DNA from: Loktanella atrilutea
GTDB taxonomy: Bacteria; Pseudomonadota; Alphaproteobacteria; Rhodobacterales; Rhodobacteraceae
Reading direction: 5' to 3'
NCBI RefSeq assembly: GCF_900128995.1
Contig: NZ_FQUE01000008.1
Location: forward strand, 62,001 to 126,000
DNA: 64,000 bases
The notes under the pieces are model-generated. The model was given only the letters and a program-made list of their open reading frames with translations, had not been told where the DNA came from and made no database searches. Position numbers and translations under genes: made by a program. Position 1 is the stretch's first letter. Every line of letters starts with the position of its first letter. Positions 1 through 64,000 of the stretch are shown one piece after another.

Positions 1-750
1 CTGCGGTCCAGCCCGGTGACGAGGCCGCTGGGGGCCGTGTCGCCCGCGATTTCGTAGAACCGGGGCGCTGCGGCGTTGTTCAGGTCGATGCCCGCCAGGA
101 CGATCCGCGCGGGCCGGGCGGCCAGCGCGATCTGCAGCGCGGAATAGGCGACGGTGCCGACGATGACCACGCCCGCGTCGGGGTCGCGCGACAGGGCGGC
201 ACCGTCGCGGCGCAGCAGCACGGGGTCGAGCGCGGGATCGTCGAGGCTGCGGCGGGGGGCGTTCACGGGTTTCGCGAGGTTGTCGATCAGCGCCACGGGC
301 CGCGTCGTCAGCAGGCCGGGATCGACCGTCGCGATGGCGCGGAGTGCGGCGGGGGACAGCAGCCACGGCAGGTCGTCCGGCAGGCCGGGCAGCATCGCAT
401 GATGGCGAAAGACGAAGCGCTCGTCCTCGATGGCGAGGGCGAGCGGCGCGATCCGGTCGGCCAGGGTCGCGGCGCCGTTGAGCAGGATCGCGCTGCGCGA
501 CGGCAGGGCCTCGATCCGCTGGTCGCGGAGGGAGGGGCCGCTGCCGACGATGGCCAGCACATCCGCATCCCGCGGCATCAGCTGGACCGGCCCGCGCAGC
601 GTCAGCAGCGGACGCCTGCGCCACGTCACGGCGCCGGTCGGCCGGTCGATGGCCAGATGCGGCCACAGATCCTGCCGGTGCGCCGTCGCGGGGCCAGTCA
701 GCAGCGCGCCCAGCTTGACCAGCCGACGCGAGAGGGGGCGGTCGCTCATG
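1..750 (-). CDS. glycosyltransferase/DUF115-like protein, C-terminal part outside window
   Basis: Open for 250 codons from an ATG at 750 to the window edge, so the C-terminus is missing. A GGAAGG stretch lies about 7 bases before the start. The protein has IVGSGPSL near residue 60, the GxGPS nucleotide-binding loop seen in bacterial sialyltransferase-like (GT42) and DUF115 proteins. Further on, GTVAYSALQIALAARPARI followed by VLAGIDL resembles the conserved C-terminal half of those families, where a Rossmann strand ends in a G-x-D motif. The probable role is sugar transfer onto surface glycans. The exact donor and acceptor cannot be read. No signal peptide or membrane segment is visible. Family placement is by motif only. 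Confidence 0.6.
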
Positions 751-891
751 CGGACCTTCCCGCACGGGATCGCCCGCCTGCCGTGAATTCGCGCGTCGTC
801 GTCATGCCTGCAGCTGTCCTCCATCATATCCGGCCTTCGCACTAGCAGAGAAGCCAGGCGTCGAGAAGGCCGCCGGAGTCCGGTCGGCGGA

Positions 892-1089
892 TCAGAGCGG
901 TGTGGCCGGATACCCTACTGCCGCCAGCGCCTGTCGCAGATCGGCGTCACGGGCCTGCGACTGCACCGTCACTTTGCGGGCCGGCATGTCGAAGGTCAGG
1001 CTGGCCGCGGGGTCGAGGGTCTGGACCGTGCGCTCGACGGTTGCCTTGCAATGGCCGCAGCTCATGTCGGGAATCGAATAGGTGGTCAT
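892..1089 (-). CDS. copZ: heavy-metal-associated (CopZ-like) copper chaperone
   Basis: 65-residue single HMA-domain protein with the metal site MSCGHC near the N-terminus and the usual small ferredoxin-like length. The ATG at 1089 is preferred to the upstream in-frame ATG at 1116 because AGGAGAG sits just before it and the HMA fold begins immediately after. Proteins of this family bind Cu(I) in the cytoplasm and pass it to CopA-type ATPases or to CueR. It is transcribed away from copA from its own CueR-type promoter, so the copper role is well supported by context. A general HMA chaperone for another soft metal is the only real alternative. Confidence 0.88.
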
Positions 1090-1113
1090 CGCGCTCTCCT
1101 GTGCTTTGGCCTT

Positions 1114-1144
1114 CATATGGGACCTTCCGGCGCGGGAAGGTCAA
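1114..1144 (-). promoter_or_regulatory. CueR-type promoter of the copZ-like gene
   Basis: On the minus strand TTGACC (1144-1139) and CATATG (1119-1114) are separated by 19 bases, the elongated spacer typical of MerR-family activated promoters. The spacer carries a perfect inverted repeat, GACCTTCC (1121-1128) and GGAAGGTC (1135-1142), matching the CueR operator half-site. The site lies 25 bases upstream of the chosen ATG. Confidence 0.82.
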
Positions 1145-1168
1145 ATGCACTTGATCGTGAGGAAGGCC

Positions 1169-1199
1169 TTGACCTTCCCCTGACTGGAACCCCCATATC
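1169..1199 (+). promoter_or_regulatory. CueR-type promoter of copA-cueR
   Basis: TTGACC (1169-1174), 19-base spacer, CATATC (1194-1199). The left operator half GACCTTCC (1171-1178) is intact. The right half keeps only GGAA (1186-1189), so the dyad is weaker than that of the divergent copZ promoter. The element ends 31 bases before the copA ATG. Confidence 0.78.
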
Positions 1200-1230
1200 G
1201 AAGATCGCACCGAACCCCGCGAGGCCACCT

Positions 1231-3741
1231 ATGTCCCAGACCGCTTCTGTCACACTTTCCGTCACCGGCATGTCCTGTGCGTCCTGCGTGGGACGGGTGC
1301 AGCGGGCGCTGGCGGCCGAACCGGGGGTATCGGGGGCCGAGGTCAACCTTGCGACCGAAACGGCCCGGGTCACCGGCGCCGTCCCCGCCATGCGGCTGGC
1401 GCAGGTGCTGGCCGAGGCGGGCTATCCGGCGCGTGATGCAGTGATCGACCTGTCGGTCACAGAGATGAGTTGCGCGTCCTGCGTGGGCCGCGTCGAACGC
1501 GCGCTGCGGGCCGTGCCGGGCGTGACGGACGCCTCCGTCAACCTCGCGACGGAGACCGCGCAGGTGCGCTATATCGACGGGGCGGTGACGCCCGCCGACC
1601 TGACGCGCGCGGCGACGGATGCAGGCTATCCCGCGCGTGTCGCGGGCGGCACGGGTGGTGACGCCACGACGGATCGCGCGTCCCGCAAGGATGCAGAGGC
1701 GCGGGATCTGACCCGCCGCCTGTCGATCGCCGCGGCGCTGACATTGCCGGTTTTCGTGACAGAGATGGGCGGCCACCTGTTCCCGCCCCTGCACCGGCTG
1801 GTCGCCGACAGTATCGGGATGCAGACCGCATGGGTGATCCAGTTCGTGCTGACGACCCTCGTGCTGGTCTGGCCGGGGCGGTCGTTCTACGCCCGTGGCG
1901 TGCCCGCGCTGCTGCGCGGGGCGCCGGACATGAACAGCCTCGTGGCGCTGGGGACAGTGGCGGCCTGGGGCTATTCGACGGTCGCCACCTTCGCGCCCGG
2001 ACTGTTGCCCGCACAGGGCCGCGCCGTCTATTTCGAGGCGGCGGCGGTGATCGTCGTGCTGATCCTGCTGGGCCGCACGCTGGAGGCGCGGGCCAAGGGC
2101 CGCACCGGCGCCGCGATCGCAAGGCTGGTCGGGCTGCGCCCCACCACGGCGCATGTGGACCGTGACGGCCGCGTCGTCGATCTGGACGTCGCGCAGATCG
2201 TGGTCGGCGATATGGTTCACGCAAGGCCGGGAGAGCGGCTGGCGGTCGATGGCGAAGTGACATCTGGCGCGTCATGGGTCGACGAGAGCATGATTACCGG
2301 AGAGCCCGCACCGGTCGAGAAGCGGGCGGGAACGCCCGTCACGGGCGGCACGGTGAACGGCACCGGGGCGCTGGTCTATCGCGCGACGCATGTGGGTGCC
2401 GACACGGTCCTGTCGCGGATCGTGCGGATGGTCGAGGACGCGCAGTCCGCGCGGCTGCCGATTCAGGCGCTGGTGGACCGGGTGACGCTGTGGTTCGTGC
2501 CCGCCGTCATGGCGCTGGCGGCGCTGACCGTCGGGGTCTGGCTGGTCTGGGGACCGCAGCCCGTGCTGGCGCATGCGCTGGTCGCCGGTGTGTCCGTCCT
2601 GATCGTGGCCTGTCCCTGCGCGATGGGGCTGGCGACGCCGACATCCATCATGGTGGGCACGGGGCGGGCGGCGGACCTTGGCGTGCTGTTCCGGCGCGGC
2701 GACGCACTTCAGGCGCTGCAGGGTGTGGCGGTCGCGGCGCTGGACAAGACCGGCACGCTGACAGAGGGGCGGCCCGCGCTGACCGACGTCGTGACGACCG
2801 AAGGCTTCGACGCGGACGAGGTGCTGGCGCTGGTGGCCGCCGCCGAATCCGCATCGGAGCATCCGGTCGCCAGCGCGATCCGAAGGGCGGCCACCGCAAA
2901 GGGGCTGGAGGTCGCGACCGCCACGGCGTTCCAGTCGATCACGGGCCTCGGGATTTCGGCGCGTGTCGGCGACCGGCGGGTGCTTGTCGGTGCCGACCGT
3001 CTGATGCGGCGCGAGGGGGTGGACATGACCGGCGCGCCGCGGGCCGACGATCTGGCGGCGCGCGGACGCTCGCCGCTTTACGTCAGTATCGACGGGCAGC
3101 TGGCGGGGCTTCTGGGGGTTGCCGATCCGGTGAAGGCGGGTTCGCCCGCCGCGGTCAGAGCCCTGCAGGACATGGGGCTGAGGGTCGCCATGATCACCGG
3201 AGACAGCGCCGCCACGGCGCAGGCCATCGCGGCGACGCTGGGGATCGACGATGTCGCGGCAGAGGTCATGCCCGACGGCAAGGTCGCGGCGCTTGGGCGG
3301 CTGCGTGCGGACCATGGCCCCGTGGCCTTCGTCGGCGATGGGATCAACGATGCCCCGGCGCTGGCCGCCGCGGACGTCGGCCTTGCCATCGGGACCGGCA
3401 CGGATGTCGCGATCGAGACGGCGGACGTGGTGCTGATGTCGGGCGACCTGCGGGCGGTGGTGGATGCGCTGGCGGTCAGCCGCGCCACGCTGCGCAACAT
3501 CCGCCAGAACCTGTTCTGGGCCTTCGGCTACAACGCGGCGCTGATCCCGGTGGCGGCGGGGGTGCTTTACCCCCTGAACGGCACGCTGCTGTCGCCGGCG
3601 CTGGCGGCGGGGGCCATGGCGCTGTCGAGCGTCTTCGTCCTGAGCAATGCGCTGCGGTTGCGCCGGCTGCGGTCCGCGGCCACCGCCCTGCCCCACGCGA
3701 CACCGGCACAGGCTGCCGTAACCCGAGAGGTGCATCCATGA
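1231..3741 (+). CDS. copA: Cu(I)-exporting P1B-type ATPase
   Basis: 836 residues. It pumps Cu(I) out of the cytoplasm across the inner membrane at the cost of ATP. Two N-terminal HMA domains carry MSCASC (Cys16/Cys19 and Cys81/Cys84). Membrane helices follow, with the transport motif CPC at Cys461-Cys463. The phosphorylation motif DKTGT starts at Asp505, with SEHP and GDGIND after it. The ATG at 1231 is chosen over an upstream in-frame ATG at 1051 because the longer reading runs back through both copper promoters and the copZ gene. The stop overlaps the cueR start (ATGA), so regulator and pump are translated together. Length and motif order are standard for CopA. Confidence 0.95.
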
Positions 3742-4127
3742 ACATCGGAGAGGCCGCGCGGCGGTCGGAGCTGCCCCCCAAGACGATCCGCTATTACGAG
3801 GAGATCGGGCTCGTGACGCCGGCCCGCGATACCAACGGGTATCGCGCGTTCAGCGAAAGCGACGTGCACCGGCTGGTGTTCCTTGGCCGCGCGCGGGCGC
3901 TGGGTTTTACCATCGAGGACTGCCGCGCATTGATGGCGCTTTGGGCCGACAGCCAGCGGGCCAGTGCCGACGTGCGCCGCATCGCCACGGACCATCTGGC
4001 GCGGATCGAGGCCAAGATTGCCGACCTGCGCGCGATGCAGCACACCCTGTCGCATCTGGTGTCGGCCTGCGCCGGCGACGACAGGCCGGATTGTCCGATC
4101 CTGCAGACCCTCGAACATCCCGGGTGA
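3738..4127 (+). CDS. cueR: MerR-family copper-responsive regulator CueR
   Basis: 129 residues. The N-terminal MerR winged helix ([20 protein letters not shown]) is followed by a dimerisation helix and a C-terminal metal loop with two cysteines spaced C-x7-C (CAGDDRPDC), the CueR/HmrR signature for Cu(I)/Ag(I). It binds operators with long-spacer promoters, of which two lie upstream of copA and copZ. The start overlaps the copA stop by four bases. A much longer open frame that begins inside copA in another frame is an overlap artefact. Autoregulation through the copA promoter is inferred from the operon. Confidence 0.93.
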
Positions 4128-4814
4128 TTCGCGGAGCACCCACCGTCATTCCCATTGCTTAACAAAGCCTTAACGCAGCGCTCACGCGGGTGCGGTAATG
4201 TGTCCGCATCTTCACCGTTACGGGGTTGGATCGATGACACGCAAAGGTCGCCATATCCGCAATGATCCCGGCCGGTGGATGACGGGTGACGATGGCTTTC
4301 CCACGTCTTCGCAAGAACTTGCGACGACGGCCACGCGACCCGGACCCAGCGCCGCACGCCTGCCATTTGTCCCGGACGTGCGGCCCCTGACGAAGACCGA
4401 TGCAAAGCGCAGGCTCTCCTGTGGCCGTCCCGACCGCTTCGCCCTCCCACGGTCTTCGTCAGGCCCCGCTGCCACGGCCTCGTCCGGCACACCGCCGGGC
4501 GCCGCCATCCCGTCCGGTCCCGCATGTATTGTCATGCGCCTGCGCCGGGTGGTCCTGATCGTCGCCTACGGCGGGCGGTCCGGGACCGGTGCCCCGTGGG
4601 ACGACCCGTTCTGAGCAGTCGTCCGACACCTGCCATTTCAACCCACCTCTTTTCCGGAGGGACCCCTGTGATTTCGAATTCAGCAAGGCAAGAACACGGT
4701 CAGGGGCCCTTCACCTTTTCACGGGCGCGTGAATTTTCTTTCCTGATCCGCCGTAGGAAATTAGGCTGCGGGCGCGATCACGTGCGACCATATGCAATCA
4801 GGGGAGCCTTCAAC
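4128..4814 (+). other. 687-base stretch without a supported gene
   Basis: Open frames exist on both strands (for example 4198-4614 plus and 4218-4535 minus), but they overlap each other, have no recognisable domain and no convincing ribosome site. CTTAAC occurs twice near 4158-4172. A GTG at 4668 with GGAGGG upstream is in frame with the following regulator and could be an alternative start for it. The promoter of the large operon beginning at 4815 is presumably here, but no convincing -35/-10 pair was found. Confidence 0.5.
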
Positions 4815-6533
4815 GTGCCGCAGGCATGGCGTCCATCCGAGCGCGCGCCCGGCCCTCGGGCCCGGATCGCCCTTCTGGGGCCGTTCCGCCTGACCGATGC
4901 GGCCGGGCGCGACCGGACGCCGCGCAGCGCCCATCAGCAGGCGCTGCTCGCGGTGGTGGCCCTTGCGTCGGATGCCGGCGTCGCCCGGGCCCGGCTGATG
5001 GACCTGTTCTGGGGCGACAAGACCCCGCAGCTGGCGGCGCAAAGTCTGCGCACGGCGCTGCACGGCCTGCGGCGCGGTCTCGACACCCTCGGCGCGCCCT
5101 TGCTGGAGATCGACGCTCACCGGGTCCGGCTGGTGCCGGGCGCGGCCACCGTCGACCTGCTGGACCTCGCGGCGGGAGACGGCGGGTTGCCGGCGCATCT
5201 GCGTGCCGATCCGCCCGACGTGCTGGAAGGCGTGAACATCCCCGCCGAACCCTTCGAGGAGTGGCTGCGCGAGCAGCGGCAGCACTGGTACGACCGGATC
5301 GAGGCCCTGCGCGATGCCCCGGCGCCAGCCGTCACGGCCGTGCGCCCCGCGGCCCCCCCCGCTTTCGTCGAAGACCGCCCCATCGTGGGCCTGCTGGAGC
5401 CGGTGATCCATTCGCGGTCCTACCAGGCCCTCTTCCTCGGGGAAGCGCTGGTCGACCGTATCGCCTTCGGCCTGCGCGACTACGTCGGGGCGCGGACCTA
5501 TGACTATCGCGACCTGACGACCGGCCCCGACCACGAGGCGGTCACGCGCAGCAGCCCGTCGCTCTATCTGCGGCTGCGGCTTTACGAGGCGGACGGCGCC
5601 CTGTCGATCCGGATCCTCGTACTGCGGCACAGTGCGCAGGAACTGCTGTGGAGCGTGCAGGGCGGCCCCTACCGGCTGGACAGCGCCAGCATCGACAGCG
5701 CCGAGATCCTCGTGCTGCTGGGCGAGGCGATCGAGCGCGTGGCGATGACACTGGCCCGCGATGCCGGCAGCGATCCCGACGGGCCGCTGACGCCGTTCCA
5801 CGTGCTGACCGCGATGTTCCAGATCAACCACGCGTCCCTGTCCGACCTGCGCCGCGGCCTGCAGTCCAGTCGCGCGCTGACGCAGGACCCGGTCTATGCA
5901 GCGCTGCAGGCCTATCTGAATACCTTTCGCGTGGGCGAGCACTGGACCGCGCAGGATGCGCCGCTGGCAGAGGAGACCCGGGCGCTGGTCGCGCAGGTCG
6001 AGGATTCGCAGACCGGCGGCATCGCGCTGGCGCTGGCCGGCCATGCGACGGGTTACATCCTGCACGACCACGACCATGCGAACGCCCTGCTGGACCGCGC
6101 GATCCGCACCGCGCCGCATTCCGCGGTCTGCTGGGACCACATGGCCCTGCACCACATCTATAACGGGCGCTACGCCGATGCGCGCCGGGCGTCGCAGAAC
6201 GCCCTGCGGATCGGAGAGCACAGCCCGATCCGCTTCACCCTCGACCTGACGCGCTGCATGATCGCGACGCTCGAAGGCGACTTCGGCACCGCCAGCGCCC
6301 TCGGGCGGCGTATCCTGACGCGGCGGCCGAACTATGGCGCCGCGCTGCGCTATACCTCGGTCAGCCTTGCGCATCTGGGCGATACGGTGGGGGCGAAGGA
6401 TTGCATCCAGCGGATCCGGCGGATGGACCCCGACTTCTCTGTCGCCTGGGTCAACGAGGACCGGATGGCGGTGCGCGACGGTCAGGCCAAGGCGATCCTG
6501 ACCGAAGGTCTGATCATGGCAGGAGCGAAGTGA
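4815..6533 (+). CDS. SARP/BTAD-like transcriptional regulator with TPR-type C-terminus
   Basis: 572 residues from a GTG start with AGGGGAG 8 bases upstream. A second in-frame GTG at 4668 also has a good ribosome site, so the N-terminus is uncertain. Residues about 15-110 read as an OmpR-type winged helix plus activation region: ALLGPFRLTDAAGR, then AHQQALLAVVALAS, LFWGD and LRTALHGLRRGL, as in SARP/BTAD activators. The middle third (VGLLEPVIHSRSYQALFLGE) resembles the linker of adenylate-cyclase-like or CadC-like regulators. The C-terminus is helical and TPR-like. Its stop overlaps the next start as TGATG, so it leads and is coupled to the hydrolase/peroxidase operon, which it probably controls. 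No membrane helix is seen. Confidence 0.72.
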   Translation: MPQAWRPSERAPGPRARIALLGPFRLTDAAGRDRTPRSAHQQALLAVVALASDAGVARARLMDLFWGDKTPQLAAQSLRTALHGLRRGLDTLGAPLLEIDAHRVRLVPGAATVDLLDLAAGDGGLPAHLRADPPDVLEGVNIPAEPFEEWLREQRQHWYDRIEALRDAPAPAVTAVRPAAPPAFVEDRPIVGLLEPVIHSRSYQALFLGEALVDRIAFGLRDYVGARTYDYRDLTTGPDHEAVTRSSPSLYLRLRLYEADGALSIRILVLRHSAQELLWSVQGGPYRLDSASIDSAEILVLLGEAIERVAMTLARDAGSDPDGPLTPFHVLTAMFQINHASLSDLRRGLQSSRALTQDPVYAALQAYLNTFRVGEHWTAQDAPLAEETRALVAQVEDSQTGGIALALAGHATGYILHDHDHANALLDRAIRTAPHSAVCWDHMALHHIYNGRYADARRASQNALRIGEHSPIRFTLDLTRCMIATLEGDFGTASALGRRILTRRPNYGAALRYTSVSLAHLGDTVGAKDCIQRIRRMDPDFSVAWVNEDRMAVRDGQAKAILTEGLIMAGAK

Positions 6534-7432
6534 TGCCCGGCAATCCATTCAGCGCGATCCTGTCGCAGACCTGGCTGCTGGCGGTGGGCGACAGTTTCGA
6601 GGCCGTGCCGGTCGGCGCGCAGGGCGCACCTGCGGCGGCAGGCGTCTTCGACGCGGCGACCTTCGTGGCGACGCCGGCGGGCAGCGGTGGCGCATCCGGC
6701 CTGCTGAACCGGAACCGCAACAGGAACCGCAATCGCAACCGGAACCGCAACCGCACGACGACCGACCCCGTGGCCCCGGTGATGGGCGAGACGCCCGACA
6801 TCCTGCTGCCGTGGCGCGAGGTGGACCGGCTGCACCAGTTGCGCCCCTTCTGGGTCGACCTGCCGCTGCCCCTGCCCAAGGCGCCCGCCGGCCTGCTGGC
6901 CGAGACGGAGACCCTTTTGACCAAGCAGGCCGCCCTGCAGACCGAGGCCGAGGCGCCCCGCCGCGCCGAGATCCTGCGCGAGCAGGAGCTGGAACTGTCG
7001 GGCTACCTTCGCCCGCTGGGCGTGTCCAATGCGGGCAGCCATCCGCAGACGGTAACGCTGTTCCTGATCCTCGCCCGGCTGTGCGAGGAGATCGGCCTGC
7101 GTTACAAGGACCGCTACGACGCGCCGCGGCCCAGCACCATCAACCCGCGGCTGACGCCCTTCATTGCGGTGCCGGTGCATCCGTCATATCCGTCGAACCA
7201 CGCCTTCCTGAGCTACGCCATCGCCTTTGTCTTCGCCCGCGTGGCGCCGGAACATCCCGGTATCGCCGACCTGTTCCTGAGCGGGCGGCGCATCGCCGAG
7301 AACCGCGAGTGGGCGGGCGTGCATTATCCGCAGGACACGGCGGCGGGGCGGGCGCTGGCGCGGATGATGACCCCGGTCTTCGAGGTCGTGCTGGAAGAGC
7401 AGATGCTGGCCGCGCGGGAGGAATGGGTATGA
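6533..7432 (+). CDS. PAP2-superfamily phosphatase / vanadium haloperoxidase-like protein
   Basis: 299 residues. The three PAP2/haloperoxidase signature segments are present in order: KDRYDAPRP (R near 199), YPSNHAF (the PSGH motif with Asn for Gly, His near 223), and NREWAGVHYPQD (R-x5-H-x3-D, His near 264). The fold binds phosphate, or vanadate in haloperoxidases. Which one it uses cannot be told from sequence. There are no membrane helices, which favours the soluble haloperoxidase-like branch over lipid phosphatases. An eight-unit Asn-Arg repeat lies at residues 59-74. The gene is coupled on both sides (TGATG, then ATGA), so it belongs to the effector-like operon. Confidence 0.75.
   Translation: MPGNPFSAILSQTWLLAVGDSFEAVPVGAQGAPAAAGVFDAATFVATPAGSGGASGLLNRNRNRNRNRNRNRNRTTTDPVAPVMGETPDILLPWREVDRLHQLRPFWVDLPLPLPKAPAGLLAETETLLTKQAALQTEAEAPRRAEILREQELELSGYLRPLGVSNAGSHPQTVTLFLILARLCEEIGLRYKDRYDAPRPSTINPRLTPFIAVPVHPSYPSNHAFLSYAIAFVFARVAPEHPGIADLFLSGRRIAENREWAGVHYPQDTAAGRALARMMTPVFEVVLEEQMLAAREEWV
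6707..6754 (+). repeat. in-frame hexanucleotide repeat encoding (Asn-Arg)x8
   Basis: Eight consecutive six-base units of the form AAY-CGN/AGG encode alternating Asn and Arg at residues 59-74 of the PAP2-like protein. The codons vary (CGG, CGC, AGG; AAC, AAT), so the repeat is not a fresh perfect microsatellite. It separates a nondescript N-terminal segment from the enzyme domain and probably forms a basic flexible linker. Confidence 0.9.
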
Positions 7433-8934
7433 CCGGGCCGACCTTGAAGATCCCGAGCGACGGCGACCGCGGACGCGGCGACTATGCGGCCTACCATGCG
7501 CTGTGGCACCTGAAGGCAATCGGGGTGCTGGCGGACCTGCAGGACTTCGCGTCCGACGGCTGGGACGCCGCAGCGGCGCGGCTTGGACCACAGGTCCGGC
7601 GCACGCGCGTCGCCCTGATCGACGTGTCCGTCGCCGCGGGCCATCCGAACCTGAAGGATGCGGTGGACACCGATCTGGCGATCGACTTCTTCGCGGCCCG
7701 GCTGGGCATTCCCGCGACACCCGACGCCGTGGCGGCCCGCGTTGCCGGTCACGGCGACGCCCTGCCCGCCGATCTGCCGGCCACGGTCGGCCCGCTGTGG
7801 GCGGAACTGACGACGCACCTTGGCGGTGGCGCGGCCGACCCCCATGCCTCTGTCGTGCAGCCGGCGACAAGCCCGTCCTTTTCAGCCCACGGCACGGCGA
7901 TGGCGGGGCTGATCGGCGCGCGACCGGTGGCGCCGGACGCGATCGATGTGGCGCCCGTGCGGCTGTTCGATCCCGCCAGCGGCACCTTTTCCGACCTGCC
8001 GGCGGGCACGCCCACGGCCTTTGCCTATGCCGGCGTCGATCCCTTCTGCGAGATCGTGCCGATCTCTACCAACTTCGATCCGGAGCCGGAGCAGCTGATC
8101 CTGTCGCTGCTCTATGCCGCGCTGATCGGGGCGGATGTCATCGTGCTGGCCCGCGACTTTCCCAGCCCGGACAGCCTTGCCCCCGGTGTCGCCCCCACGG
8201 CAGAGGCGCTTGGTCGGGCCCTGCGGGTCGGATTGACGGAGGAGGAGATGACGCTTTGGTCCGCGCTGAAGGATCTGACGCTGGCGCTGTCGCGCCGGGT
8301 GCCCATCGTCTGTGCCGCGGGCAACGGCGCGCTGGACGGGGTGCTGTTCCCCGGCGCGCTGGCCGCACCGGACAACGGCATCATCGCCGTCGGCGCGCGC
8401 GCGGCCACCGGCCAGCCAGCCGCCTACACCCCTGTCGGGCCGGGCATCACCGTGCAGGCCCCCAGCGGAGACGGAGAGCGGCTGGACCGCGATCTGCAAC
8501 GCCTCGACACCCAAAGCGGGCGGTTCAATCCGCAGGACCAGTCGGCGGCCTATACCGCGGGCCTTGGCAACTACGGCGATCCGGCGTTCGCGGGTGTGCC
8601 CGCCGCGGGCACCCATGCGCCGCAGGACCTTGTCTCGACCGACGTGCCGGGGCGGGCGGGCTATAATTCCAGTCCGCACGCGCAGGTCTTCGGGCGCGAC
8701 GGTGCGGTGCTGGACTACCGCTCTGCCTTTTGCCGCTTTTCGGGCACCTCCGGCGCGACGGCGTTGACGGCGGGGCTTCTGTCGCTGGCGATCTCTGCCG
8801 GGCGGATCGCGCCGGGCGCCGCGGATTTCGGCGTCACCGCCAAGGCCGCGTTGCGCGGATCGGGCGCCGGGACCGCCGCCCCGCTGATCCACTGGTCGCA
8901 CTTTCCACCACCCCCGCCGGAGGAAACGCCATGA
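7429..8934 (+). CDS. subtilisin-like (S8) serine peptidase
   Basis: 501 residues. The catalytic triad can be placed at Asp65 (VALIDVSV), His154 (SAHGTAMAG) and Ser441 (FSGTSGATALTAGLL), with the oxyanion Asn299 in CAAGNGALDG. All are in S8 order, but the Asp-His gap and the stretch before Ser are longer than in classic subtilisins. The ATG at 7429 is chosen because GGGAGGA lies 6-7 bases upstream, and it overlaps the previous stop as ATGA. There is no signal peptide and no clear pro-domain, which is unusual for a subtilase and suggests action in the cytoplasm or export by another route. The C-terminus is proline-rich. Confidence 0.88.
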   Translation: MTGPTLKIPSDGDRGRGDYAAYHALWHLKAIGVLADLQDFASDGWDAAAARLGPQVRRTRVALIDVSVAAGHPNLKDAVDTDLAIDFFAARLGIPATPDAVAARVAGHGDALPADLPATVGPLWAELTTHLGGGAADPHASVVQPATSPSFSAHGTAMAGLIGARPVAPDAIDVAPVRLFDPASGTFSDLPAGTPTAFAYAGVDPFCEIVPISTNFDPEPEQLILSLLYAALIGADVIVLARDFPSPDSLAPGVAPTAEALGRALRVGLTEEEMTLWSALKDLTLALSRRVPIVCAAGNGALDGVLFPGALAAPDNGIIAVGARAATGQPAAYTPVGPGITVQAPSGDGERLDRDLQRLDTQSGRFNPQDQSAAYTAGLGNYGDPAFAGVPAAGTHAPQDLVSTDVPGRAGYNSSPHAQVFGRDGAVLDYRSAFCRFSGTSGATALTAGLLSLAISAGRIAPGAADFGVTAKAALRGSGAGTAAPLIHWSHFPPPPPEETP

Positions 8935-9635
8935 GCCTGCCATCCGACCTGCCGCGCGTGCGTGCCGTCACCGGGCCGCAGATCGTGCTCGCCCTCGCCG
9001 CGCTGGGGCTGGTCTATGGCGCGGGGCGGCTGCAGTTCGTCGCCCTGTCGCTGGCAGAGGTGTCGCTGACGCAGCTGGGGCAGCTGCTCGCCACCGCGGC
9101 CTTCGTCGCGCTGCTGATCGAACGGGCGGTGGAGCTGATCCTGAACTGGCGCTTCGGCCCGGCCGAGATCGCCATCGTCGCGCCGCTGAAGCAGGCCGCG
9201 GACCGCAATCATGCGCAGATGAAGATGCTGGCGCGCGACATGGACCTGCTGGTCAGCCCGCAGGACCGCATGACGCTGGTCGACGACGGGCTGCGCCACA
9301 GCGTGCTGAACGCCCGAGAGCTGCTGCCGGCGCAGGCCGCCGACACGCGCGGACGGCTGGAGGATCTGAGCCTGCTGAAGAAGAGCTGGGCGACCGTGTC
9401 TGCGATGACGCTGGGCATCGGGCTGAGCCTGTCCGGGTTTCAGCTGCTGCACGGCGCACTGGCGCCGCAGGTCGATCTTTCGGCGCTGCCGCCGCTGCAG
9501 GCGAACGTCTTTTCCTTCGTCGACATCTGCCTGACGTCGATCGTGCTGGCCGGGGGCGCCGACGGCATCCACCGGCTGATGACGCGGCTGATCGATTTCG
9601 GGAAAACCTCTCGGACGAGGATCATGCAGGACTGA
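8931..9635 (+). CDS. membrane protein of unknown function in the hydrolase/peroxidase operon
   Basis: 234 residues, not recognised. Two hydrophobic stretches lie near the N-terminus (IVLALAALGLVYGA and LLATAAFVALLIERAVELIL). A soluble, probably coiled central region follows (residues about 80-150, KQAADRNHAQMKML). Two more hydrophobic segments lie towards the C-terminus (SAMTLGIGLSLSGFQLL and DICLTSIVLAGGADGI). It is the only clearly membrane-embedded product of the locus and is coupled to the protease gene by ATGA. It might anchor the other products or act as a pore. Both ideas are inference. A gap of 198 bases separates it from the peroxidase gene. Confidence 0.6.
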   Translation: MSLPSDLPRVRAVTGPQIVLALAALGLVYGAGRLQFVALSLAEVSLTQLGQLLATAAFVALLIERAVELILNWRFGPAEIAIVAPLKQAADRNHAQMKMLARDMDLLVSPQDRMTLVDDGLRHSVLNARELLPAQAADTRGRLEDLSLLKKSWATVSAMTLGIGLSLSGFQLLHGALAPQVDLSALPPLQANVFSFVDICLTSIVLAGGADGIHRLMTRLIDFGKTSRTRIMQD

Positions 9636-9689
9636 CCTGCCCCATACCACGCGCAGTGAAAGGAGGAGCGCACCCCACGACAGACGACC

Positions 9690-9792
9690 CATTTTCAGAC
9701 CGGACGCCATTTTTTTCAGGCGTCGTTCCCATCCATTTTTCGCCGGATTACCGATTCACGCGCACCTTGCGTTTCCGACGGTTCATTTTCAG
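9690..9792 (+). promoter_or_regulatory. cluster of CATTTT-type repeats before the heme peroxidase gene
   Basis: CATTTTCAG occurs exactly at 9690-9698 and 9784-9792, with close variants starting at 9708 (CATTTTTTTCAG) and 9734 (CATTTTTCG). The variant at 9708 lies in a small dyad, GACGCC (9703-9708) and GGCGTC (9719-9724). The A/T-rich repeats stand out in a GC-rich setting and fill the only long gap in the operon, so a secondary promoter or binding site is plausible. No clear -35/-10 pair was identified. Confidence 0.4.
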
Positions 9793-9833
9793 CGTTTCAC
9801 GGCGCGCCCCGCATCCGGCTTCTTCAGGAGCCA

Positions 9834-11684
9834 ATGGCAATGCTTTACAAACTCGGTCACGGCCAGACCATCAAGGCCACCCCCACAGCCCGCGACGCCA
9901 CGGCGCGCGACGCCACGGCGCGCGACACGGACGGCGATGCCGTCGCCCTGCGCGACGTCGCCAGCATCGTGAAATCGCGGCAACTGGACGGAACGGACAC
10001 CTATCCGCTGCCCGACCCGGACCCCGCACCGGAACCGGGTCTGACCCCCCGGCAGGCGTTCCGCTACTATTGCAAGGATGCCCCGGCGGCGGAGGCGATC
10101 GAAGATGCGGCGACGTGGTTCGGCGCCCTTGCCGATGCGATGGCGGAAGAGGCACCCGACCAGAAGGACGCGGAGGGCGAATCCGCGATCCCGCCGGTCT
10201 TTACCTACATGGGGCAGTTCATCGACCACGACATCACCGCCAACACCGACCGCGAGGAGGCGCCGGGCGGTGACGCGGCGGCCTTCAACATCGACCGGCC
10301 GGATTTCGCGCCGGGATCGCGGGATCTGGCGGAGCAGGTCAAGCTGAACCTGCGGATCGGGCGTCTGGAACTGGACAGCGTCTATGGCGACGGGCCGGGG
10401 CAAAGCCCCGCCGCGCTGAAGCTGGAAGCCGCACTGCGCGATCCCGACGATCCAGCCAAGATGCGGCTGGGGGTGGTGACCCCCGTGTCCGGCCCCGGCA
10501 CCGGGTTCGAACGGCCGTCGCTGCCGGTGGACGACCACGCCGATCTGCCGCGGGTCGGTGCCGCGATCGACAGCGGCGACCTGACGCTGGAGGAGGTGAA
10601 CGCCCTGTTCAATCCCGACGGCACGAAGCCGGAGGCGGACGTGCGACGCACCGCGCTGATCGGGGACGGGCGCAACGACGAGAACCTGATCGTGGCGCAG
10701 TTCCACCTGAGCGTCCTGCGCCTGCACAACGCCATGGCCGACGCCTTGCGGGCGGACGGCATGACGGACGACGACGCGATCTTTCGCGCCGCACGCCAGC
10801 ACGTCACCCATGTCTACCAGTGGCTGGTGGTGAACGTCTTCCTGCGCAACGTCTGCGATCCGGCGGTGGTGGACCGGGTGCTGGCCGACCGCGCGCCGGT
10901 GTATGCGGCGTTCCATGCGGCCCACAAGGACGAGATGCCGGAGGGCGTGCAGCCGATGCCGCTGGAGTTCTCGGTCGCGGCCTATCGCTATGGCCATTCC
11001 ATGGTGCGCGGCGACTACGACTACAACCGCAACTTCGGACGGGCCCCGGACGGGACCGGCGACGGGCGGGCGACCTTCGATCAGATATTCCAGTTCACCG
11101 GCGACGGCGGCATGCGCGGCGCGCCGACGCTGCCCGACAACTGGATCATGGAGTGGGACCGCTTCATCGGCACCGCGCCCCTGCCCAACCGGGTCGCGCG
11201 GCGGATCGATACGCGGCTGGCGCTGCCGCTGAAGACCATGCGCAATGCTCCTCCGGGCCTGCTGGCGCATCTGGCGGCCCGCAACCTGCGGCGCGGCTAT
11301 GTCTTCAACCTGCCGACGGCGCAGGGGATGATCGACTGCCTTTACAAAAAGGGCATCGACATCGACGCCCTGACGCCCGCGGAGATCGCCCGCGGGTCGG
11401 AGGCGATGTCGGCCGCCATCACGGGTGGCGGTTTCGACCGGGCGACGCCGCTGTGGTTCTATGTGCTGAAAGAGGCGGAGGTGAAGGCGCAGGGCGCGCA
11501 TCTGGGGCCGCTCGGCAGCCGGATCGTGGCCGAGACGCTGATCGGCCTGCTGGTGACGGACCCGCAAAGCTACCTTAACCAAGGCAGCTTCGGCAGCTGG
11601 ACGCCGGCGGATGCGCCGCAGCCCGATGGCGCGCCGATCGACAGCCTGCAGGCCATGATGCGCGCCGGCGGCGTGCACGCCTGA
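9834..11684 (+). CDS. animal-type heme peroxidase (An_peroxidase family)
   Basis: 616 residues. The distal heme site GQFIDHDIT puts the distal His at residue 132 between Asp131 and Asp133; one of the two Asp may carry the covalent heme link. The conserved RNDENLIVAQFHLSVLRLHN follows, and the proximal His is at 388 in YRYGHSMVRGDYDYN. This is the peroxidase-cyclooxygenase superfamily, whose bacterial members oxidise halides or organic substrates. No signal peptide is present; the N-terminus instead has a short repeat (ARDATARDATARDT). CAGGAG precedes the ATG at 9834. Placed between two protease genes in one operon, it suggests an oxidative component of the same system. Confidence 0.9.
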   Translation: MAMLYKLGHGQTIKATPTARDATARDATARDTDGDAVALRDVASIVKSRQLDGTDTYPLPDPDPAPEPGLTPRQAFRYYCKDAPAAEAIEDAATWFGALADAMAEEAPDQKDAEGESAIPPVFTYMGQFIDHDITANTDREEAPGGDAAAFNIDRPDFAPGSRDLAEQVKLNLRIGRLELDSVYGDGPGQSPAALKLEAALRDPDDPAKMRLGVVTPVSGPGTGFERPSLPVDDHADLPRVGAAIDSGDLTLEEVNALFNPDGTKPEADVRRTALIGDGRNDENLIVAQFHLSVLRLHNAMADALRADGMTDDDAIFRAARQHVTHVYQWLVVNVFLRNVCDPAVVDRVLADRAPVYAAFHAAHKDEMPEGVQPMPLEFSVAAYRYGHSMVRGDYDYNRNFGRAPDGTGDGRATFDQIFQFTGDGGMRGAPTLPDNWIMEWDRFIGTAPLPNRVARRIDTRLALPLKTMRNAPPGLLAHLAARNLRRGYVFNLPTAQGMIDCLYKKGIDIDALTPAEIARGSEAMSAAITGGGFDRATPLWFYVLKEAEVKAQGAHLGPLGSRIVAETLIGLLVTDPQSYLNQGSFGSWTPADAPQPDGAPIDSLQAMMRAGGVHA

Positions 11685-11750
11685 CGCGGACCGGGGCCAT
11701 CCGCCGTCTGGCGGGTGGCCCCATCCCCTGTCCCGAACCGGAGAGGACCG

Positions 11751-13685
11751 ATGCCGGACCCGACCATCGCCACGGCCGTACTGCGGCCGGACCCCAGCGA
11801 CCTGCGCGACCGCGTCTATGCGCCGTCGCTGCGACCGCTGGCCCCGTCGTCCGAGCGCGCGCTGGCGAAGCGCATCTGTCCAAGGACGCGGGCGCTGCCC
11901 TACGAATTGCGCGATCAGGGTGCCGACGGCACCTGTGCCGGGCAGGCGCTGGCGAACCTGATCGACCTGCACCGGATCCGGGCCTGCGGCAACGGCAAGC
12001 GGCCCGAGAGGGTTTCGGCACGGATGCTTTACCAGATGGCAGTGCAGCAGGAGCGCGGGCCGGGCGGCGGCGGGCCCGAGGGCGTCACCTCGCTGCGGTC
12101 GGTGATCAAGGGGTTCTATCACAACGGGGTCTGCGCCGACACGCTTTGGCCGGACTGCGCGAGCGAGACGGCGCTGTCGGCGGAACGGGCCAAAGCGGCG
12201 CGGGCGACGACACTGGGGGCCTACTACCGGGTGCGGTCCTACCTCAACGACTATCACGCGGCGCTGTCCGATGCGGATTGCATCCTCGTCTCGGCGGCGA
12301 CGCATGGCGGGTGGCGGGCGGTGACGGACGGGGTGATCCCGCCCCACCCGCAGCCGGGCGAGAACCACGCCTTCGTCCTTGTGGGTTACAACGATCGCGG
12401 CTTCCTCGTGCTGAATTCATGGGGGCCGGACTGGGGCGGCTATGCCTGCGACGGGCAGGTTCTGCGGGGCGTGGCGCTCTGGCCCTATGCGGACTGGTCG
12501 GACAACGTGCTGGACGCCTGGGTGCTGCGGCTGGGCGTGCCCGCGCCGGAGGCCTTTGCCTTTTCCCAGTCGCGGCGCGGCATCTACTATGACGATGACG
12601 GCCCGATCCGGGCGGCGTCGTCGCCCTGTCACCAGTTGCTCGGGCACTTCGCGCATCTCGACGACGGGGTGCATGTGACGGGCGGCAGCTATGCCTCGTC
12701 CCGCGCGGCGGTGGCGCTGACGGCCGGGCGGATCGCGGCGAAGCCGGACCGCCCCGTGCACCTGTCGATCCCGGGATCGCTGCTGGGCATCGACGCGGCC
12801 TTCGGGGCAGAGGTGGCGCGGCGCCCGGCGCTGGAGGATGCGGGGCTTTATCCCTACACCCTGTTCTGGTGCAACGATGTGGTGGACAGCACGACGGCGG
12901 TGCTGGATCACCTGTTCCGCACCGCGGTCGACAAGGTCGGCGCGCTGAGCCCGGACCTGAACGCCGCGATCGAGGCGGCGACGGCGGGCATCGGGCGGGC
13001 GTTCTGGCGCGACATCGGGCGCGCGGCGCAGCGGGCCGGCTGCCATCGCCACGCCTGCGGCGCCGATCCGACCCGTGACGGGGATGCGGCGGATCTGCTC
13101 GACAGTCTTGCCGCGACCGGTGCGCCGCTGCACCTGAACGCCGACGGTGCGGGGGTGCTGCTGCTGGCGCAATACCTGCGGTCCCTGAACGCCCATGGCG
13201 GCGACCGGCGTAATGCCTTCGAGGGTGCGGTCGCGTCGCTGACGCTGATCGCGCCGGCGATCCGGCTGGACGACTTCTGCGCCGCCTTCCGCCCGCTGAT
13301 CAACGCGATCAACCGACGCGGGCCGGGGCGCGTCACCCTGTGGGTGCCGTCCTACGGGTTCGAGCGCAAGCTTGCGGTGGGGCACTACACGAGGTCGATC
13401 CTCGACCTGGTGCTGTATGCCTTCGAGGGAGAGCGCGACCGGATGCAGCATTTCATCGGCATGTCGGCCCGGCGCACCGGGCTGGCCGCCGAGACCGCAC
13501 CCGGCGGGCGGCTGGAGGGCGTCGTCCTGCGCAAGATGAAGACGCCGGACCACGCCCTGCAACCCGCCGAGGCGCGGCGCCGCCGCTACACCCAGCACGA
13601 TGTCATCACCCACGCCGAGACCGGGGCCGAGATCCTTTGGCACCTTGCCCGGCTCGTATCCCGCGACGCCATAGAGAAGCCATAG
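11751..13685 (+). CDS. papain-like (C1) cysteine peptidase fused to a hydrolase-like domain
   Basis: 644 residues. The N-terminal half has the C1 order Gln56/Cys62 (RDQGADGTCAGQ), His206 (ENHAFVLVGYND) and Asn222 (LNSWGPDWGG), so a complete papain-type site. The C-terminal half (about 270-620) has the texture of an alpha/beta hydrolase: a nucleophile-elbow-like segment HLNADGAGVLLLAQYL followed by LTLIAPAIRLDDF. The usual G-x-S-x-G Ser is replaced by Asp, so this half may be catalytically dead. GGAGAGGA precedes the ATG at 11751, which is preferred to an upstream in-frame start at 11715. No signal peptide is seen. The C-terminal assignment is inference. Confidence 0.78.
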   Translation: MPDPTIATAVLRPDPSDLRDRVYAPSLRPLAPSSERALAKRICPRTRALPYELRDQGADGTCAGQALANLIDLHRIRACGNGKRPERVSARMLYQMAVQQERGPGGGGPEGVTSLRSVIKGFYHNGVCADTLWPDCASETALSAERAKAARATTLGAYYRVRSYLNDYHAALSDADCILVSAATHGGWRAVTDGVIPPHPQPGENHAFVLVGYNDRGFLVLNSWGPDWGGYACDGQVLRGVALWPYADWSDNVLDAWVLRLGVPAPEAFAFSQSRRGIYYDDDGPIRAASSPCHQLLGHFAHLDDGVHVTGGSYASSRAAVALTAGRIAAKPDRPVHLSIPGSLLGIDAAFGAEVARRPALEDAGLYPYTLFWCNDVVDSTTAVLDHLFRTAVDKVGALSPDLNAAIEAATAGIGRAFWRDIGRAAQRAGCHRHACGADPTRDGDAADLLDSLAATGAPLHLNADGAGVLLLAQYLRSLNAHGGDRRNAFEGAVASLTLIAPAIRLDDFCAAFRPLINAINRRGPGRVTLWVPSYGFERKLAVGHYTRSILDLVLYAFEGERDRMQHFIGMSARRTGLAAETAPGGRLEGVVLRKMKTPDHALQPAEARRRRYTQHDVITHAETGAEILWHLARLVSRDAIEKP

Positions 13686-13689
13686 AGAA
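13668..13689 (+). repeat. 11-bp tandem duplication at a gene junction
   Basis: GCCATAGAGAA is present twice back to back (13668-13678, 13679-13689). The second copy contains the TAG stop of the C1 peptidase gene and contributes to the AAGGAG ribosome site of the following SGNH-metacaspase gene. A recent slip duplication would have changed the last residues of one protein and the spacing to the next. Confidence 0.85.
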
Positions 13690-13701
13690 GGAGACCAGAC
13701 T

Positions 13702-15522
13702 ATGACGGAAAAGATCACGCTGGAGGAACTGTCGCGCAAGATGGCCGACCCGGACACGGCGCCCGACGACCTTGCGGCCTATTTCACCGAGGACACCGGC
13801 GCGTCGGACCCCTTCGCGCCAGCCATCGCGCTGAACCCCGACAAGGTGGAAATTCCCGCCACGGCGGATGCGGCGACGCGGTCCGCCCTGCTGCTGAACG
13901 GCGCCAACTGGTTCGAACGGCAGAACCGGCAGGCGCGTTTCTTTCAGCGGCTGTCCAAGGGCGACTACAGGGGGCCGATCATCGTCGAGGAGGGCGACAG
14001 CTGGTTCCAGTACCCGATCCTGCTGCGCGACACGATCGATGTGCTGATGGAGGAATACGCCGTCTTTTCGCTGTCCGCAGGGGGCGACACGCTGGCGAAC
14101 ATGGTGGCGCGGGCCGAGTATCGCCGCGCGATCGAACAGACCGGCGCCACGATCCTGCTGCTGTCCGGAGGCGGCAACGACCTTGTCGCCGACGGCAACC
14201 TGTCGCGGCATCTGCGCCGCTTCGACGCCGGCCTGTCGGCGGCGGAATACCTGCTGCCCAGCTTCGACCAGCTTGTGGCGGTGGCGGTCCAGCAGTTCGA
14301 CCGGATCGCGCGGGACGTGGCGGCGCGCTATCCCAAGGTGAAAATCATCTGCCACGGCTATGACCGCGCCATCCCGGCCAAGGGCAAGTGGCTGGGCCTG
14401 CCGATGGCGGCCAACGGGATCGTGGACGCCACGCTGCAGGCGAGCATCGCCAAGGTGATGATGGACCGCTTCAACGACGCCATGATGGCGATGGCGCGGC
14501 GGCATGCCCATGTCTTCTTCCTTGACCTGCGCGGCACCGTCGGCGCCGGTCGCTGGCACGACGAGTTGCACCCGACCAATGCGGGCTATGCAGATGTCGC
14601 CGCCATTTTCTCTGCCCTGATCCGAAAGCTGACGAAGCCCGCCCGGGGGCCTGCCGTCCGGTCGGCACCGGCGGCGGTTGCGCTGCATGTGGGGCTGAAC
14701 CGTGTCGACCGGGGGCATTACGGGACTGGTCTGGTGGACCTCGACTTTTGCGTCAACGACAGCGAAGCGATGCGCGACATCGCCAAGGCGCGCGGGTTCG
14801 ATACCCAGACTCACCTGACCGACGCCGCAGCGACGCGCGACGCGGTGATCGCGGCCTGCGGCGAGGCGGCGAAGTCGCTGAAGGCCGGCGATACCTTCAA
14901 GCTGACCTATGCCGGGCACGGGGGTCAGGTGAAGGACTTCAACGGCGACGAGGCGACGGGACCGGACCGCGATCTGCTGGACGAGACGCTGTGCCTTTAC
15001 GACGGGCAGATGATCGACGACGAGCTTTACAAGATCTGGTCGGACTTTGCCGAAGGGGTGCGCGTGCTGGCGGTTTTCGACTGCTGCCACGCGGGCTCCA
15101 TGCTGCGGGCGGGACCGGGGCGGGCCGCCACGGCGGCCCCGGTCACGGGCAAGACCCGGATGATGACGCCGGGCGTGGCGGCGCAGGTCTTTCGCGCGAA
15201 CGAGGCGTTCTACCGTAGCCTGCCGTCATCGGCCCTCGGGCCGGACCTTGCGACGCCCTACCACGAGCTGAGCTTTCCCGTCGCGGCGAGCGTGTTGCAG
15301 CTGTCGGCCTGCCAGTCGAACCAGACCGCACAGGAGGATCTGGGCAACGGCCTCTTTACCGCGGCGATCCTTGCCACGCTGACCGATCCGGCGGCGCAAA
15401 GCGGCTATCGCAATTTCCGCGACCGCTGTGCCGCACGGATGCCCGCGTGGCAGTCGCCGAACTTCTGGACGGTCGGGCGCCCCGATGCCGCCTTCGAGGC
15501 CAGCCGCGTGTTCTGGGCATGA
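13702..15522 (+). CDS. SGNH-hydrolase / metacaspase-like (C14) fusion protein
   Basis: 606 residues. The first half is SGNH/GDSL-like: EEGDSWFQY (Ser100), SGGGNDLV (Asn159) and HDELHP (Asp287, His290), which fits lipase/esterase or acyl-group hydrolysis. The second half, from about 325, is caspase-like: ALHVGLNRVD, the catalytic His406 in YAGHGGQ and Cys462 in VFDCCHAGS, as in metacaspases and other C14 proteases. Both active sites look intact. There is no signal peptide. The stop overlaps the next start (ATGA). A caspase-family protease joined to a hydrolase fits a triggered effector, but activation and substrate are not visible in the sequence. Confidence 0.85.
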   Translation: MTEKITLEELSRKMADPDTAPDDLAAYFTEDTGASDPFAPAIALNPDKVEIPATADAATRSALLLNGANWFERQNRQARFFQRLSKGDYRGPIIVEEGDSWFQYPILLRDTIDVLMEEYAVFSLSAGGDTLANMVARAEYRRAIEQTGATILLLSGGGNDLVADGNLSRHLRRFDAGLSAAEYLLPSFDQLVAVAVQQFDRIARDVAARYPKVKIICHGYDRAIPAKGKWLGLPMAANGIVDATLQASIAKVMMDRFNDAMMAMARRHAHVFFLDLRGTVGAGRWHDELHPTNAGYADVAAIFSALIRKLTKPARGPAVRSAPAAVALHVGLNRVDRGHYGTGLVDLDFCVNDSEAMRDIAKARGFDTQTHLTDAAATRDAVIAACGEAAKSLKAGDTFKLTYAGHGGQVKDFNGDEATGPDRDLLDETLCLYDGQMIDDELYKIWSDFAEGVRVLAVFDCCHAGSMLRAGPGRAATAAPVTGKTRMMTPGVAAQVFRANEAFYRSLPSSALGPDLATPYHELSFPVAASVLQLSACQSNQTAQEDLGNGLFTAAILATLTDPAAQSGYRNFRDRCAARMPAWQSPNFWTVGRPDAAFEASRVFWA

Positions 15523-16208
15523 CCGGGCCGGTGACGATCCGCATGGTGCAGGCGGCGCTGGCGGCGCAGGGGTTCGATGCCGGCCCGGTGGACGGGGTGC
15601 GCGGGCGCCGGACCATCGCCGCACTGAAGGCCTTTCAGCGCGAGGCCGGGCTGGCGGCGACCGGACTGCTGGACAGATCCACGGCAGAGGCGCTGCTGGG
15701 CGCAGAGGCTGCCGCGGCCGTCCTGCCGGACGCGACGCCCTGGATGGACACCGCCGCACGCATGATGGGACTGCACGAAAGCCTCGACAACGCGGCGGTG
15801 GCGGCCTTTCTGGTCAGCGATGGCGGCACGGCGGGCGATCCCGCACAAGTGCCGTGGTGCGCCGACTTCGTGCAGACCTGCATCGCCCTGTCCCTGCCGG
15901 AAGAGCCGCTGCCGGTGAACCCCTATGCCTCGCTCGCCTGGGCCGGTTTCGGCAATCCGGTGGACCCGTGCTTCGGCGCGATCCTGTGTCTGTGGCGCGA
16001 AAGCCCCGACAGCTGGAAGGGTCACGTCGGCTTTTGCGTCGAGGTCCGGGCGGACCACGTGCTGCTGCGCGGCGGCAACCAGAGCGACGCGATCTGCGAG
16101 AAATGGATCGCGCTGCGGTTCCTGCGACCGGGGGGCAGTCGTTGGCCCCGGACCGCCCTGCCCCCGGTCGCGGTGTCGGGCGAACGCCGCAGCGTCAACT
16201 TGCGATGA
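15519..16208 (+). CDS. peptidoglycan-binding, NlpC/P60-like (TIGR02594-type) protein
   Basis: 229 residues. Residues about 5-60 form a PG_binding_1 repeat ([19 protein letters not shown], then [15 protein letters not shown]). The C-terminal domain has Cys114 in [10 protein letters not shown] and His169 in GHVGFCVE, matching TIGR02594-type cysteine hydrolases related to NlpC/P60 and CHAP amidases. The expected role is recognition and cleavage of cell-wall peptide. It lacks a signal peptide, so it would need lysis or a holin-like partner to reach the wall. It is the last gene of the plus-strand operon, and its end overlaps the convergent cysA gene by 14 bases. Confidence 0.8.
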
Positions 16209-16914
16209 ACGCCCTGACGAAGGCGTTTGCGGGGGCCTGACGGATTTCCTTCGGGCGGCCGATCTGTTCGATCCGGCCCATCGACATCACGACGACGAGG
16301 TCGGCGAGGGTCATCGCCTCTTCCTGATCGTGGGTCACGAAGATCGTGGTCAGGCCGGTCTGGTCGTGGATGTCGCGCAGGCCGGCGCGCAGATCCTTGC
16401 GCACCTGTGCGTCGAGCGCACCGAAGGGTTCGTCCAGCAAGAGCATCCGCGGATCGATCGCCAGCGCCCGTGCGAGGGCCACGCGCTGGCGCTGCCCCCC
16501 GGACAACTGGGCGGGGTAGCGCGCGCCGATGTCGGGCAGCTGGATCAGGCGCAGCAGGTCCGTCACCCGCTGGGCGATCGCCGCCGGCGCGGGGCGCGTC
16601 GCCCGCGGGCGGGCACGCAGGCCGTAGGCCACGTTCTCGAACACCGTCATGTGCCGGAACAGCGCGTAGCTTTGAAAGACGAAGCCCGCGCGCCGGTCCT
16701 GCACCGACAGGCGTCCGACGTCCTGCCCGTCGAACAGGATGCGACCGGCGGTGGGCTGTTCCAGCCCGCCAAGGATGCGCAGCAGCGTGGTCTTGCCCGA
16801 TCCGGACGGCCCCAGCAGGGCGACGAGCGCCCCCTGCGGGATCGACAGGCTGACCGGGTGCAGGGCGTTGGTGACGCCGAAGGTCTTGGCAATGGCCTCG
16901 ATGGAGATGTGCAT
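16195..16914 (-). CDS. cysA: sulfate/thiosulfate ABC transporter ATP-binding protein
   Basis: 239 residues. Walker A is GPSGSGKTT, the Q-loop FVFQSYALF, the ABC signature [15 protein letters not shown] and Walker [13 protein letters not shown], followed by the switch His in [14 protein letters not shown]. The D-loop and helical region are typical of CysA, but the C-terminal regulatory extension of the E. coli protein is absent. It powers sulfate import with the CysT/CysW permeases encoded upstream on the same strand. The gene closes the cys operon and runs into the convergent hydrolase operon with a 14-base overlap. Confidence 0.9.
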
Positions 16915-16926
16915 GGCGGGATCCTT

Positions 16927-17793
16927 TCAGGGCTGGCCGATAGCGGCGATCTGGTCCGCGTGCTGACGGTCCAGAAGCGATTTCAGGGCAAGGGTGACGA
17001 GCGCCAGCAGCGCCAGCACGGCAGCCAGCGTGAAGGCGGCCACGGACAGGTATTCGTTGTAGAGCATCTCGATCGTGATCGGCATGGTCGCGGTCTGGCC
17101 GCGAATCTTGCCGGACACGACGGCGACGGCGCCAAATTCGCCCATCGCGCGGGCGTTGCACAGCAGCACCCCGTAAAGCAGCGCCCAGCGGATGTTGGGC
17201 AGGGTCACGGTCCGGAAGGTGCGCCAGCCGGTGGCGCCCAAGGTCAGCGCCGCCTCCTCCTCTGCCCGGCCTTGTTCGATCATCAGGGGGATCAGCTCGC
17301 GCGCGACGAAGGGGAAGGTGATGAAAAGCGTCGCCAGCACGATGCCCGGCAGGGCAAAGACGACCGGGTGCCCCTGTGCCACCAGCCAGCCACCCAGGGT
17401 GGAATTGGCGCCGAAGAGCAGCACGATGCACAGACCCGCCACCACCGGAGAGACCGAGAATGGCAGGTCGATGAGTGTGATGAGAAGCGCCTTGCCGCGG
17501 AAGTCGAACTTGGTGATCGCCCAGGCGGCGGCGATGCCGAAGACCGCGTTCAGCGGCACGGCGATGGCGGCGACGGTCAGGGTCAACCGGATCGCCGAAC
17601 GCGCGTCCGGGTTGCCGAGGCTGGCGAGGGCGGCGGACCAGCCGTCGCGCAGCGCCTCGGCGAAGACCACGACGAGCGGCGCGATGACGAGGATCGCGAG
17701 GCCGGTGCAGGCCAGCGCGATCAGGGCAAGGCGCACCGGCAGGCGTTCCGAGGTTGCGGGTCCTGCCGCGGGATTGGCGGATGCGAAGGTCAT
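16927..17793 (-). CDS. cysW: sulfate ABC transporter permease CysW
   Basis: 288 residues with about six membrane helices and the permease EAA loop (EEEAALTLGATGWRTFRTVT). The GEFGAVAVVSGKI segment is characteristic of CysW. It forms the membrane channel with CysT. The start at 17793 overlaps the stop of the 80-residue membrane protein gene (ATGA). Twelve bases separate it from cysA. Assignment to CysW rather than CysT follows the gene order and the GEFGAVA variant. Confidence 0.9.
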   Translation of the reverse strand: MTFASANPAAGPATSERLPVRLALIALACTGLAILVIAPLVVVFAEALRDGWSAALASLGNPDARSAIRLTLTVAAIAVPLNAVFGIAAAWAITKFDFRGKALLITLIDLPFSVSPVVAGLCIVLLFGANSTLGGWLVAQGHPVVFALPGIVLATLFITFPFVARELIPLMIEQGRAEEEAALTLGATGWRTFRTVTLPNIRWALLYGVLLCNARAMGEFGAVAVVSGKIRGQTATMPITIEMLYNEYLSVAAFTLAAVLALLALVTLALKSLLDRQHADQIAAIGQP

Positions 17794-18032
17794 TCGAGCC
17801 TCATGCGGTTGAGGGGCCGGGCGCCCCGGGGGACTGGCGGGATCGCCGTCAGAAGGATGATGCAGGCCGCGAGGGCGACGCAGACTGCGCCGGACAGGGC
17901 GTAGGCCAGCAGGCAGAGGGGCCAGCCTGCGCCGCAGGCCGCCGCGAGGATCGCGCCCCCGGTGCCGCCGGCCAGACCGGTCAGGAACAGGGCCGAGGGT
18001 GCGGGATCGATGGCGGGGGAAGGATCAGACAT
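17790..18032 (-). CDS. small membrane protein inserted between cysT and cysW
   Basis: 80 residues from an ATG at 18032, overlapping the end of cysT by eight bases. Two hydrophobic helices (FLTGLAGGTGGAILAAACGA and CLLAYALSGAVCVALAACII) are joined by a short loop and end in a basic tail. Such a gene is not part of the usual cysPTWA operon. It is translationally coupled on both sides, which argues that it is expressed. A role as accessory subunit or stabiliser of the permease is a guess. I do not recognise a family. Confidence 0.6.
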   Translation of the reverse strand: MSDPSPAIDPAPSALFLTGLAGGTGGAILAAACGAGWPLCLLAYALSGAVCVALAACIILLTAIPPVPRGARPLNRMRLE

Positions 18033-18861
18033 CGCCGGTCCTCCGCCGGGTCCAGATCTGCAGCAGGTTGATCGCCAGCAGCAGGGTGAACGACATCGCA
18101 AGCATCGCGATGCCGATGGCCGCGGCGGCGGGGTAGTCGAACTCCTCCAGCTGGATGACGATCAGGAGGGGCGCGATTTCCGTCCGCAGGGGGATGTTGC
18201 CGGCAATGAAGATGACCGACCCGTATTCGCCCACGGCGCGGGCCAGCGACAGGGCAAAGCCGGTCAGGGCGGCAGGCAGGAGGGCGGGCAGGATGACGCG
18301 GCGCACGGTAGTCCAGCGGGACGCCCCCAGCGTGGCGGAGGCTTCCTCGACCTCTCGGTCCAGCGTTTCCAGCACCGGCTGCACGGTGCGCACGACGAAG
18401 GGCAGACCGACGAAGACGAGGGCGATGAAGATGCCTGCCTGCGTGTAGGCGATGCGCCAGCCGAAGGGTGTCGCCAGCGCGCCGAAGGCACCGTTGGGGG
18501 CATAGAGCGTGGTGAGCGCGATCCCTGCGACGGCCGTCGGCAGGGCAAAGGGCAGGTCGACGGCGGCATCCATGATGCGGCGCCCCGGAAAGCGGTAGCG
18601 CACCAGAACCCAGGCCAGCAACACGCCGAAGGCGAGGTTGAAGAGTGCCGCGAGCGCCGACAACCGGAACGACAGGGCAAGGGCGGACAGGGTGCGCGGC
18701 CGGCTGCCGACATCCCACAGGGCGGCCGGGCCGGCGCTGGCGCCCTGCCACAGCAGGGCGCCCACGGGCAAGAGCACGACAAGGCAGACCGTCGTCAGGG
18801 TCAGGCCCATCGTGAGGCCGAACCCCGGCATCGCCCGGCGGTGCCGCGGGAGGGCCGTCAT
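18025..18861 (-). CDS. cysT: sulfate ABC transporter permease CysT
   Basis: 278 residues with six predicted helices and the EAA loop (VEEASATLGASRWTTVRRV). GEYGSVIFIAGN is the CysT/CysU signature. The ATG at 18861 overlaps the stop of the sulfate-binding protein gene (ATGA). Longer readings in the same frame are rejected because their added residues are low-complexity antisense of the binding-protein gene. It pairs with CysW to form the sulfate channel. Confidence 0.92.
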   Translation of the reverse strand: MTALPRHRRAMPGFGLTMGLTLTTVCLVVLLPVGALLWQGASAGPAALWDVGSRPRTLSALALSFRLSALAALFNLAFGVLLAWVLVRYRFPGRRIMDAAVDLPFALPTAVAGIALTTLYAPNGAFGALATPFGWRIAYTQAGIFIALVFVGLPFVVRTVQPVLETLDREVEEASATLGASRWTTVRRVILPALLPAALTGFALSLARAVGEYGSVIFIAGNIPLRTEIAPLLIVIQLEEFDYPAAAAIGIAMLAMSFTLLLAINLLQIWTRRRTGDV

Positions 18862-19967
18862 TGCGGCACGTAGATCTGGTCGAAGATCCCCCCGTCGCCG
18901 AAATGCTGCGGCTGCACCTTGGCCCAGCCGCCGAAATCCTCGATCCCCACAAGGTCGATCTTGGGGAACCGCGCGACGTCGGCGGGATCGGCGGCGGATG
19001 TGTCCCACGCCCGGTAGTAGTGCTTGAAGGCCAGCGCCTGCGCATCCGGCGCGTAGAGGTGTTCGAGGTAGGCCGTGGCCAGTGCGCGCTGGTCGTCGTC
19101 GGCGATGTTTGCCTCGACCAGCGCGACGGACGGATCTGCGCGGATCGACACCGACGGCACGACGATGTCGAAGGCCTCCTCTCCCATCTCGTTCAGGGCA
19201 AGGTAGGCCTCGTTCTCCCATGCCAGCAGCACGTCGCCGATGCCCCGCTGGGCAAAGGTCGTCGTGGCGCCCCGCGCCCCGCTGTCGAGCACGGGGACAT
19301 GGGCGTAGAGGTCGTGGACGAAGGCCCTGGGGTCCTGCCCGCTCCTCTCTGCCCAGGCCCAGGCGGCGAGGTAGTTCCAGCGCGCCCCGCCGGAGGTCTT
19401 GGGGTTCGGGGTGATGACCTCGATCCCGTCCTGCGTCAGGTCGCCCCAGTCGGCGATGCCCTTCGGATTGCCCTCTCGCACCAGGAACACGATGGTGGAG
19501 GTGTAGGGGGCGGCGTCGTGCGGCAGGCGGCTTTGCCAGTCGGCGGGGAGCTTGCCCGCGGCGGCGATCCGGTCGATGTCAGAAGCAAGCGCCAGCGTCA
19601 CCACCTGCGCGTTCAGCCCGTCGATGACCGCCCGGGCCTGCGCGCCGGACCCGCCGTGGCTGGTCTCGATCCGGGGCGCGTCATGCCCCTGCCCTTCCCA
19701 CCACGTGCTGAAGGCGGCGTTGTAGTCGCGGTAGAACTCGCGCGTCGGGTCGTAGCTGACGTTCAGCAGGTCCTGCGCCTGCAATATCGTCCCCGCGCCC
19801 AGCGCGATAAGCGCCGCTGCCACGGCTGTCGCCGCATGCCACCGGACGCGGCGCCGCGGGGTGCGGACCGGGCCGAGCGCATAGGGTGCTGCGGTCCGTC
19901 CGGCCATGTGCCCCGGCAGACTCCATGGTGCGCCGAACCGGATCGAGATGTCGATTGTCATGGTCAT
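18858..19967 (-). CDS. sbp: sulfate-binding periplasmic protein
   Basis: About 369 residues. NVSYDPTREFYRDYNAAF begins the mature domain, and TSHGGSGAQARAV and NPKTSGGARWNYLAAWAWA are the sulfate-binding motifs of the Sbp/CysP family. The signal helix (ATAVAAALIALGAGTILQA) lies about 45 residues from the chosen start. The ATG at 19967 has AGGAAGAGG just upstream. A second ATG six bases later, or one at 19907 next to the signal helix, are alternatives; the long N-terminal extension before the signal suggests the true start may be 19907. It delivers sulfate to the CysT/W/A complex. Confidence 0.9.
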   Translation of the reverse strand: MTMTIDISIRFGAPWSLPGHMAGRTAAPYALGPVRTPRRRVRWHAATAVAAALIALGAGTILQAQDLLNVSYDPTREFYRDYNAAFSTWWEGQGHDAPRIETSHGGSGAQARAVIDGLNAQVVTLALASDIDRIAAAGKLPADWQSRLPHDAAPYTSTIVFLVREGNPKGIADWGDLTQDGIEVITPNPKTSGGARWNYLAAWAWAERSGQDPRAFVHDLYAHVPVLDSGARGATTTFAQRGIGDVLLAWENEAYLALNEMGEEAFDIVVPSVSIRADPSVALVEANIADDDQRALATAYLEHLYAPDAQALAFKHYYRAWDTSAADPADVARFPKIDLVGIEDFGGWAKVQPQHFGDGGIFDQIYVPQ

Positions 19968-20003
19968 GTCCTCTTCCTTACGGGCGCCGATGCCCAACAC
20001 GGT

Positions 20004-20063
20004 AAATACGATAGGGTTAGTCGTGTATTGCAAGATAAATCTCGATCGGTCTTATCGTGTATT
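20004..20063 (-). promoter_or_regulatory. repeated motif upstream of the sulfate operon
   Basis: TCGTGTATT occurs at 20021-20029 and again at 20055-20063, 34 bases apart (about three helical turns). An inverted near-copy, AAATACGA, is at 20004-20011. The block is A/T-rich against its surroundings and lies directly before the sulfate-binding protein gene, so it is a candidate operator and promoter region for a sulfur-responsive regulator. The regulator cannot be named from sequence. Confidence 0.5.
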
Positions 20064-20432
20064 CGGCGGTAATTGGCCGGTGGTGCGGGGCCGCAATTAA
20101 GAGGAGCTTTATTTTCCATATGCTTAGAGGCTTAAATCCCTTCGTTTCTGGTCCCGAGCGAGTGCTGAATTTTGAGGCAGTCCCACCGCTTTCAGTCGTT
20201 CCGGCAAAAACTCAGACCCGATTCTCCGGTTGAAAGTCAGCGATGCCGTGTCAGCGAAGCGCCCGCATGCAGGGTTACGCGCCCTACGGGATGGGTGGAC
20301 AAGCCGTCGGACCTGACCGACAAACGACCCGGCGGTGGTGATGCCCGCGGCGGGCGCAAGGACGCGCCGCGGGGCAGGATCCGGCGGTGATGGACGGGAT
20401 ACGGGGCGGCTGCGGGCCGGAACAGGGCGGAC
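20064..20432. other. gene-free stretch before the membrane protein gene
   Basis: About 370 bases between the sulfate operon control region and the start at 20433. Small open frames exist (20172-20390 plus, 20237-20536 minus) but have no family signature. The part near 20095-20135 is A/T-rich (GAGCTTTATTTTCC) and could hold a promoter. No strong hairpin was seen. Confidence 0.5.
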
Positions 20433-21884
20433 ATGGCGACCCAGACAACGGACGACGTCATCGCCCCGCCACGGGCCACGCCACCGGGGGGCCATGCCAC
20501 GACCGGGGCCGCGCTGCTGGCGGCGGGATTCTTCACCTACATCGTCTCTTTCGCCAGCGCTTCGCCGATGCTGGCCACGGTCAGCGCCACGCTGATCCTC
20601 GTCTTCATCGCGATGAACCTGCGCCGGGCGACGGCGATCGTGCGGTCCTTCGCGGCCGTGGCGCTGCTGATCGCCCTGTGGGGGTTGTTCCGCAACAGCC
20701 TCAGCCCGTCGGACCTTGCGGTGGCGGGCGGCCGGGTGTCGTTCCTGACCTCGATCCTGATCGCGCTGATCTTCTTGCGCCTCGTCGCCGCGCGCGATCC
20801 GGCGTTTCAGGCGGCGGGCGCCTTCCTTGCCAACCAGCCGCCGTCCCGGCGCTATGTCTCGCTCGGCATCGGAGGGAACCTCTTTGGCGTGCTGCTGAAC
20901 CTCGGCGGGCTTGGCCTGCTGATCGAGATGACGCTGGCCGGTCAGCGGCGGCTGGAGACGGTCAGCGCCGTCAGCCCGGCGGTGCATGACGTGCGCGAAC
21001 GCCGGATCGTCACCGCCATCGTGCGGGGCTTTGCCACCATCGCCTTCTGGTCGCCCTTCGGCATCGCCCTGAACACGCTGCTGCTGATCTTCACAGAGGT
21101 GCATTGGCGGGATGCGGCGCCCTGGGGGCTGGGCTTTGCCGCCCTGTTCCTGATCGTCGGCGGGGTGATGGACATCGTCGAGCGGCGGCTTTTCCCGGTC
21201 TTTCCGAAACCGGTCGCGGTGCCGCCCGCGCCGGGGGACGGGCTGGGGCTGCTGGCCGTGCTGGGGCATCTGGTGGGGCTGGCGCTGCTGGTGATCGGCG
21301 GCGACCATCTGTTGCCCTACTCTTTTCAGGAAGTGCTGGTCGGCGTAGTGCCGATCTACGCGGTGATCTGGTCGATGGTCCGGCACGGCACCCGCGGCCC
21401 GGCGCGGCTGGTCGGCGACTTTACCGCCAATGCCCCGCGCTACGTGAACGAGATCGGCGTCTTCGCCCTTGCCGGTCTGATCGGTGCATTGCTGGTGGCG
21501 CTGGTCCCGCAGCACGCGCTGGACCCGGTGCTGGAGGCAGTCGTCGATCTGGGCGGGCCGGTCGCGCTGGCGCTGGCGCTGGCCTGGGTCACGCTGCTGG
21601 CGGCCATGCTGGGGCTGCACCCGATCATCTCTGTCGTGATCCTGGCGGAGTTCATGGTGCGCACGCCGCTGATCTCGCAACAGGCGGCGCTGCTGTCACT
21701 GCTCACCGGGTGGACGCTGACCGTCTGCCTTGCCCCCCTTGCGACGACGGCGACCTATGTCTCTGCGATTCTCGACCGCAGCCCGGTGACGGTCAGCCTG
21801 AGGTGGAACGGTCTGTTCGGGGTGATCACGCTGGCGCTGGCGTCGGGCATCCTCATTCTGGGCATCAGCTGGCACTGGTTCTGA
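20433..21884 (+). CDS. polytopic membrane protein, transporter-like
   Basis: 483 residues with roughly eleven or twelve hydrophobic segments along the whole length and short polar loops. Its even spread of helices, a conserved-looking ANAPRYVNEIGVFALAGL segment and a late LHPIISVVILAEF helix suggest a secondary transporter of the ion-transporter type, but no family-defining motif is recognised. It stands alone between the sulfate operon and a histidine kinase. The ATG at 20433 gives a cytoplasmic N-terminus before the first helix (GAALLAAGFFTYIVSFA). Substrate unknown. Confidence 0.7.
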   Translation: MATQTTDDVIAPPRATPPGGHATTGAALLAAGFFTYIVSFASASPMLATVSATLILVFIAMNLRRATAIVRSFAAVALLIALWGLFRNSLSPSDLAVAGGRVSFLTSILIALIFLRLVAARDPAFQAAGAFLANQPPSRRYVSLGIGGNLFGVLLNLGGLGLLIEMTLAGQRRLETVSAVSPAVHDVRERRIVTAIVRGFATIAFWSPFGIALNTLLLIFTEVHWRDAAPWGLGFAALFLIVGGVMDIVERRLFPVFPKPVAVPPAPGDGLGLLAVLGHLVGLALLVIGGDHLLPYSFQEVLVGVVPIYAVIWSMVRHGTRGPARLVGDFTANAPRYVNEIGVFALAGLIGALLVALVPQHALDPVLEAVVDLGGPVALALALAWVTLLAAMLGLHPIISVVILAEFMVRTPLISQQAALLSLLTGWTLTVCLAPLATTATYVSAILDRSPVTVSLRWNGLFGVITLALASGILILGISWHWF

Positions 21885-22049
21885 AGCGACCCTCCGGCCG
21901 TGCCGCCTTGCAGGGCGGGACACGCGGTCAGCCCGATCGAGAAGAACGTTGATTCGCGGGCCCGGTGTCTGTATTTTCATGCGCACCGCAGACACTCCCT
22001 TGCCAGTTTTCATTTTAGGAGCGTGTCGCTCCTTCAGAAGTGCCGAGCC

Positions 22050-23408
22050 ATGCCGAGACCCAAGAACGTATGGCTCGCCGTTGATGCGCAGGGATACAGG
22101 CTCGAAGTCGATCGCATCCTGTCCCTCGAATACGCCTCGGTCCACGACGTCGTGACGCGTCTGGTCGGGGTGCCGATCGCAGGTGGCCTCGTTTCGATCT
22201 ATGCGGAAACGTGGGTGGGCGTCTGGTGGGCCATGATCTACATCGCGGGATACGGCGGGCTGTGGCTTTATGCCAAAAGCCTGCGGCCGCGGGTGTCGCT
22301 GGTGCAGTGCCGGATCGCGCAATGCCTGGTGATCCTGAATGCGGCGACCTTCATCTGGCTGCCCGCCTGGACCTTCAGCCAGTTGGACCGCAATCTGTTT
22401 CTGGCGGGCGCGGGCCTGATCGGCGCGCAGCTGGTCCAGCTGGTGCACAGGGGCGACACCGCCCCGTTCATGATCTACGGCAACATCGCGGTCGTCCTGA
22501 CGGCGATGCTGGTCGTCCTTGGCATCGTCCTGCCACAACTGTCCAGCCCGCTGGCGCAGGTCGGGATCGTGGCCAGCTGGCTCACCCTGCTGTTCTATCT
22601 GGCCCAGTCCATGCTGGGGGCCCGACGCCGGATCATCGCCCGCAATTTCGCGGATCAACAGGCGTTTCAGGCGCAGAAGCTTGCGTCCCTCGGTCAGCTG
22701 GCGGGCGGTGTGGCGCATGACTTCAACAACATCATCACGGCGATTTCCGGCAACCTCGAACTGTACGAACATCTGACCGACGACGCCGAGAAGGATCAGG
22801 TCATCGCCGCCGCCCACGCGGCCAGCCTGCGTGCCGCCCGGATCGTGGCGCAGATCCTGATCTATGCCCGCCAAACGCCCCTGACGTTGACGGCGACCAA
22901 CGCCAACGCGCCGCTGGCCAGCCTGCAGATCCTGACAGACCATCTGGTGCCGTCCCGGATCGGGTTCACGCTGGGCCAGATCGCCGATGCCCCGACGATC
23001 AACGTGGATGCCAACCAGATCGAGACGGCGCTGTTGAACCTCGTCCTGAACGCGGTCGATGCCACGCCGCCCGGCGGGACCGTCACGCTGTCGGGGCATG
23101 TCATCGATGTCCTGCGCAGCCGGCCGCTTGCGGGCGGGCGGGTACTGCAATGCGGACGTTACGTGGCCTACGAGGTCACCGACACCGGCAGCGGTATCCC
23201 GGCGGACATCCTGAAATACGTGATCGACCCGTTCTTCACGACGAAGGAGGTCGGCAAGGGCACCGGTCTGGGCCTGTCGATGGTCTTCGGCGTCGCGGAC
23301 AGCATGGGCGGCGGGCTCGACATCCGGACGTCCCGATCCGGCACGACGATGCAGATGTTCATCCCCGTCGCGGCGTCGCCTGATGGACCATCCGTCACAT
23401 CCCACTGA
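22050..23408 (+). CDS. membrane-bound sensor histidine kinase
   Basis: 452 residues. About six N-terminal helices (residues 40-195) form a membrane sensor. The H-box GGVAHDFNNIITAISGNLE places the phospho-His at 223. The N-box LLNLVLNAVDATPPGG, G1 box DTGSGIP, F box DPFFTTKEVG and G2 box GTGLGLSMV are all intact. It is of the NtrB/hybrid-kinase type (HDFNN) but ends without a receiver domain, and no response-regulator gene adjoins it. The ATG at 22050 has only a weak ribosome site. A GTG at 22023 in frame has AGGAG too close. The signal sensed is unknown. Confidence 0.85.
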   Translation: MPRPKNVWLAVDAQGYRLEVDRILSLEYASVHDVVTRLVGVPIAGGLVSIYAETWVGVWWAMIYIAGYGGLWLYAKSLRPRVSLVQCRIAQCLVILNAATFIWLPAWTFSQLDRNLFLAGAGLIGAQLVQLVHRGDTAPFMIYGNIAVVLTAMLVVLGIVLPQLSSPLAQVGIVASWLTLLFYLAQSMLGARRRIIARNFADQQAFQAQKLASLGQLAGGVAHDFNNIITAISGNLELYEHLTDDAEKDQVIAAAHAASLRAARIVAQILIYARQTPLTLTATNANAPLASLQILTDHLVPSRIGFTLGQIADAPTINVDANQIETALLNLVLNAVDATPPGGTVTLSGHVIDVLRSRPLAGGRVLQCGRYVAYEVTDTGSGIPADILKYVIDPFFTTKEVGKGTGLGLSMVFGVADSMGGGLDIRTSRSGTTMQMFIPVAASPDGPSVTSH

Positions 23409-23496
23409 ATTGCTGCACCTGCAAAAGGATGCTTGCGATCCGATGCGCAACAATCTATCCAAATATGAACATCAAATGAAATAAAGCACTTCATCC

Positions 23497-24453
23497 ATGT
23501 CTTTCCGTCTGCAACCGACCCCGCCTGCCCGCCCCAACCGCTGCCAGTTGTTCGGTCCCGGTTCCCAGACAAGGCTCTTCGCCAAGATGGCGGCTTCGGA
23601 TGCGGATGTGATCAACCTCGATCTGGAGGATTCGGTGGCGCCGGGCGACAAGGACGCCGCACGGGTAAACGTGATTCAGGCGATCGGTGACATCGACTGG
23701 GGGGCAAAGCACCTGTCGGTGCGGATCAACGGCCTCGACACGCCGTTCTGGTATCGCGATGTCGTCGACCTTCTGGAACGGGCAAGCGACCGGCTGGACC
23801 AGATCATGATCCCCAAGGTCGGCTGCGCCGCCGACGTCTACGCCGTCGACGCGCTGGTGACGGCGATCGAGGCGGCCAAGGGCCGCGCCCGCCGCATCGG
23901 GTTCGAGGTCATCATCGAATCCGCCGCGGGCCTGACCCATGTGAACGAGATCGCGGCCAGTTCTTCCCGCCTGCAGGCGATGAGTCTGGGTGCCGCGGAT
24001 TTCGCGGCCTCCATGGGGATGCAGACGACCGGGATCGGCGGCACGCAGGACGACTATTATATGTTGCAGGGCGGTCACCGGCACTATGGCGACCCGTGGC
24101 ACTGGGCGCAAACCGCCATCGTCGCCGCCTGCCGGACCCACGGGATCCTGCCGGTGGACGGCCCCTTCGGCGACTTTTCCGACGACGACGGCTTCCGCGC
24201 GCAGGCCCGCCGCAGCGCCACGCTGGGCATGGTCGGCAAATGGGCGATCCACCCGCGCCAGATCGCGCTGGCGAACGAGGTCTTCACGCCTTCCGACGCC
24301 GCCGTCGCAGAGGCGCGCGAAATCCTCGCCGCGATGACCGCGGCGAAGGCCCGCGGCGCGGGGGCGACCGTCTACAAGGGGCGCCTCGTCGACATCGCCA
24401 GCATCAAGCAGGCAGAGGTGATCGTGCGGCAGTCCGAGATGATCGCCGGCTGA
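23497..24453 (+). CDS. mcl1: L-malyl-CoA / beta-methylmalyl-CoA lyase
   Basis: 318 residues matching Rhodobacter Mcl1 throughout as I recall it: [73 protein letters not shown] and [12 protein letters not shown]. It cleaves malyl-CoA to acetyl-CoA plus glyoxylate and beta-methylmalyl-CoA to propionyl-CoA plus glyoxylate, late steps of acetate assimilation by the ethylmalonyl-CoA pathway. The conserved acidic residues of the HpcH/HpaI-citrate lyase fold are present. Just downstream is accA, also acyl-CoA metabolism, about 100 bases away. Confidence 0.95.
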
Positions 24454-24554
24454 CCCGCCGCCATCGCGCCGGACAAACGACGGCCGGGGGCACCCGCCAT
24501 TGCAAATCGGGGCGCACGTCGCCTATATCGGCGTCAGGCAATGAAGGCGTTTCC

Positions 24555-25517
24555 ATGACCCAGTATCTCGACTTCGAAAAACCGCTGGCCGAAATCGAAG
24601 GCAAGGCGGAAGAACTGCGCGCCATGGCGCGCGAGAACGCCGAGATGGATATCGAGAAGGAAGCGGCCGCGCTCGATAAGAAGAGCCGCGACCTGCTCAA
24701 CTCGCTTTATGCGAACCTGACGCCCTGGCGCAAATGTCAGGTCGCGCGCCACCCGGAACGCCCCCACTGCAAGGACTACATCGCGGCGCTGTTCAGCGAT
24801 TTCACCCCGCTTGCGGGCGACCGGAACTTTGCCGACGACCACGCGGTGATGGGCGGTCTCGCACGGTTCGACGGCCGGTCCGTGGTGGTGATCGGCCACG
24901 AGAAGGGCCACGATACCAAGTCCCGCATCGCCCGCAACTTCGGGATGGCCCGCCCCGAGGGCTATCGCAAGGCGATCCGCCTGATGGAGCTCGCTGACCG
25001 GTTCGGCCTGCCGGTCGTCACGCTGGTCGACACGCCCGGCGCCTATCCCGGCAAGGGGGCAGAGGAGCGTGGCCAGTCGGAAGCCATTGCCCGCGCCACC
25101 GAGGCCTGCCTCGAATTGTCCGTGCCGCTGGTCAGCGTCGTGATCGGCGAAGGCGGCTCTGGTGGCGCCGTGGCCTTTGCCACTGCCAACCGCGTGCTGA
25201 TGCTGGAACATTCGATCTACTCGGTCATCAGTCCCGAAGGCTGCGCCTCGATCCTGTGGAAGGACGCGGCCAAGACGCAGGAGGCCGCCGCCGCCCTGCG
25301 CCTGACGGCGCAGAACCTGAAGGAACTGGGTGTCTGCGACATGATCATCCCGGAACCCTCGGGCGGCGCCCACCGGGATCCCGACGCCGCGATCAAGGCC
25401 GTCGGCGCGGCACTGACGACCGCCCTGACCGACCTCGAGAAGGTGGCGAAGGACAAGATGCGCCTCGACCGACGCCAGAAGTATCTGGGTCTGGGCAAGA
25501 AGGGCCTCGCCGCCTGA
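24555..25517 (+). CDS. accA: acetyl-CoA carboxylase carboxyltransferase subunit alpha
   Basis: 320 residues, the usual AccA length. [18 protein letters not shown] opens the protein; [38 protein letters not shown] and [14 protein letters not shown] are the carboxyltransferase motifs. With AccD it transfers carboxyl from biotin to acetyl-CoA for fatty-acid synthesis. The ATG at 24555 is preferred over longer in-frame readings, which run back into mcl1. A hairpin overlaps its stop codon. Confidence 0.96.
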
Positions 25518-25529
25518 GGCCCCCTTCTT
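25497..25529 (+). terminator. hairpin over the accA stop, possible terminator
   Basis: AAGAAGGG (25497-25504) pairs with CCCTTCTT (25522-25529), and CCTC (25505-25508) with GAGG (25516-25519), leaving a two-base bulge. The stop codon sits in the loop. The following CTCGTT is only weakly U-rich, so termination is plausible but not certain. Confidence 0.45.
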
Positions 25530-25535
25530 CTCGTT

Positions 25536-25590
25536 CCAAATACCTCGGGGGAGGCGCAGCCGGGGGCAGCGCCCCCTCTGCCCCCAAAAG
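25536..25590. repeat. G/C-rich palindromic intergenic element, REP-like
   Basis: CCAAATACCTCGGGGGAGGC leads into the hairpin GGGGGC (25562-25567), AGC, GCCCCC (25571-25576), followed by another C-run. Sequences beginning CCAAATA-CTCGGGGG with a GGGGGCAGCGCCCCC hairpin recur between convergent genes in Rhodobacteraceae as I recall; only one copy is in this window. It lies between the convergent accA and plsC genes and may help end transcription from both. Confidence 0.55.
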
Positions 25591-25603
25591 CCGTAGCCGA
25601 ACG

Positions 25604-26377
25604 TCAGACCGGCGTGCCGTCCTCCTCCGGCGCATGAAGCGGGCGGTCGGGCATCGGGAAGCCTGCCTCGCGTGCCAGATCGTCCGATGCCCCTTCGATC
25701 GCGACCTCCAGCCGATGCAGGAAGGCGCGCAGGGGCAGGCCCGGCGGGATCGGGTCGAGGAAGGCGAAGACCGCCGTACCGGGCTTGCGATAGATGCCGC
25801 GCTTGGGCCAGAACACGCCGATGTTCGTGGCGACGGGCACCACCGGCTGCCCCAGTTCCGCATAAAGCGCCGCCGTCCCCTTCTTGTAGGGCATGATCGC
25901 CCCCGGCGCGACGCGGGTGCCCTGCGGGTAGATGCAAAGCTGACCGGGGGCCGCGTCGCCCGCCTTGACCCGCGCCAGCATGTCCTTGATCGCGCGCCCC
26001 TTCTTGCCGCGATCCACGGGGATGCAGCCGGCGCGATAGGCGAACCAGCCCAGCACCGGCGCGTAAAGCAGCAGGCGTTTCATGATGAATCGGGGGCGCG
26101 GCAGCAGCTGGTAGATGAACATCACATCCATGAAGGACTGATGCTTGGCCGCGACCATGCAGCCGGTGACGGGCGGCGTGCCCCGCAGCTCGAACCGCAG
26201 GCCGATCATCCAGCCCGCCAGCCAGATCACCGCGCGGGCGTACATGCGGCAGGTCTTCATCGCGCCGTCGCGGGCGATCAGCGCGTAGGGCAGGAACACG
26301 ATGCCCATGACCGCCATCAGCAGATACATCACGATGGTGAAGACCAGCGACCGGATCCATTGAAGAGCGTCTGTCAT
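25604..26377 (-). CDS. plsC: 1-acyl-sn-glycerol-3-phosphate acyltransferase
   Basis: 257 residues. The acyltransferase block I motif H-x4-D is KHQSFMD. Block III is IYPQGTRVAPGA, and PVVPVATNIGVFWPK follows. An N-terminal hydrophobic pair of helices anchors it at the inner membrane, where it acylates lysophosphatidic acid to phosphatidic acid. The ATG at 26377 overlaps the ftsX stop (ATGA); longer in-frame readings are antisense of ftsX. Operon: ftsE-ftsX-plsC. Confidence 0.93.
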   Translation of the reverse strand: MTDALQWIRSLVFTIVMYLLMAVMGIVFLPYALIARDGAMKTCRMYARAVIWLAGWMIGLRFELRGTPPVTGCMVAAKHQSFMDVMFIYQLLPRPRFIMKRLLLYAPVLGWFAYRAGCIPVDRGKKGRAIKDMLARVKAGDAAPGQLCIYPQGTRVAPGAIMPYKKGTAALYAELGQPVVPVATNIGVFWPKRGIYRKPGTAVFAFLDPIPPGLPLRAFLHRLEVAIEGASDDLAREAGFPMPDRPLHAPEEDGTPV

Positions 26378-27291
26378 GCCTGAGACCTCAGCGTGCGCAG
26401 GGCCGCGGCCCGGGTGGCGAAAAAGGCGGTGACCGCGGCAAGCGGCGGGATCAGCAGCGGCACCAGCCAGCCCGCCCCCCGGAACCCCAGCCCCGTCAGA
26501 AAGCCGGAGGCGTCGCTGCCATCCGGCAATGCGGCCACCGCGACCAGTCCCAGCGCCGTGCCAATGGCGGCGCCCAGCCCGGACCGCAGGGTAAAGCGCC
26601 GCACGAAGGCGCCCGCGATGTAGGTGTCCCGCGCGCCCACAAGGCGCATGACGCGGATCACCTGCGCGTTGGCGGACAGCGCCGACTGCGCCGCCAGCGT
26701 GATCATCGCCGCGGTGGCGGCCCCGATCAGCAGCAGCGCGACCCAGCCCAAAGTCCGCAGACGCTCCGCCGCCGCGACCAGCGGCACCCGCCAGCGGGTG
26801 TGGTCGTCCAGCACCGCCCCCGGCACCTCGGCCTGCAGGCGCGCGCGCAGGCCGGTGGCGTCGTAACCCTCCGCCGTTTCGGTGATCTCGATCAGCTGCG
26901 GGATCGGCAGGGTATCCAGCGGCAGGTCCGGGCCGAACCACGGTTCCAGCAGGGCCCGTTCCTCGTCATCGTCGAGCGCACGGGCGGTCGCCACGCCGGG
27001 GGTCTGTTCCAGCACGGTCAGCGCGCGCCCGACCTGTGCATCCGCCTGATCCGCCGGGGCAGAGATGCGCAGCGTCGCCGTGCGCGCCAGTTCCGACGAC
27101 CAGCGATCTGCCAGACGTCCCGTCGCCAGCGAAAAGGCGATCGCGAAGACCGCGAGGAACGCCATCGCCCCGGCGGTGAAGACCGTCAGCCGCGCGGTGA
27201 AGCCCGTCGGCGGCACGGCCCGGTCGGCACTGGGGTCGCCCACCAGCAGCGCCAGCGCGCGCCGCAGTCCGGGTGTGCCGCGCGCGTTCAC
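26374..27291 (-). CDS. ftsX: cell division protein FtsX
   Basis: 305 residues. One helix near residue 40 (FTAGAMAFLAVFAIAFSLA) precedes a periplasmic domain of about 120 residues. Three C-terminal helices follow (WVALLLIGAATAAMITLAAQ, GLGAAIGTALGLVAVAALP and WLVPLLIPPLAAVTAFFATR): the FtsX topology. RVMRLVGARDTYIAGAFVRR is the conserved cytoplasmic segment. With FtsE it couples ATP hydrolysis to peptidoglycan hydrolase activation at the septum. It overlaps ftsE by ATGA and plsC by ATGA. Confidence 0.9.
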   Translation of the reverse strand: MNARGTPGLRRALALLVGDPSADRAVPPTGFTARLTVFTAGAMAFLAVFAIAFSLATGRLADRWSSELARTATLRISAPADQADAQVGRALTVLEQTPGVATARALDDDEERALLEPWFGPDLPLDTLPIPQLIEITETAEGYDATGLRARLQAEVPGAVLDDHTRWRVPLVAAAERLRTLGWVALLLIGAATAAMITLAAQSALSANAQVIRVMRLVGARDTYIAGAFVRRFTLRSGLGAAIGTALGLVAVAALPDGSDASGFLTGLGFRGAGWLVPLLIPPLAAVTAFFATRAAALRTLRSQA

Positions 27292-27959
27292 AGCGCCACC
27301 CCGGCCTGCAGGCGCCCGTCCTTGAGGCGCAGGACATGGGCGCTGACCTGGGACTTGGCGGCGCGGATCAGGTTCATGTCATGGGTCGCGATCAGCACCG
27401 TCTTGCCCATGCGGTTCAGTTCGACCAACAGGGTCAGCAGGCGCTGCGACATCTCCCAGTCGACATTGCCGGTCGGTTCGTCCGCGATGATGACGTCGGG
27501 CGACGTGATGACCGCCCGCGCCAGCGCCGCGCGCTGACGCTCGCCGCCCGACAGCTCCGGGGGGCGTTGCTGCGCCTGCCCCGACAGCCCCACCCAGGCC
27601 ATCAGCTCGTCGAGGTTGCCGTCCGCTTCCGCGGCGCGCTGCGAGACCTGCAGCGGCAGGGCGATGTTCTCGGCAACCGGAAGATGGTCGAGGAACTGGC
27701 AATCCTGATGCACCACGCCGATCCGGCGCCGGGCCATGGCGACATCGTCGCGCGACATGGTCGCCGCATCCTGCCCGAACAGGCTGACGCGACCGGCGGT
27801 GGCGCGCAGATCGCCGTAGCAGAGTTTCAGCAGGGTCGTCTTGCCGGCACCGGACGGGCCGGTCAGGAACTGGAACGACCCCGGCGTCAGCGCCAGCGTC
27901 AGATTCGTGAACAGCTGCGCGCCGCCATAGCTGTAGGCTACGTCAGATAGCTCGATCAC
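27288..27959 (-). CDS. ftsE: cell division ATP-binding protein FtsE
   Basis: 223 residues. Walker A GPSGAGKTT, signature LSGGERQRAALARAV, Walker B VIIADEPTGNVD and switch IATHDMNLI are all present, and HQDCQFLDHLPV is the FtsE Q-loop region. A GTG at 27959 with AAGGAGA six bases upstream is chosen as start; the ATG further upstream (28022) has no ribosome site and adds residues foreign to the family. The protein partners FtsX. Confidence 0.93.
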   Translation of the reverse strand: MIELSDVAYSYGGAQLFTNLTLALTPGSFQFLTGPSGAGKTTLLKLCYGDLRATAGRVSLFGQDAATMSRDDVAMARRRIGVVHQDCQFLDHLPVAENIALPLQVSQRAAEADGNLDELMAWVGLSGQAQQRPPELSGGERQRAALARAVITSPDVIIADEPTGNVDWEMSQRLLTLLVELNRMGKTVLIATHDMNLIRAAKSQVSAHVLRLKDGRLQAGVAL

Positions 27960-28129
27960 GCGCGTCTCCTTGCCCCCCGCTCGGGTGTCTTTTGCCCAAA
28001 TCTGCAACAGGTTACAATGCAATCAAGCGAATAACCCGTGCAAACCTTGGCGCGCGGCGTCCCCCTTGCTAGAAACGGGGGAAGAAGACGGCCGCAGTGG
28101 CCTGCACTGGCGTGCAAAGGATGGATTCG

Positions 28130-29071
28130 ATGCGGCTGATCTGCCCGAACTGTGGCGCACAGTACGAAGTCGATGGCGACCTGATCCCCGACGAAGGCTG
28201 CGACGTCCAGTGTTCGAATTGCGGTCACGCGTGGTTCGAAAGCGCCGCCGCACCCTCTGCCCTGATGGAAGACCCGGAGCCCTCGCCCCCTGAACCGGAA
28301 CCGGAGCAGGAGCAGGCCCCGGATGACGCTCCGGCGCCGGAACAGCCGGTGACCCGGCCGGATCCTCCTGCGGCACCCGTGCGGACAGCCGCGAAGGCAG
28401 AGCCAGACACCCGGCCGGAGGGTCATGGCCGGACCGGAAGTCCGGTCGGGCCCGCTGTCAGGCGGCCATCGCCGGTCGAAGAGCCGGAGCCTGCCGTGCC
28501 GCCGGTCCGTCCGCAGGCGCGCACGCCCCTTGATCCGTCCATCGCTGACATCCTGCGCGAAGAAGCGGCGCGCGAGGAAGCGGCGCGCCGGTCCGAAGGC
28601 AGCGGCGGGCTGGAACAGCAGCATGATCTGGGGTTGCGCGACCCGGAACCCGCCCGCCCCGCGACCACGCCCACGGCGGTGCGCAGGGTCGAGACAGCGC
28701 CCCGCGACCCACGACCGGAACCGGTGGCGGTCGCGGTGGCCCCCGCACCCGAGACCGGGCGGCGGCGCGAACTCTTCCCGGATATCGAGGAAATCAATTC
28801 CACCCTGCGGTCCAGTGCAGAGCGTGACGCCCTGCCCCTGCGGCACGCGGAACAGGTGAAGGCCCGCAAAAGCGGACGACGCGGCTTCTTCGGCACGCTG
28901 GCGGTGATCGTGGCGCTGGCGCTGATCTACATCTTCGCCGAGGACATCGCGGCGAGCGTGCCCGCTCTGGCCGATCCGCTGACGTCCTACGTCGCCACGG
29001 TCAACGAAGGGCGCCTCTGGCTTGACGCGCAGGTGCAAAGCCTGCTGGCGGCAAGCGATACCGGCGCCTGA
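28130..29071 (+). CDS. zinc-ribbon (MJ0042-type) membrane protein
   Basis: 313 residues. The N-terminus has two CxxC pairs, LICPNCGAQYEVD and VQCSNCGHAWFE, the MJ0042 zinc ribbon common in alphaproteobacteria. A long acidic, Pro-rich linker of about 190 residues follows, then a single helix (GTLAVIVALALIYIFAEDI) and a short periplasmic tail. The ATG at 28130 has AAAGG about ten bases upstream; an ATG at 28121 is also possible. Function unknown. It is divergent from ftsE and next to the DUF4175 gene. Confidence 0.85.
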   Translation: MRLICPNCGAQYEVDGDLIPDEGCDVQCSNCGHAWFESAAAPSALMEDPEPSPPEPEPEQEQAPDDAPAPEQPVTRPDPPAAPVRTAAKAEPDTRPEGHGRTGSPVGPAVRRPSPVEEPEPAVPPVRPQARTPLDPSIADILREEAAREEAARRSEGSGGLEQQHDLGLRDPEPARPATTPTAVRRVETAPRDPRPEPVAVAVAPAPETGRRRELFPDIEEINSTLRSSAERDALPLRHAEQVKARKSGRRGFFGTLAVIVALALIYIFAEDIAASVPALADPLTSYVATVNEGRLWLDAQVQSLLAASDTGA

Positions 29072-29114
29072 TCACAGCCCTTTTCCGTGTAATGTCTGCA
29101 GGTCGTGCCGCCGT

Positions 29115-31784
29115 TCAGAACCGGTCGAGCAGCCGGTCGAGGTAGTCCCGCTCGACCTGCGGCCGGTCCTGTTCGGCAGAGCGGCGCCTGATCTCTCCCA
29201 GCAGTTCCTCTGCCCGGCGATAGACGTCATCGCCCTGCAACAGGTTCTCGTCCGTGCCGTATTGGCCGGTGCTGCCCAGTTGCCGCCCGAGCGGGTCACG
29301 GCGGCCCGGCTGGACCTGACCGGTCTGGTTGCCGTCCGCATTGCCCTGCCCCGGCTCCTGTCCGTCGTTCTGGGCCAGCGCTTCTCCGATCGCGCGCATG
29401 CCGTCGCGCAGGGCGTCCATGGCATCGGCCTGCCGGTCGATGGCCTGCCCCATGTCGCCGTCGCGCAGGGCCCGCTCGGCCTGATCCATGGCGCCTTCGG
29501 CGCGGTCGAGCGACTGGCGCGCAGCATCCCCCGCCTCTCCCGGCAGGCCGGGCAGCGCGCCGCGCTGGCGGCTGAGTTCATCGCGCAAGCCCTGCTGACG
29601 CTCTGCCAGCGATTGTTCCGATCCGGCGCCCTGACCGTCCTGTGCCTGACCGTTCTGTGTCTGGCCGTTCTGACCTTGGCCGTTCTGACCTTGGCCGGGC
29701 TGGCCTTGCTGCTGGCCTTGGCCATTCTGGCCCGGTTGCTGCCCTTGTCCCTGCTGTCCCTGACCCTGCCCCTGCTGCTGTCCTTGGCCTTGCTGCTGTC
29801 CTTGGCCTTGCTGCTGACCCTGACCTTGCTGCCCTTGCTGGCCCTGCTGACCCTCCTGCATCTCGCGGAAGGCCTCGTCGGACAGGTCCTGCTGGTCGCG
29901 CAGGGTGTCGGCCAGATCCTGCATCGACTGCTGGCCGGGGGTCTGCGGCCCGCTGCCGCTGCCGTCGCCCTGCGTGATCTGCATGTTCTCCAGCAGGGAA
30001 TTCAGTTGATCCATCAGTTGCTGCGCCTCGGCCATGCGGCCTTCCTGCATCAGTTCCTCGATGCGGTCCATCAGGGCCTGCAGCTCGTCTTGGCTCAGCT
30101 CCATCGTGTTCTCGGAGGTCTGCGCCTGATCGGTCTGGTCCGCGTTCGGGTCCATCTGGTCGGCCAGCATCTGCATGTAGTCCTGCGTTGCCTCGCGCAG
30201 CTCCTGCATCAGCTCGGCGATCTCCTCGTCAGAGGCACCGTTGCGCATCGCCTCTTCCAGCCGCTCCTGCGCGCGCTTCAGGCGCTCGCGGGCGTCGGCG
30301 AGGGTGCCGTCCTCCAGCTGGATCGCCAGATCCCACAGGGCCTGCTCGATCTCGGCCGCCGTTTCCTCGGTCAGGCCGGTGCGGTCGGACTGGTCGAGCT
30401 GGCGGATGATCTGGCGCAGGCGCAGATAGGGCGTCTGACTGGTGAAGAGCGTATCGGGCTCGTAGGAGACGGCGCGCAGCACCTGCACGATGCGGCGCGC
30501 GTTGCTGTGCGACCACATCAGATCGCGGCGCTGTTCGACGATGGCCTTGGCAGTGGGCTGAAAGAAGCGCCGGCCCGGCAGGATCATCGGTTCCGTCAGG
30601 CTGCTGCCGGTCTGACCCGCCGCATCCGTCACCTGCAGCGTGATCGTGACCGGCAGGTTGGCCAGCGGATGCTGCGACAGATCCTCGATCAGGGCATCGT
30701 CGAAATCGGCACGGTCGCCGCCGAAGGGCATCGGCAGGTCCAGCACGATGGGCTCGATCGGATCGGGATCGACGGCAAGGCCGTAGCTGCGATCGACAGC
30801 GTCAAGGTCGAGGGCGATGGTCGCCGTGCCGCTTTCCACGCCGTAATCGTCATTGGCGGCAAAGGCCTGGTTCATCTCGCCCATGGCGTCGGCATCGACG
30901 GGGGCGGTCAGGCTGACTTCGGGTGCGGTGTCGGGCAGGATCGCCAGATCCCAGGCCGCGCCATTCGGCCCGTCGATGGCGACGCGGCCGGCCCGTGTCA
31001 CGGTAAAGGTCTGCTGCGGTTCGGACGCGGGCGGGATGTCGGTCGTGCGACCGGACACCGTCTCTGCCACCGTCAGCGCGCCGACCTCGCCGTAAAGCCG
31101 CAGAGTGACCTGCGACCCCAGCGGCACGGACAGCGGGCCGGGCGGAATGTCATTGAGGTAGAGCGTCGGCTTGCCGGTATAGGCAGGCGGCGCGACCCAG
31201 CCTTCCCAGACCGGGCCGGTCGCCAGCGCACCGCCGCCGCCGGTCTGCGCGATCTCTGCCACCGACCCCACGCGCAGGACCGAGCCGAAGAGCAGCGCCA
31301 CCACGAAGAACAGCAACGCGGTATAGCGCAGCCCGTAGGGGTCGCGGTCGGATACCTTGAGGTCCGGCTGCACCGGCCGCGCCCCTTCGGTCGCCCGTCG
31401 CATGCGCGCCAGATGCGCCGCCCAGACGGCCTGAGACGCCGGATCACCCGCGCCGATGGCCTGCGTGTCGCGCACCGCGGCGATGGGACGGCCCGGCAGG
31501 CTGGCGTCGACGCGGGCCAGTGCCTCGGCCCGGGTGGGCCAGCGAAAGGCGCGCAGCCCGCGCACCAGCGTCACACCGATCGCCAGCAGGGCAACCACGC
31601 CGAAGCCCCAGAACACCTCGAGGCTCATGCGGTCCTGCCAGCCGAACATCAGCGGGGCAAGGATGACGAACAGCACGCTCCACAACGGCCAGAAGGCCCG
31701 CGTCGCACGCTCCGCCACCAGCCCCAGACGGGTCAGCGCGACGGGACGGTCCAGATGCGGCAGGTCGGTGCGGTGATCGGTCAG
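29115..31784 (-). CDS. DUF4175/TIGR02302 family membrane protein
   Basis: About 889 residues. Two N-terminal helices (WPLWSVLFVILAPLMFGW and VVALLAIGVTLVRGL) and a third near residue 155 precede a large periplasmic region. The C-terminal third is a Gln/Gly-rich repeat tract (QGQQQG units) bordered by long coiled-coil-like stretches. Family members carry a basic, Leu-rich segment before the first helix. Here that segment (TDHRTDLPHLDRPVALTRLG) is in frame upstream, and its only plausible start is CTG at 31784 with AAGGGAGAGG four bases before. A GTG at 31718 is the fallback start. Role unknown; the family is typical of alphaproteobacteria. Confidence 0.85.
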   Translation of the reverse strand: MTDHRTDLPHLDRPVALTRLGLVAERATRAFWPLWSVLFVILAPLMFGWQDRMSLEVFWGFGVVALLAIGVTLVRGLRAFRWPTRAEALARVDASLPGRPIAAVRDTQAIGAGDPASQAVWAAHLARMRRATEGARPVQPDLKVSDRDPYGLRYTALLFFVVALLFGSVLRVGSVAEIAQTGGGGALATGPVWEGWVAPPAYTGKPTLYLNDIPPGPLSVPLGSQVTLRLYGEVGALTVAETVSGRTTDIPPASEPQQTFTVTRAGRVAIDGPNGAAWDLAILPDTAPEVSLTAPVDADAMGEMNQAFAANDDYGVESGTATIALDLDAVDRSYGLAVDPDPIEPIVLDLPMPFGGDRADFDDALIEDLSQHPLANLPVTITLQVTDAAGQTGSSLTEPMILPGRRFFQPTAKAIVEQRRDLMWSHSNARRIVQVLRAVSYEPDTLFTSQTPYLRLRQIIRQLDQSDRTGLTEETAAEIEQALWDLAIQLEDGTLADARERLKRAQERLEEAMRNGASDEEIAELMQELREATQDYMQMLADQMDPNADQTDQAQTSENTMELSQDELQALMDRIEELMQEGRMAEAQQLMDQLNSLLENMQITQGDGSGSGPQTPGQQSMQDLADTLRDQQDLSDEAFREMQEGQQGQQGQQGQGQQQGQGQQQGQGQQQGQGQGQQGQGQQPGQNGQGQQQGQPGQGQNGQGQNGQTQNGQAQDGQGAGSEQSLAERQQGLRDELSRQRGALPGLPGEAGDAARQSLDRAEGAMDQAERALRDGDMGQAIDRQADAMDALRDGMRAIGEALAQNDGQEPGQGNADGNQTGQVQPGRRDPLGRQLGSTGQYGTDENLLQGDDVYRRAEELLGEIRRRSAEQDRPQVERDYLDRLLDRF

Positions 31785-31821
31785 CGGGCCTCTCCCTTGC
31801 GCGGCGACGTGACCGACAGGA

Positions 31822-33087
31822 TCACAGCCACGCCGGAATCATATCGCGCGCGATCATTTCGTCAAAGGTCGGTCGCGCCCTGATGACTGCAAATTGATCG
31901 CGCTGGACCAGCACTTCGGGGATCAGGGGGCGCGAGTTGTATTCCGACGCCATCACCGCGCCGTAGGCCCCGGCGGAGCGGAAGGCCACGAGGTCGCCGG
32001 GACCGACCTGCGCCATCGTCCGCCCCTTCGCGAAGGTGTCGCCGCTTTCGCAGACCGGGCCTACGATGTCGTAGGTCGCGCGCTCCGCCCCCGGCGCGGG
32101 CTCGACCACGGGCACGATGTCGTGGTGGGCCTCGTACATGGCCGGGCGGATCAGGTCGTTCATCGCCCCGTCGAGGATCAGGAACTGCCGGTCTGCCCCC
32201 TCCTTCACATAGATGACGCGCGACACCATCAGACCCGCGTTGCCGGAAATCAGCCGCCCCGGCTCGATCTCGATCTCGCAGCCGAGGTGGCCGACGGTGC
32301 GGCGGATCAGATCGCCGTAGTCCTGCGGGCTGGGGGGCGCTTCGTTGGTCTGGGCGTAGGGGATGCCGAGCCCGCCGCCCAGATCCAGCCTGCGGATCGT
32401 GTGACCGTCGGCGCGCAGCTGCTCCGTCAGCTCGGCCACCTTCAGGTAGGCCGCCTCGAAGGGGGCGAGGTCCGTCAATTGGCTGCCGATGTGCACGTCG
32501 ATGCCGATGACCTCCACCCCCGGCAGGTCGGCGGCAAGGGCATAGACCGCGCGGGCACGGGCAATGGGGATGCCAAACTTGTTCTCGGACTTGCCGGTGG
32601 CGATCTTGGCGTGGGTCCTGGCGTCCACGTCCGGATTGACGCGGATCGTGATCGGCGCCACCTGCCCCAGCTCCACCGCCACCTCGCTCAGCGCCCGCAT
32701 CTCGGGCTCGCTCTCGACGTTGAACTGACGGATGCCGCCCGTCAGCGCCTGCCGCATCTCGGCCCGGGTCTTGCCGACGCCTGAAAAGACGATGCGCTCC
32801 GGCGGCACGCCGGCGGCGACGGCGCGGGCGTATTCCCCGCCAGAGACGACGTCCATCCCCGCCCCCGCTTCTGCCAGCAGGCGCAGGACGGCCTGGTTCG
32901 ACAGGGATTTCATCGCGAAACAGACGAGGTGATCCATCCCCGCCAGCGCGGTGTCAAACAGGTGGAAATGCCGCAGCAGAGTGGCACTGGAATAGACGTA
33001 GAACGGCGTGCCGACCTGCGCCGCGATCTCGCTCAGCGCCACGTCCTCGGCGCAAAGCGTGCCGTCGCGATACAGAAAGTGATCCAT
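31822..33087 (-). CDS. lysA: diaminopimelate decarboxylase
   Basis: 421 residues. The PLP lysine is Lys60 in CFAMKSLSN. GIDVHIGSQLTDLAPF, RLDLGGGLGIPY, EIEPGRLISGNAG and GPVCESGDTFAKGR are the alanine-racemase-fold and LysA motifs; the catalytic Cys is in VCESGD. It makes L-lysine from meso-diaminopimelate, the last step of the pathway. The start at 33087 gives the normal N-terminus. It is followed 37 bases on by the DUF4175 gene. Confidence 0.96.
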   Translation of the reverse strand: MDHFLYRDGTLCAEDVALSEIAAQVGTPFYVYSSATLLRHFHLFDTALAGMDHLVCFAMKSLSNQAVLRLLAEAGAGMDVVSGGEYARAVAAGVPPERIVFSGVGKTRAEMRQALTGGIRQFNVESEPEMRALSEVAVELGQVAPITIRVNPDVDARTHAKIATGKSENKFGIPIARARAVYALAADLPGVEVIGIDVHIGSQLTDLAPFEAAYLKVAELTEQLRADGHTIRRLDLGGGLGIPYAQTNEAPPSPQDYGDLIRRTVGHLGCEIEIEPGRLISGNAGLMVSRVIYVKEGADRQFLILDGAMNDLIRPAMYEAHHDIVPVVEPAPGAERATYDIVGPVCESGDTFAKGRTMAQVGPGDLVAFRSAGAYGAVMASEYNSRPLIPEVLVQRDQFAVIRARPTFDEMIARDMIPAWL

Positions 33088-33215
33088 CAGCCGTCCCCTA
33101 CAGTCTGAGGCCGGTCATAGCAGAACAGGGGCGCCAGAAAAGGGCGGAACGTCGCCGGGGACGGCGGGCGGGGCGCCTTTGCCGCGCATGCGGCAAACAG
33201 CGTCGTCCGGCGTCC

Positions 33216-33542
33216 TCAGCGCACCGGTTTCGCCCGCAGGAACAGATAGAGCGGCAGGCCACAGCTGACCCCGATGCAGAACGTGGCCGGGATCGCAAGC
33301 AGGGCGATCCAGTTGCGCCGCACCGCGACCTCGACCAGCACCCAGACGGTCAGGGTGATCGCGGCGATGGTCAGGTCCCAGGTCAGGCCCGTCGTCGCCG
33401 CATTCACGTACCAGGCGTCGATCATGCGGTCCAGCGACCAGCCCTCGGTGCGGAACCAGGTCACGAACCAATACATCGGGTGGATCGCGCCCCAGACGGC
33501 GAGCGCCGCCCAGACCCAGCGCAAGGGCGACATGTCCTTCAC
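33216..33542 (-). CDS. DUF2834-like small membrane protein
   Basis: 108 residues with three hydrophobic segments (WVWAALAVWGAIHPMYWFV, LTWDLTIAAITLTVWVLVEV and LLAIPATFCIGVSCGLPLYL). The tryptophan-rich spacing and the loop with WYVNAATTGLTWDL fit the DUF2834 family. It lies after the argH-lipoprotein pair on the same strand and before lysA. Function unknown. An ATG three codons later is an equally possible start. Confidence 0.7.
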   Translation of the reverse strand: MKDMSPLRWVWAALAVWGAIHPMYWFVTWFRTEGWSLDRMIDAWYVNAATTGLTWDLTIAAITLTVWVLVEVAVRRNWIALLAIPATFCIGVSCGLPLYLFLRAKPVR

Positions 33543-33555
33543 CGGCCCGATCCCG

Positions 33556-33819
33556 TCACAGCCCGAGGCTCAGCGGGATGCCCGCCGCCCCCAGACGGAC
33601 GCCGCCCGGACCCAGCGACAGCCGCCCGATTCCGTCCGCCAGCGACACGCCGGGCGAGACGCCGTTGGGGCTGATCCCGACCCCCGCGTTCATCGTCGGT
33701 CCCGGCCGCGCCGGGACGGCGGCCTGCGCGGCCGTGCCGGGGCGCACGGGGTCGCCCTGCGCGCCGCAGCCGGCAAGGGCCATGGCCGCGATGGCTGCCG
33801 TCACGCCCGTCCTGATCAT
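33556..33819 (-). CDS. small lipoprotein
   Basis: 87 residues from the ATG at 33819, which overlaps the argH stop as ATGA. A signal helix [15 protein letters not shown] ends in the lipobox LAGC, so the mature protein would be a lipid-anchored peptide of about 70 residues rich in Gly, Pro and Val. Similar small lipoproteins follow argH in related genomes as I recall. No function is visible. The upstream ATG at 33837 is rejected because it would place a charged stretch before the signal. Confidence 0.75.
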
Positions 33820-35204
33820 CCAAGCACCTTCCGCCACTGGGCCACCGCCTCGCGCACCCGCGCGGGGGCGGTCCCGCCGAAACTCGTCCGCGAGGCGACG
33901 GAGTTCCCGACCCCCAGCACATCGAAGACATCCTGCCGGATACCATCATGCACGGACTGCATCTGGGCAAGTGACAAATCCGGCAGATCGCAGCCCTGCT
34001 CCTCTGCCAGCGCCACCAGCGATCCGGTGACGTGGTGCGCCTCGCGGAACGGCAGGCCCAATTCGCGCACCAGCCAGTCGGCAAGGTCCGTGGCGGTGGA
34101 GAAGCCTGTCGCCGCCGCAGCCTTCAGGCTGTCGCGGTTCGCGGTCATGTCGCCCACCATGCCCGCCATCGCGGCCAGCGCCAGCATCAGGTTGTCGGCG
34201 GCGTCGAAGACCTGTTCCTTGTCCTCCTGCATGTCCTTGGAATAGGCCAGCGGCAGGCCCTTCATCACCATCGTCAGCGCCACGTTCGCGCCGAAGATGC
34301 GGCCGATCTTGGCGCGGATCAGCTCGGCGGCATCCGGGTTGCGCTTTTGCGGCATGATGCTGCTGCCCGTCGACCAGCGGTCCGACATCTTGACGAAGCG
34401 GAACTGGGCCGACGACCAGATCACCAGCTCCTCGGCCAGACGCGAGAGATGGACCGCGCAGATCGTCGCGGCACCGAGGAACTCCAGCGCGAAGTCCCGG
34501 TCGCTGACCGCGTCGAGCGAATTGGCCATCGGTCCGTCGAAGCCCAGCGCCTCTGCCGTCATGTGCCGGTCGATCGGAAAGGAGGTGCCTGCCAGCGCCG
34601 CGGCCCCCAGCGGCGAGAGATTCATCCGCTTGCGGGCATCGGCAAAGCGGGACCGGTCGCGGGCGAACATCTCGACATAGGCCATCATGTGGTGGCCCCA
34701 TGTGACCGGCTGCGCGACCTGAAGATGCGTGAAGCCGGGCATGACCCAGTCGGCCCCGTCCTCGGCCTGCCCCAGCAGCGCTTTTTGCAGCGCCGCGAGG
34801 GCCTCGTCCGCCGCATCGCACTGGTCGCGGACCCAAAGGCGGAAATCGACGGCCACCTGATCGTTGCGCGACCGCGCCGTGTGGAGACGGCCCGCGGCCT
34901 CGCCCACAACCTCCTTCAGCCGCGCCTCGACGTTCATGTGGATGTCTTCCAGCGCCGTGGAAAACTGGAACGTTCCGCCTTCGATCTCTGACAGAACCGT
35001 GAGCAGCCCTTCACCAATGGCCGCGGCATCGCTATCACTGATGATGCCCGTGGCCGCCAGCATGGCGGCATGGGCCCGAGAGCCCGCGATGTCCTGCGCC
35101 GCGAGCCGCCGGTCGAACCCGATCGAGGCATTGATCGCCTCCATGATCGCGTCCGGCCCCGCGGCGAAACGGCCGCCCCACATCGTGTTCGCAGTTTTGG
35201 TCAT
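33816..35204 (-). CDS. argH: argininosuccinate lyase
   Basis: 462 residues, normal length. The fumarase/ASL signature [20 protein letters not shown] is complete, with the catalytic Ser in that loop; [19 protein letters not shown] and [16 protein letters not shown] are the other two conserved regions. It splits argininosuccinate to arginine and fumarate. Its ATG at 35204 lies only 16 bases from the start of the divergent thioredoxin gene, so any promoter must overlap the neighbouring coding region. Confidence 0.96.
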
Positions 35205-35220
35205 GAGAAGGACGCGCCCC

Positions 35221-35769
35221 TTGAAAGCCCTGAAATCCGCCCTGCTTTATACGGGCCTCGCGATCCTTGCAAACGCGGCCCACGCGGAGGCGGACCTCGA
35301 GGCGCTGAAAGATGGCGACATGCGCAAGCTTGTCGTGGCATCCGACCCCTCGCCCGCGCCGGAGGTGACCTTTACCGCCGAGGACGGGACGGAGGCCACG
35401 CTGGCCGACTATGCCGGCAAGCCTGTCTTGCTGAACTTCTGGGCGACCTGGTGCGCCCCCTGCCGCAAGGAGATGCCGCATCTGGCCGCGTTGCAGGACG
35501 CCATGGGCGACGACATCGCCGTGCTGACCGTCGCCACGGGCCGCAACCCGCCGGAAGCGATCGACCGCTTCTTTGATGAGATCGGCGTCACCTCCCTGCC
35601 CAAGGCGACGGACCCCCGGCAGGAGATGGCCCGCGCCTTCGGCGTCCTCGGTCTGCCGATCACGGTGATTCTCGACGCCGAGGGGCGCGAGGTTGCCCGC
35701 CTGCAGGGCGATGCGGACTGGTCGTCCGACAGCGCGCAGGCGATCCTGTCGGCGGTCGCGGCGGACTAG
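35221..35769 (+). CDS. tlpA: TlpA-like periplasmic thioredoxin
   Basis: 182 residues. A TTG at 35221 is chosen: GAGAAGGA lies eight bases upstream and a normal signal peptide ([21 protein letters not shown]) follows at once. An ATG at 35203 in frame would overlap the argH start codon and add a basic leader. The mature domain has the redox site WCAPC in [16 protein letters not shown] and the cis-Pro in GLPITVILD. TlpA proteins are membrane-anchored or periplasmic reductants used in cytochrome c or Cu-site maturation. The end overlaps the convergent Kef gene by four bases. Confidence 0.85.
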
Positions 35770-37697
35770 CGACCGGGCACCGGATCGTCCGGCGACAGCG
35801 CGACGCCGTTGCGCCGCGCGATCTCGTCCACGTCGTCGCCCGCAGCCGCCATCCGTGCGCGCATCAGGCCGAAGCTGGGCCCGACCTCTGCATAGATCTG
35901 GTCCTGCAACGCCATCAGTTCCTTCGTCTTTTCAAGGTAGCGCGGGTCCATCGGATTGCCGCCGACCTCTGCAAAGACCGGGGCCATCACGATCAGCCGC
36001 GCCGAATCGTCCGCGACGAAGCCTTCGGCCATGGCGACGGCGGTCTCGTGGTCGATGCCGAGCGCTTCAAGAGCGGAACGCCCGATCCGGACGGAGCTGT
36101 CGAAGGTTTCCCGCACGATGTCCCGGCAACCGGCCTGAAACAACTCGTAGACGTGGTGCCTGTCGCGGGCGCGCGCGATGACGTGGACGTGAGGGAAGTG
36201 TTCCTTCACGTAGGCCACCAGTTCCGTTGCCTTCTCCCGGTCGTCGATCGCCACCACCAGCATTCGCGCGGTGCGGATTCCGGCTGCTTCCAGCATGTCG
36301 GGGCGGGTGGCATCGCCGAAATAGGCGCGCAGGCCGAACATCCGCAGGGTGTCGATCTGCGCCGCGGAATAGTCGATGACCGTGGGCGCGTAGCCGCCGC
36401 CTTCGAGGATGCGCTTCACGATGCCGCCGACCCGGCCATGGCCCGCGATGATGACCTCCGCCGGCGCCTCGATCCTGTCCTGCGCACGGGCGACGCCCTT
36501 GGCGGCACGCGGCAGGATGACGCGGTCGTGGAAGATGAAAAGCGCGGGCGTCAGCAGCATCGACAGGGCGACGACGAGCAGCAACTGGTCCGCGAGGGCC
36601 GCGGGCATGATGTTGCCCGCCACGACGAAGGACAGCAGGACGAAGCCGAACTCCCCCGCCTGCGCCAGCCCAAGGCCGAAGAGCCAGCGGTCGGTCAGTT
36701 CGAGCCTGAAGAGATATGCCAGCAGCAGCAGGATTGCCGCTTTCGATGCCATCAGCCCCACCGTCAGCCCGAGGATCAGCGCGAACTGGTCGAAGAGCAG
36801 CGCAAAGTCGATGCCCGCCCCCACGGACATGAAGAAGAGGCCGAGCAGCAGGCCGCGGAAGGGGTCGATGTCGGATTCAAGCTCGTGCCGGTAGTCGCTG
36901 CCCGCCAGCACAACCCCTGCGATGAAGGTGCCCAGCGCCGGCGACAGGCCGACGAGGGACATCAGCAGCGCGATGCCCACGACCATCATCAGGGCGGCGG
37001 CGACGAAGAGCTCTCTCAGGTCGGCCTTGGCGATGAAGCGGAAGACCGGGCCGGTCAGGGTGCGGCCCGCGATGACCACGGCGGCGATGGCGGCCAGCGT
37101 GACCAGCATCGTCTGCCAGCCGTTCAGGTCGGCGACGAGGCTCATGCCCGCGTCATGCGCGGCTTCCGGCCCGTGCCCCGCCCCCGGCATCGCCAGCAGC
37201 GGCAGCAGGGCCAGCATCGGAATGACCGCGATGTCCTGCGTCAGCAGCACGGCAAAGCTCGCCTGCCCGCCATCGGATTTCAGAAGCCCCTTCTCGGTCA
37301 GGGTCTGCAACACGATGGCGGTCGAGGACAGCGCCAGCACCGACCCCGCCGCCAGCGCCACGGTCCATGGCAGGCCGAAAAGGACGCCAGCGCCCATCAC
37401 CGCCAGCATGGTCAGCACGACCTGACCGCCGCCGAGCCCCAGCAGCCGCCCGCGCATGTCCCACAGCTTTTCCGGCTCCAGCTCCAGCCCGACGAGGAAC
37501 AGCATCATCACGACACCGAATTCGGCAAAGTGCTGGATCTGCACGACGTCGACCTGCAGCACGCCCAGCGCCGGGCTGATCGCGATGCCGGCGATCAGGT
37601 ATCCCAGCACCGACCCCAGACCTGCGCGGGTCGCAAGCGGCACGGCAATGACCCCTGCCACGAGAAAGAGGAAGGCGAGAAGCAGGATGCTGGTCAT
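35766..37697 (-). CDS. kefB: Kef-type potassium/proton antiporter
   Basis: 643 residues. The N-terminal CPA2 exchanger has about twelve helices, with the conserved SSTAIVLQTLTEKGLLKS and AGVVLAGSDYRHELESDIDP segments. A TrkA-N (RCK) NAD-binding domain follows, with GHGRVGGIVKRIL and GDATRPDMLEAAGI. This is the glutathione-gated K+ efflux type, although the ancillary KefF/KefG partner is not adjacent. The C-terminus is a charged tail. It would acidify the cytoplasm in response to electrophiles. KefB and KefC cannot be told apart from sequence here. Confidence 0.88.
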   Translation of the reverse strand: MTSILLLAFLFLVAGVIAVPLATRAGLGSVLGYLIAGIAISPALGVLQVDVVQIQHFAEFGVVMMLFLVGLELEPEKLWDMRGRLLGLGGGQVVLTMLAVMGAGVLFGLPWTVALAAGSVLALSSTAIVLQTLTEKGLLKSDGGQASFAVLLTQDIAVIPMLALLPLLAMPGAGHGPEAAHDAGMSLVADLNGWQTMLVTLAAIAAVVIAGRTLTGPVFRFIAKADLRELFVAAALMMVVGIALLMSLVGLSPALGTFIAGVVLAGSDYRHELESDIDPFRGLLLGLFFMSVGAGIDFALLFDQFALILGLTVGLMASKAAILLLLAYLFRLELTDRWLFGLGLAQAGEFGFVLLSFVVAGNIMPAALADQLLLVVALSMLLTPALFIFHDRVILPRAAKGVARAQDRIEAPAEVIIAGHGRVGGIVKRILEGGGYAPTVIDYSAAQIDTLRMFGLRAYFGDATRPDMLEAAGIRTARMLVVAIDDREKATELVAYVKEHFPHVHVIARARDRHHVYELFQAGCRDIVRETFDSSVRIGRSALEALGIDHETAVAMAEGFVADDSARLIVMAPVFAEVGGNPMDPRYLEKTKELMALQDQIYAEVGPSFGLMRARMAAAGDDVDEIARRNGVALSPDDPVPGR

Positions 37698-37760
37698 CGG
37701 GGGGTCCTTGCGCGAACGTCGCCGGAGCTTAAGACAGATCAGCCGCTGCGGCCAGACCGG

Positions 37761-38327
37761 TCACGCCCGACCGCCCTGCCCGGACAGCATCTGCGGCGCC
37801 ACGCCCATCAGCCGCAGGGCTGCGGCCCATTTGCCGGGCGCGTCGGGACCGAACAGGATCGCGGTATCGGCGGGACCGGTCAGCCAACCGTTCTCGGCCA
37901 GTTCAGCCTCCAGCTGGCCGGGACCCCAGCCCGCATAGCCAAGGGCGAGGAGCGACGACGTCGGGCCGGCGCCGGTGGCCAGCGCCTCCAGCACGTCGCG
38001 GGTCGCGGTCATGCCGATGCCGTCGGCCACGTCCATGGTGTTGCCGTCGGACGCGTAGTCCATCGAATGCAGCACGAAGCCGCGGGCCCGTTCGACCGGG
38101 CCGCCCACGTGGATGGCCACATCACGGCAGGCGGGGCTGCGGCGGATCTTCATCTGGTCCAGCAGCGCCGCGAACTCGATGTCGGGCTTGGGGCGGTTCA
38201 CGATCAGCCCCATGGCGCCCTCGTCCGAATGGGCGCAGATGTAGATCACGCAGCCCGCGAACCGCGGATCGCCCATGTCGGGCATCGCGATCAGCAGTTT
38301 GCCGCAAAGGGTCTCTATCCGGTCCAT
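37761..38327 (-). CDS. yqgE: YqgE/AlgH (UPF0301) family protein
   Basis: 188 residues. LLIAMPDMGDPRFAGCVIYI, EGAMGLIVNRP, and HVGGPVERARGFVLH followed by LALGYAGWGPGQLEAELAEN are the family landmarks. The biochemical role is not settled; AlgH was named from alginate regulation. It stands between the Kef antiporter and the divergent DsbD-N-like gene. Start at 38327 gives the usual N-terminus. Confidence 0.92.
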   Translation of the reverse strand: MDRIETLCGKLLIAMPDMGDPRFAGCVIYICAHSDEGAMGLIVNRPKPDIEFAALLDQMKIRRSPACRDVAIHVGGPVERARGFVLHSMDYASDGNTMDVADGIGMTATRDVLEALATGAGPTSSLLALGYAGWGPGQLEAELAENGWLTGPADTAILFGPDAPGKWAAALRLMGVAPQMLSGQGGRA

Positions 38328-38434
38328 GGGCGGATGATGCGCGCCCCCGCAGCGCGGTGCAAGGGGATCACGGCGCGGGGATCATCGCCCGAACGTGACT
38401 TTTCATGTCAGCCGGATTTGCGCAGGAAGGGCGC

Positions 38435-39208
38435 ATGACTCGCACCCTGTCCCTGATTGCCGTCCTCGGTCTGACGCTTACGGCCGCGCCTGTCACGGCG
38501 CAGGGCAACGATGTCGCCCAGGTCACCGTGCTGCCCGGGTGGGTCACGCCGCAGGGGACGCATATGGCGGCCCTGCGGATCGACCTTGCCCCGGGGTGGA
38601 AGACCTATTGGCGCAGCCCGGGCGACGCGGGCATCCCGCCGCTGATCACCGTGACGGGCGGCGGCGTGGATCGTGTGCAATACCACTGGCCGACGCCACA
38701 TGTCTTTGACCAGAACGGGATGCGCTCGATCGGCTACCACGACACGCTGGTGTTGCCGGTCGAGGTTTCGGGCCACGGGTCGCTGCGCCTGACGGGATCG
38801 CTGGATATCGGCGTGTGTCAGGATATCTGCGTGCCCGCGCAGCTGGCCTTCGACGCGCCCCTGACGGACGGCCCCCGCGATCCGGTCATCGTCGGGGCGC
38901 TGCTGGACCAGCCGCAGGCAGAGGGTCGCGCGACCTGCCGCGTCACGCCCACCGCCCAAGGGCTGCTGCTGGACGCCACGCTGTCCCTGCCCCCGACCGG
39001 CGAGGCAGAGGCAGTGGTGATCGAGGCGGGCGATCCGCAGATCTGGGTGTCGGAACCGCAGATCCGGCGGCAGGGGAACACGCTGACCGCACAGGCGCAG
39101 ATGGTGCGCGGGGCGGGAGATGCCTTTGCCCTCGACCGCTCTACCATGCGGTTCACCGTGCTGGGTCAGGACCGCGCGCTCGAGGTGCGTGGCTGCACCG
39201 CCGACTAG
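38435..39208 (+). CDS. DsbD N-terminal-domain-like periplasmic protein
   Basis: 257 residues. A signal peptide (RTLSLIAVLGLTLTAAPVTA) leads into a domain with APGWKTYWRSPGDAGIPP, WPTPHVFDQNGMRSIGYHD and the cysteine pair in GVCQDICVPAQL, as in the alpha domain of DsbD/ScsB that accepts electrons. The transmembrane and thioredoxin parts of DsbD are absent, so it would need another electron donor. ATG 38435 has AGGAAGG upstream. It overlaps the convergent RND gene by four bases. Confidence 0.82.
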   Translation: MTRTLSLIAVLGLTLTAAPVTAQGNDVAQVTVLPGWVTPQGTHMAALRIDLAPGWKTYWRSPGDAGIPPLITVTGGGVDRVQYHWPTPHVFDQNGMRSIGYHDTLVLPVEVSGHGSLRLTGSLDIGVCQDICVPAQLAFDAPLTDGPRDPVIVGALLDQPQAEGRATCRVTPTAQGLLLDATLSLPPTGEAEAVVIEAGDPQIWVSEPQIRRQGNTLTAQAQMVRGAGDAFALDRSTMRFTVLGQDRALEVRGCTAD

Positions 39209-42200
39209 GCCGGTGGCCTGCGCCGGACCGCCATGACCAGCGCTGCCGCGATATAGATTGCCAGCAGGACAAGCCCCAAACCGGCAATGAACACCGCCAT
39301 TGCGGCGCCTGCCCCGCCCGCTAGCAGCGGCAGCATCGCCTGCGCCGCGGGCCATGCGGCCCCCGTCAGCAGCACCGGCACGACGAGCGCGCCGAACAGG
39401 GTCAAGACGGCCAGACCGCCCAGCGCGACCGGTCCCCACATCGCCGCACGGCGCGACCGCACCGCACGCTGCGCGGCGCGGATCTGGCGCGACACGTCGG
39501 CCTGCATCGCCATCAGCGACGGCACCACCAGCAGCACCAGCACCATGCCGAAACCAAGGCCGTAGACCAGCGTGACGACCGTGGGTTTCAGGAACTCGGC
39601 CTGCGTGGAGCCTTCATAAAGCAGCGGGGCAAGGCCCAGAACCGTCGTCAGCGTGGTCAGCAACACCGGCCGCAGCCGGTTCGCCACGCCGTCGATGATC
39701 GCAGGGACCAGCCCACGGTCGGCGGCGTATTCGTCGATCGTGGTCACCAGGACGATGGAATCGTTGATGATGATGCCGACCATGCCGATCAGGCCGACGA
39801 CGGTGAACAGGCTCATCGGGATGCCCCAGGCGTGGTGGCCATAGATGGCCCCGACGAGGCCGAAGGGAATGATCGCCATGACGACCAGCGGCCGCGTCCA
39901 GCTGGAGAATATCCACGCGAGGCTGAGGTAGATGCCGCCCAGCACGAGGATCAGCGCATTGGTGGCGTCGGACAGAAAGGCGTCCTCCTGTTCCGACAGG
40001 CCGGCGAGGCTGGTTTCGACCCCGAAGCGCGCGGCGATGTCAGGCAGGATCGTCTCGTCGATGATCTTTTGGATCTGCGCGGCACGGTCGGGGTCGTCGT
40101 CGGACAGCTCTCCGGTCACGGAGATCAGGGGGATGCCGTTCTCGCGTCGTACGGTGCCGAAGCCCGTGCGACTGGTCACGCTGACCACGTCGCCCAGCGG
40201 CACGAAGGTGCCGTCGCCGGTGCTTATCCGGGTGCGGGTCAGGAAATCCGCCGTCTGTTCCGCCTCTGGCAGTTCCACCCGGATCGTGGCGGACCGGATG
40301 CCGTCGGGATAGGTCGCCGCCTCGATCCCGGTCAGGCGGTTGCGCAGGATGCCGCCCAGCGCGTCGATGTTCAGGCCCAGCGCGGCGCCCTGCGGGGTCA
40401 GTTCCAGGAGCAGTTCCTCCTTGTCGTAGGCAAGGCTGTCCTCCAGCCCGCTGACCTCCGGGAACTGGGTCAGGGCGGATTTCAGCGCCTCGGCGGCGTC
40501 CTTCAGCGTCACGGCATCCGCGCCGGACATCTGCACGTCGAGGCTGTCGCCGCCGGGGCCGGAGCCGTAGCTGCGAAAGCTGACGATCTCTGCCATGGGT
40601 GATTGCACGACCTCTTCCTGCAGGGCGCTGACGAAGTCGGAACTGGTGAAGGGGCGGCTGTCGGCATCGGTCAGGCTGATGCTGATCGCGCCCAACTGGT
40701 CGGGATCCTTCTGGTCGGCACCGGCGATGCCGCGGCCCGCGTTGCCGCCGATTTCCGCAATGACGTAGGTCACGGGATTGCTGCCCGTCTCATCCGCGTA
40801 GCGGGCGGCAAGGGCCGTGGTCGCGCGCTGCATCTCGTGCATCATCTCGATCGTGTCGGCGCGGGTGGCGCCGGGGAGCATGGCGAAATTGCCCGTGACC
40901 TCTCCCTGTTCGGGGCTGGAAAAGAACTGCCAGCGCACGTCGCCGCGGACGAACATCGCGATCTGGCTGGCAAGGATCAGGATGACGCCCGCCAGCACCG
41001 GGTAGCGGGCGCGGATCACCAGCGCCATGACGGGGCGGAAGACGCGCAGGCTGAAGGCGTCGAAGCCCCGGTTCACCCAGCGCGACGGCGCGTCGTACCA
41101 CGCCTGCCCGGCATTGGGACCGATGGAATGGCTAAGATGGTTGGGCAGGATCAGGAAGCATTCGACAAGGGACGCGGCCAGCACCACGATGACGGTGAAC
41201 GGAATGTCCGCGATCAGGCTGCCGAAGCGCCCGCCGACGGCGACGAGGCCGAAGAACGCGATGACGGTGGTCAGCGTGGCGGAGAATACGGGGCTGAACA
41301 TCTTGATGGCGGCGCGTTCGGCGGCGACCTTGGGCGGTTCGCGCAGGGTCCGCGCGCGATAGTCGGCGTGTTCACCCACGACGATGGCGTCGTCCACAAC
41401 GATCCCCAACGTCAGGATCAGTGCGAAGAGAGAGATCATGTTGATCGTGATCCCGAAGGCATACATCAGCGCGATCGCCGCCAGCATCGAGGCGGGAATC
41501 CCCATCGCGACCCAAAGCGCCGTGCGGGCATTCAGGAACAGGAACAGCAGGATCACCACGAGGGCGAGGCCCTGAAGACCGTTCTCGAACAGCAGGTCGA
41601 GGCGGCCCGTGATCTCTTCCGCCCGGGCGTTGATCAGGTCGATGGTGGTACCCGGCGGCAGGGTCGCCTGCAACTCCGCCGCGACGCGTTCGACGCTGTC
41701 CTGCAGGCCAATGGCATCGCCGTTGGCGGAACGGACGACGCTGATTTCCACCGCAGGGTTGTCGCCGACGAAATAGGCGCGGCTGCGGTCCACCCCTTCG
41801 ACGGTGACGCGGGCGACGTCGCCGATGGTCAGGGTGGACCCGTCCGGGTTGGACCGCAGGGCGATGGCGGCGATCGCCTCTGCGCTGCGGTTGGACGCAC
41901 CGGTGCGGACACGGGCGGTGCCGGCCACGTCCCCCACGGCATTGCCCGTCGCCTCCTCCGCGATGCGGGAGGCGATGTCGGACAGGCCGATGTCGTGGCG
42001 GATCAGGGACAGCGAGGGCACCTCGACGATGGTCGACGGGGCCGCGATGCCCTTGACCGTGGCCTGCGTGACACCGCTCTGAAACAGACGCACGACCATC
42101 TCGTCCGCGAAGCGGCCCAGCTGGTCGACGCCGACGGGGCCGGTAATGACCACGTCCGTCACCCGGTCGGACCAGCCGCCGCGGCGCAGCTCGGGGTCCT

Positions 42201-42615
42201 CGGCGTCCTCGGGCAGATTGCCGGCGCTGTCGATGGCGGCCTGCACGTCCTCTGCCGCGCGGTCCATGTTGGTGCCGGGCGCGAATTCGAGGCTGATGCG
42301 CGCGCTGCCCTCGGTCGCGCGGGCCTCGGTGTCGGTGACGCCCTCGACCGCCTGCAGCGCGGGGCCGAGGACCTGCACGATCCCCGCATCGACGGATTCC
42401 GCCCCTGCCCCGTCCCAGCGGACGGAGACGTCGATGCCGTCGATGATGACGTCCGGGAAATACTGCGCCCGCATGTTGGGCCAGGCCATCAGCCCCGCGC
42501 CCAGCATCAGCAGCAGCAGCAGGTTCGCCACCGTGCGGTGGCGCGTGAAATAGGACAGAAGACCCCCCGCGCGGGCATTCAGGGCGTCGCCGCCGGTGGA
42601 CCGCTGCCGGTCCAT
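39205..42615 (-). CDS. RND-family efflux permease
   Basis: 1136 residues. The N-terminal helix NLLLLLMLGAGLMAWPNMRA is followed by the porter domain, then LILTLGIVVDDAIVVGEHAD with the proton-relay acidic pair, and the second porter half. GIIINDSIVLVTTIDEYAADR and TLTTVLGLAPLLYEGSTQAE are also typical. After the twelfth helix there is a further C-terminal stretch of about 90 residues with two or three hydrophobic segments (ALGGLAVLTLFGALVVPVLL onward), longer than the family norm. The start overlaps the adaptor stop (TGATG). No TolC-type gene is adjacent. Substrate unknown. Confidence 0.92.
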   Translation of the reverse strand: MDRQRSTGGDALNARAGGLLSYFTRHRTVANLLLLLMLGAGLMAWPNMRAQYFPDVIIDGIDVSVRWDGAGAESVDAGIVQVLGPALQAVEGVTDTEARATEGSARISLEFAPGTNMDRAAEDVQAAIDSAGNLPEDAEDPELRRGGWSDRVTDVVITGPVGVDQLGRFADEMVVRLFQSGVTQATVKGIAAPSTIVEVPSLSLIRHDIGLSDIASRIAEEATGNAVGDVAGTARVRTGASNRSAEAIAAIALRSNPDGSTLTIGDVARVTVEGVDRSRAYFVGDNPAVEISVVRSANGDAIGLQDSVERVAAELQATLPPGTTIDLINARAEEITGRLDLLFENGLQGLALVVILLFLFLNARTALWVAMGIPASMLAAIALMYAFGITINMISLFALILTLGIVVDDAIVVGEHADYRARTLREPPKVAAERAAIKMFSPVFSATLTTVIAFFGLVAVGGRFGSLIADIPFTVIVVLAASLVECFLILPNHLSHSIGPNAGQAWYDAPSRWVNRGFDAFSLRVFRPVMALVIRARYPVLAGVILILASQIAMFVRGDVRWQFFSSPEQGEVTGNFAMLPGATRADTIEMMHEMQRATTALAARYADETGSNPVTYVIAEIGGNAGRGIAGADQKDPDQLGAISISLTDADSRPFTSSDFVSALQEEVVQSPMAEIVSFRSYGSGPGGDSLDVQMSGADAVTLKDAAEALKSALTQFPEVSGLEDSLAYDKEELLLELTPQGAALGLNIDALGGILRNRLTGIEAATYPDGIRSATIRVELPEAEQTADFLTRTRISTGDGTFVPLGDVVSVTSRTGFGTVRRENGIPLISVTGELSDDDPDRAAQIQKIIDETILPDIAARFGVETSLAGLSEQEDAFLSDATNALILVLGGIYLSLAWIFSSWTRPLVVMAIIPFGLVGAIYGHHAWGIPMSLFTVVGLIGMVGIIINDSIVLVTTIDEYAADRGLVPAIIDGVANRLRPVLLTTLTTVLGLAPLLYEGSTQAEFLKPTVVTLVYGLGFGMVLVLLVVPSLMAMQADVSRQIRAAQRAVRSRRAAMWGPVALGGLAVLTLFGALVVPVLLTGAAWPAAQAMLPLLAGGAGAAMAVFIAGLGLVLLAIYIAAALVMAVRRRPPA

Positions 42616-44078
42616 CAGCCGCCCATCCGCGATTCGATCCGGGCGACGGTCGCCGCCGGCACCTGATCGGCGTCGAGCTGCGCGAGGATCCGCGCCTTGG
42701 CGTCGTCCGGCATGCCGCTGTCCGTGACGAAGGCCTTCAGCCGTGCGCGGCGGGCATCGTCCAAGGCGACGTTCTCGGCGGTGTCCGGGGTGTCCGTCGA
42801 CGTGGCATCCGGCGGCCCGATGGGCCTGACACCGATCCCCGCCCCCAGCAGGGGCGTGCGGGCGCTGACGACGCTTTGCCCGGCCAGATCGGCGGCGGCG
42901 ATCAACACGTCGTCCCCCTGCCGGCGCATGACGGTGACGGGGCGGCTTTCCAGCCGGTCGCCCGTCGCCACCACCAGCACCGTATCGTCGGCGGCCACGG
43001 CGGTGGCGGGCAGGCGCGCCACATCGTCAAGGCTCGATTCCTGCACGCGCACGGTCACGAAATCCCCGGGCCGCAGACCGGGCGCGTCGTCCAGCGCCGC
43101 GAAAAGCTGCCGTCCGGTCTGCCCTTCGCCCACGGCGCCCGCGACCCGCGTGACGCGGCCTCGGGCGGTCAGGTCCAGACCTTCGACGTCGATATTGACG
43201 GTGACCGGCAGACCCGTGATGGCCGCCGCGCCTTGCAGCAGGCGGGCGTACTGTGCCGTCGAGACGCGAAAGGCGACCTCCAGCCGGGCCGGATCGATCA
43301 GGGTGGCGATGGCCTCGTTCGCGTTCAGGCGCGCGCCCTGCGCCGTCAGCACGTTCGTCAGGACGCCGTCGAACACGGCGGTGACGGTGGTGTCGGCCAG
43401 CGTGCGGTCGGCCTCTGCCAGATCGATCCGCACCCGGGCCAGCGCCGTGCGGGCCTGATCCAGCCTCGCTTTGGCCTGCGCCTGATCCTGACGGCGGGTC
43501 AGGACGGCGGACTGGGCATTCGACAGCGCCAACTGCGCCTCCTCCACCACCGACTGGGTGCCGACACCGCGCGCCGCAAGGTCGGTCGCACGCGTCAGCG
43601 CACCCTGCCGCAGTTCGACCTGACCCTCGGCCTGCGCCAGTTCGTCAGCCGACAGCTCGACACCGCGTTCGGCATCGCGCACCTCGCCCTCGGCGTCCTG
43701 CACGTCGGCGGCGATCCGGTCGCGGGCGGCCTGCGCCGTGGCGGTGTCGAGGCGCAGCAGCGGCTGACCGGCGGTGACGGTGCCCCCTTCGGTCAGCGCG
43801 GGATCGGTCCAGAGCACGGTGCCGCCCACGGGCACGCGCAGATCAAGCGTCGTGGCACTGCGCACTTCGCCGTAGGTGACGAGTTCGGGGGCGATGGTTT
43901 CCGGCGTGACCGTCGTCACGTTGACCGCGAACACGCGTTCGCGCCGGGGAAAGCTGCGGGGTTCCTCGTTCATGCGCGCGACGACGGCGCCGCGCACCGT
44001 CTCTATCGCCCACAGCCCGAGGGCCAGCGTCACCACCAGCAGGAAAAGCCCGATGAGGGACCGTCGCAAGAACCGCAT
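42615..44078 (-). CDS. RND efflux periplasmic adaptor (membrane fusion protein)
   Basis: 487 residues. One N-terminal helix (SLIGLFLLVVTLALGLWAIE) anchors a biotinyl-lipoyl-like domain (VPVGGTVLWTDPALTEGGTV), a long coiled-coil hairpin (AEGEVRDAERGVELSADELA onward) and a beta-barrel domain (FDGVLTNVLTAQGARLNANE). This is the HlyD/AcrA order. It bridges the permease and an outer-membrane channel encoded elsewhere. A charged tail of about 65 residues follows the barrel, rich in Ala/Asp/Arg. It is the first gene of the pair. Confidence 0.9.
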   Translation of the reverse strand: MRFLRRSLIGLFLLVVTLALGLWAIETVRGAVVARMNEEPRSFPRRERVFAVNVTTVTPETIAPELVTYGEVRSATTLDLRVPVGGTVLWTDPALTEGGTVTAGQPLLRLDTATAQAARDRIAADVQDAEGEVRDAERGVELSADELAQAEGQVELRQGALTRATDLAARGVGTQSVVEEAQLALSNAQSAVLTRRQDQAQAKARLDQARTALARVRIDLAEADRTLADTTVTAVFDGVLTNVLTAQGARLNANEAIATLIDPARLEVAFRVSTAQYARLLQGAAAITGLPVTVNIDVEGLDLTARGRVTRVAGAVGEGQTGRQLFAALDDAPGLRPGDFVTVRVQESSLDDVARLPATAVAADDTVLVVATGDRLESRPVTVMRRQGDDVLIAAADLAGQSVVSARTPLLGAGIGVRPIGPPDATSTDTPDTAENVALDDARRARLKAFVTDSGMPDDAKARILAQLDADQVPAATVARIESRMGG

Positions 44079-44160
44079 TCGATCATCCCGAAAACCACAC
44101 CTGCAAGATAGGTCCGCGCCGACGGATCACCACCTTACCCCCATCAAACGGGCGTGGGCG

Positions 44161-44703
44161 TCATTTCCGTCGCTGGTGTTCATCCAGTCGCGGCATGATC
44201 TCGACGAAGTTGCAGGGGCGGTGGCGGTAATCCAGCTGCTTGACGAGGATCTCGTCCCAGGCATCCTTGCAGGCCCCCGGACTGCCCGGCAGCGCAAAGA
44301 GATATGTGCCGTTCGCAACGCCGCCCGTGGCGCGGCTTTGCACCGCACTGGTGCCGATCTTGGCCATGCTGACGTGGGTGAAGACGGTGCCGAAGGCCTC
44401 GATCTCCTTTTCATAGACGTCGCGATGGGCCTCGACCGTCACGTCGCGCCCGGTCAGCCCGGTGCCCCCGGTCGAGATCACGACGTCGATGGCCGGATCG
44501 GCACACCAGTCGCGCAGCTGTTCCGCGATCGCCGCCCGGTCGTCGCGGACGATGCTTCGGGCGGCCAGCGCATGCCCCGCGTCGGTCAGACGCGCGACGA
44601 GGGTGTCGCCGGACCGGTCGTCATCTGCCTGCCGCGTGTCGCTGACCGTCAGCACGGCGATGCGGACGGGGATGAAGTCGCGAGTGTCGTCGATGCGGCT
44701 CAT
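44161..44703 (-). CDS. moaB: molybdenum cofactor biosynthesis protein MoaB/MogA-type
   Basis: 180 residues. [20 protein letters not shown] opens the MoCF-biosynthesis fold, [19 protein letters not shown] is the molybdopterin-binding signature, and [20 protein letters not shown] the second conserved stretch. It adenylates molybdopterin or serves as the related MoaB. The start at 44703 gives the family N-terminus; longer readings cross the divergent gene. It is divergent from the flavin monooxygenase gene. Confidence 0.93.
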
Positions 44704-44839
44704 GCGGGGGGACCTTTCTGGCGGTGATATGCGTGGCGGACAGAGCAGGATGCCGTCTGCATCGCAAGGGACTTGCCCCCTTGCAGATGGCGGCCCCGAC
44801 CTTAGGTTCAAGATCACCCCATACAGACGGACCGATGTC

Positions 44840-45829
44840 ATGCAGTATTCCATCCTCGATCTGGCCCCCGTGCCCGAAGGCAGCACCACCCGCGCGGCGA
44901 TCGCGAACACCGTCCGGCTGGCGCAGCGGGCAGAGGATCTTGGCTATCACCGCTACTGGCTGGCAGAGCATCACAACATGGCGGGCATCGCCTCTGCCGC
45001 GACGTCCGTCCTGATCGGGCATGTTGCGGGTGCCACGAAGACGATGCGCGTCGGCGCCGGCGGCATCATGCTGCCGAACCATGCGCCGCTGGCGATCGCG
45101 GAACAGTTCGGCACGCTGGCGACGCTCTATCCCGACCGGATCGACCTTGGACTTGGCCGCGCGCCCGGCGGCGATGGCCACGTGATGCGCGCGATGCGTG
45201 TCGACCGGCGCGGCGATACCTTCCCGCAGGACGTGGTCGAGCTGATGAACTACCTTGGCGACGACGATGACGGACCCGTTCAGGCGCATCCCGGTCGCGG
45301 CACCCACGTGCCGGTCTGGATGCTGGGCTCGTCCCTGTTCGGCGCGCAGCTGGCGGCCTATCTGGGCTTGCCCTACGCCTTTGCCAGCCACTTCGCCCCC
45401 GACGCGCTGGAAGATGCGATCGCCACCTATCGCGGCACCTTCCGCCCCTCGGCGCAGCTGGACAAGCCCTACTTCATGCTGGCGGTGAACGTCATCGCAG
45501 CGGGTACGGACGCCGAGGCCGCACGCCTTCGCACATCCGTGCAGCAGGCCTTTGCCAACCTGCGCAGCGGCAAGCCCGGCAAGTTGCCAGCCCCCGTGGA
45601 CGACATCGAGAGCCTGATCGGCGCCGGCATGCGGACGGCGGTGGACCACGCCCTGCGGGTCACGGCCGCGGGCGGGCCCGCCACGGTGCGGCGCCAGATG
45701 GCCGACCTGATCGCGCGGCACCAGCCGGACGAAGTCATGCTGACCGGCCAGATCCACGACCCCGACGCCCGCATCCGCAGCTTCGAGATCGCGGCAGAGG
45801 TCATGCAGGACAAGGCTCTCGCCGCCTGA
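44840..45829 (+). CDS. LLM-class flavin-dependent oxidoreductase
   Basis: 329 residues of the luciferase-like monooxygenase fold. [39 protein letters not shown] and [20 protein letters not shown] are the landmarks of the YhbW/LuxA-like subgroup that uses reduced FMN. ATG 44840 gives the usual [14 protein letters not shown] start. Substrate unknown. It stands between the divergent moaB and the convergent photolyase gene. Confidence 0.92.
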
Positions 45830-45889
45830 CGCGGACACGGCCCACGTCCGCCATACCGCTCGCCGTGGGCCGCGGGCGGGCATGGCCGG

Positions 45890-47410
45890 TCAGACCGGCT
45901 TGCCCGCGTCCAGCCGCGCCAGAATGTCATCGCCCTCGGCGATGATCGTCGCGCGCTTGTCCGCATCCATCCGGTCCCAGTTCGCGTAGATGCGCCCGAT
46001 CCGGGGATTGCCTTCGAAGATCTTCCGGTGCCGGTCCATGAAATGCCAGTAAAGCAGGTTGAAGGGACAGGCCCCCTCTCCCGTCTTCTTGCCGACGCTG
46101 TAGGAACAGGCGCCGCAATAGTCGGACATCTTGTGGATGTAGTTGCCTGAACTGACGTAGGGCTTGCTGGCGATGATGCCGCCGTCGGCGAACTGGCTCA
46201 TGCCGATGACATTCGGCGCCTCGACCCATTCGTAGGCGTCGGCGTAGACGGCCAGATACCATTCGTGGACCTGCGCCGGATCGACCCCCGCCAGCAGCGC
46301 GAAATTGCCGGTCACCATCAGCCGCTGGATATGGTGGGCATAGGCCTCTTCCCGCGTCTGTTCCACGCTGCGCTTCATGCAATGCATGAATGTGGGTCCG
46401 CCCCAATAGACGGCGGGCAGGTCGCGGGTGTGCTTCAGACCGTTGCGGGACGTGTAGTCCGGTCCTTCGACGAAATAGATGCCACGCACGTATTCGCGCC
46501 AGCCGATGATCTGGCGGATGAAGCCTTCGGCCGCGTTGATCGGCGCGTCGCCGGCCTGCCATGCCGCCTCGACCGCCTGACAGACTTCCATCGGGTCCAG
46601 CAGGCCCGCGTTGATGTAAAGTCCGACGATCCCGTGGTAGAGGAAGCGATTGTCGTCCAGCATCGCATCCTGATAGTCGCCGAACTGCGGCAGGCCGTTC
46701 TTGACCCAATGGGCCAGATGTTGCCGCGCCTGCCCCCGGTCGGTTGCGAACCAGAAATCGTCCAGATCGCCGAAGTTGTCCGCGAACCGCTCGCGCACGA
46801 GGTCCAGCACCTCCTGCACCGTGTCATCGGGCGTGAACCGCATCGGACCGCTGTAATCCACCGTCCCCGGCGCCGGCTTGCGGTTGTCGTGGTCATAGTT
46901 CCACTGACCGCCCGCGGGATCCTCGCCCTCCATCATCAGGCCGGTCTTGCGGCGCATGTCGCGATAGAAATACTCCATCCGCAGCGCCTTGCGCCCCTTC
47001 GCCCAACTTTCGAAATCCTTGTGGGACGCGATGAACCGGTCGTCCGGGCGCTGCTCCACCTGCACCGGGCAATGGGTCAGCGCCTCGATCAGACGCCATT
47101 CGCCGGGTTCCGTCGCGATGACGCGGTCGGCGCCGTGCCGTTCTGCCGCGGCCAGCAGCGCGCCGCAGATGCTTGTCTCGCCCTCCTCGAACCGGGCGTA
47201 GTCCACAGTCCATCCATCGTTACTCAGCCGTTCGGCAAACTTTCGCATCGCCGCGAACAGGAAAGCGATCTTCTTGGGGTGATGCTTGACGTAGGACGCC
47301 TCGTCCGCAACCTCTGCCATGACGACGACGTCGCTATCCCTGTCGCCCGCACGCAGGGCAGAGAGATTGTCCGACAGCTGGTCGCCCAGCACGAGGATCA
47401 GGTTCACCAC
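45890..47410 (-). CDS. FeS-type cryptochrome/photolyase (PhrB-like)
   Basis: 506 residues. LILVLGDQLSDNLSAL begins the antenna domain, and IIGWREYVRGIYF with NVIGMSQFADGGIIASKPYV form the FAD region. Cysteines at FMHCMKRS and in the cluster DYCGACSYSVGKKTGEGACP are placed like the four ligands of the [4Fe-4S] cluster in Agrobacterium PhrB, a (6-4) photolyase. It repairs UV (6-4) photoproducts with light. The gene starts seven bases inside the upstream SDR gene, so the two are coupled. Confidence 0.9.
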   Translation of the reverse strand: MVNLILVLGDQLSDNLSALRAGDRDSDVVVMAEVADEASYVKHHPKKIAFLFAAMRKFAERLSNDGWTVDYARFEEGETSICGALLAAAERHGADRVIATEPGEWRLIEALTHCPVQVEQRPDDRFIASHKDFESWAKGRKALRMEYFYRDMRRKTGLMMEGEDPAGGQWNYDHDNRKPAPGTVDYSGPMRFTPDDTVQEVLDLVRERFADNFGDLDDFWFATDRGQARQHLAHWVKNGLPQFGDYQDAMLDDNRFLYHGIVGLYINAGLLDPMEVCQAVEAAWQAGDAPINAAEGFIRQIIGWREYVRGIYFVEGPDYTSRNGLKHTRDLPAVYWGGPTFMHCMKRSVEQTREEAYAHHIQRLMVTGNFALLAGVDPAQVHEWYLAVYADAYEWVEAPNVIGMSQFADGGIIASKPYVSSGNYIHKMSDYCGACSYSVGKKTGEGACPFNLLYWHFMDRHRKIFEGNPRIGRIYANWDRMDADKRATIIAEGDDILARLDAGKPV

Positions 47411-48060
47411 GGGATCGCCTCTGCCGCGTAATCGAAGAAGCCGCCGGTGTCGTCCCGCGACAGACCTTCCATCACGCGGATCAAATTCGCCGCCGCCGCG
47501 TCTGCCGTTACCGTCTTGTGGTGCCCCGCGTAATCGGCGGTGAAGGGCGTCTCGACCGTGCCGGGATGCAGGGCGACGACGATGCTGTCCTTGTGGGATC
47601 GCCCAAGTTCGATAGCGGCACCATGCACGATCTGGTTCAGCGCCGCCTTCGATGCCCGGTAGCTGTACCAGCCGCCGATACGGTTGTCGCCGATGGACCC
47701 GACCCGCGCCGACAGGACCGCACAGACCGACCGCCCCCTGCGCGGCAGCAGGCGCGCGGCATGGCGCAGGATCAGCGCGGGCCCGATGGCGTTGACGGCC
47801 ATGACCTGTCCCATCGCGCCCGCGTCGATGGCGTCCAGCGACTTCTCTGGCGTGCCCAGCACGCCCACAGCGACGAAGATCAGGTCGAAGGACCCCTCGA
47901 CCGCGTCCATCACGCGCGCGACCGATCCCGCATCCGTGACGTCCAGCCCGTCCGCGCTGCGCGACAGCGTCGTCACCGCGTCACCCCGGTCCCGCAGGGC
48001 TTTTGCCACCGCCCGCCCGATCCCGCCGGAGGCGCCGATCACCAGCGCCCTAATCGGCAT
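47404..48060 (-). CDS. short-chain dehydrogenase (C-factor type)
   Basis: 218 residues. VIGASGGIGRAVAKALRDRG is the NAD(P)-binding motif, ARVGSIGDNRIGGWYSYRAS carries the catalytic Ser and Tyr (Y-x3-K: YRASKAAL), and FVAVGVLGTPEKSLDAIDA matches the C-factor/CsgA-like subgroup often found next to PhrB-type photolyase genes. Substrate unknown. Stop overlaps the photolyase start, and its own start overlaps the end of another SDR gene by 11 bases. Confidence 0.88.
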   Translation of the reverse strand: MPIRALVIGASGGIGRAVAKALRDRGDAVTTLSRSADGLDVTDAGSVARVMDAVEGSFDLIFVAVGVLGTPEKSLDAIDAGAMGQVMAVNAIGPALILRHAARLLPRRGRSVCAVLSARVGSIGDNRIGGWYSYRASKAALNQIVHGAAIELGRSHKDSIVVALHPGTVETPFTADYAGHHKTVTADAAAANLIRVMEGLSRDDTGGFFDYAAEAIPW

Positions 48061-48739
48061 AAATCATCTTGCGTGTCATGCCGCCGTCCACGGTCAGCAC
48101 CTGCCCCGTCACGAACGCCGCATCCGCCAGGTATCGCAAGGCCCCGACGATATCGGCGACCCGCCCCGCCCGGCCGACCGGATGCTGGGCGTGATCGACG
48201 TCCCGCAGGTCGTCCCACCCGTCCGTCACGATCCAGCCGGGCGCAATCGCGTTCACCCGCACTTCCGGCCCGAGGGAGATGGCCAGCGCATGGGTCAGCG
48301 CCACGATCCCGCCCTTGGAGGCGGCATAGGCCTCGCTGTGGGGTTCCGACATGGCGTGACGGGTGGAGGCCATGTTCACGATGGCTCCCTTCGCCTTGCG
48401 CAGCAACGGCACGGCGGCGCGACACATGAGGAAAGTGCCGGTCAGGTGGCTGTCGGTCACGCGCCGCCAGTCGGCCAGCGACAGATCCTCTACCGGTCCC
48501 CGGTGCGGGTCCGCCAGCCCCGCGTTGTTCACCAGCAGGTCGCAGGCATCGATGCCGCGCCATGCAGCGGCCACGCTCGCCTCGTCCCCTACGTCGCAGA
48601 CGATGCCGGTCACGCCGTCAAGGCTGACCTCGTCCACGTCCAGCCCGAACACGCGCCAGCCGGCGCCTGCATAATCCGCAGCGATCCCCCGCCCGATCCC
48701 CGAGGCGGCCCCCGTCACAACAATCGTCTTCTGTTCCAT
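48050..48739 (-). CDS. short-chain dehydrogenase/reductase
   Basis: 229 residues from ATG 48739. VTGAASGIGRGIAADYAG, LLVNNAGLADPHRGPVEDL, and the active site MASTRHAMSEPHSEAYAASK with Ser and Y-x3-K, then VNAIAPGWIVTDGW, are classical SDR motifs. An ATG 36 bases upstream is rejected because its extra residues are not part of the fold. It leads a three-gene run with the C-factor-type SDR and photolyase. Substrate unknown. Confidence 0.88.
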   Translation of the reverse strand: MEQKTIVVTGAASGIGRGIAADYAGAGWRVFGLDVDEVSLDGVTGIVCDVGDEASVAAAWRGIDACDLLVNNAGLADPHRGPVEDLSLADWRRVTDSHLTGTFLMCRAAVPLLRKAKGAIVNMASTRHAMSEPHSEAYAASKGGIVALTHALAISLGPEVRVNAIAPGWIVTDGWDDLRDVDHAQHPVGRAGRVADIVGALRYLADAAFVTGQVLTVDGGMTRKMIYAD

Positions 48740-48880
48740 GTCGCCTGATCTAGACCCCGAAGGCCCGCGGTCCATCCTTCATCTGGCGGGATAAACTCCG
48801 GGTGAGGCAGTTGCGCGGCCGAGGGCAGCGCCCTCAAAAACGCTCTTTCCATCGCGGAAACCCGCGTTATAGTCGCCCCC

Positions 48881-48943
48881 ATGACGCAGATCGGGTCCAT
48901 CCGGGGCAGCAGCCCGCGTATCCTACGCCTGAACCACGCCTGA
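48881..48943 (+). CDS. candidate leader peptide of leuA
   Basis: 20-codon frame MTQIGSIRGSSPRILRLNHA ending in TGA, 76 bases before leuA. It has one CTA leucine codon (48923-48925), rare in this GC-rich genome, followed two codons later by CTG. TTATAG lies at 48867-48872, so the ATG would be almost at the transcript start. The peptide ends at a hairpin described below. Size, position and rare Leu codon fit a transcription-attenuation leader sensing leucine. No family assignment was possible here. Confidence 0.55.
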   Translation: MTQIGSIRGSSPRILRLNHA

Positions 48944-48985
48944 GCGTGCCTGTCGGCGCGACCGCTCGACCCTGGCCAGCGCCGA
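48935..48985 (+). promoter_or_regulatory. candidate attenuator with alternative hairpins before leuA
   Basis: Three pairings compete: CACGC (48935-48939) with GCGTG (48944-48948), closing over the leader stop; GAGCG (48942-48946) with CGCTC (48963-48967); and TCGGCGC (48953-48959) with GCGCCGA (48979-48985), a seven-pair stem followed by AAAATTT. The second cannot form with either of the other two. This is the order of pause, anti-terminator and terminator structures in amino-acid operon attenuators, though the terminal U-run is short. Confidence 0.5.
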
Positions 48986-49019
48986 AAATTTCCCACACGA
49001 CAGTTCAGGACCACATGAC

Positions 49020-50579
49020 ATGACCGACCGCGTTCTCATTTTCGACACCACCCTTCGCGATGGCGAACAATCCCCCGGCGCCACGATGACCCACGCGGAA
49101 AAGCTGGAAATCGCCGCAATGCTGGACGACATGGGCGTCGACATCATCGAGGCCGGGTTTCCCATCGCCTCCGAAGGTGACTTCGCCGCCGTGGCGGGCA
49201 TCGCAAAGGCCGCGCGCAACAGCGTGATCTGCGGCCTTTCCCGCGCGAACTTCAAGGACATCGACCGCTGCTGGGAGGCGGTGAAGCACGCCAGGAAGCC
49301 GCGCATCCACACCTTCATCGGCACCTCGCCGCTGCACCGGGCGATCCCCAACCTGACCATGGATCAGATGGCGGAACGCATCCACGACTGCGTGACCCAT
49401 GCCCGCAACCTTTGCGACGACGTGCAGTGGTCGTCGATGGACGCGACCCGGACCGAGTGGGACTTCCTGAAGCGCACGGTCGAGATCGCGATCAGGGCGG
49501 GCGCCACGACGATCAACATTCCCGACACCGTGGGCTATACCGCCCCGGTCGAATCCGCCGACCTGATCCGCCGCCTGATCGCGGAATGCGAAGGCGCGTC
49601 GGAGGTGGTCTTTGCCACCCACTGCCACAACGACCTTGGCATGGCGACGGCGAACAGCCTCGCCGCCGTCGAGGGCGGCGCGCGCCAGATCGAATGCACG
49701 ATCAACGGTCTGGGCGAACGCGCGGGCAATACGGCACTCGAAGAGGTCGTGATGGCGCTGAAGGTGCGCGCCGACATCATGCCCTACCACAGTCAGGTCG
49801 ACACGAAGAAGATCATGGCGATCTCGCGCCGGGTCGCCACCGTGTCGGGCTTTCCGGTGCAGTTCAACAAGGCCATCGTCGGCAAGAACGCCTTCGCCCA
49901 CGAATCCGGCATCCATCAGGACGGCATGCTGAAGAACGCCGAGACCTTCGAGATCATGCGCCCGACCGACGTCGGCCTGACGGAAACCAGCCTCGTCATG
50001 GGCAAGCATTCCGGCCGCGCCGCGCTGCGGTCCAAGCTGTCGGAGCTTGGCTACGAGTTGGCCGACAACCAGTTGTCGGACGTCTTCGTGCGGTTCAAGG
50101 AACTGGCAGACCGCAAGAAGGAGGTCTTCGAGGAGGACCTCGTGGCGCTGATGCGCCAGAACGATGCGGTCGAGGACCGGATCAGGCTGAAATCCCTGCG
50201 CGTGGTCTGCGGCACCGACGGGCCGCAGACGGCCGACATCGTGCTGGAGATCGACGGCAAGGAGCAGTCCGCCAGCACCACCGGCGACGGCCCCGTCGAC
50301 AGCGCCTTCAACGCGGTCAAGGCGCTGTTCGACCACAAGGCGCGGTTGCAGCTCTATCAGGTCCACGCGGTCACCGAAGGCACCGATGCGCAGGCCACCG
50401 TCAGCGTCCGGCTGGAGGAGGACGGCCGTATCGCGACTGGCCAGTCGGCGGATACGGACACGGTCGTCGCCTCGACCAAGGCCTATATCAATGCCCTGAA
50501 CAGGCTGATCGTACGGCGCGAAAAGACGGCGCCGGATCACGACACCAAGGGAATCCACTACAAGGATGCCAGCGCCTGA
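49020..50579 (+). CDS. leuA: 2-isopropylmalate synthase
   Basis: 519 residues. VLIFDTTLRDGEQSPGATMT is the active-site signature, THCHNDLGMATANSLAAVEG carries the metal-binding His pair and NGLGERAGNTALEEVVMAL follows. The C-terminal allosteric domain for leucine feedback is present (residues about 385-505). It condenses acetyl-CoA with 2-oxoisovalerate, first step of leucine synthesis. A leader peptide and alternative hairpins precede it. Confidence 0.96.
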   Translation: MTDRVLIFDTTLRDGEQSPGATMTHAEKLEIAAMLDDMGVDIIEAGFPIASEGDFAAVAGIAKAARNSVICGLSRANFKDIDRCWEAVKHARKPRIHTFIGTSPLHRAIPNLTMDQMAERIHDCVTHARNLCDDVQWSSMDATRTEWDFLKRTVEIAIRAGATTINIPDTVGYTAPVESADLIRRLIAECEGASEVVFATHCHNDLGMATANSLAAVEGGARQIECTINGLGERAGNTALEEVVMALKVRADIMPYHSQVDTKKIMAISRRVATVSGFPVQFNKAIVGKNAFAHESGIHQDGMLKNAETFEIMRPTDVGLTETSLVMGKHSGRAALRSKLSELGYELADNQLSDVFVRFKELADRKKEVFEEDLVALMRQNDAVEDRIRLKSLRVVCGTDGPQTADIVLEIDGKEQSASTTGDGPVDSAFNAVKALFDHKARLQLYQVHAVTEGTDAQATVSVRLEEDGRIATGQSADTDTVVASTKAYINALNRLIVRREKTAPDHDTKGIHYKDASA

Positions 50580-50605
50580 GCGTGGCAAATATCGCAAATT
50601 GACAA

Positions 50606-50643
50606 GTCTGAGGGGCGGATGCGTCAGTATCCGCCCCTCAGAC
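50606..50643 (+). terminator. 15-bp perfect inverted repeat after leuA
   Basis: GTCTGAGGGGCGGAT (50606-50620) pairs perfectly with ATCCGCCCCTCAGAC (50629-50643) over an eight-base loop. It lies 27 bases after the leuA stop and 150 before mreB. The following ATCGTAAAG is not U-rich, so a classical intrinsic terminator is uncertain. A TTGACA is at 50599-50604 just before the stem. Confidence 0.55.
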
Positions 50644-50724
50644 ATCGTAAAGGTGCAAGTGGCAGAAATGCGCCATCCGGCGCCGCAGACGGGGCTTTCA
50701 TTCCGAGGGGGCTTGTCCCTATAA

Positions 50725-51831
<1,107 letters not shown>

Positions 51832-51858
51832 GCTTTCTTCTGAAGGGGCACACCACCC

Positions 51859-52773
51859 TTGGCGCGCGACCGGAACACGCACGACGAATACATCGCCCCG
51901 ATCCGGCGCCTGCTGGTCGGGGTTGCCGTTGTGCTGCTCTTCGGCATCTTCCTTGTCTGGCGCATCGACAGCCCGCGCGTCGAACGCTTTCGCGCCGCCG
52001 TGATCGATCGGGTGGTGCCGTCCTTCGACTGGGCGATGGCGCCGGTGACGGGCCTTGTGGAACTGGTCGGGGATTTCCGCAGCTACGCCGCCCTGAACGA
52101 ACAGAACGGCAACCTGCGCCGCGAGTTGCAGCAGATGAAGGCGTGGAAGGAAGCCGCCCTGCAGCTGGAACAGGAAAACGCGCGCCTGCTGGAACTGAAC
52201 AACGTCCGCCTCGATCCGCAACTGACCTTCGTCACCGGTGTCGTGATGACGGATTCGGGCTCTCCCTTCCGGCAGTCGGTGCTGCTGAACGTGGGCCGCC
52301 GCGACGGCATCGTGGACGGCTGGCCCGCAATGGACGGGCTGGGGCTGGTAGGCCGGATCAGCGGCGTGGGACGCGGCACCGCCCGTGTGATCCTGCTGAC
52401 CGACACCTCCAGCCGGATCCCGGTAACGATCCAGCCCTCTGGGCAGAAGGCGATCCTTGCAGGCGACAACACCCTGAACCCGCCGATCGAGTTCCTCGAA
52501 AACCCCGACACGGTGCGCCCCGGCGACCGCGTCGTGTCCTCCGGCGACGGCGGCGTGTTCCCCGCCGACCTGCTGGTGGGTCAGGTGGCGCTAGGCAGCG
52601 ACCGGCGACTACGGGTGCGTCTGGCGGCGGATTACGGTCGGCTTGAATTCCTGCGCATCCTGCGCGCGCATCCGCACGAGGACATCACCGACCCCGGCGG
52701 GCTGCTGACGCCCGAGGGCGGGCTGATCGGTCCGGTCCTGCCCCGCACCGCCGAGGCGGATCAGGATGGCTGA
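51859..52773 (+). CDS. mreC: cell shape protein MreC
   Basis: 304 residues from a TTG start with AAGGGG about ten bases upstream. One helix (LLVGVAVVLLFGIFLVW), a coiled coil (LNEQNGNLRRELQQMKAWKE) and two beta-barrel domains with VLLNVGRRDGIVDGWPAM and GLVGRISGVGRGTARVILLT are typical. It links MreB to PBP2 in the periplasm. The end overlaps mreD by eight bases. Confidence 0.92.
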   Translation: MARDRNTHDEYIAPIRRLLVGVAVVLLFGIFLVWRIDSPRVERFRAAVIDRVVPSFDWAMAPVTGLVELVGDFRSYAALNEQNGNLRRELQQMKAWKEAALQLEQENARLLELNNVRLDPQLTFVTGVVMTDSGSPFRQSVLLNVGRRDGIVDGWPAMDGLGLVGRISGVGRGTARVILLTDTSSRIPVTIQPSGQKAILAGDNTLNPPIEFLENPDTVRPGDRVVSSGDGGVFPADLLVGQVALGSDRRLRVRLAADYGRLEFLRILRAHPHEDITDPGGLLTPEGGLIGPVLPRTAEADQDG

Positions 52774-53305
52774 GAGTCCCGCCGCGACCCTGTGGACCGG
52801 GCGGGTGGTCTATCTGGCGCTGGCGACGATCGTGATCTTCATCCAACTGCTGCCGCTGGACACCGCGCCGCCGGGATTTGCCGGGCCGGACATCCTGCTG
52901 GCCCTGACCCTCGCCTGGGTCGCGCGACGACCGGCCTACGTCCCCGTCGGCGTGGTGGTCGTGGTCTTTCTGCTGACCGACCTGCTGTTCCAGCGCCCGC
53001 CGGGTCTGTGGGCCGCGCTGGTCGTGATGCTGGTCGAGGCGGTGCGATCACGCTCTCGTGGTCTGCGGAACGTGCCTTTGGCACTGGAATGGGGTACGGT
53101 CGCCGCGGGCATCGTCGCGATCACGCTGGCCAACCGGTTGATCCTGATCGTGGTGATGACGCCGCAGGCGCCGCTGACGCTGACCCTGATCCAGATGGTG
53201 ATGACCATCGCGATCTATCCGGTGGTGGTGGGTATGGGGCACTTCTTCTTTGGTCTGACCCGGCCCGCGCCGGGTCAGGTGGACAGTCGGGGACACAGGC
53301 TATGA
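52766..53305 (+). CDS. mreD: cell shape protein MreD
   Basis: 179 residues with about five membrane helices and the conserved FAGPDILLALTLAWVARRP segment after the first. Length and place between mreC and mrdA support MreD. The ATG lies inside the end of mreC, and the stop overlaps the mrdA start (ATGA). Confidence 0.9.
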   Translation: MAESPAATLWTGRVVYLALATIVIFIQLLPLDTAPPGFAGPDILLALTLAWVARRPAYVPVGVVVVVFLLTDLLFQRPPGLWAALVVMLVEAVRSRSRGLRNVPLALEWGTVAAGIVAITLANRLILIVVMTPQAPLTLTLIQMVMTIAIYPVVVGMGHFFFGLTRPAPGQVDSRGHRL

Positions 53306-55242
53306 AGCGACCGGTCAGGGATCTGGAACAGTCGTCGCGCCGGATCGGGCGGCGGGCCCTGCTGCTGGGATCGGCGCAGCTGGGCGTCGCGGCGGCGCTG
53401 GGGCTGCGGATGCGGTCGATGCAGGTCGAACAGGCCGACCAGTTCCGCCTGCTGGCAGAGGAGAACCGGATCAACATCCGCCTGCTGCCGCCTGCCCGCG
53501 GCCTGATCTTCGACCGTAACGGCATCCCGCTGGCCGAGAACGAGCAGAACTACCGCGTCGTCATGGTGCGAGAGGATGCCGGCGACGTGGACGAGGTGCT
53601 GGCCCGTCTGCAGGATATCGTCGCGCTCGACCCCGCCAATATCGAACGCGCGCGCGAGGACATGCGCAAGCTGTCGTCCTTCGTTCCCGTCATCATCGCC
53701 GACCGCCTGCTGTGGGAGGACGTGGCCAAGATCAACATCAACGCCCCCGCCCTGCCCGGCGTCAGCGCAGAGGTCGGCCTGTCCCGCCGCTATCCCTATG
53801 GCGCCGACGTGGGGCACGTCGTGGGCTACGTCGGGCCGGTCAGCGACTACGACCTCAGCCGCATCGACGATCAGGACCCGCTGCTGCAGATCCCGAAATT
53901 CCAGATCGGCAAGACCGGGGTCGAGAACAAGCTGGAACACACCCTGCGCGGGTCCGCCGGCACCAAGCGGATCGAGGTCAACGCCCTCGGCCGCGTGATG
54001 CGCGAGCTGGACCGGCAGGAAGGCGTCGCCGGCAAGGACATCCAGTTGGGCCTGGACGAGCGGCTGCAATCCTATGCGCAGGCCCGCATGGACGGCGAAA
54101 GCAGCGGCGCCGTGGTCATCGACCTGCAGACGGGCGATCTGCGCGCCATCGCGTCCGCACCGTCGTTCGATCCGAATCTCTTCGTGCGCGGGATTTCGGT
54201 CAAGGACTGGACCGACCTGAACGAGAACAAGTACCGCCCGCTGGCCGCCAAGGCCGTGCAGGGCGCCTATCCGCCGGGGTCGACCTTCAAGATGGTGACG
54301 GGTCTGGCCGCCCTGAACGCGGGCGTCATCAGCCCAGAGGAGACCGTCTATTGCCGCGGCTATACCGTCGTGGCGGGCACCCGGTTCCACTGCTGGAAAC
54401 GCGCGGGGCACGGCAACGTCAATTTCCACGACAGCCTGAAATATTCCTGCGATTGCTATTACTACGAGGTCGCCCAGCGCATCGGCATCGACAAGATGGC
54501 CGAAATGGCACGGACGCTTGGGATCGGGGTAAAGCACGACCTGCCGCTGTCCGCGATCTCGACCGGACTGGCGCCCGACAAGCAGTGGAAGTTAGAGGTG
54601 CGCGGCGAGGACTGGCGCATCGGCGACACGGTGAACGCCGCGATCGGACAGGGCTACGTCCTCGCATCGCCGCTGCAACTGGCGATCATGACGGCGCGGA
54701 TTGCGACCGGCCGGGTGGTGACGCCGCGGCTGGTGAAATCCGTCGACGGCGTCGAGGAGCCCAGCGGCATCGGCGAACCGCTGGACATCAACGAGAATAT
54801 GCTGCGCCGCTGCCGCGCGTCGATGAACGCTGTCATCAACGAAAAGCGCGGCACCGGCGCGCGGGCCAAGGTCATTACCGCCGGCTACGAGATGGCGGGC
54901 AAGACCGGCACCAGTCAGGTCCGCCGTATTACCGCAGAGGAACGCGCCCGCGGCGTCATCAGCAACGATGACCTGCCGTGGGAACGCCGGGACCACGCGC
55001 TCTTCGTCTGCTTCGCGCCGGTCGACAATCCGAAGTTCGCCGTGGCGGTCGTGGTGGAACACGGCGGCGGCGGGTCGACCGCCGCCTCGCCCATTGCGCG
55101 GGACATCATGCTGCAGGCGCTCTACGACGGCCCGCCGCCGCTGGACGCCTATCCTTCCGCCGACCGCGCGCGGATCGAGGAACAGCAGGCGCGGATCGCG
55201 CAGCGCATCACCCAGATCAAGCCCGCGCAGGACCGCGTGTGA
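53302..55242 (+). CDS. mrdA: penicillin-binding protein 2
   Basis: 646 residues. One N-terminal helix (LLLGSAQLGVAAALGLRMR) precedes a dimerisation domain (ARGLIFDRNGIPLAENEQNY). The transpeptidase motifs are S-x-x-K in YPPGSTFKMVTGL, S-x-D in KYSCDCYYYE and KTG in MAGKTGTSQV. It cross-links peptidoglycan during elongation with RodA. Three close Cys (around YCRGY, HCWKR and SCDCYYY) lie in the transpeptidase domain, a pattern of PBP2 proteins that bind zinc. The longer in-frame reading from 52792 is rejected because it runs antisense-like through mreD. Confidence 0.95.
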   Translation: MKRPVRDLEQSSRRIGRRALLLGSAQLGVAAALGLRMRSMQVEQADQFRLLAEENRINIRLLPPARGLIFDRNGIPLAENEQNYRVVMVREDAGDVDEVLARLQDIVALDPANIERAREDMRKLSSFVPVIIADRLLWEDVAKININAPALPGVSAEVGLSRRYPYGADVGHVVGYVGPVSDYDLSRIDDQDPLLQIPKFQIGKTGVENKLEHTLRGSAGTKRIEVNALGRVMRELDRQEGVAGKDIQLGLDERLQSYAQARMDGESSGAVVIDLQTGDLRAIASAPSFDPNLFVRGISVKDWTDLNENKYRPLAAKAVQGAYPPGSTFKMVTGLAALNAGVISPEETVYCRGYTVVAGTRFHCWKRAGHGNVNFHDSLKYSCDCYYYEVAQRIGIDKMAEMARTLGIGVKHDLPLSAISTGLAPDKQWKLEVRGEDWRIGDTVNAAIGQGYVLASPLQLAIMTARIATGRVVTPRLVKSVDGVEEPSGIGEPLDINENMLRRCRASMNAVINEKRGTGARAKVITAGYEMAGKTGTSQVRRITAEERARGVISNDDLPWERRDHALFVCFAPVDNPKFAVAVVVEHGGGGSTAASPIARDIMLQALYDGPPPLDAYPSADRARIEEQQARIAQRITQIKPAQDRV

Positions 55243-55243
55243 C

Positions 55244-56383
55244 ATGAGCTATCTGGCGCATAACACCAAGTTCGTCCCCACCGGGTTTCGCAAGGTCCTT
55301 TACCTGAACTGGCCCGTCATCATCCTGCTGTCGGCGGTGGCCTGCGCGGGGTTCATCATGCTCTATTCCGTCGCCGGCGGCTCGCCCGACCCGTGGATGG
55401 AACCGCAGGTCAAGCGCTTCATCCTCGGGCTGGTCCTGATGATCGGGGTCGGCATGGTGCCGATCTGGTTCTGGCGCAATGTGGCAGGGGTGGCCTTTGG
55501 CGTATCGGTCATGCTGCTGGTCGCGGTAGAGCTGTTCGGCGCCATTGGCATGGGGGCGCAACGCTGGATCGACCTTGGCTTCATGCGGCTGCAACCGTCG
55601 GAGCTGACGAAGATCACCCTCGTGATGTTCCTCGCCGCCTATTACGACTGGCTGCCCACGAACAAGACATCGCATCCCCTGTGGGTCGCGCTGCCGGTCG
55701 TCTTCATCCTCGTGCCGACGGCACTGGTGCTGAAGCAGCCCGACCTTGGCACCGCGCTGCTGTTGCTGATGGGCGGTGGTGCGGTGATGTTCCTGGCAGG
55801 CGTCCATTGGGCCTATTTCGCGACGGTGATCGGCGCGGGTGTCGGCACGGTCTATGCGGTCTTCCTCAGCCGCGGCACGCCGTGGCAACTGCTGAAGGAC
55901 TACCAGTTCCGGCGGATCGACACATTCCTCGATCCGGGCAATGATCCGCTGGGGGCAGGCTATCACATCACGCAGGCCAAGATCGCGCTGGGGTCAGGCG
56001 GCTGGACCGGGCGCGGCTTCATGCAGGGCACCCAAAGCCGCCTGAACTTCCTGCCGGAAAAGCACACCGACTTCATCTTCACCACGCTGGCAGAGGAGTT
56101 CGGCTTCGTCGGCGCCTTCTCCCTGCTGGTGCTCTACATCCTGATCATCGTGTTCTGCGTCGCCTCTGCGATGAACAACAAGGACCGGTTTTCGTCACTT
56201 CTGACCCTTGGAATCGCGATGACATTCTTTCTCTTCTTTTCCGTCAACATGGCGATGGTCATGGGGCTGGCCCCCGTCGTCGGCGTGCCGCTGCCTTTGG
56301 TCAGCTACGGCGGGTCCGCGATGCTGGTGCTGCTCGTGGCCTTCGGGCTGGTGCAATCCGCCCATGTGCACAAGCCGCGATGA
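55244..56383 (+). CDS. rodA: rod shape-determining glycosyltransferase RodA
   Basis: 379 residues with ten or so helices. GAQRWIDLGFMRLQPSELTK is the SEDS signature, and LNFLPEKHTDFIFTTLAEEF carries the catalytic acidic region; VPLPLVSYGGSAMLVLLVAF follows. It polymerises glycan strands from lipid II as partner of PBP2. The ATG at 55244 follows the mrdA stop by one base. The stop overlaps the next gene by four bases. Confidence 0.95.
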   Translation: MSYLAHNTKFVPTGFRKVLYLNWPVIILLSAVACAGFIMLYSVAGGSPDPWMEPQVKRFILGLVLMIGVGMVPIWFWRNVAGVAFGVSVMLLVAVELFGAIGMGAQRWIDLGFMRLQPSELTKITLVMFLAAYYDWLPTNKTSHPLWVALPVVFILVPTALVLKQPDLGTALLLLMGGGAVMFLAGVHWAYFATVIGAGVGTVYAVFLSRGTPWQLLKDYQFRRIDTFLDPGNDPLGAGYHITQAKIALGSGGWTGRGFMQGTQSRLNFLPEKHTDFIFTTLAEEFGFVGAFSLLVLYILIIVFCVASAMNNKDRFSSLLTLGIAMTFFLFFSVNMAMVMGLAPVVGVPLPLVSYGGSAMLVLLVAFGLVQSAHVHKPR

Positions 56384-57309
56384 AGATCCTGTTTTCCGCC
56401 AAGCCCGACGTCTGGGACGACTACGAGGCGCCGCTGCGCCGCGCGCTGGATGCCGCGGGGCTGCGTTACGACCTGTCGCGGGATCATGCGCCCGGGGACG
56501 TGGACTACATCGTCTTCGCCCCCAACGGTCCGGTGAAGGATTTCACGCCCTACGTGAACACCCGGCTGGTCATGGGCCTGTGGGCCGGGGTCGAGACGGT
56601 GGTCGGCAACGAGACCCTGACGCAGCCGCTGGCGCGGATGGTCGACGACGGGCTGACACGCGGGATGGTGGAATGGGTCGTGGGGCATGTGATGCGCCAT
56701 CATCTGGGGCTCGATGCCCATATCCACGGACAGGACGGTGAGTGGCGCAACGATGTCTACCCCCCCTTGGCGCAGGATCGCCCGGTGACGGTTCTGGGGC
56801 TGGGTGAACTCGGGTCGGCCTGCGGTCAGGCGCTGGCGGGGCTGGGCTTTCCGGTGACCGGCTGGTCGCGCAGTCCCAAGCGGATCGACGGACTCACCTG
56901 CCTGTCAGGCGCGGACGGCCTGCGCGATGCCCTGACGGATGCGCAGATCGTCGTGCTGCTGCTGCCGCAGACACCGGCGACAGAGGATATCCTGAACGCC
57001 GACACGCTGGCGCTGCTGGCCCCGGGCGCGGTCATCGTGAACCCCGGCCGGGGCCCGCTGATCGACGACGACGCATTGCTGGCGGCCCTCGACAGCGGTG
57101 CTGTCGGCGCGGCGACGCTTGACGTCTTTCGCACCGAACCGCTGCCGCGGGATCATCCCTACTGGGCGCATCCCCGCGTCACGGTGACGCCGCACATCGC
57201 CTCGACCACCCGGCCGGAAACGGCGGCGCAGGTCATCGCCGCGAACATCGCGCGGGGCGAGCGGGGCGAGCCGTTCCTGCACCTCGTGGATCGCACGGCG
57301 GGCTACTAG
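56380..57309 (+). CDS. ghrA: glyoxylate/hydroxypyruvate reductase A-type dehydrogenase
   Basis: 309 residues of the D-2-hydroxyacid dehydrogenase family. VTVLGLGELGSACGQALAGL is the NAD(P) motif; VNPGRGPLIDDDALLAAL carries the catalytic Arg segment and TLDVFRTEPLPRDHPYWAHP the Glu; HIAST holds the catalytic His. FAPNGPVKDFTPYVN and LWAGVETVVGN resemble the GhrA subgroup. It would reduce glyoxylate or hydroxypyruvate, useful beside the glyoxylate-producing malyl-CoA lyase elsewhere in the window. ATGA overlap with rodA links it to the shape operon. Confidence 0.9.
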   Translation: MKILFSAKPDVWDDYEAPLRRALDAAGLRYDLSRDHAPGDVDYIVFAPNGPVKDFTPYVNTRLVMGLWAGVETVVGNETLTQPLARMVDDGLTRGMVEWVVGHVMRHHLGLDAHIHGQDGEWRNDVYPPLAQDRPVTVLGLGELGSACGQALAGLGFPVTGWSRSPKRIDGLTCLSGADGLRDALTDAQIVVLLLPQTPATEDILNADTLALLAPGAVIVNPGRGPLIDDDALLAALDSGAVGAATLDVFRTEPLPRDHPYWAHPRVTVTPHIASTTRPETAAQVIAANIARGERGEPFLHLVDRTAGY

Positions 57310-58097
57310 CGCAGCTTCGGCGGGGCGTTGGGGTCCGACCCCGGCGCCATCGGCACGGCAGGCGTGGGCCGCGACAGTTCCGGCAGGTCGAAGCGCAGGC
57401 CCACGCGCGCCAGCCGCTGCGCCACGGCGTCGGTGCTGGCCACGAACATCACGTCCATCGTGCCCGCGTCGATGCCCGAAAAGGTCAGCGCCTCGCCCGC
57501 CGCATGGGCCAGCGCCGCATGGGCCGTGTCCGGCGCATCGACGAAGGCCAGCACATGGCCGCGGCCACCGTCCTCGTATTCCGCCGCCACCAGCAGCGCG
57601 TGATCGGCCAGCCCGGCAGCGCGGGTCAGCTTGCGGTCCAGCGCCTCCAGCACGCTCTCCGGCAGGCCGGTGGGGCGAGAGACGCCGGTCAGACGTGCCT
57701 CTGCCTGCTCGGGCGTGTGATCGAGGGTCGTGGCCAGCCAGTCCACGGCGTCCGCCGGGATCAGCATCTCGCTGGGGGCGACCTGCAGGTTCAGGGCAAT
57801 GCCGATCCCCTGTCCCGCCATCATCTGCGCCAGCGCCCGGCCGGGCAGACCGGCATAGGGGGCGGCGCGTCCGACGAAGGCCGACAGACGTTCCTCTGCA
57901 TCGAACACCAGCGCGTATTCTCCGCCATCCACCGTGAAGAGCGAGGGGCGCACGCTGTCCCCCTCCGGCTCGACGTCCAGCAGCACGAACAGGTCGCTGT
58001 CCGCCAAAGTCTCGTAGAAGCGCAGGCGCAGGTCGTCGGAGGTGTCCATCGCCGCATGGGCGCGGTCCAGATCGGTGGTCATCTCGGGCGTCGTCAT
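57306..58097 (-). CDS. SseB-domain protein
   Basis: 263 residues. FYETLADSDLFVLLDVEPEG, TVDGGEYALVFDAEERLSAF and GQGIGIALNLQVAPSEMLIP match the SseB N-terminal domain. The C-terminal half (LADHALLVAAEYEDGGRGHV) looks like a degenerate second copy. The role is unknown; the E. coli homologue is linked to serine metabolism and sulfurtransferase effects. Start at 58097 overlaps the stop of the glycosylase gene upstream; the end overlaps ghrA by four bases. Confidence 0.82.
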   Translation of the reverse strand: MTTPEMTTDLDRAHAAMDTSDDLRLRFYETLADSDLFVLLDVEPEGDSVRPSLFTVDGGEYALVFDAEERLSAFVGRAAPYAGLPGRALAQMMAGQGIGIALNLQVAPSEMLIPADAVDWLATTLDHTPEQAEARLTGVSRPTGLPESVLEALDRKLTRAAGLADHALLVAAEYEDGGRGHVLAFVDAPDTAHAALAHAAGEALTFSGIDAGTMDVMFVASTDAVAQRLARVGLRFDLPELSRPTPAVPMAPGSDPNAPPKLR

Positions 58098-58675
58098 GTC
58101 AGCACCTCCTGCACGCGGGCCCGCAGGACGGGCAGCACATCGGTTTCGAACCAAGGGTTGCGGTTCAGCCATCCGGTATTGCGCCACGACGGATGAGGCA
58201 AGCAGAACACGCGCGGTGCAAGGTCGCGCCAGGCCGCGACCCGTTCGGTCACGCCCATGCGGCCGCCCAGGTGCCACTGCTGCGCGTAGCCGCCGATCAG
58301 CAGGGTCAGCGGCACGTCGCCCAGACGGTCCATCACCGGCTGACGCCATGTCGCGGCACAGATGCGCGGCGGCGGCAAGTCGGACCCCGCCGCGTTGTAG
58401 CCCGGAAAGCAGAAGGCCATCGGCACGATGGCCACCCGGTCGCGGTCGTAGAACGCGGGTTTGTCGACGCCGAGCCAGTCCCGCAGGCGATCGCCGGACC
58501 GGTCCCAGAACGGCGTCTGCGCCGCATGAACCCGCGCGCCCGGCGCCTGGCTGGCGATCAGGATACGCGGCGGTCCGTCGAACCAGACCACCGGGCGCGG
58601 CGCGTGCCGCGTCGCGGTCGCCGCAAAGCGGTCCGCACAGATGCGGCAGGCGGCGATATCGTCCCTCAGACCCAT
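58094..58675 (-). CDS. uracil-DNA glycosylase family protein
   Basis: 193 residues. An N-terminal C-x2-C (AACRICADRF), the loop ILIASQAPGARVHAAQTPFWD with GDRLRDWLGV, and the C-terminal LPHPSWRNTGWLNRNPWFET are the UDG-fold landmarks of the small subfamily that includes SMUG2/UDG-like proteins in proteobacteria. The catalytic water-activating residue of classical UDG (GQDPYH) is replaced by SQAPG. The reaction is therefore not proven. Coupled to the SseB gene by ATGA. Confidence 0.82.
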   Translation of the reverse strand: MGLRDDIAACRICADRFAATATRHAPRPVVWFDGPPRILIASQAPGARVHAAQTPFWDRSGDRLRDWLGVDKPAFYDRDRVAIVPMAFCFPGYNAAGSDLPPPRICAATWRQPVMDRLGDVPLTLLIGGYAQQWHLGGRMGVTERVAAWRDLAPRVFCLPHPSWRNTGWLNRNPWFETDVLPVLRARVQEVLT

Positions 58676-58880
58676 GTGGCAGACCTAGTCCGAACGTCGC
58701 GCAATCAAGCGCGACGGCACCATCACGGCCCGGTGTAAGCTGCGGTATGACTGCAGTTCCGCCTGTCTTTGAACATAATTCTGCGGCATACCACCCGCGA
58801 CAAGGGCCAGCGTGACGGGTGGTTTACCCATCATCGTCATCAAGACCCAGGCAAGATGAAGACCGATCGGGCGAACCGCG

Positions 58881-59540
58881 ATGCTTGAATTCAATCAGGT
58901 CAGCAAGTCCTTCTGGACGGGCAAGACGCGCAAGGTGATCCTTGACCGCGTGTCCTTCCGCGTCGACCTCGGACGCTCGCTCGGCATCCTCGCCCCCAAC
59001 GGCACCGGCAAGACGACCTTGATCAACATGATGGCCGGGCTCGAAAAGCCGGACGAGGGCACGATCACCCGCGGCTGCCGCATCTCCTTTCCGCTGGGCT
59101 TCATGGGCGGCGTCACCAACCGCCACACGGCGCGGGAAAACGTGCGCTACATCGCGCGGCTCTACAGCCTAGACCCCGACTACATCGAAGCATTCTGCCG
59201 CTGGCTTTGCGGCATCAAGGAATACTTCGACATGCCGGTCGGCACCTACAGTTCCGGCATGCGCTCGCGGCTGACCTTCTCGCTGATGCTGGCGCTCGAC
59301 TTCGACATCTACCTGATCGACGAAGGCATGCCCGCGACGACCGACGCCGAATTCAACCGCAAGGCCGGAGAGATCCTGCGCGAACGGCTGGAAAAGACGA
59401 CCGTGATCATCGTATCCCATCAAGCCAAGACGCTGGAACGCTTTGCCCGGTCCGCCGCCGTCCTGCGCCACGGCAAGCTACACATGTTCGACACTCTGGA
59501 AGAGGCCAAGCAGCTTTATGACTACGAAGCCGACCGCTAA
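58881..59540 (+). CDS. kpsT: capsule polysaccharide exporter ATP-binding protein (KpsT-like)
   Basis: 219 residues. Walker A LAPNGTGKTTLINMM, signature YSSGMRSRLTFSLMLALDFD, Walker B YLIDEGMPATTDAEF and GVTNRHTARENVRYIARLY are features of KpsT/BexA ATPases that drive group 2 capsule export. KpsM permease and KpsD are not adjacent. Its stop lies 23 bases inside the next gene. The start at 58881 gives the family N-terminus. Confidence 0.9.
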   Translation: MLEFNQVSKSFWTGKTRKVILDRVSFRVDLGRSLGILAPNGTGKTTLINMMAGLEKPDEGTITRGCRISFPLGFMGGVTNRHTARENVRYIARLYSLDPDYIEAFCRWLCGIKEYFDMPVGTYSSGMRSRLTFSLMLALDFDIYLIDEGMPATTDAEFNRKAGEILRERLEKTTVIIVSHQAKTLERFARSAAVLRHGKLHMFDTLEEAKQLYDYEADR

Positions 59541-61161
59541 GAAATTCCGCATCCGTCGGCCAGAGCCGCAGCCGGACCCGACCCCGATGGCGGAGGCCGC
59601 GCCAGTAGCCGCGCCCGAATCCACGACAGACACTGCCACGCAACTGCCGGCAATGCAGGGGCAGGCGACCGGCGGGACGGACATCGACGCGATCCGGCGC
59701 GAGGGGCTGACCGGGCGACAGTTGCGCATGGCCCGCCGCGTGGCGCAGAAGCACGGCATGGCGCCGACCTCCGATTTCGATGCCATCAGGCTCTTGCGCA
59801 AGGCGGGCATCGATCCCTTCCAGCGGTCCACCGTGCTGGAACTGGTCACGCCCGATGGCCGGACCGGTGGCGGCACCACCGCGCCGGGCGCGTCGCTGGG
59901 GGCGACCCCGGGCATGCCCGGCATGCCCGCCCCCCGCGTGCAGCTGCCGCAGACGGTGGCGGAACCCGGTCAGACCCTCCCCTCTACCGAATTCGCCAGC
60001 CCGGCCGACCGGCACCTGTCGGAAATCATGAAGATCCAGCGCGATCTGGGCCGCCGCCGCCGGCGGCGGACCGTGCTGATGATGGCGCGGCTGGCGATCT
60101 TCGTCCTGCTTCCGACCATCATGGTCGGTTACTATTTCTACAACGTCGCGACGCCGATGTATGCGACAAGCTCGGAATTCGTGATCCAGAAGGCCGAGGC
60201 GACGAGCGTCGCCGGCGGCCTCGGCGGCATGTTCCAGGGCACCTCGATGGCGACCCAGCAGGACAGCATCACGGTGCAGTCCTACCTCGCCTCGCGGGCC
60301 GCGATGCTGCGTCTGGATCAGGACCACGGTTTCAAGTCGGTGTTCAGCGACCCGACGATCGACCCGATCCAGCGCCTGCCCGAAGAGGCCAGCAACGAGG
60401 CCGCCTTCGCCGTCTATCAGGACCGGGTCAAGATCAGCTACGACCCGACCGAGGGCATCCTGAAGATGGATGTCATCGCCCCGACCCCCGCCGCCAGCCA
60501 GCAATTCTCCGAGGCGCTAATCGGCTACGCCGAAGAGCAGGTCGACCAGCTGACCCAGCGCCTGCGCGAAGACCAGATGTCGGGTGCCCGCGACAGCTAC
60601 GAAGCCGCCGAGGCGAGCCGGGGCGAGGCCCTCGCCAGCTGGCTGCAGCTGCAGGAGGACGTGCAGCAGATCGATCCGGTGGGCGAAACCGCGGCCAAGA
60701 CGCAGCAGATCTCCGCGCTCGAGACCGAACGCCAGCGCCTGACCCTGTCGCTGCAGGACCGGCTGAACGTGCGCCGCCCGAACGAGGCGCAGGTCAATGC
60801 CCTGCAGGCCCAGATCGACAACATCGAGAACCTGATCGCCGATCTGCGCGACAAGATGACGATCTCGACCGACACCGGCACGTCCCAGGCCGCGCGGAAC
60901 ACCGAACTGCGGCTGGCCGAGGAGAACTATACCTTCAAGACGATGCTGGCGCAGCAGGCCCTGACCCAGATGGAAACCGCCCGGATCGAGGCGAACCGTC
61001 AGGTCCGCTACCTGTCCATGGGCGTCGAGCCGGTCGCCCCGGACGAGGCGACCTACCCCAAGGCGTTCCAGAACACGCTCCTTGCGTTCCTGATCTTCGC
61101 GGGCATCTACCTGATGATCTCGATCACCGCCTCCGTGCTTCGGGAACAGGTCACCAACTGA
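59518..61161 (+). CDS. kpsE: capsule polysaccharide export inner-membrane protein (KpsE-like)
   Basis: 547 residues. A Pro/Ala-rich cytoplasmic N-terminus of about 180 residues (longer than in E. coli KpsE) leads to a first helix (MMARLAIFVLLPTIMVGYYF). A large periplasmic part follows with VIAPTPAASQQFSEALIGYA and coiled coils (ALETERQRLTLSLQDRLNVR), then a second helix (FQNTLLAFLIFAGIYLMISI). This is the polysaccharide co-polymerase topology. GLTGRQLRMARRVAQKHGMA in the cytoplasmic part recurs in alphaproteobacterial homologues. ATG 59518 lies inside kpsT. It would bridge the ABC exporter to the outer membrane. Confidence 0.88.
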   Translation: MTTKPTAKKFRIRRPEPQPDPTPMAEAAPVAAPESTTDTATQLPAMQGQATGGTDIDAIRREGLTGRQLRMARRVAQKHGMAPTSDFDAIRLLRKAGIDPFQRSTVLELVTPDGRTGGGTTAPGASLGATPGMPGMPAPRVQLPQTVAEPGQTLPSTEFASPADRHLSEIMKIQRDLGRRRRRRTVLMMARLAIFVLLPTIMVGYYFYNVATPMYATSSEFVIQKAEATSVAGGLGGMFQGTSMATQQDSITVQSYLASRAAMLRLDQDHGFKSVFSDPTIDPIQRLPEEASNEAAFAVYQDRVKISYDPTEGILKMDVIAPTPAASQQFSEALIGYAEEQVDQLTQRLREDQMSGARDSYEAAEASRGEALASWLQLQEDVQQIDPVGETAAKTQQISALETERQRLTLSLQDRLNVRRPNEAQVNALQAQIDNIENLIADLRDKMTISTDTGTSQAARNTELRLAEENYTFKTMLAQQALTQMETARIEANRQVRYLSMGVEPVAPDEATYPKAFQNTLLAFLIFAGIYLMISITASVLREQVTN

Positions 61162-61260
61162 AGGATCGCCACACCGGCCGGCGCCGCATGTCCCTGCAGC
61201 GCTGGCAGGCGGGCGTCCGCGCCCTACCTTTCGGCCCAATGCCCTGCCGATAGGTCTGCC

Positions 61261-62547
61261 ATGCGCGTCATGTCCCTGATTGCCCTTCTCCTCTGTCTGG
61301 CGCAGGGCGCACGGGCGCAGGATCCCACCACCGCCATCGACACGACGGCCACCACGGCGCAGGACAGCGCGATCGCGGCGCGCCTGCGCGACATCCTTGG
61401 GGTGCTGGGCGGCTATGATGCCGTGACGGTCAAGGTGAACGAAGGTGTCGTGACCTTCGACGGCACCGTCACCGACCCCGCGGATGCCACGCGCCTCGAC
61501 GACCTCGCGAACCGCGTGACCGGTGTCGTCGCCACGCGCAACAGCGTCGTGGAAACCGCGGATGTCGGCGCCCGACTCAACCCCGCCGTCGCCCGCTTTC
61601 AGGCCCGCGGCGCACAGATCCTCGCCTATCTGCCGCTTCTGGCCGTGGCGGCCGCGCTCTTTGCGCTCATCGTCTGGGTCGGCCTCTGGGTTGCGCGCCG
61701 GCCGCAGCCGTGGAACCGTCTGGCACCCAACCCCTTCATCGCGGAAATCTACCGGCAGATCCTGCGTCTGGCCTTCGTCGTGCTGGGTCTGGTGGTAGCG
61801 CTCGACATCCTGAACGCCACTGCCCTGCTCGGCACGATCCTCGGCGCCGCCGGTATCGTCGGGCTTGCCCTCGGTTTCGCCGTCAAGGACACGGTCGAGA
61901 ACTTCATCGCCTCGATCATGCTGTCGATCCGGCAGCCCTTCCAGCCCAACGACATGGTCGAAATCAACGGCGATCAGGGCAAGGTCATCCGCCTGACCAG
62001 CCGGGCCACGATCCTTCTGTCCAACGACGGCAACCACATCCACATTCCCAACGCGACGGTCTTTTCCAACCGGCTGATCAACTACACCCGCAACGCGGAA
62101 CGGCGCTTCATCTTTCCGATCGGCGTCACCCGCGACGCCGACCTCGACGCCGCGCGCCGTCTGGTCGAGACCACGGTCCAGTCCCTGCCCTTCGTGCTGG
62201 CGACCCCCGCCGCGCAGGCCTGGATCGACCGCCTCGACCCGGGTGGTGTCGTCATGCAGGCCACCGGCTGGATCGACCAGCGCACGACCTCTCCGGCCCT
62301 TGCGCAAAGCGAGGCGATCCGCCTTGTGAAGCGCGCGCTCGAGGGCGGTGGATTCGAGATTCCCGACAATATCCAGGGGGTCCGGATGGTCACCACCGCG
62401 TCTGACCCCGCCCCCTCCGCCCCCGAAAACGAACACCCCACGCCAGTCTCTGCAAGCCACGAGGAGGCGCTCGAATCGATGATCGAAAGCGAGCGCCGCA
62501 AGGACGGCATGGCCGATCTCCTGTCCGGCGGCGGTCTGTCGGAATAG
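61261..62547 (+). CDS. small-conductance mechanosensitive channel with BON domain
   Basis: 428 residues. Signal-like N-terminus (SLIALLLCLAQGARA), then a BON-like domain (residues about 35-100, GVVTFDGTVTDPADATRLDD), three helices including the pore helix (LLGTILGAAGIVGLALGFAV), the beta domain (QPFQPNDMVEINGDQGKVIR and ILLSNDGNHIHIPNATVFSN) and a C-terminal alpha/beta domain. This is the MscS order. It opens on membrane tension to release osmolytes. Acidic C-terminal tail. Confidence 0.93.
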   Translation: MRVMSLIALLLCLAQGARAQDPTTAIDTTATTAQDSAIAARLRDILGVLGGYDAVTVKVNEGVVTFDGTVTDPADATRLDDLANRVTGVVATRNSVVETADVGARLNPAVARFQARGAQILAYLPLLAVAAALFALIVWVGLWVARRPQPWNRLAPNPFIAEIYRQILRLAFVVLGLVVALDILNATALLGTILGAAGIVGLALGFAVKDTVENFIASIMLSIRQPFQPNDMVEINGDQGKVIRLTSRATILLSNDGNHIHIPNATVFSNRLINYTRNAERRFIFPIGVTRDADLDAARRLVETTVQSLPFVLATPAAQAWIDRLDPGGVVMQATGWIDQRTTSPALAQSEAIRLVKRALEGGGFEIPDNIQGVRMVTTASDPAPSAPENEHPTPVSASHEEALESMIESERRKDGMADLLSGGGLSE

Positions 62548-62611
62548 CCGAAAAAAGCATCGCGGGGGGCTTGAAGGCCCCGATCCTTTGTCGTATCCAC
62601 CGCCTCGCTGA

Positions 62612-62686
62612 TGGGGTGTAGCCAAGCGGTAAGGCATCGGTTTTTGGTACCGTGTACCGTAGGTTCGAATCCTACCACCCCAGCCA
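62612..62686 (+). tRNA. tRNA-Gln (anticodon TTG)
   Basis: 75 bases, CCA encoded. Acceptor TGGGGTG pairs with CACCCCA, the T arm GTAGG-TTCGAAT-CCTAC is complete and the D arm GCC-AAGCGGTAA-GGC is intact. The anticodon loop TTTTGGT reads UUG. The anticodon stem has one U-U mismatch at its base. The fold matches bacterial tRNA-Gln. Confidence 0.95.
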
Positions 62687-63018
62687 GCGATCTCAGACAC
62701 TTAGTCGATTGGGCCTCAGAAAATCCCTATAGCCCGAAATGCCCCAGTGGATTTTGGTCTGTAGGGCTGCAGCAACGACGCTCAGGCACCCCGGAACCAC
62801 CCGTAGAAGCGCTCCTCCCACCGTAGCGGGAGGAAAGGGTGCCATTCTACTGAGCCGGATAGGCCCATGGCCACAGTCTAGAGCAATGTGAAGTCGATCC
62901 CGTTCGCTCTGAAATCCCGATTGTCGAGGATGAGCAAACTTCTCGCAACCAGCTATGTCCGTCGTGTTAACCGCTTTTATCATGTCAATATACCCGTCAT
63001 GGACAAGCTGAAGAGCAG
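62687..63018 (+). other. gene-free stretch after tRNA-Gln
   Basis: About 330 bases with lower G+C than the surroundings and no supported gene. The hairpin TCCTCCC (62813-62819) and GGGAGGA (62828-62834) has an eight-base loop. No integrase or att-like repeat of the tRNA end was found, but the position after a tRNA gene is a common insertion site. Confidence 0.5.
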
Positions 63019-63432
63019 TCATTTCCTGCAGCACATGACCGGTGACATCTCCCTCTCGCAGTTCGAAGGCGTGACGACATTGACACGCCCAGCGCAAGGC
63101 GCCGCCTGACCCTGTCCGACATCTTTGCAGAACGCCTCGTAGAGTGCGGCCATCAGGATCTTCAGATCCGGATCGCCGATCCGGTAGTGGATCGTCTGGC
63201 TCTCCCTGCGGGTCTCGACCATGCCGGCGTCGCGCAGCTTGGCAAGATGTTGGCTCAAGGCGGATTGGCTCAGATCGACGGCCACCTGAAGCGCGCCGAC
63301 CGACCTCTCGCCCTTTGCGAGTTCGCACAGGATCAGAAGCCGCTTTGCATTTGCAACCAGCGCCAGCCGGTCAGCCACGTAATCGGCCCGCTTTCGAAGG
63401 GCCGCAACGGAGACGTCGTCATCCAGCGTCAT
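63019..63432 (-). CDS. bigR: ArsR-family repressor, BigR/SqrR-like
   Basis: 137 residues. The winged helix runs SVGALQVAVDLSQSALSQHL with a wing at VETRRESQTIHYRIGD. Cys36 (RLLILCELAK) and Cys102 (LYEAFCKD) sit at the places of the redox pair that forms a per/tetrasulfide bridge in BigR and SqrR. A C-terminal tail adds several more Cys (APCAG, SNCER, MCCRK), unusual for the family. It is divergent from a YeeE/YedE gene, as BigR is in related genomes, so it is likely a repressor that lets go under sulfide or persulfide. Confidence 0.85.
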   Translation of the reverse strand: MTLDDDVSVAALRKRADYVADRLALVANAKRLLILCELAKGERSVGALQVAVDLSQSALSQHLAKLRDAGMVETRRESQTIHYRIGDPDLKILMAALYEAFCKDVGQGQAAPCAGRVNVVTPSNCEREMSPVMCCRK

Positions 63433-63435
63433 TAT

Positions 63436-63480
63436 ATTAGCCTTGACTGAATTAGCTACACATAATACATGAGCTATAAG
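63436..63480 (+). promoter_or_regulatory. candidate operator and promoter region between bigR-like and yeeE-like genes
   Basis: ATTAGC occurs at 63436-63441 and 63451-63456. TAGCT (63453-63457) and AGCTA (63472-63476) form an inverted repeat over 14 bases. The A/T-rich block stands between the divergent starts, where an ArsR-type repressor would act. TATAAT on the minus strand (63436-63431) may be the -10 of the repressor gene. Confidence 0.55.
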
Positions 63481-63522
63481 CCTGCATGAATCAACCTCTC
63501 ATCAGCCTATCGGAGAATCGTG

Positions 63523-63984
63523 ATGGAAATGGAGCTGCGGACGGCTTTCACGCCATGGGCCTCGCTCTTCGGTGGCAGTCTGATCGGCTTGAGCGCCGTG
63601 ATGGTCATGGGCCTGTTCGGACGGATAGCCGGGATTTCAGGCATCACGCAGGGGTTCCTCGGCACTGTCCTGCCGACTCCCGGTGCCCCGCGTGACAGGG
63701 ATTGGCGTCTGGCCTTCCTGCTCGGGCTGCTGGCCGCACCCCTCGCGATCATGCTGGGCGGCGGAACGATCAGCCAGAGCGTGCCCGCGAACCTTCCCGG
63801 CATGGTGATCGCGGGCCTGCTCGTGGGCCTCGGCACGTCACTCGGGTCGGGCTGCACCTCCGGTCATGGCGTCTGTGGCCTCGCACGGCTGTCCCGCCGG
63901 TCCTTCGCCGCGGTCCTGACCTTCATGTCCGCCGGCTTCGTCACGGTCTTCGTCCTGCGTCACGTTCTGAGGGGTGCATGGTAA
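63523..63984 (+). CDS. YeeE/YedE (DUF395) sulfur-compound transporter subunit
   Basis: 153 residues with four hydrophobic segments. GLGTSLGSGCTSGHGVCGLA is the Cys-containing motif of the YeeE/YedE (TsuA/PmpA) family that moves thiosulfate or persulfide-type sulfur. CGGAGA six bases before supports the ATG at 63523; the GTG one codon upstream is less well placed. The stop shares a base with the next start. Confidence 0.88.
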   Translation: MEMELRTAFTPWASLFGGSLIGLSAVMVMGLFGRIAGISGITQGFLGTVLPTPGAPRDRDWRLAFLLGLLAAPLAIMLGGGTISQSVPANLPGMVIAGLLVGLGTSLGSGCTSGHGVCGLARLSRRSFAAVLTFMSAGFVTVFVLRHVLRGAW

Positions 63985-64000
63985 TGCGCATCGCATTCGG
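63984..64000 (+). CDS. second YeeE/YedE-type protein, start only
   Basis: An ATG at 63984 overlaps the last base of the previous stop and reads MRIAF to the window end. Paired YeeE/YedE genes commonly follow BigR-type regulators, and the second member usually starts with a short MRI-like stretch, so a coupled second subunit is likely. Only five codons are visible. Confidence 0.45.

What the first reader, a model, noticed from the sequence alone, without database searches (positions are those of the whole stretch)
4815..16208. Single-strand cassette of regulator, hydrolases, peroxidase, caspase and wall-directed protein
Eight genes follow each other on one strand, most joined by ATGA/TGATG overlaps: SARP/BTAD-like regulator, PAP2/haloperoxidase-like, S8 protease, membrane protein, heme peroxidase, papain-like protease, SGNH-metacaspase fusion and PG-binding NlpC/P60-like protein. 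Active-site residues of most enzymes are visible. None of the soluble proteins has a recognisable signal peptide, and there is only one membrane protein. A co-regulated set of unlike destructive activities in the cytoplasm suggests a conflict, abortive or controlled-lysis system, or cargo for a non-classical release route. I know of no described system with this composition.
Basis: partly seen in the sequence, partly recalled or inferred. Interest (0 to 1): 0.9.

Follow-up and report, generated by a model that had tools for sequence, protein, structure and literature searches.

The report
Modular caspase, papain and lipase operon
Eight neighbouring genes in an alphaproteobacterium join two recurring gene sets, one led by a gene switch and one built from a papain-like protease plus a lipase-type enzyme fused to a caspase, and they look more like a built-in way for the cell to burst than like ordinary metabolism.

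Summary
In detail: eight same-strand genes, overlapping at 4 of 7 junctions, active sites in place. The whole set recurs in order in a Loktanella MAG (8 of 8) and on Palleronia plasmid pTHAF1_a (7 of 8). It is a composite of two separable operons. Block A, SARP-PAP2-S8(-TM), keeps its order without block B in 10 of 10 fetched same-family loci. Block B is peroxidase-C1-SGNH·caspase-CHAP; its core, C1 then SGNH·caspase, is on one strand in 42 of the 80 best C1 loci, diverges in step (r = 0.96) and is once a single 1,792-aa reading frame. In 44 of 44 caspase-paired C1 rows the alpha/beta-hydrolase serine is Gly or Ala; in the other 40 it is Ser in 39. Elsewhere the SGNH domain is joined to trypsin, amidase, M15 or NucA, or sits beside an EAD1-trypsin/STAND/trypsin-NucA locus, which ties it by domain content to Kaur's System 3 and to Caulobacter LypABC, needed for lysis. 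A three-heptamer, 11-bp-spaced SARP box precedes gene 1. Most likely a protease-gated self-lysis system (0.4); trigger and target are not shown. Sampled neighbours show no antiphage enrichment; the host lacks T6SS VipB. New variant of a known kind.

The parts
4158..4186 (+). SARP-type operator: three heptamers CTTAACA / CTTAACG / GCTCACG at 11-bp spacing
   Evidence: Leave-one-out matrix: 0 of 500 shuffles reach the score in window, L042, Palleronia and Aliiroseovarius; best-scoring site in the 64-kb window, but with a matrix that includes it. The single-sequence repeat test is not significant for the window.
4380..4469 (+). Long leader hairpin (33-nt arms, 76% complementary) between operator and gene 1
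   Evidence: Inverted repeat; a similar pairing seen by eye in the L042 leader (sequence). Role unknown.
   Evidence: AfsR/SARP model 1e-5, below its cut-off; AfsR structure 8hvr over residues 7-111 of the 4815 start, E=5e-4; TPR_19; start at GTG 4668 conserved with L042 and Palleronia
6533..7432 (+). g2: soluble PAP2-superfamily phosphatase/haloperoxidase-like protein; KX6RP, PSNH and NRX5HX3D visible
   Evidence: Pfam PAP2 2e-8; closest solved are acid phosphatases 7f17/7f18; motifs read by eye, names recalled
7429..8934 (+). g3: S8 subtilase, D65/H154/S441 intact
   Evidence: Pfam, invariant in 5 homologues
8931..9635 (+). g4: small membrane protein with three hydrophobic segments
   Evidence: Hydropathy; homologue in L042 (83%) and behind S8 in L149 and L151; no match in the Palleronia stretches fetched; no Pfam match
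9834..11684 (+). g5: animal-type heme peroxidase without signal peptide
   Evidence: Pfam An_peroxidase 2e-16; Q128/D131/H132, R280/E283, H388 and N484 invariant in 4 homologues
11751..13685 (+). g6: papain-like C1 protease fused to an alpha/beta-hydrolase-like domain whose nucleophile Ser is Gly
   Evidence: DUF900 alpha/beta hydrolase in relatives L103 (just over cut-off) and L083 (below it)
13702..15522 (+). g7: SGNH/GDSL hydrolase (about 1-310) fused to a C14 caspase (about 339-574)
   Evidence: Pfam, catalytic residues 43 of 43, model (mean pLDDT 70.5) and Foldseek
15519..16208 (+). g8: peptidoglycan-binding domain plus CHAP/TIGR02594-like amidohydrolase
   Evidence: homologues in L042 and Palleronia and a TIGR02594 gene before C1-SGNH·caspase on S. 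meliloti psymA

Best explanation
The cassette is two operons joined head to tail that together work as a switchable, protease-gated self-lysis system. Shown by sequence: a SARP-type regulator gene behind a three-heptamer operator; a subtilase, a papain-like protease and a caspase with complete active sites; a complete SGNH hydrolase in the same polypeptide as the caspase; a wall-binding CHAP-like protein; one small membrane protein; and co-inheritance of the papain protein with the SGNH·caspase. Inferred: when the SARP protein is activated it switches on its own operon. The papain/caspase (and perhaps subtilase) partners then cleave and release the SGNH hydrolase, which attacks membrane esters. 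With the membrane opened, also perhaps through g4, the CHAP-like protein (elsewhere a fused M15 or amidase domain) reaches and cuts the wall, and the cell lyses. The dead alpha/beta-hydrolase half of g6 is a docking or sensing part for the SGNH·caspase. Peroxidase and PAP2 are accessory killing or clearing activities. The trigger (stress, phage, gene transfer agent or density) is unknown.
For: C1 followed by SGNH·caspase on one strand in 42 of the 80 best C1 loci, mirrored divergence r=0.96, Mantel 0 of 999 on 41 rows after dropping L080 and L082, and one reading frame for C1-SGNH-caspase-M15 in Paracoccus lichenicola. SGNH relatives carry wall hydrolases, nuclease or other proteases; an M15 domain lies within 600 nt behind the caspase in 28 of 42. 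SGNH is fused to trypsin-NucA in L022 and L024 (Pfam; SGNH part by tblastn and phmmer) and sits beside trypsin-NucA, EAD1-trypsin and STAND-type genes in L023. A trypsin-endonuclease protein, LypC, is essential for Caulobacter lysis through its peptidase, and the downstream lytic effector there is unknown (PMC13236601; abstract, passages and Discussion read). Foldseek hits include GDSL esterases, PAF-acetylhydrolases and a phospholipase A1. No signal peptides by crude scan, and an operator.
Against: No direct evidence of lysis, of cleavage between the proteins, or of lipid as substrate. Linker K/R content is hardly raised (12.4% vs 11.0%). No STAND, EAD or NucA gene in the window cassette. The A block alone has no obvious lytic gene beside it. 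g4 has no match in the Palleronia stretches fetched, so it is unlikely to be an obligate pore. 30 of 80 C1 relatives show no SGNH gene nearby, though several of those records end close to the gene.
Confidence: 0.4

Rival explanations
1. Exported antibacterial set: the proteins leave the cell by a non-classical route (vesicles, lysis of a few cells, a T1SS) and act on competitors.
For: SGNH fusions with amidase, M15, NucA and proteases resemble antibacterial effectors; block A lies beside T1SS genes on an Aliiroseovarius plasmid; plasmid occurrence.
Against: No signal peptides by crude scan; T6SS sheath VipB in 10 of 31 searched SGNH-bearing genomes and not in the window's own genome; no immunity gene or trafficking domain recognised in the cassette.
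Confidence: 0.22
2. Antiphage abortive infection: same self-killing, but triggered by phage.
For: Caspase and trypsin-nuclease systems defend against phage (PMC12799240, abstract and section 8 read); EAD1 and STAND-type genes near one relative; YLATT gene beside an R. leguminosarum relative.
Against: PADLOC matches (1e-10) among sampled neighbours of SGNH-paired loci were Pycsar-cyclase models only, in 2 to 5 of 70 proteins (70 of 264 clusters given); for solo loci 69 families matched (70 of 215 clusters given), many of them generic kinase or helicase models. In the cassette itself only a caspase model matched (1e-10).
Confidence: 0.18
3. Peptide or natural-product pathway: SARP regulator, S8/C1/caspase as processing proteases, PAP2/peroxidase as tailoring oxidases.
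For: SARP lead; block A on Rhizobium plasmids is followed by a HEXXH putative peptide-modification gene, ThiF and, in L039, a 65-aa protein; BTAD, YcaO and TfuA genes upstream of a giant SGNH protein in Rhizobium TH2.
Against: No conserved small precursor found between the genes; the leader ORF shows no clear codon pattern; wall hydrolases and nuclease fused to SGNH do not fit.
Confidence: 0.1
4. Two functionally unrelated operons that are only neighbours.
For: Each occurs alone; in G051 and in Cereibacter johrii A and B lie on different contigs.
Against: Joined in the same order in L042 and Palleronia. Block A's S8 in 6 of 38 genomes with SGNH·caspase (39 of 42 loci given, L068 not held) versus 13 of 295 in the family and 0 of 24 given from the other 38 C1 loci; one genome, G700, is in both handle sets. 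Fisher p=0.013 for 6/38 vs 13/295, not corrected for relatedness (three of the six are Aliiroseovarius) and counting L042 itself.
Confidence: 0.15

Closest known systems
'System 3' multi-peptidase/NucA conflict systems (Kaur et al. 2020, PMC7159879; section 32 and found passages read)
   Same: Mostly alphaproteobacterial; several unlike peptidases incl. S8; wall-attacking parts; SGNH relatives L022-L025 carry the trypsin-NucA core
   Different: Window cassette has no trypsin, NucA, EAD1 or STAND; it has caspase, C1, SGNH, peroxidase, PAP2 and SARP. 'SGNH', 'lipase' and 'peroxidase' as word starts occur 0 times in that paper's main text
LypABC of Caulobacter crescentus (Banks et al. 2026, PMC13236601; abstract, found passages, Discussion read)
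   Same: Peptidase-driven lysis control in an alphaproteobacterium; trypsin-endonuclease LypC resembles the domain order of L023 and L025 proteins next to SGNH genes
   Different: No NLR/ATPase here; caspase/papain instead of trypsins; 'SGNH' has 0 hits there. Sequences were not compared with LypC itself
Canu caspase-nuclease (Tuck et al. 2025, PMC12799240; abstract and section 8 read)
   Same: Caspase-family protease in a multi-gene locus
   Different: Partner is an MBL-type pro-nuclease; no nuclease model in g1-g8
SARP regulators (AfsR)
   Same: wHTH match and 11-bp heptamer repeats
   Different: TPR C-terminus; no ATPase domain recognised
GSU0716 caspase-like protein (3bij)
   Same: Closest solved caspase sequence, E 2e-47, and Foldseek rank 1
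   Different: The 285-aa chain matches the caspase part of the profile only

Membership tests
Kaur System 3 | NucA-type endonuclease plus trypsin-like peptidase core | tested here: not met
   Neither in g1-g8; both in relatives L022-L025
Kaur System 3 | Several different peptidase families in one operon | tested here: met
   S8, C1, C14
Kaur System 3 | EAD1-bearing components in a subset | tested here: not met
   No EAD1 in g1-g8; EAD1 near L023
LypABC / CARD-NLR | NLR-like ATPase partner | tested here: not met
   No AAA/NACHT/STAND match in g1-g8
LypABC / CARD-NLR | Peptidase activity required for lysis | not testable with these tools
   Bench work
Canu | Caspase with MBL-fold pro-nuclease | tested here: not met
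   Caspase present, no nuclease model
C14 caspase-like (orthocaspase) | His-Cys dyad in p20 fold | tested here: met
   H and C in 43 of 43; Pfam C14
SGNH/GDSL hydrolase | Ser, Gly, Asn, His (and Asp) of the four blocks | tested here: met
   43 of 43 for each; Foldseek hits to GDSL enzymes
SARP regulator | N-terminal OmpR-type wHTH of SARP kind | tested here: met
   AfsR model (below its curated cut-off) and AfsR structure matches, weak
SARP regulator | Heptamer direct repeats spaced 11 bp before target promoter | tested here: met
   Leave-one-out 0 of 500 in four loci, heptamers first picked by eye; single-sequence test significant only in Palleronia
Phage holin-endolysin pair | Pore-forming holin with a wall hydrolase | tested here: inconclusive
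   g4 membrane-like, g8 wall-type; no g4 match in the Palleronia stretches
T6SS effector set | T6SS in the host | tested here: not met
   VipB not found in own genome, found in 10 of 31
Polymorphic toxin system | Trafficking domain and adjacent immunity gene | tested here: inconclusive
   None recognised; unknown families would be missed

The most novel reading that the evidence does not exclude
The SGNH hydrolase domain is the shared lytic effector of alphaproteobacterial programmed lysis: a membrane-ester hydrolase released by whichever protease it is fused to or encoded with (caspase with an inactive-hydrolase papain partner here; trypsin or trypsin-NucA elsewhere), and so a candidate for the unidentified effector downstream of LypABC-like hubs.
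Probability: 0.2. Interest if true: 0.85.

Novelty: new variant of a known kind. Interest (0 to 1): 0.6.

Why it matters
It would link bacterial caspases, papain-like proteases and a lipase-type hydrolase in one inherited killing unit, and offer a concrete candidate for how LypABC-like control hubs cause lysis, which Banks et al. (2026, Discussion) list as unknown. The loss of the alpha/beta-hydrolase nucleophile in all sampled caspase-paired C1 proteins gives a clean handle: it predicts that g6 binds, rather than hydrolyses, something in the SGNH·caspase pathway.

Tried and rejected
One indivisible eight-gene system: rejected, because the two halves occur apart. Defence island: not supported by sampled neighbours. 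T6SS cargo: rejected as a requirement. Phage origin: the C1 scan of viral contigs confirmed none, the SGNH scan 5 distant ones, the peroxidase scan 5 distant ones. g4 as a YLATT protein: no similarity. Small peptide in the 5' leader: an ORF at 4234-4614 has a counterpart in L042 but no clear codon-position signal (59, 67, 51 of 114 identical). Rfam over 3700-17000: one chance-level match. Cleavage-rich linker: not enriched. SBP plus multi-TM protein pair as a general sensor: both present in 3 of 50 paired and 0 of 30 solo loci, so not general. Single-sequence 11-bp repeat test weak except in Palleronia. Structure of g6: low confidence (mean pLDDT 58.4), papain half poorest; Foldseek's top hits are papain-fold proteases at E above 0.001, and I could assign none to the C-terminal half. 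Gene calls in relatives come from my own caller, which gave few or no genes for some loci (revised).
Full report
What is there. The window is part of a 4.2-Mb genome in 46 contigs. Gene calling, Pfam and NCBIfam confirm the eight genes, their order and their strand. Gene 1 probably starts at GTG 4668: the sequence GGAGRGACCCCTGTGATTT is kept in L042 and Palleronia. Residues taken as catalytic (recalled family knowledge) are conserved in homologues: C1 Q/C/H/N, peroxidase, S8 triad, SGNH and caspase. A crude hydropathy scan supports one membrane protein and no signal peptides; it is no substitute for a trained predictor.

Whole cassette elsewhere. L042, a Loktanella MAG contig, has all eight genes in order at 68-83% identity. 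Palleronia sp. THAF1 plasmid pTHAF1_a has seven in order at 57-75%, with no g4 match in the stretches fetched. A window protein 23 kb downstream is 87% identical in both the L042 genome and a same-genus genome, so L042 may be nearly congeneric and I count two clear lineages rather than three. In the family draw the g7 search matched 14 of 295 genomes including the window's own, five of them (own included) over both domains; the same-genus genome G006 had none. In a class-wide draw the SGNH domain matched 8 of 385.

Two blocks. Block A, SARP-PAP2-S8, keeps its order in 10 of 10 fetched loci (13 of 295 genomes matched; the own genome, G006 and G140 were not fetched), with a g4 homologue behind it in 2 of 10 and otherwise changing neighbours; one locus (L157) shows a weak peroxidase match on the other strand. 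Four of the 13 S8 matches carried one in-frame stop in the raw hit. Only the window's own genome matched in a class-wide draw of 385. On plasmids the S8 protein matched 71 records, 62 of them Rhizobium; in R. ruizarguesonis the block is followed by a HEXXH gene, ThiF and a 65-aa gene, and in Aliiroseovarius it lies near T1SS genes. Block B is peroxidase-C1-SGNH·caspase, with a CHAP/TIGR02594 gene in some.

Conservation of the block-B core. The genome-contig scan confirmed 419 relatives of C1 and kept the best 80. In 42 of 80 an SGNH·caspase gene follows on the same strand; in 5 an SGNH-trypsin gene and a peroxidase precede; in 3 an SGNH gene without caspase precedes; 30 show no SGNH gene within range, some of them because the record ends nearby. 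A peroxidase match lies in 8 of 80 and a CHAP match in 3 of 80, one of these a solo locus. Many of the 80 are close kin (eleven are titled Aliiroseovarius), so counts are not independent events. On a tree of 84 rows each of the three SGNH contexts needs one change and the solo label two; support for the caspase group as one side of a branch is weak (13). C1 and SGNH·caspase distances correlate at r=0.96 (41 rows; L080 and L082 dropped; Mantel 0 of 999). In Paracoccus lichenicola (L082) C1, SGNH, caspase and M15 share one 1,792-aa reading frame, a single case.

A lost nucleophile. The second half of C1 is alpha/beta-hydrolase-like: DUF900 scores just above its cut-off in L103 and below it in L083. 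At the nucleophile, all 44 caspase-paired rows have Gly (42) or Ala (2); all 7 trypsin-paired rows (two of them, L029 and L110, the same sequence) and all 3 other paired rows have Ser; 29 of 30 solo rows have Ser and one (L093) Leu. The papain residues stay in all rows except L080, whose record starts inside the gene so that Q and C are not covered. This is probably one event, so it is a marker of the caspase branch, not repeated convergence.

What the SGNH partner keeps company with. Across relatives the SGNH domain is joined to caspase; caspase+M15; Amidase_3+M15; Amidase_3+M74+S8; Trypsin+Endonuclease_NS; Trypsin+Exo_endo_phos; or Trypsin. In L023 an SGNH gene neighbours a trypsin-NucA gene, an EAD1-trypsin gene, an EAD1 gene and a STAND-like gene; L025 has trypsin-NucA, trypsin and LuxR-type genes. 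Other SGNH loci contain chitosanase, L,D-transpeptidase and C25 peptidase (Rhizobium), or GH19, amidase, M74 and a di-heme cytochrome c peroxidase (Geminocystis). On a Pseudomonas aeruginosa plasmid a distant SGNH gene has no such partners in the stretch shown. The common theme is degradation with interchangeable parts.

Regulation. Three heptamers at 11-bp spacing precede the regulator gene in the window, L042, Palleronia and Aliiroseovarius. With a matrix built from the other three, none of 500 shuffles reaches the observed score in any of the four; R. gallicum 0 of 500, R. ruizarguesonis 13 of 500. The heptamers were picked by eye before the test and the first three loci are kin; without the matrix only Palleronia is significant by itself. 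The site is the best in the 64-kb window (19.3; the next non-overlapping one 9.2), with a matrix that includes it. The simple scan of 3700-16400 found no sigma-70 promoter and terminator-like sites at chance level.

Mechanism. Shown: composition, order, conserved active sites, co-inheritance, operator motif. Inferred: SARP switches the operon on; the papain/caspase pair activates the SGNH hydrolase; membrane then wall are attacked; the cell lyses. The strongest outside support is LypABC of Caulobacter, in which a trypsin-endonuclease protein is essential for lysis through its peptidase while the lytic effector is unknown (PMC13236601; abstract, passages and Discussion read), together with domain-level resemblance of L023 and L025 proteins to LypC. 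I did not compare sequences with LypC itself. Kaur et al. describe the trypsin-NucA core and propose proteolytic activation for System 3, mostly found in alphaproteobacteria (PMC7159879, section 32 read).

Results against. Sampled neighbours of SGNH-paired loci matched only Pycsar-cyclase PADLOC models (2 to 5 of 70), whereas the solo controls matched 69 families (70 proteins each, from 264 and 215 clusters), so no defence-island signal. Block A's S8 was found in 6 of 38 SGNH·caspase genomes (39 of 42 loci given; L068 not held), against 0 of 24 genomes given for other C1 loci and 13 of 295 in the family: a modest excess, with related genomes and L042 itself included and one genome (G700) in both handle sets. 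Linkers are not enriched in K/R. The g6 model is poor in its papain half. The listings of my searches for published descriptions showed none of this composition; the library holds open-access papers only, and I opened four papers.

Verdict. The interpretation as controlled lysis is the best reading at moderate confidence. The system is a new variant within multi-peptidase killing or lysis cassettes of alphaproteobacteria, assembled from two separable operons.

Noticed in passing
window 6706-6755: AACCGC hexanucleotide repeat (about 8 copies) encodes an Asn-Arg run in the PAP2 protein; length could vary between strains.
   Followed up: no
window 9883-9926: 15-nt repeat near the start of the peroxidase gene.
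   Followed up: no
window 4380-4469: Long inverted repeat in the roughly 480-nt leader between SARP operator and gene 1, with similar pairing by eye in L042; possible attenuator.
   Followed up: partly
L032 5296-8156; L126 3229-5858; L129 4261-7212; L026 11510-14289; L072; L079; L082 6444-9479: A multi-TM protein and a periplasmic substrate-binding-like protein recur beside some SGNH loci and are one fused ORF in L082; a possible envelope sensor.
   Followed up: partly
L037 8055-13010: 1,651-aa SGNH-Amidase_3-M74-S8 protein downstream of BTAD, YcaO and TfuA genes on Rhizobium sp. TH2 plasmid.
   Followed up: no
L124 4012-7026: Trypsin-Exo_endo_phos-SGNH protein in Mesorhizobium.
   Followed up: no
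L039 9757-12493: Block A in Rhizobium is followed by a HEXXH putative peptide-modification protein, ThiF and a 65-aa protein, a possible peptide-modification locus.
   Followed up: partly
L033 4002-6047: Caspase-FGE-sulfatase fusion upstream of the S. meliloti TIGR02594-C1-SGNH·caspase genes.
   Followed up: no
window 29630-29849: Cluster of 15-36-nt tandem repeats inside the 853-aa minus-strand ORF at 29115-31676.
   Followed up: no
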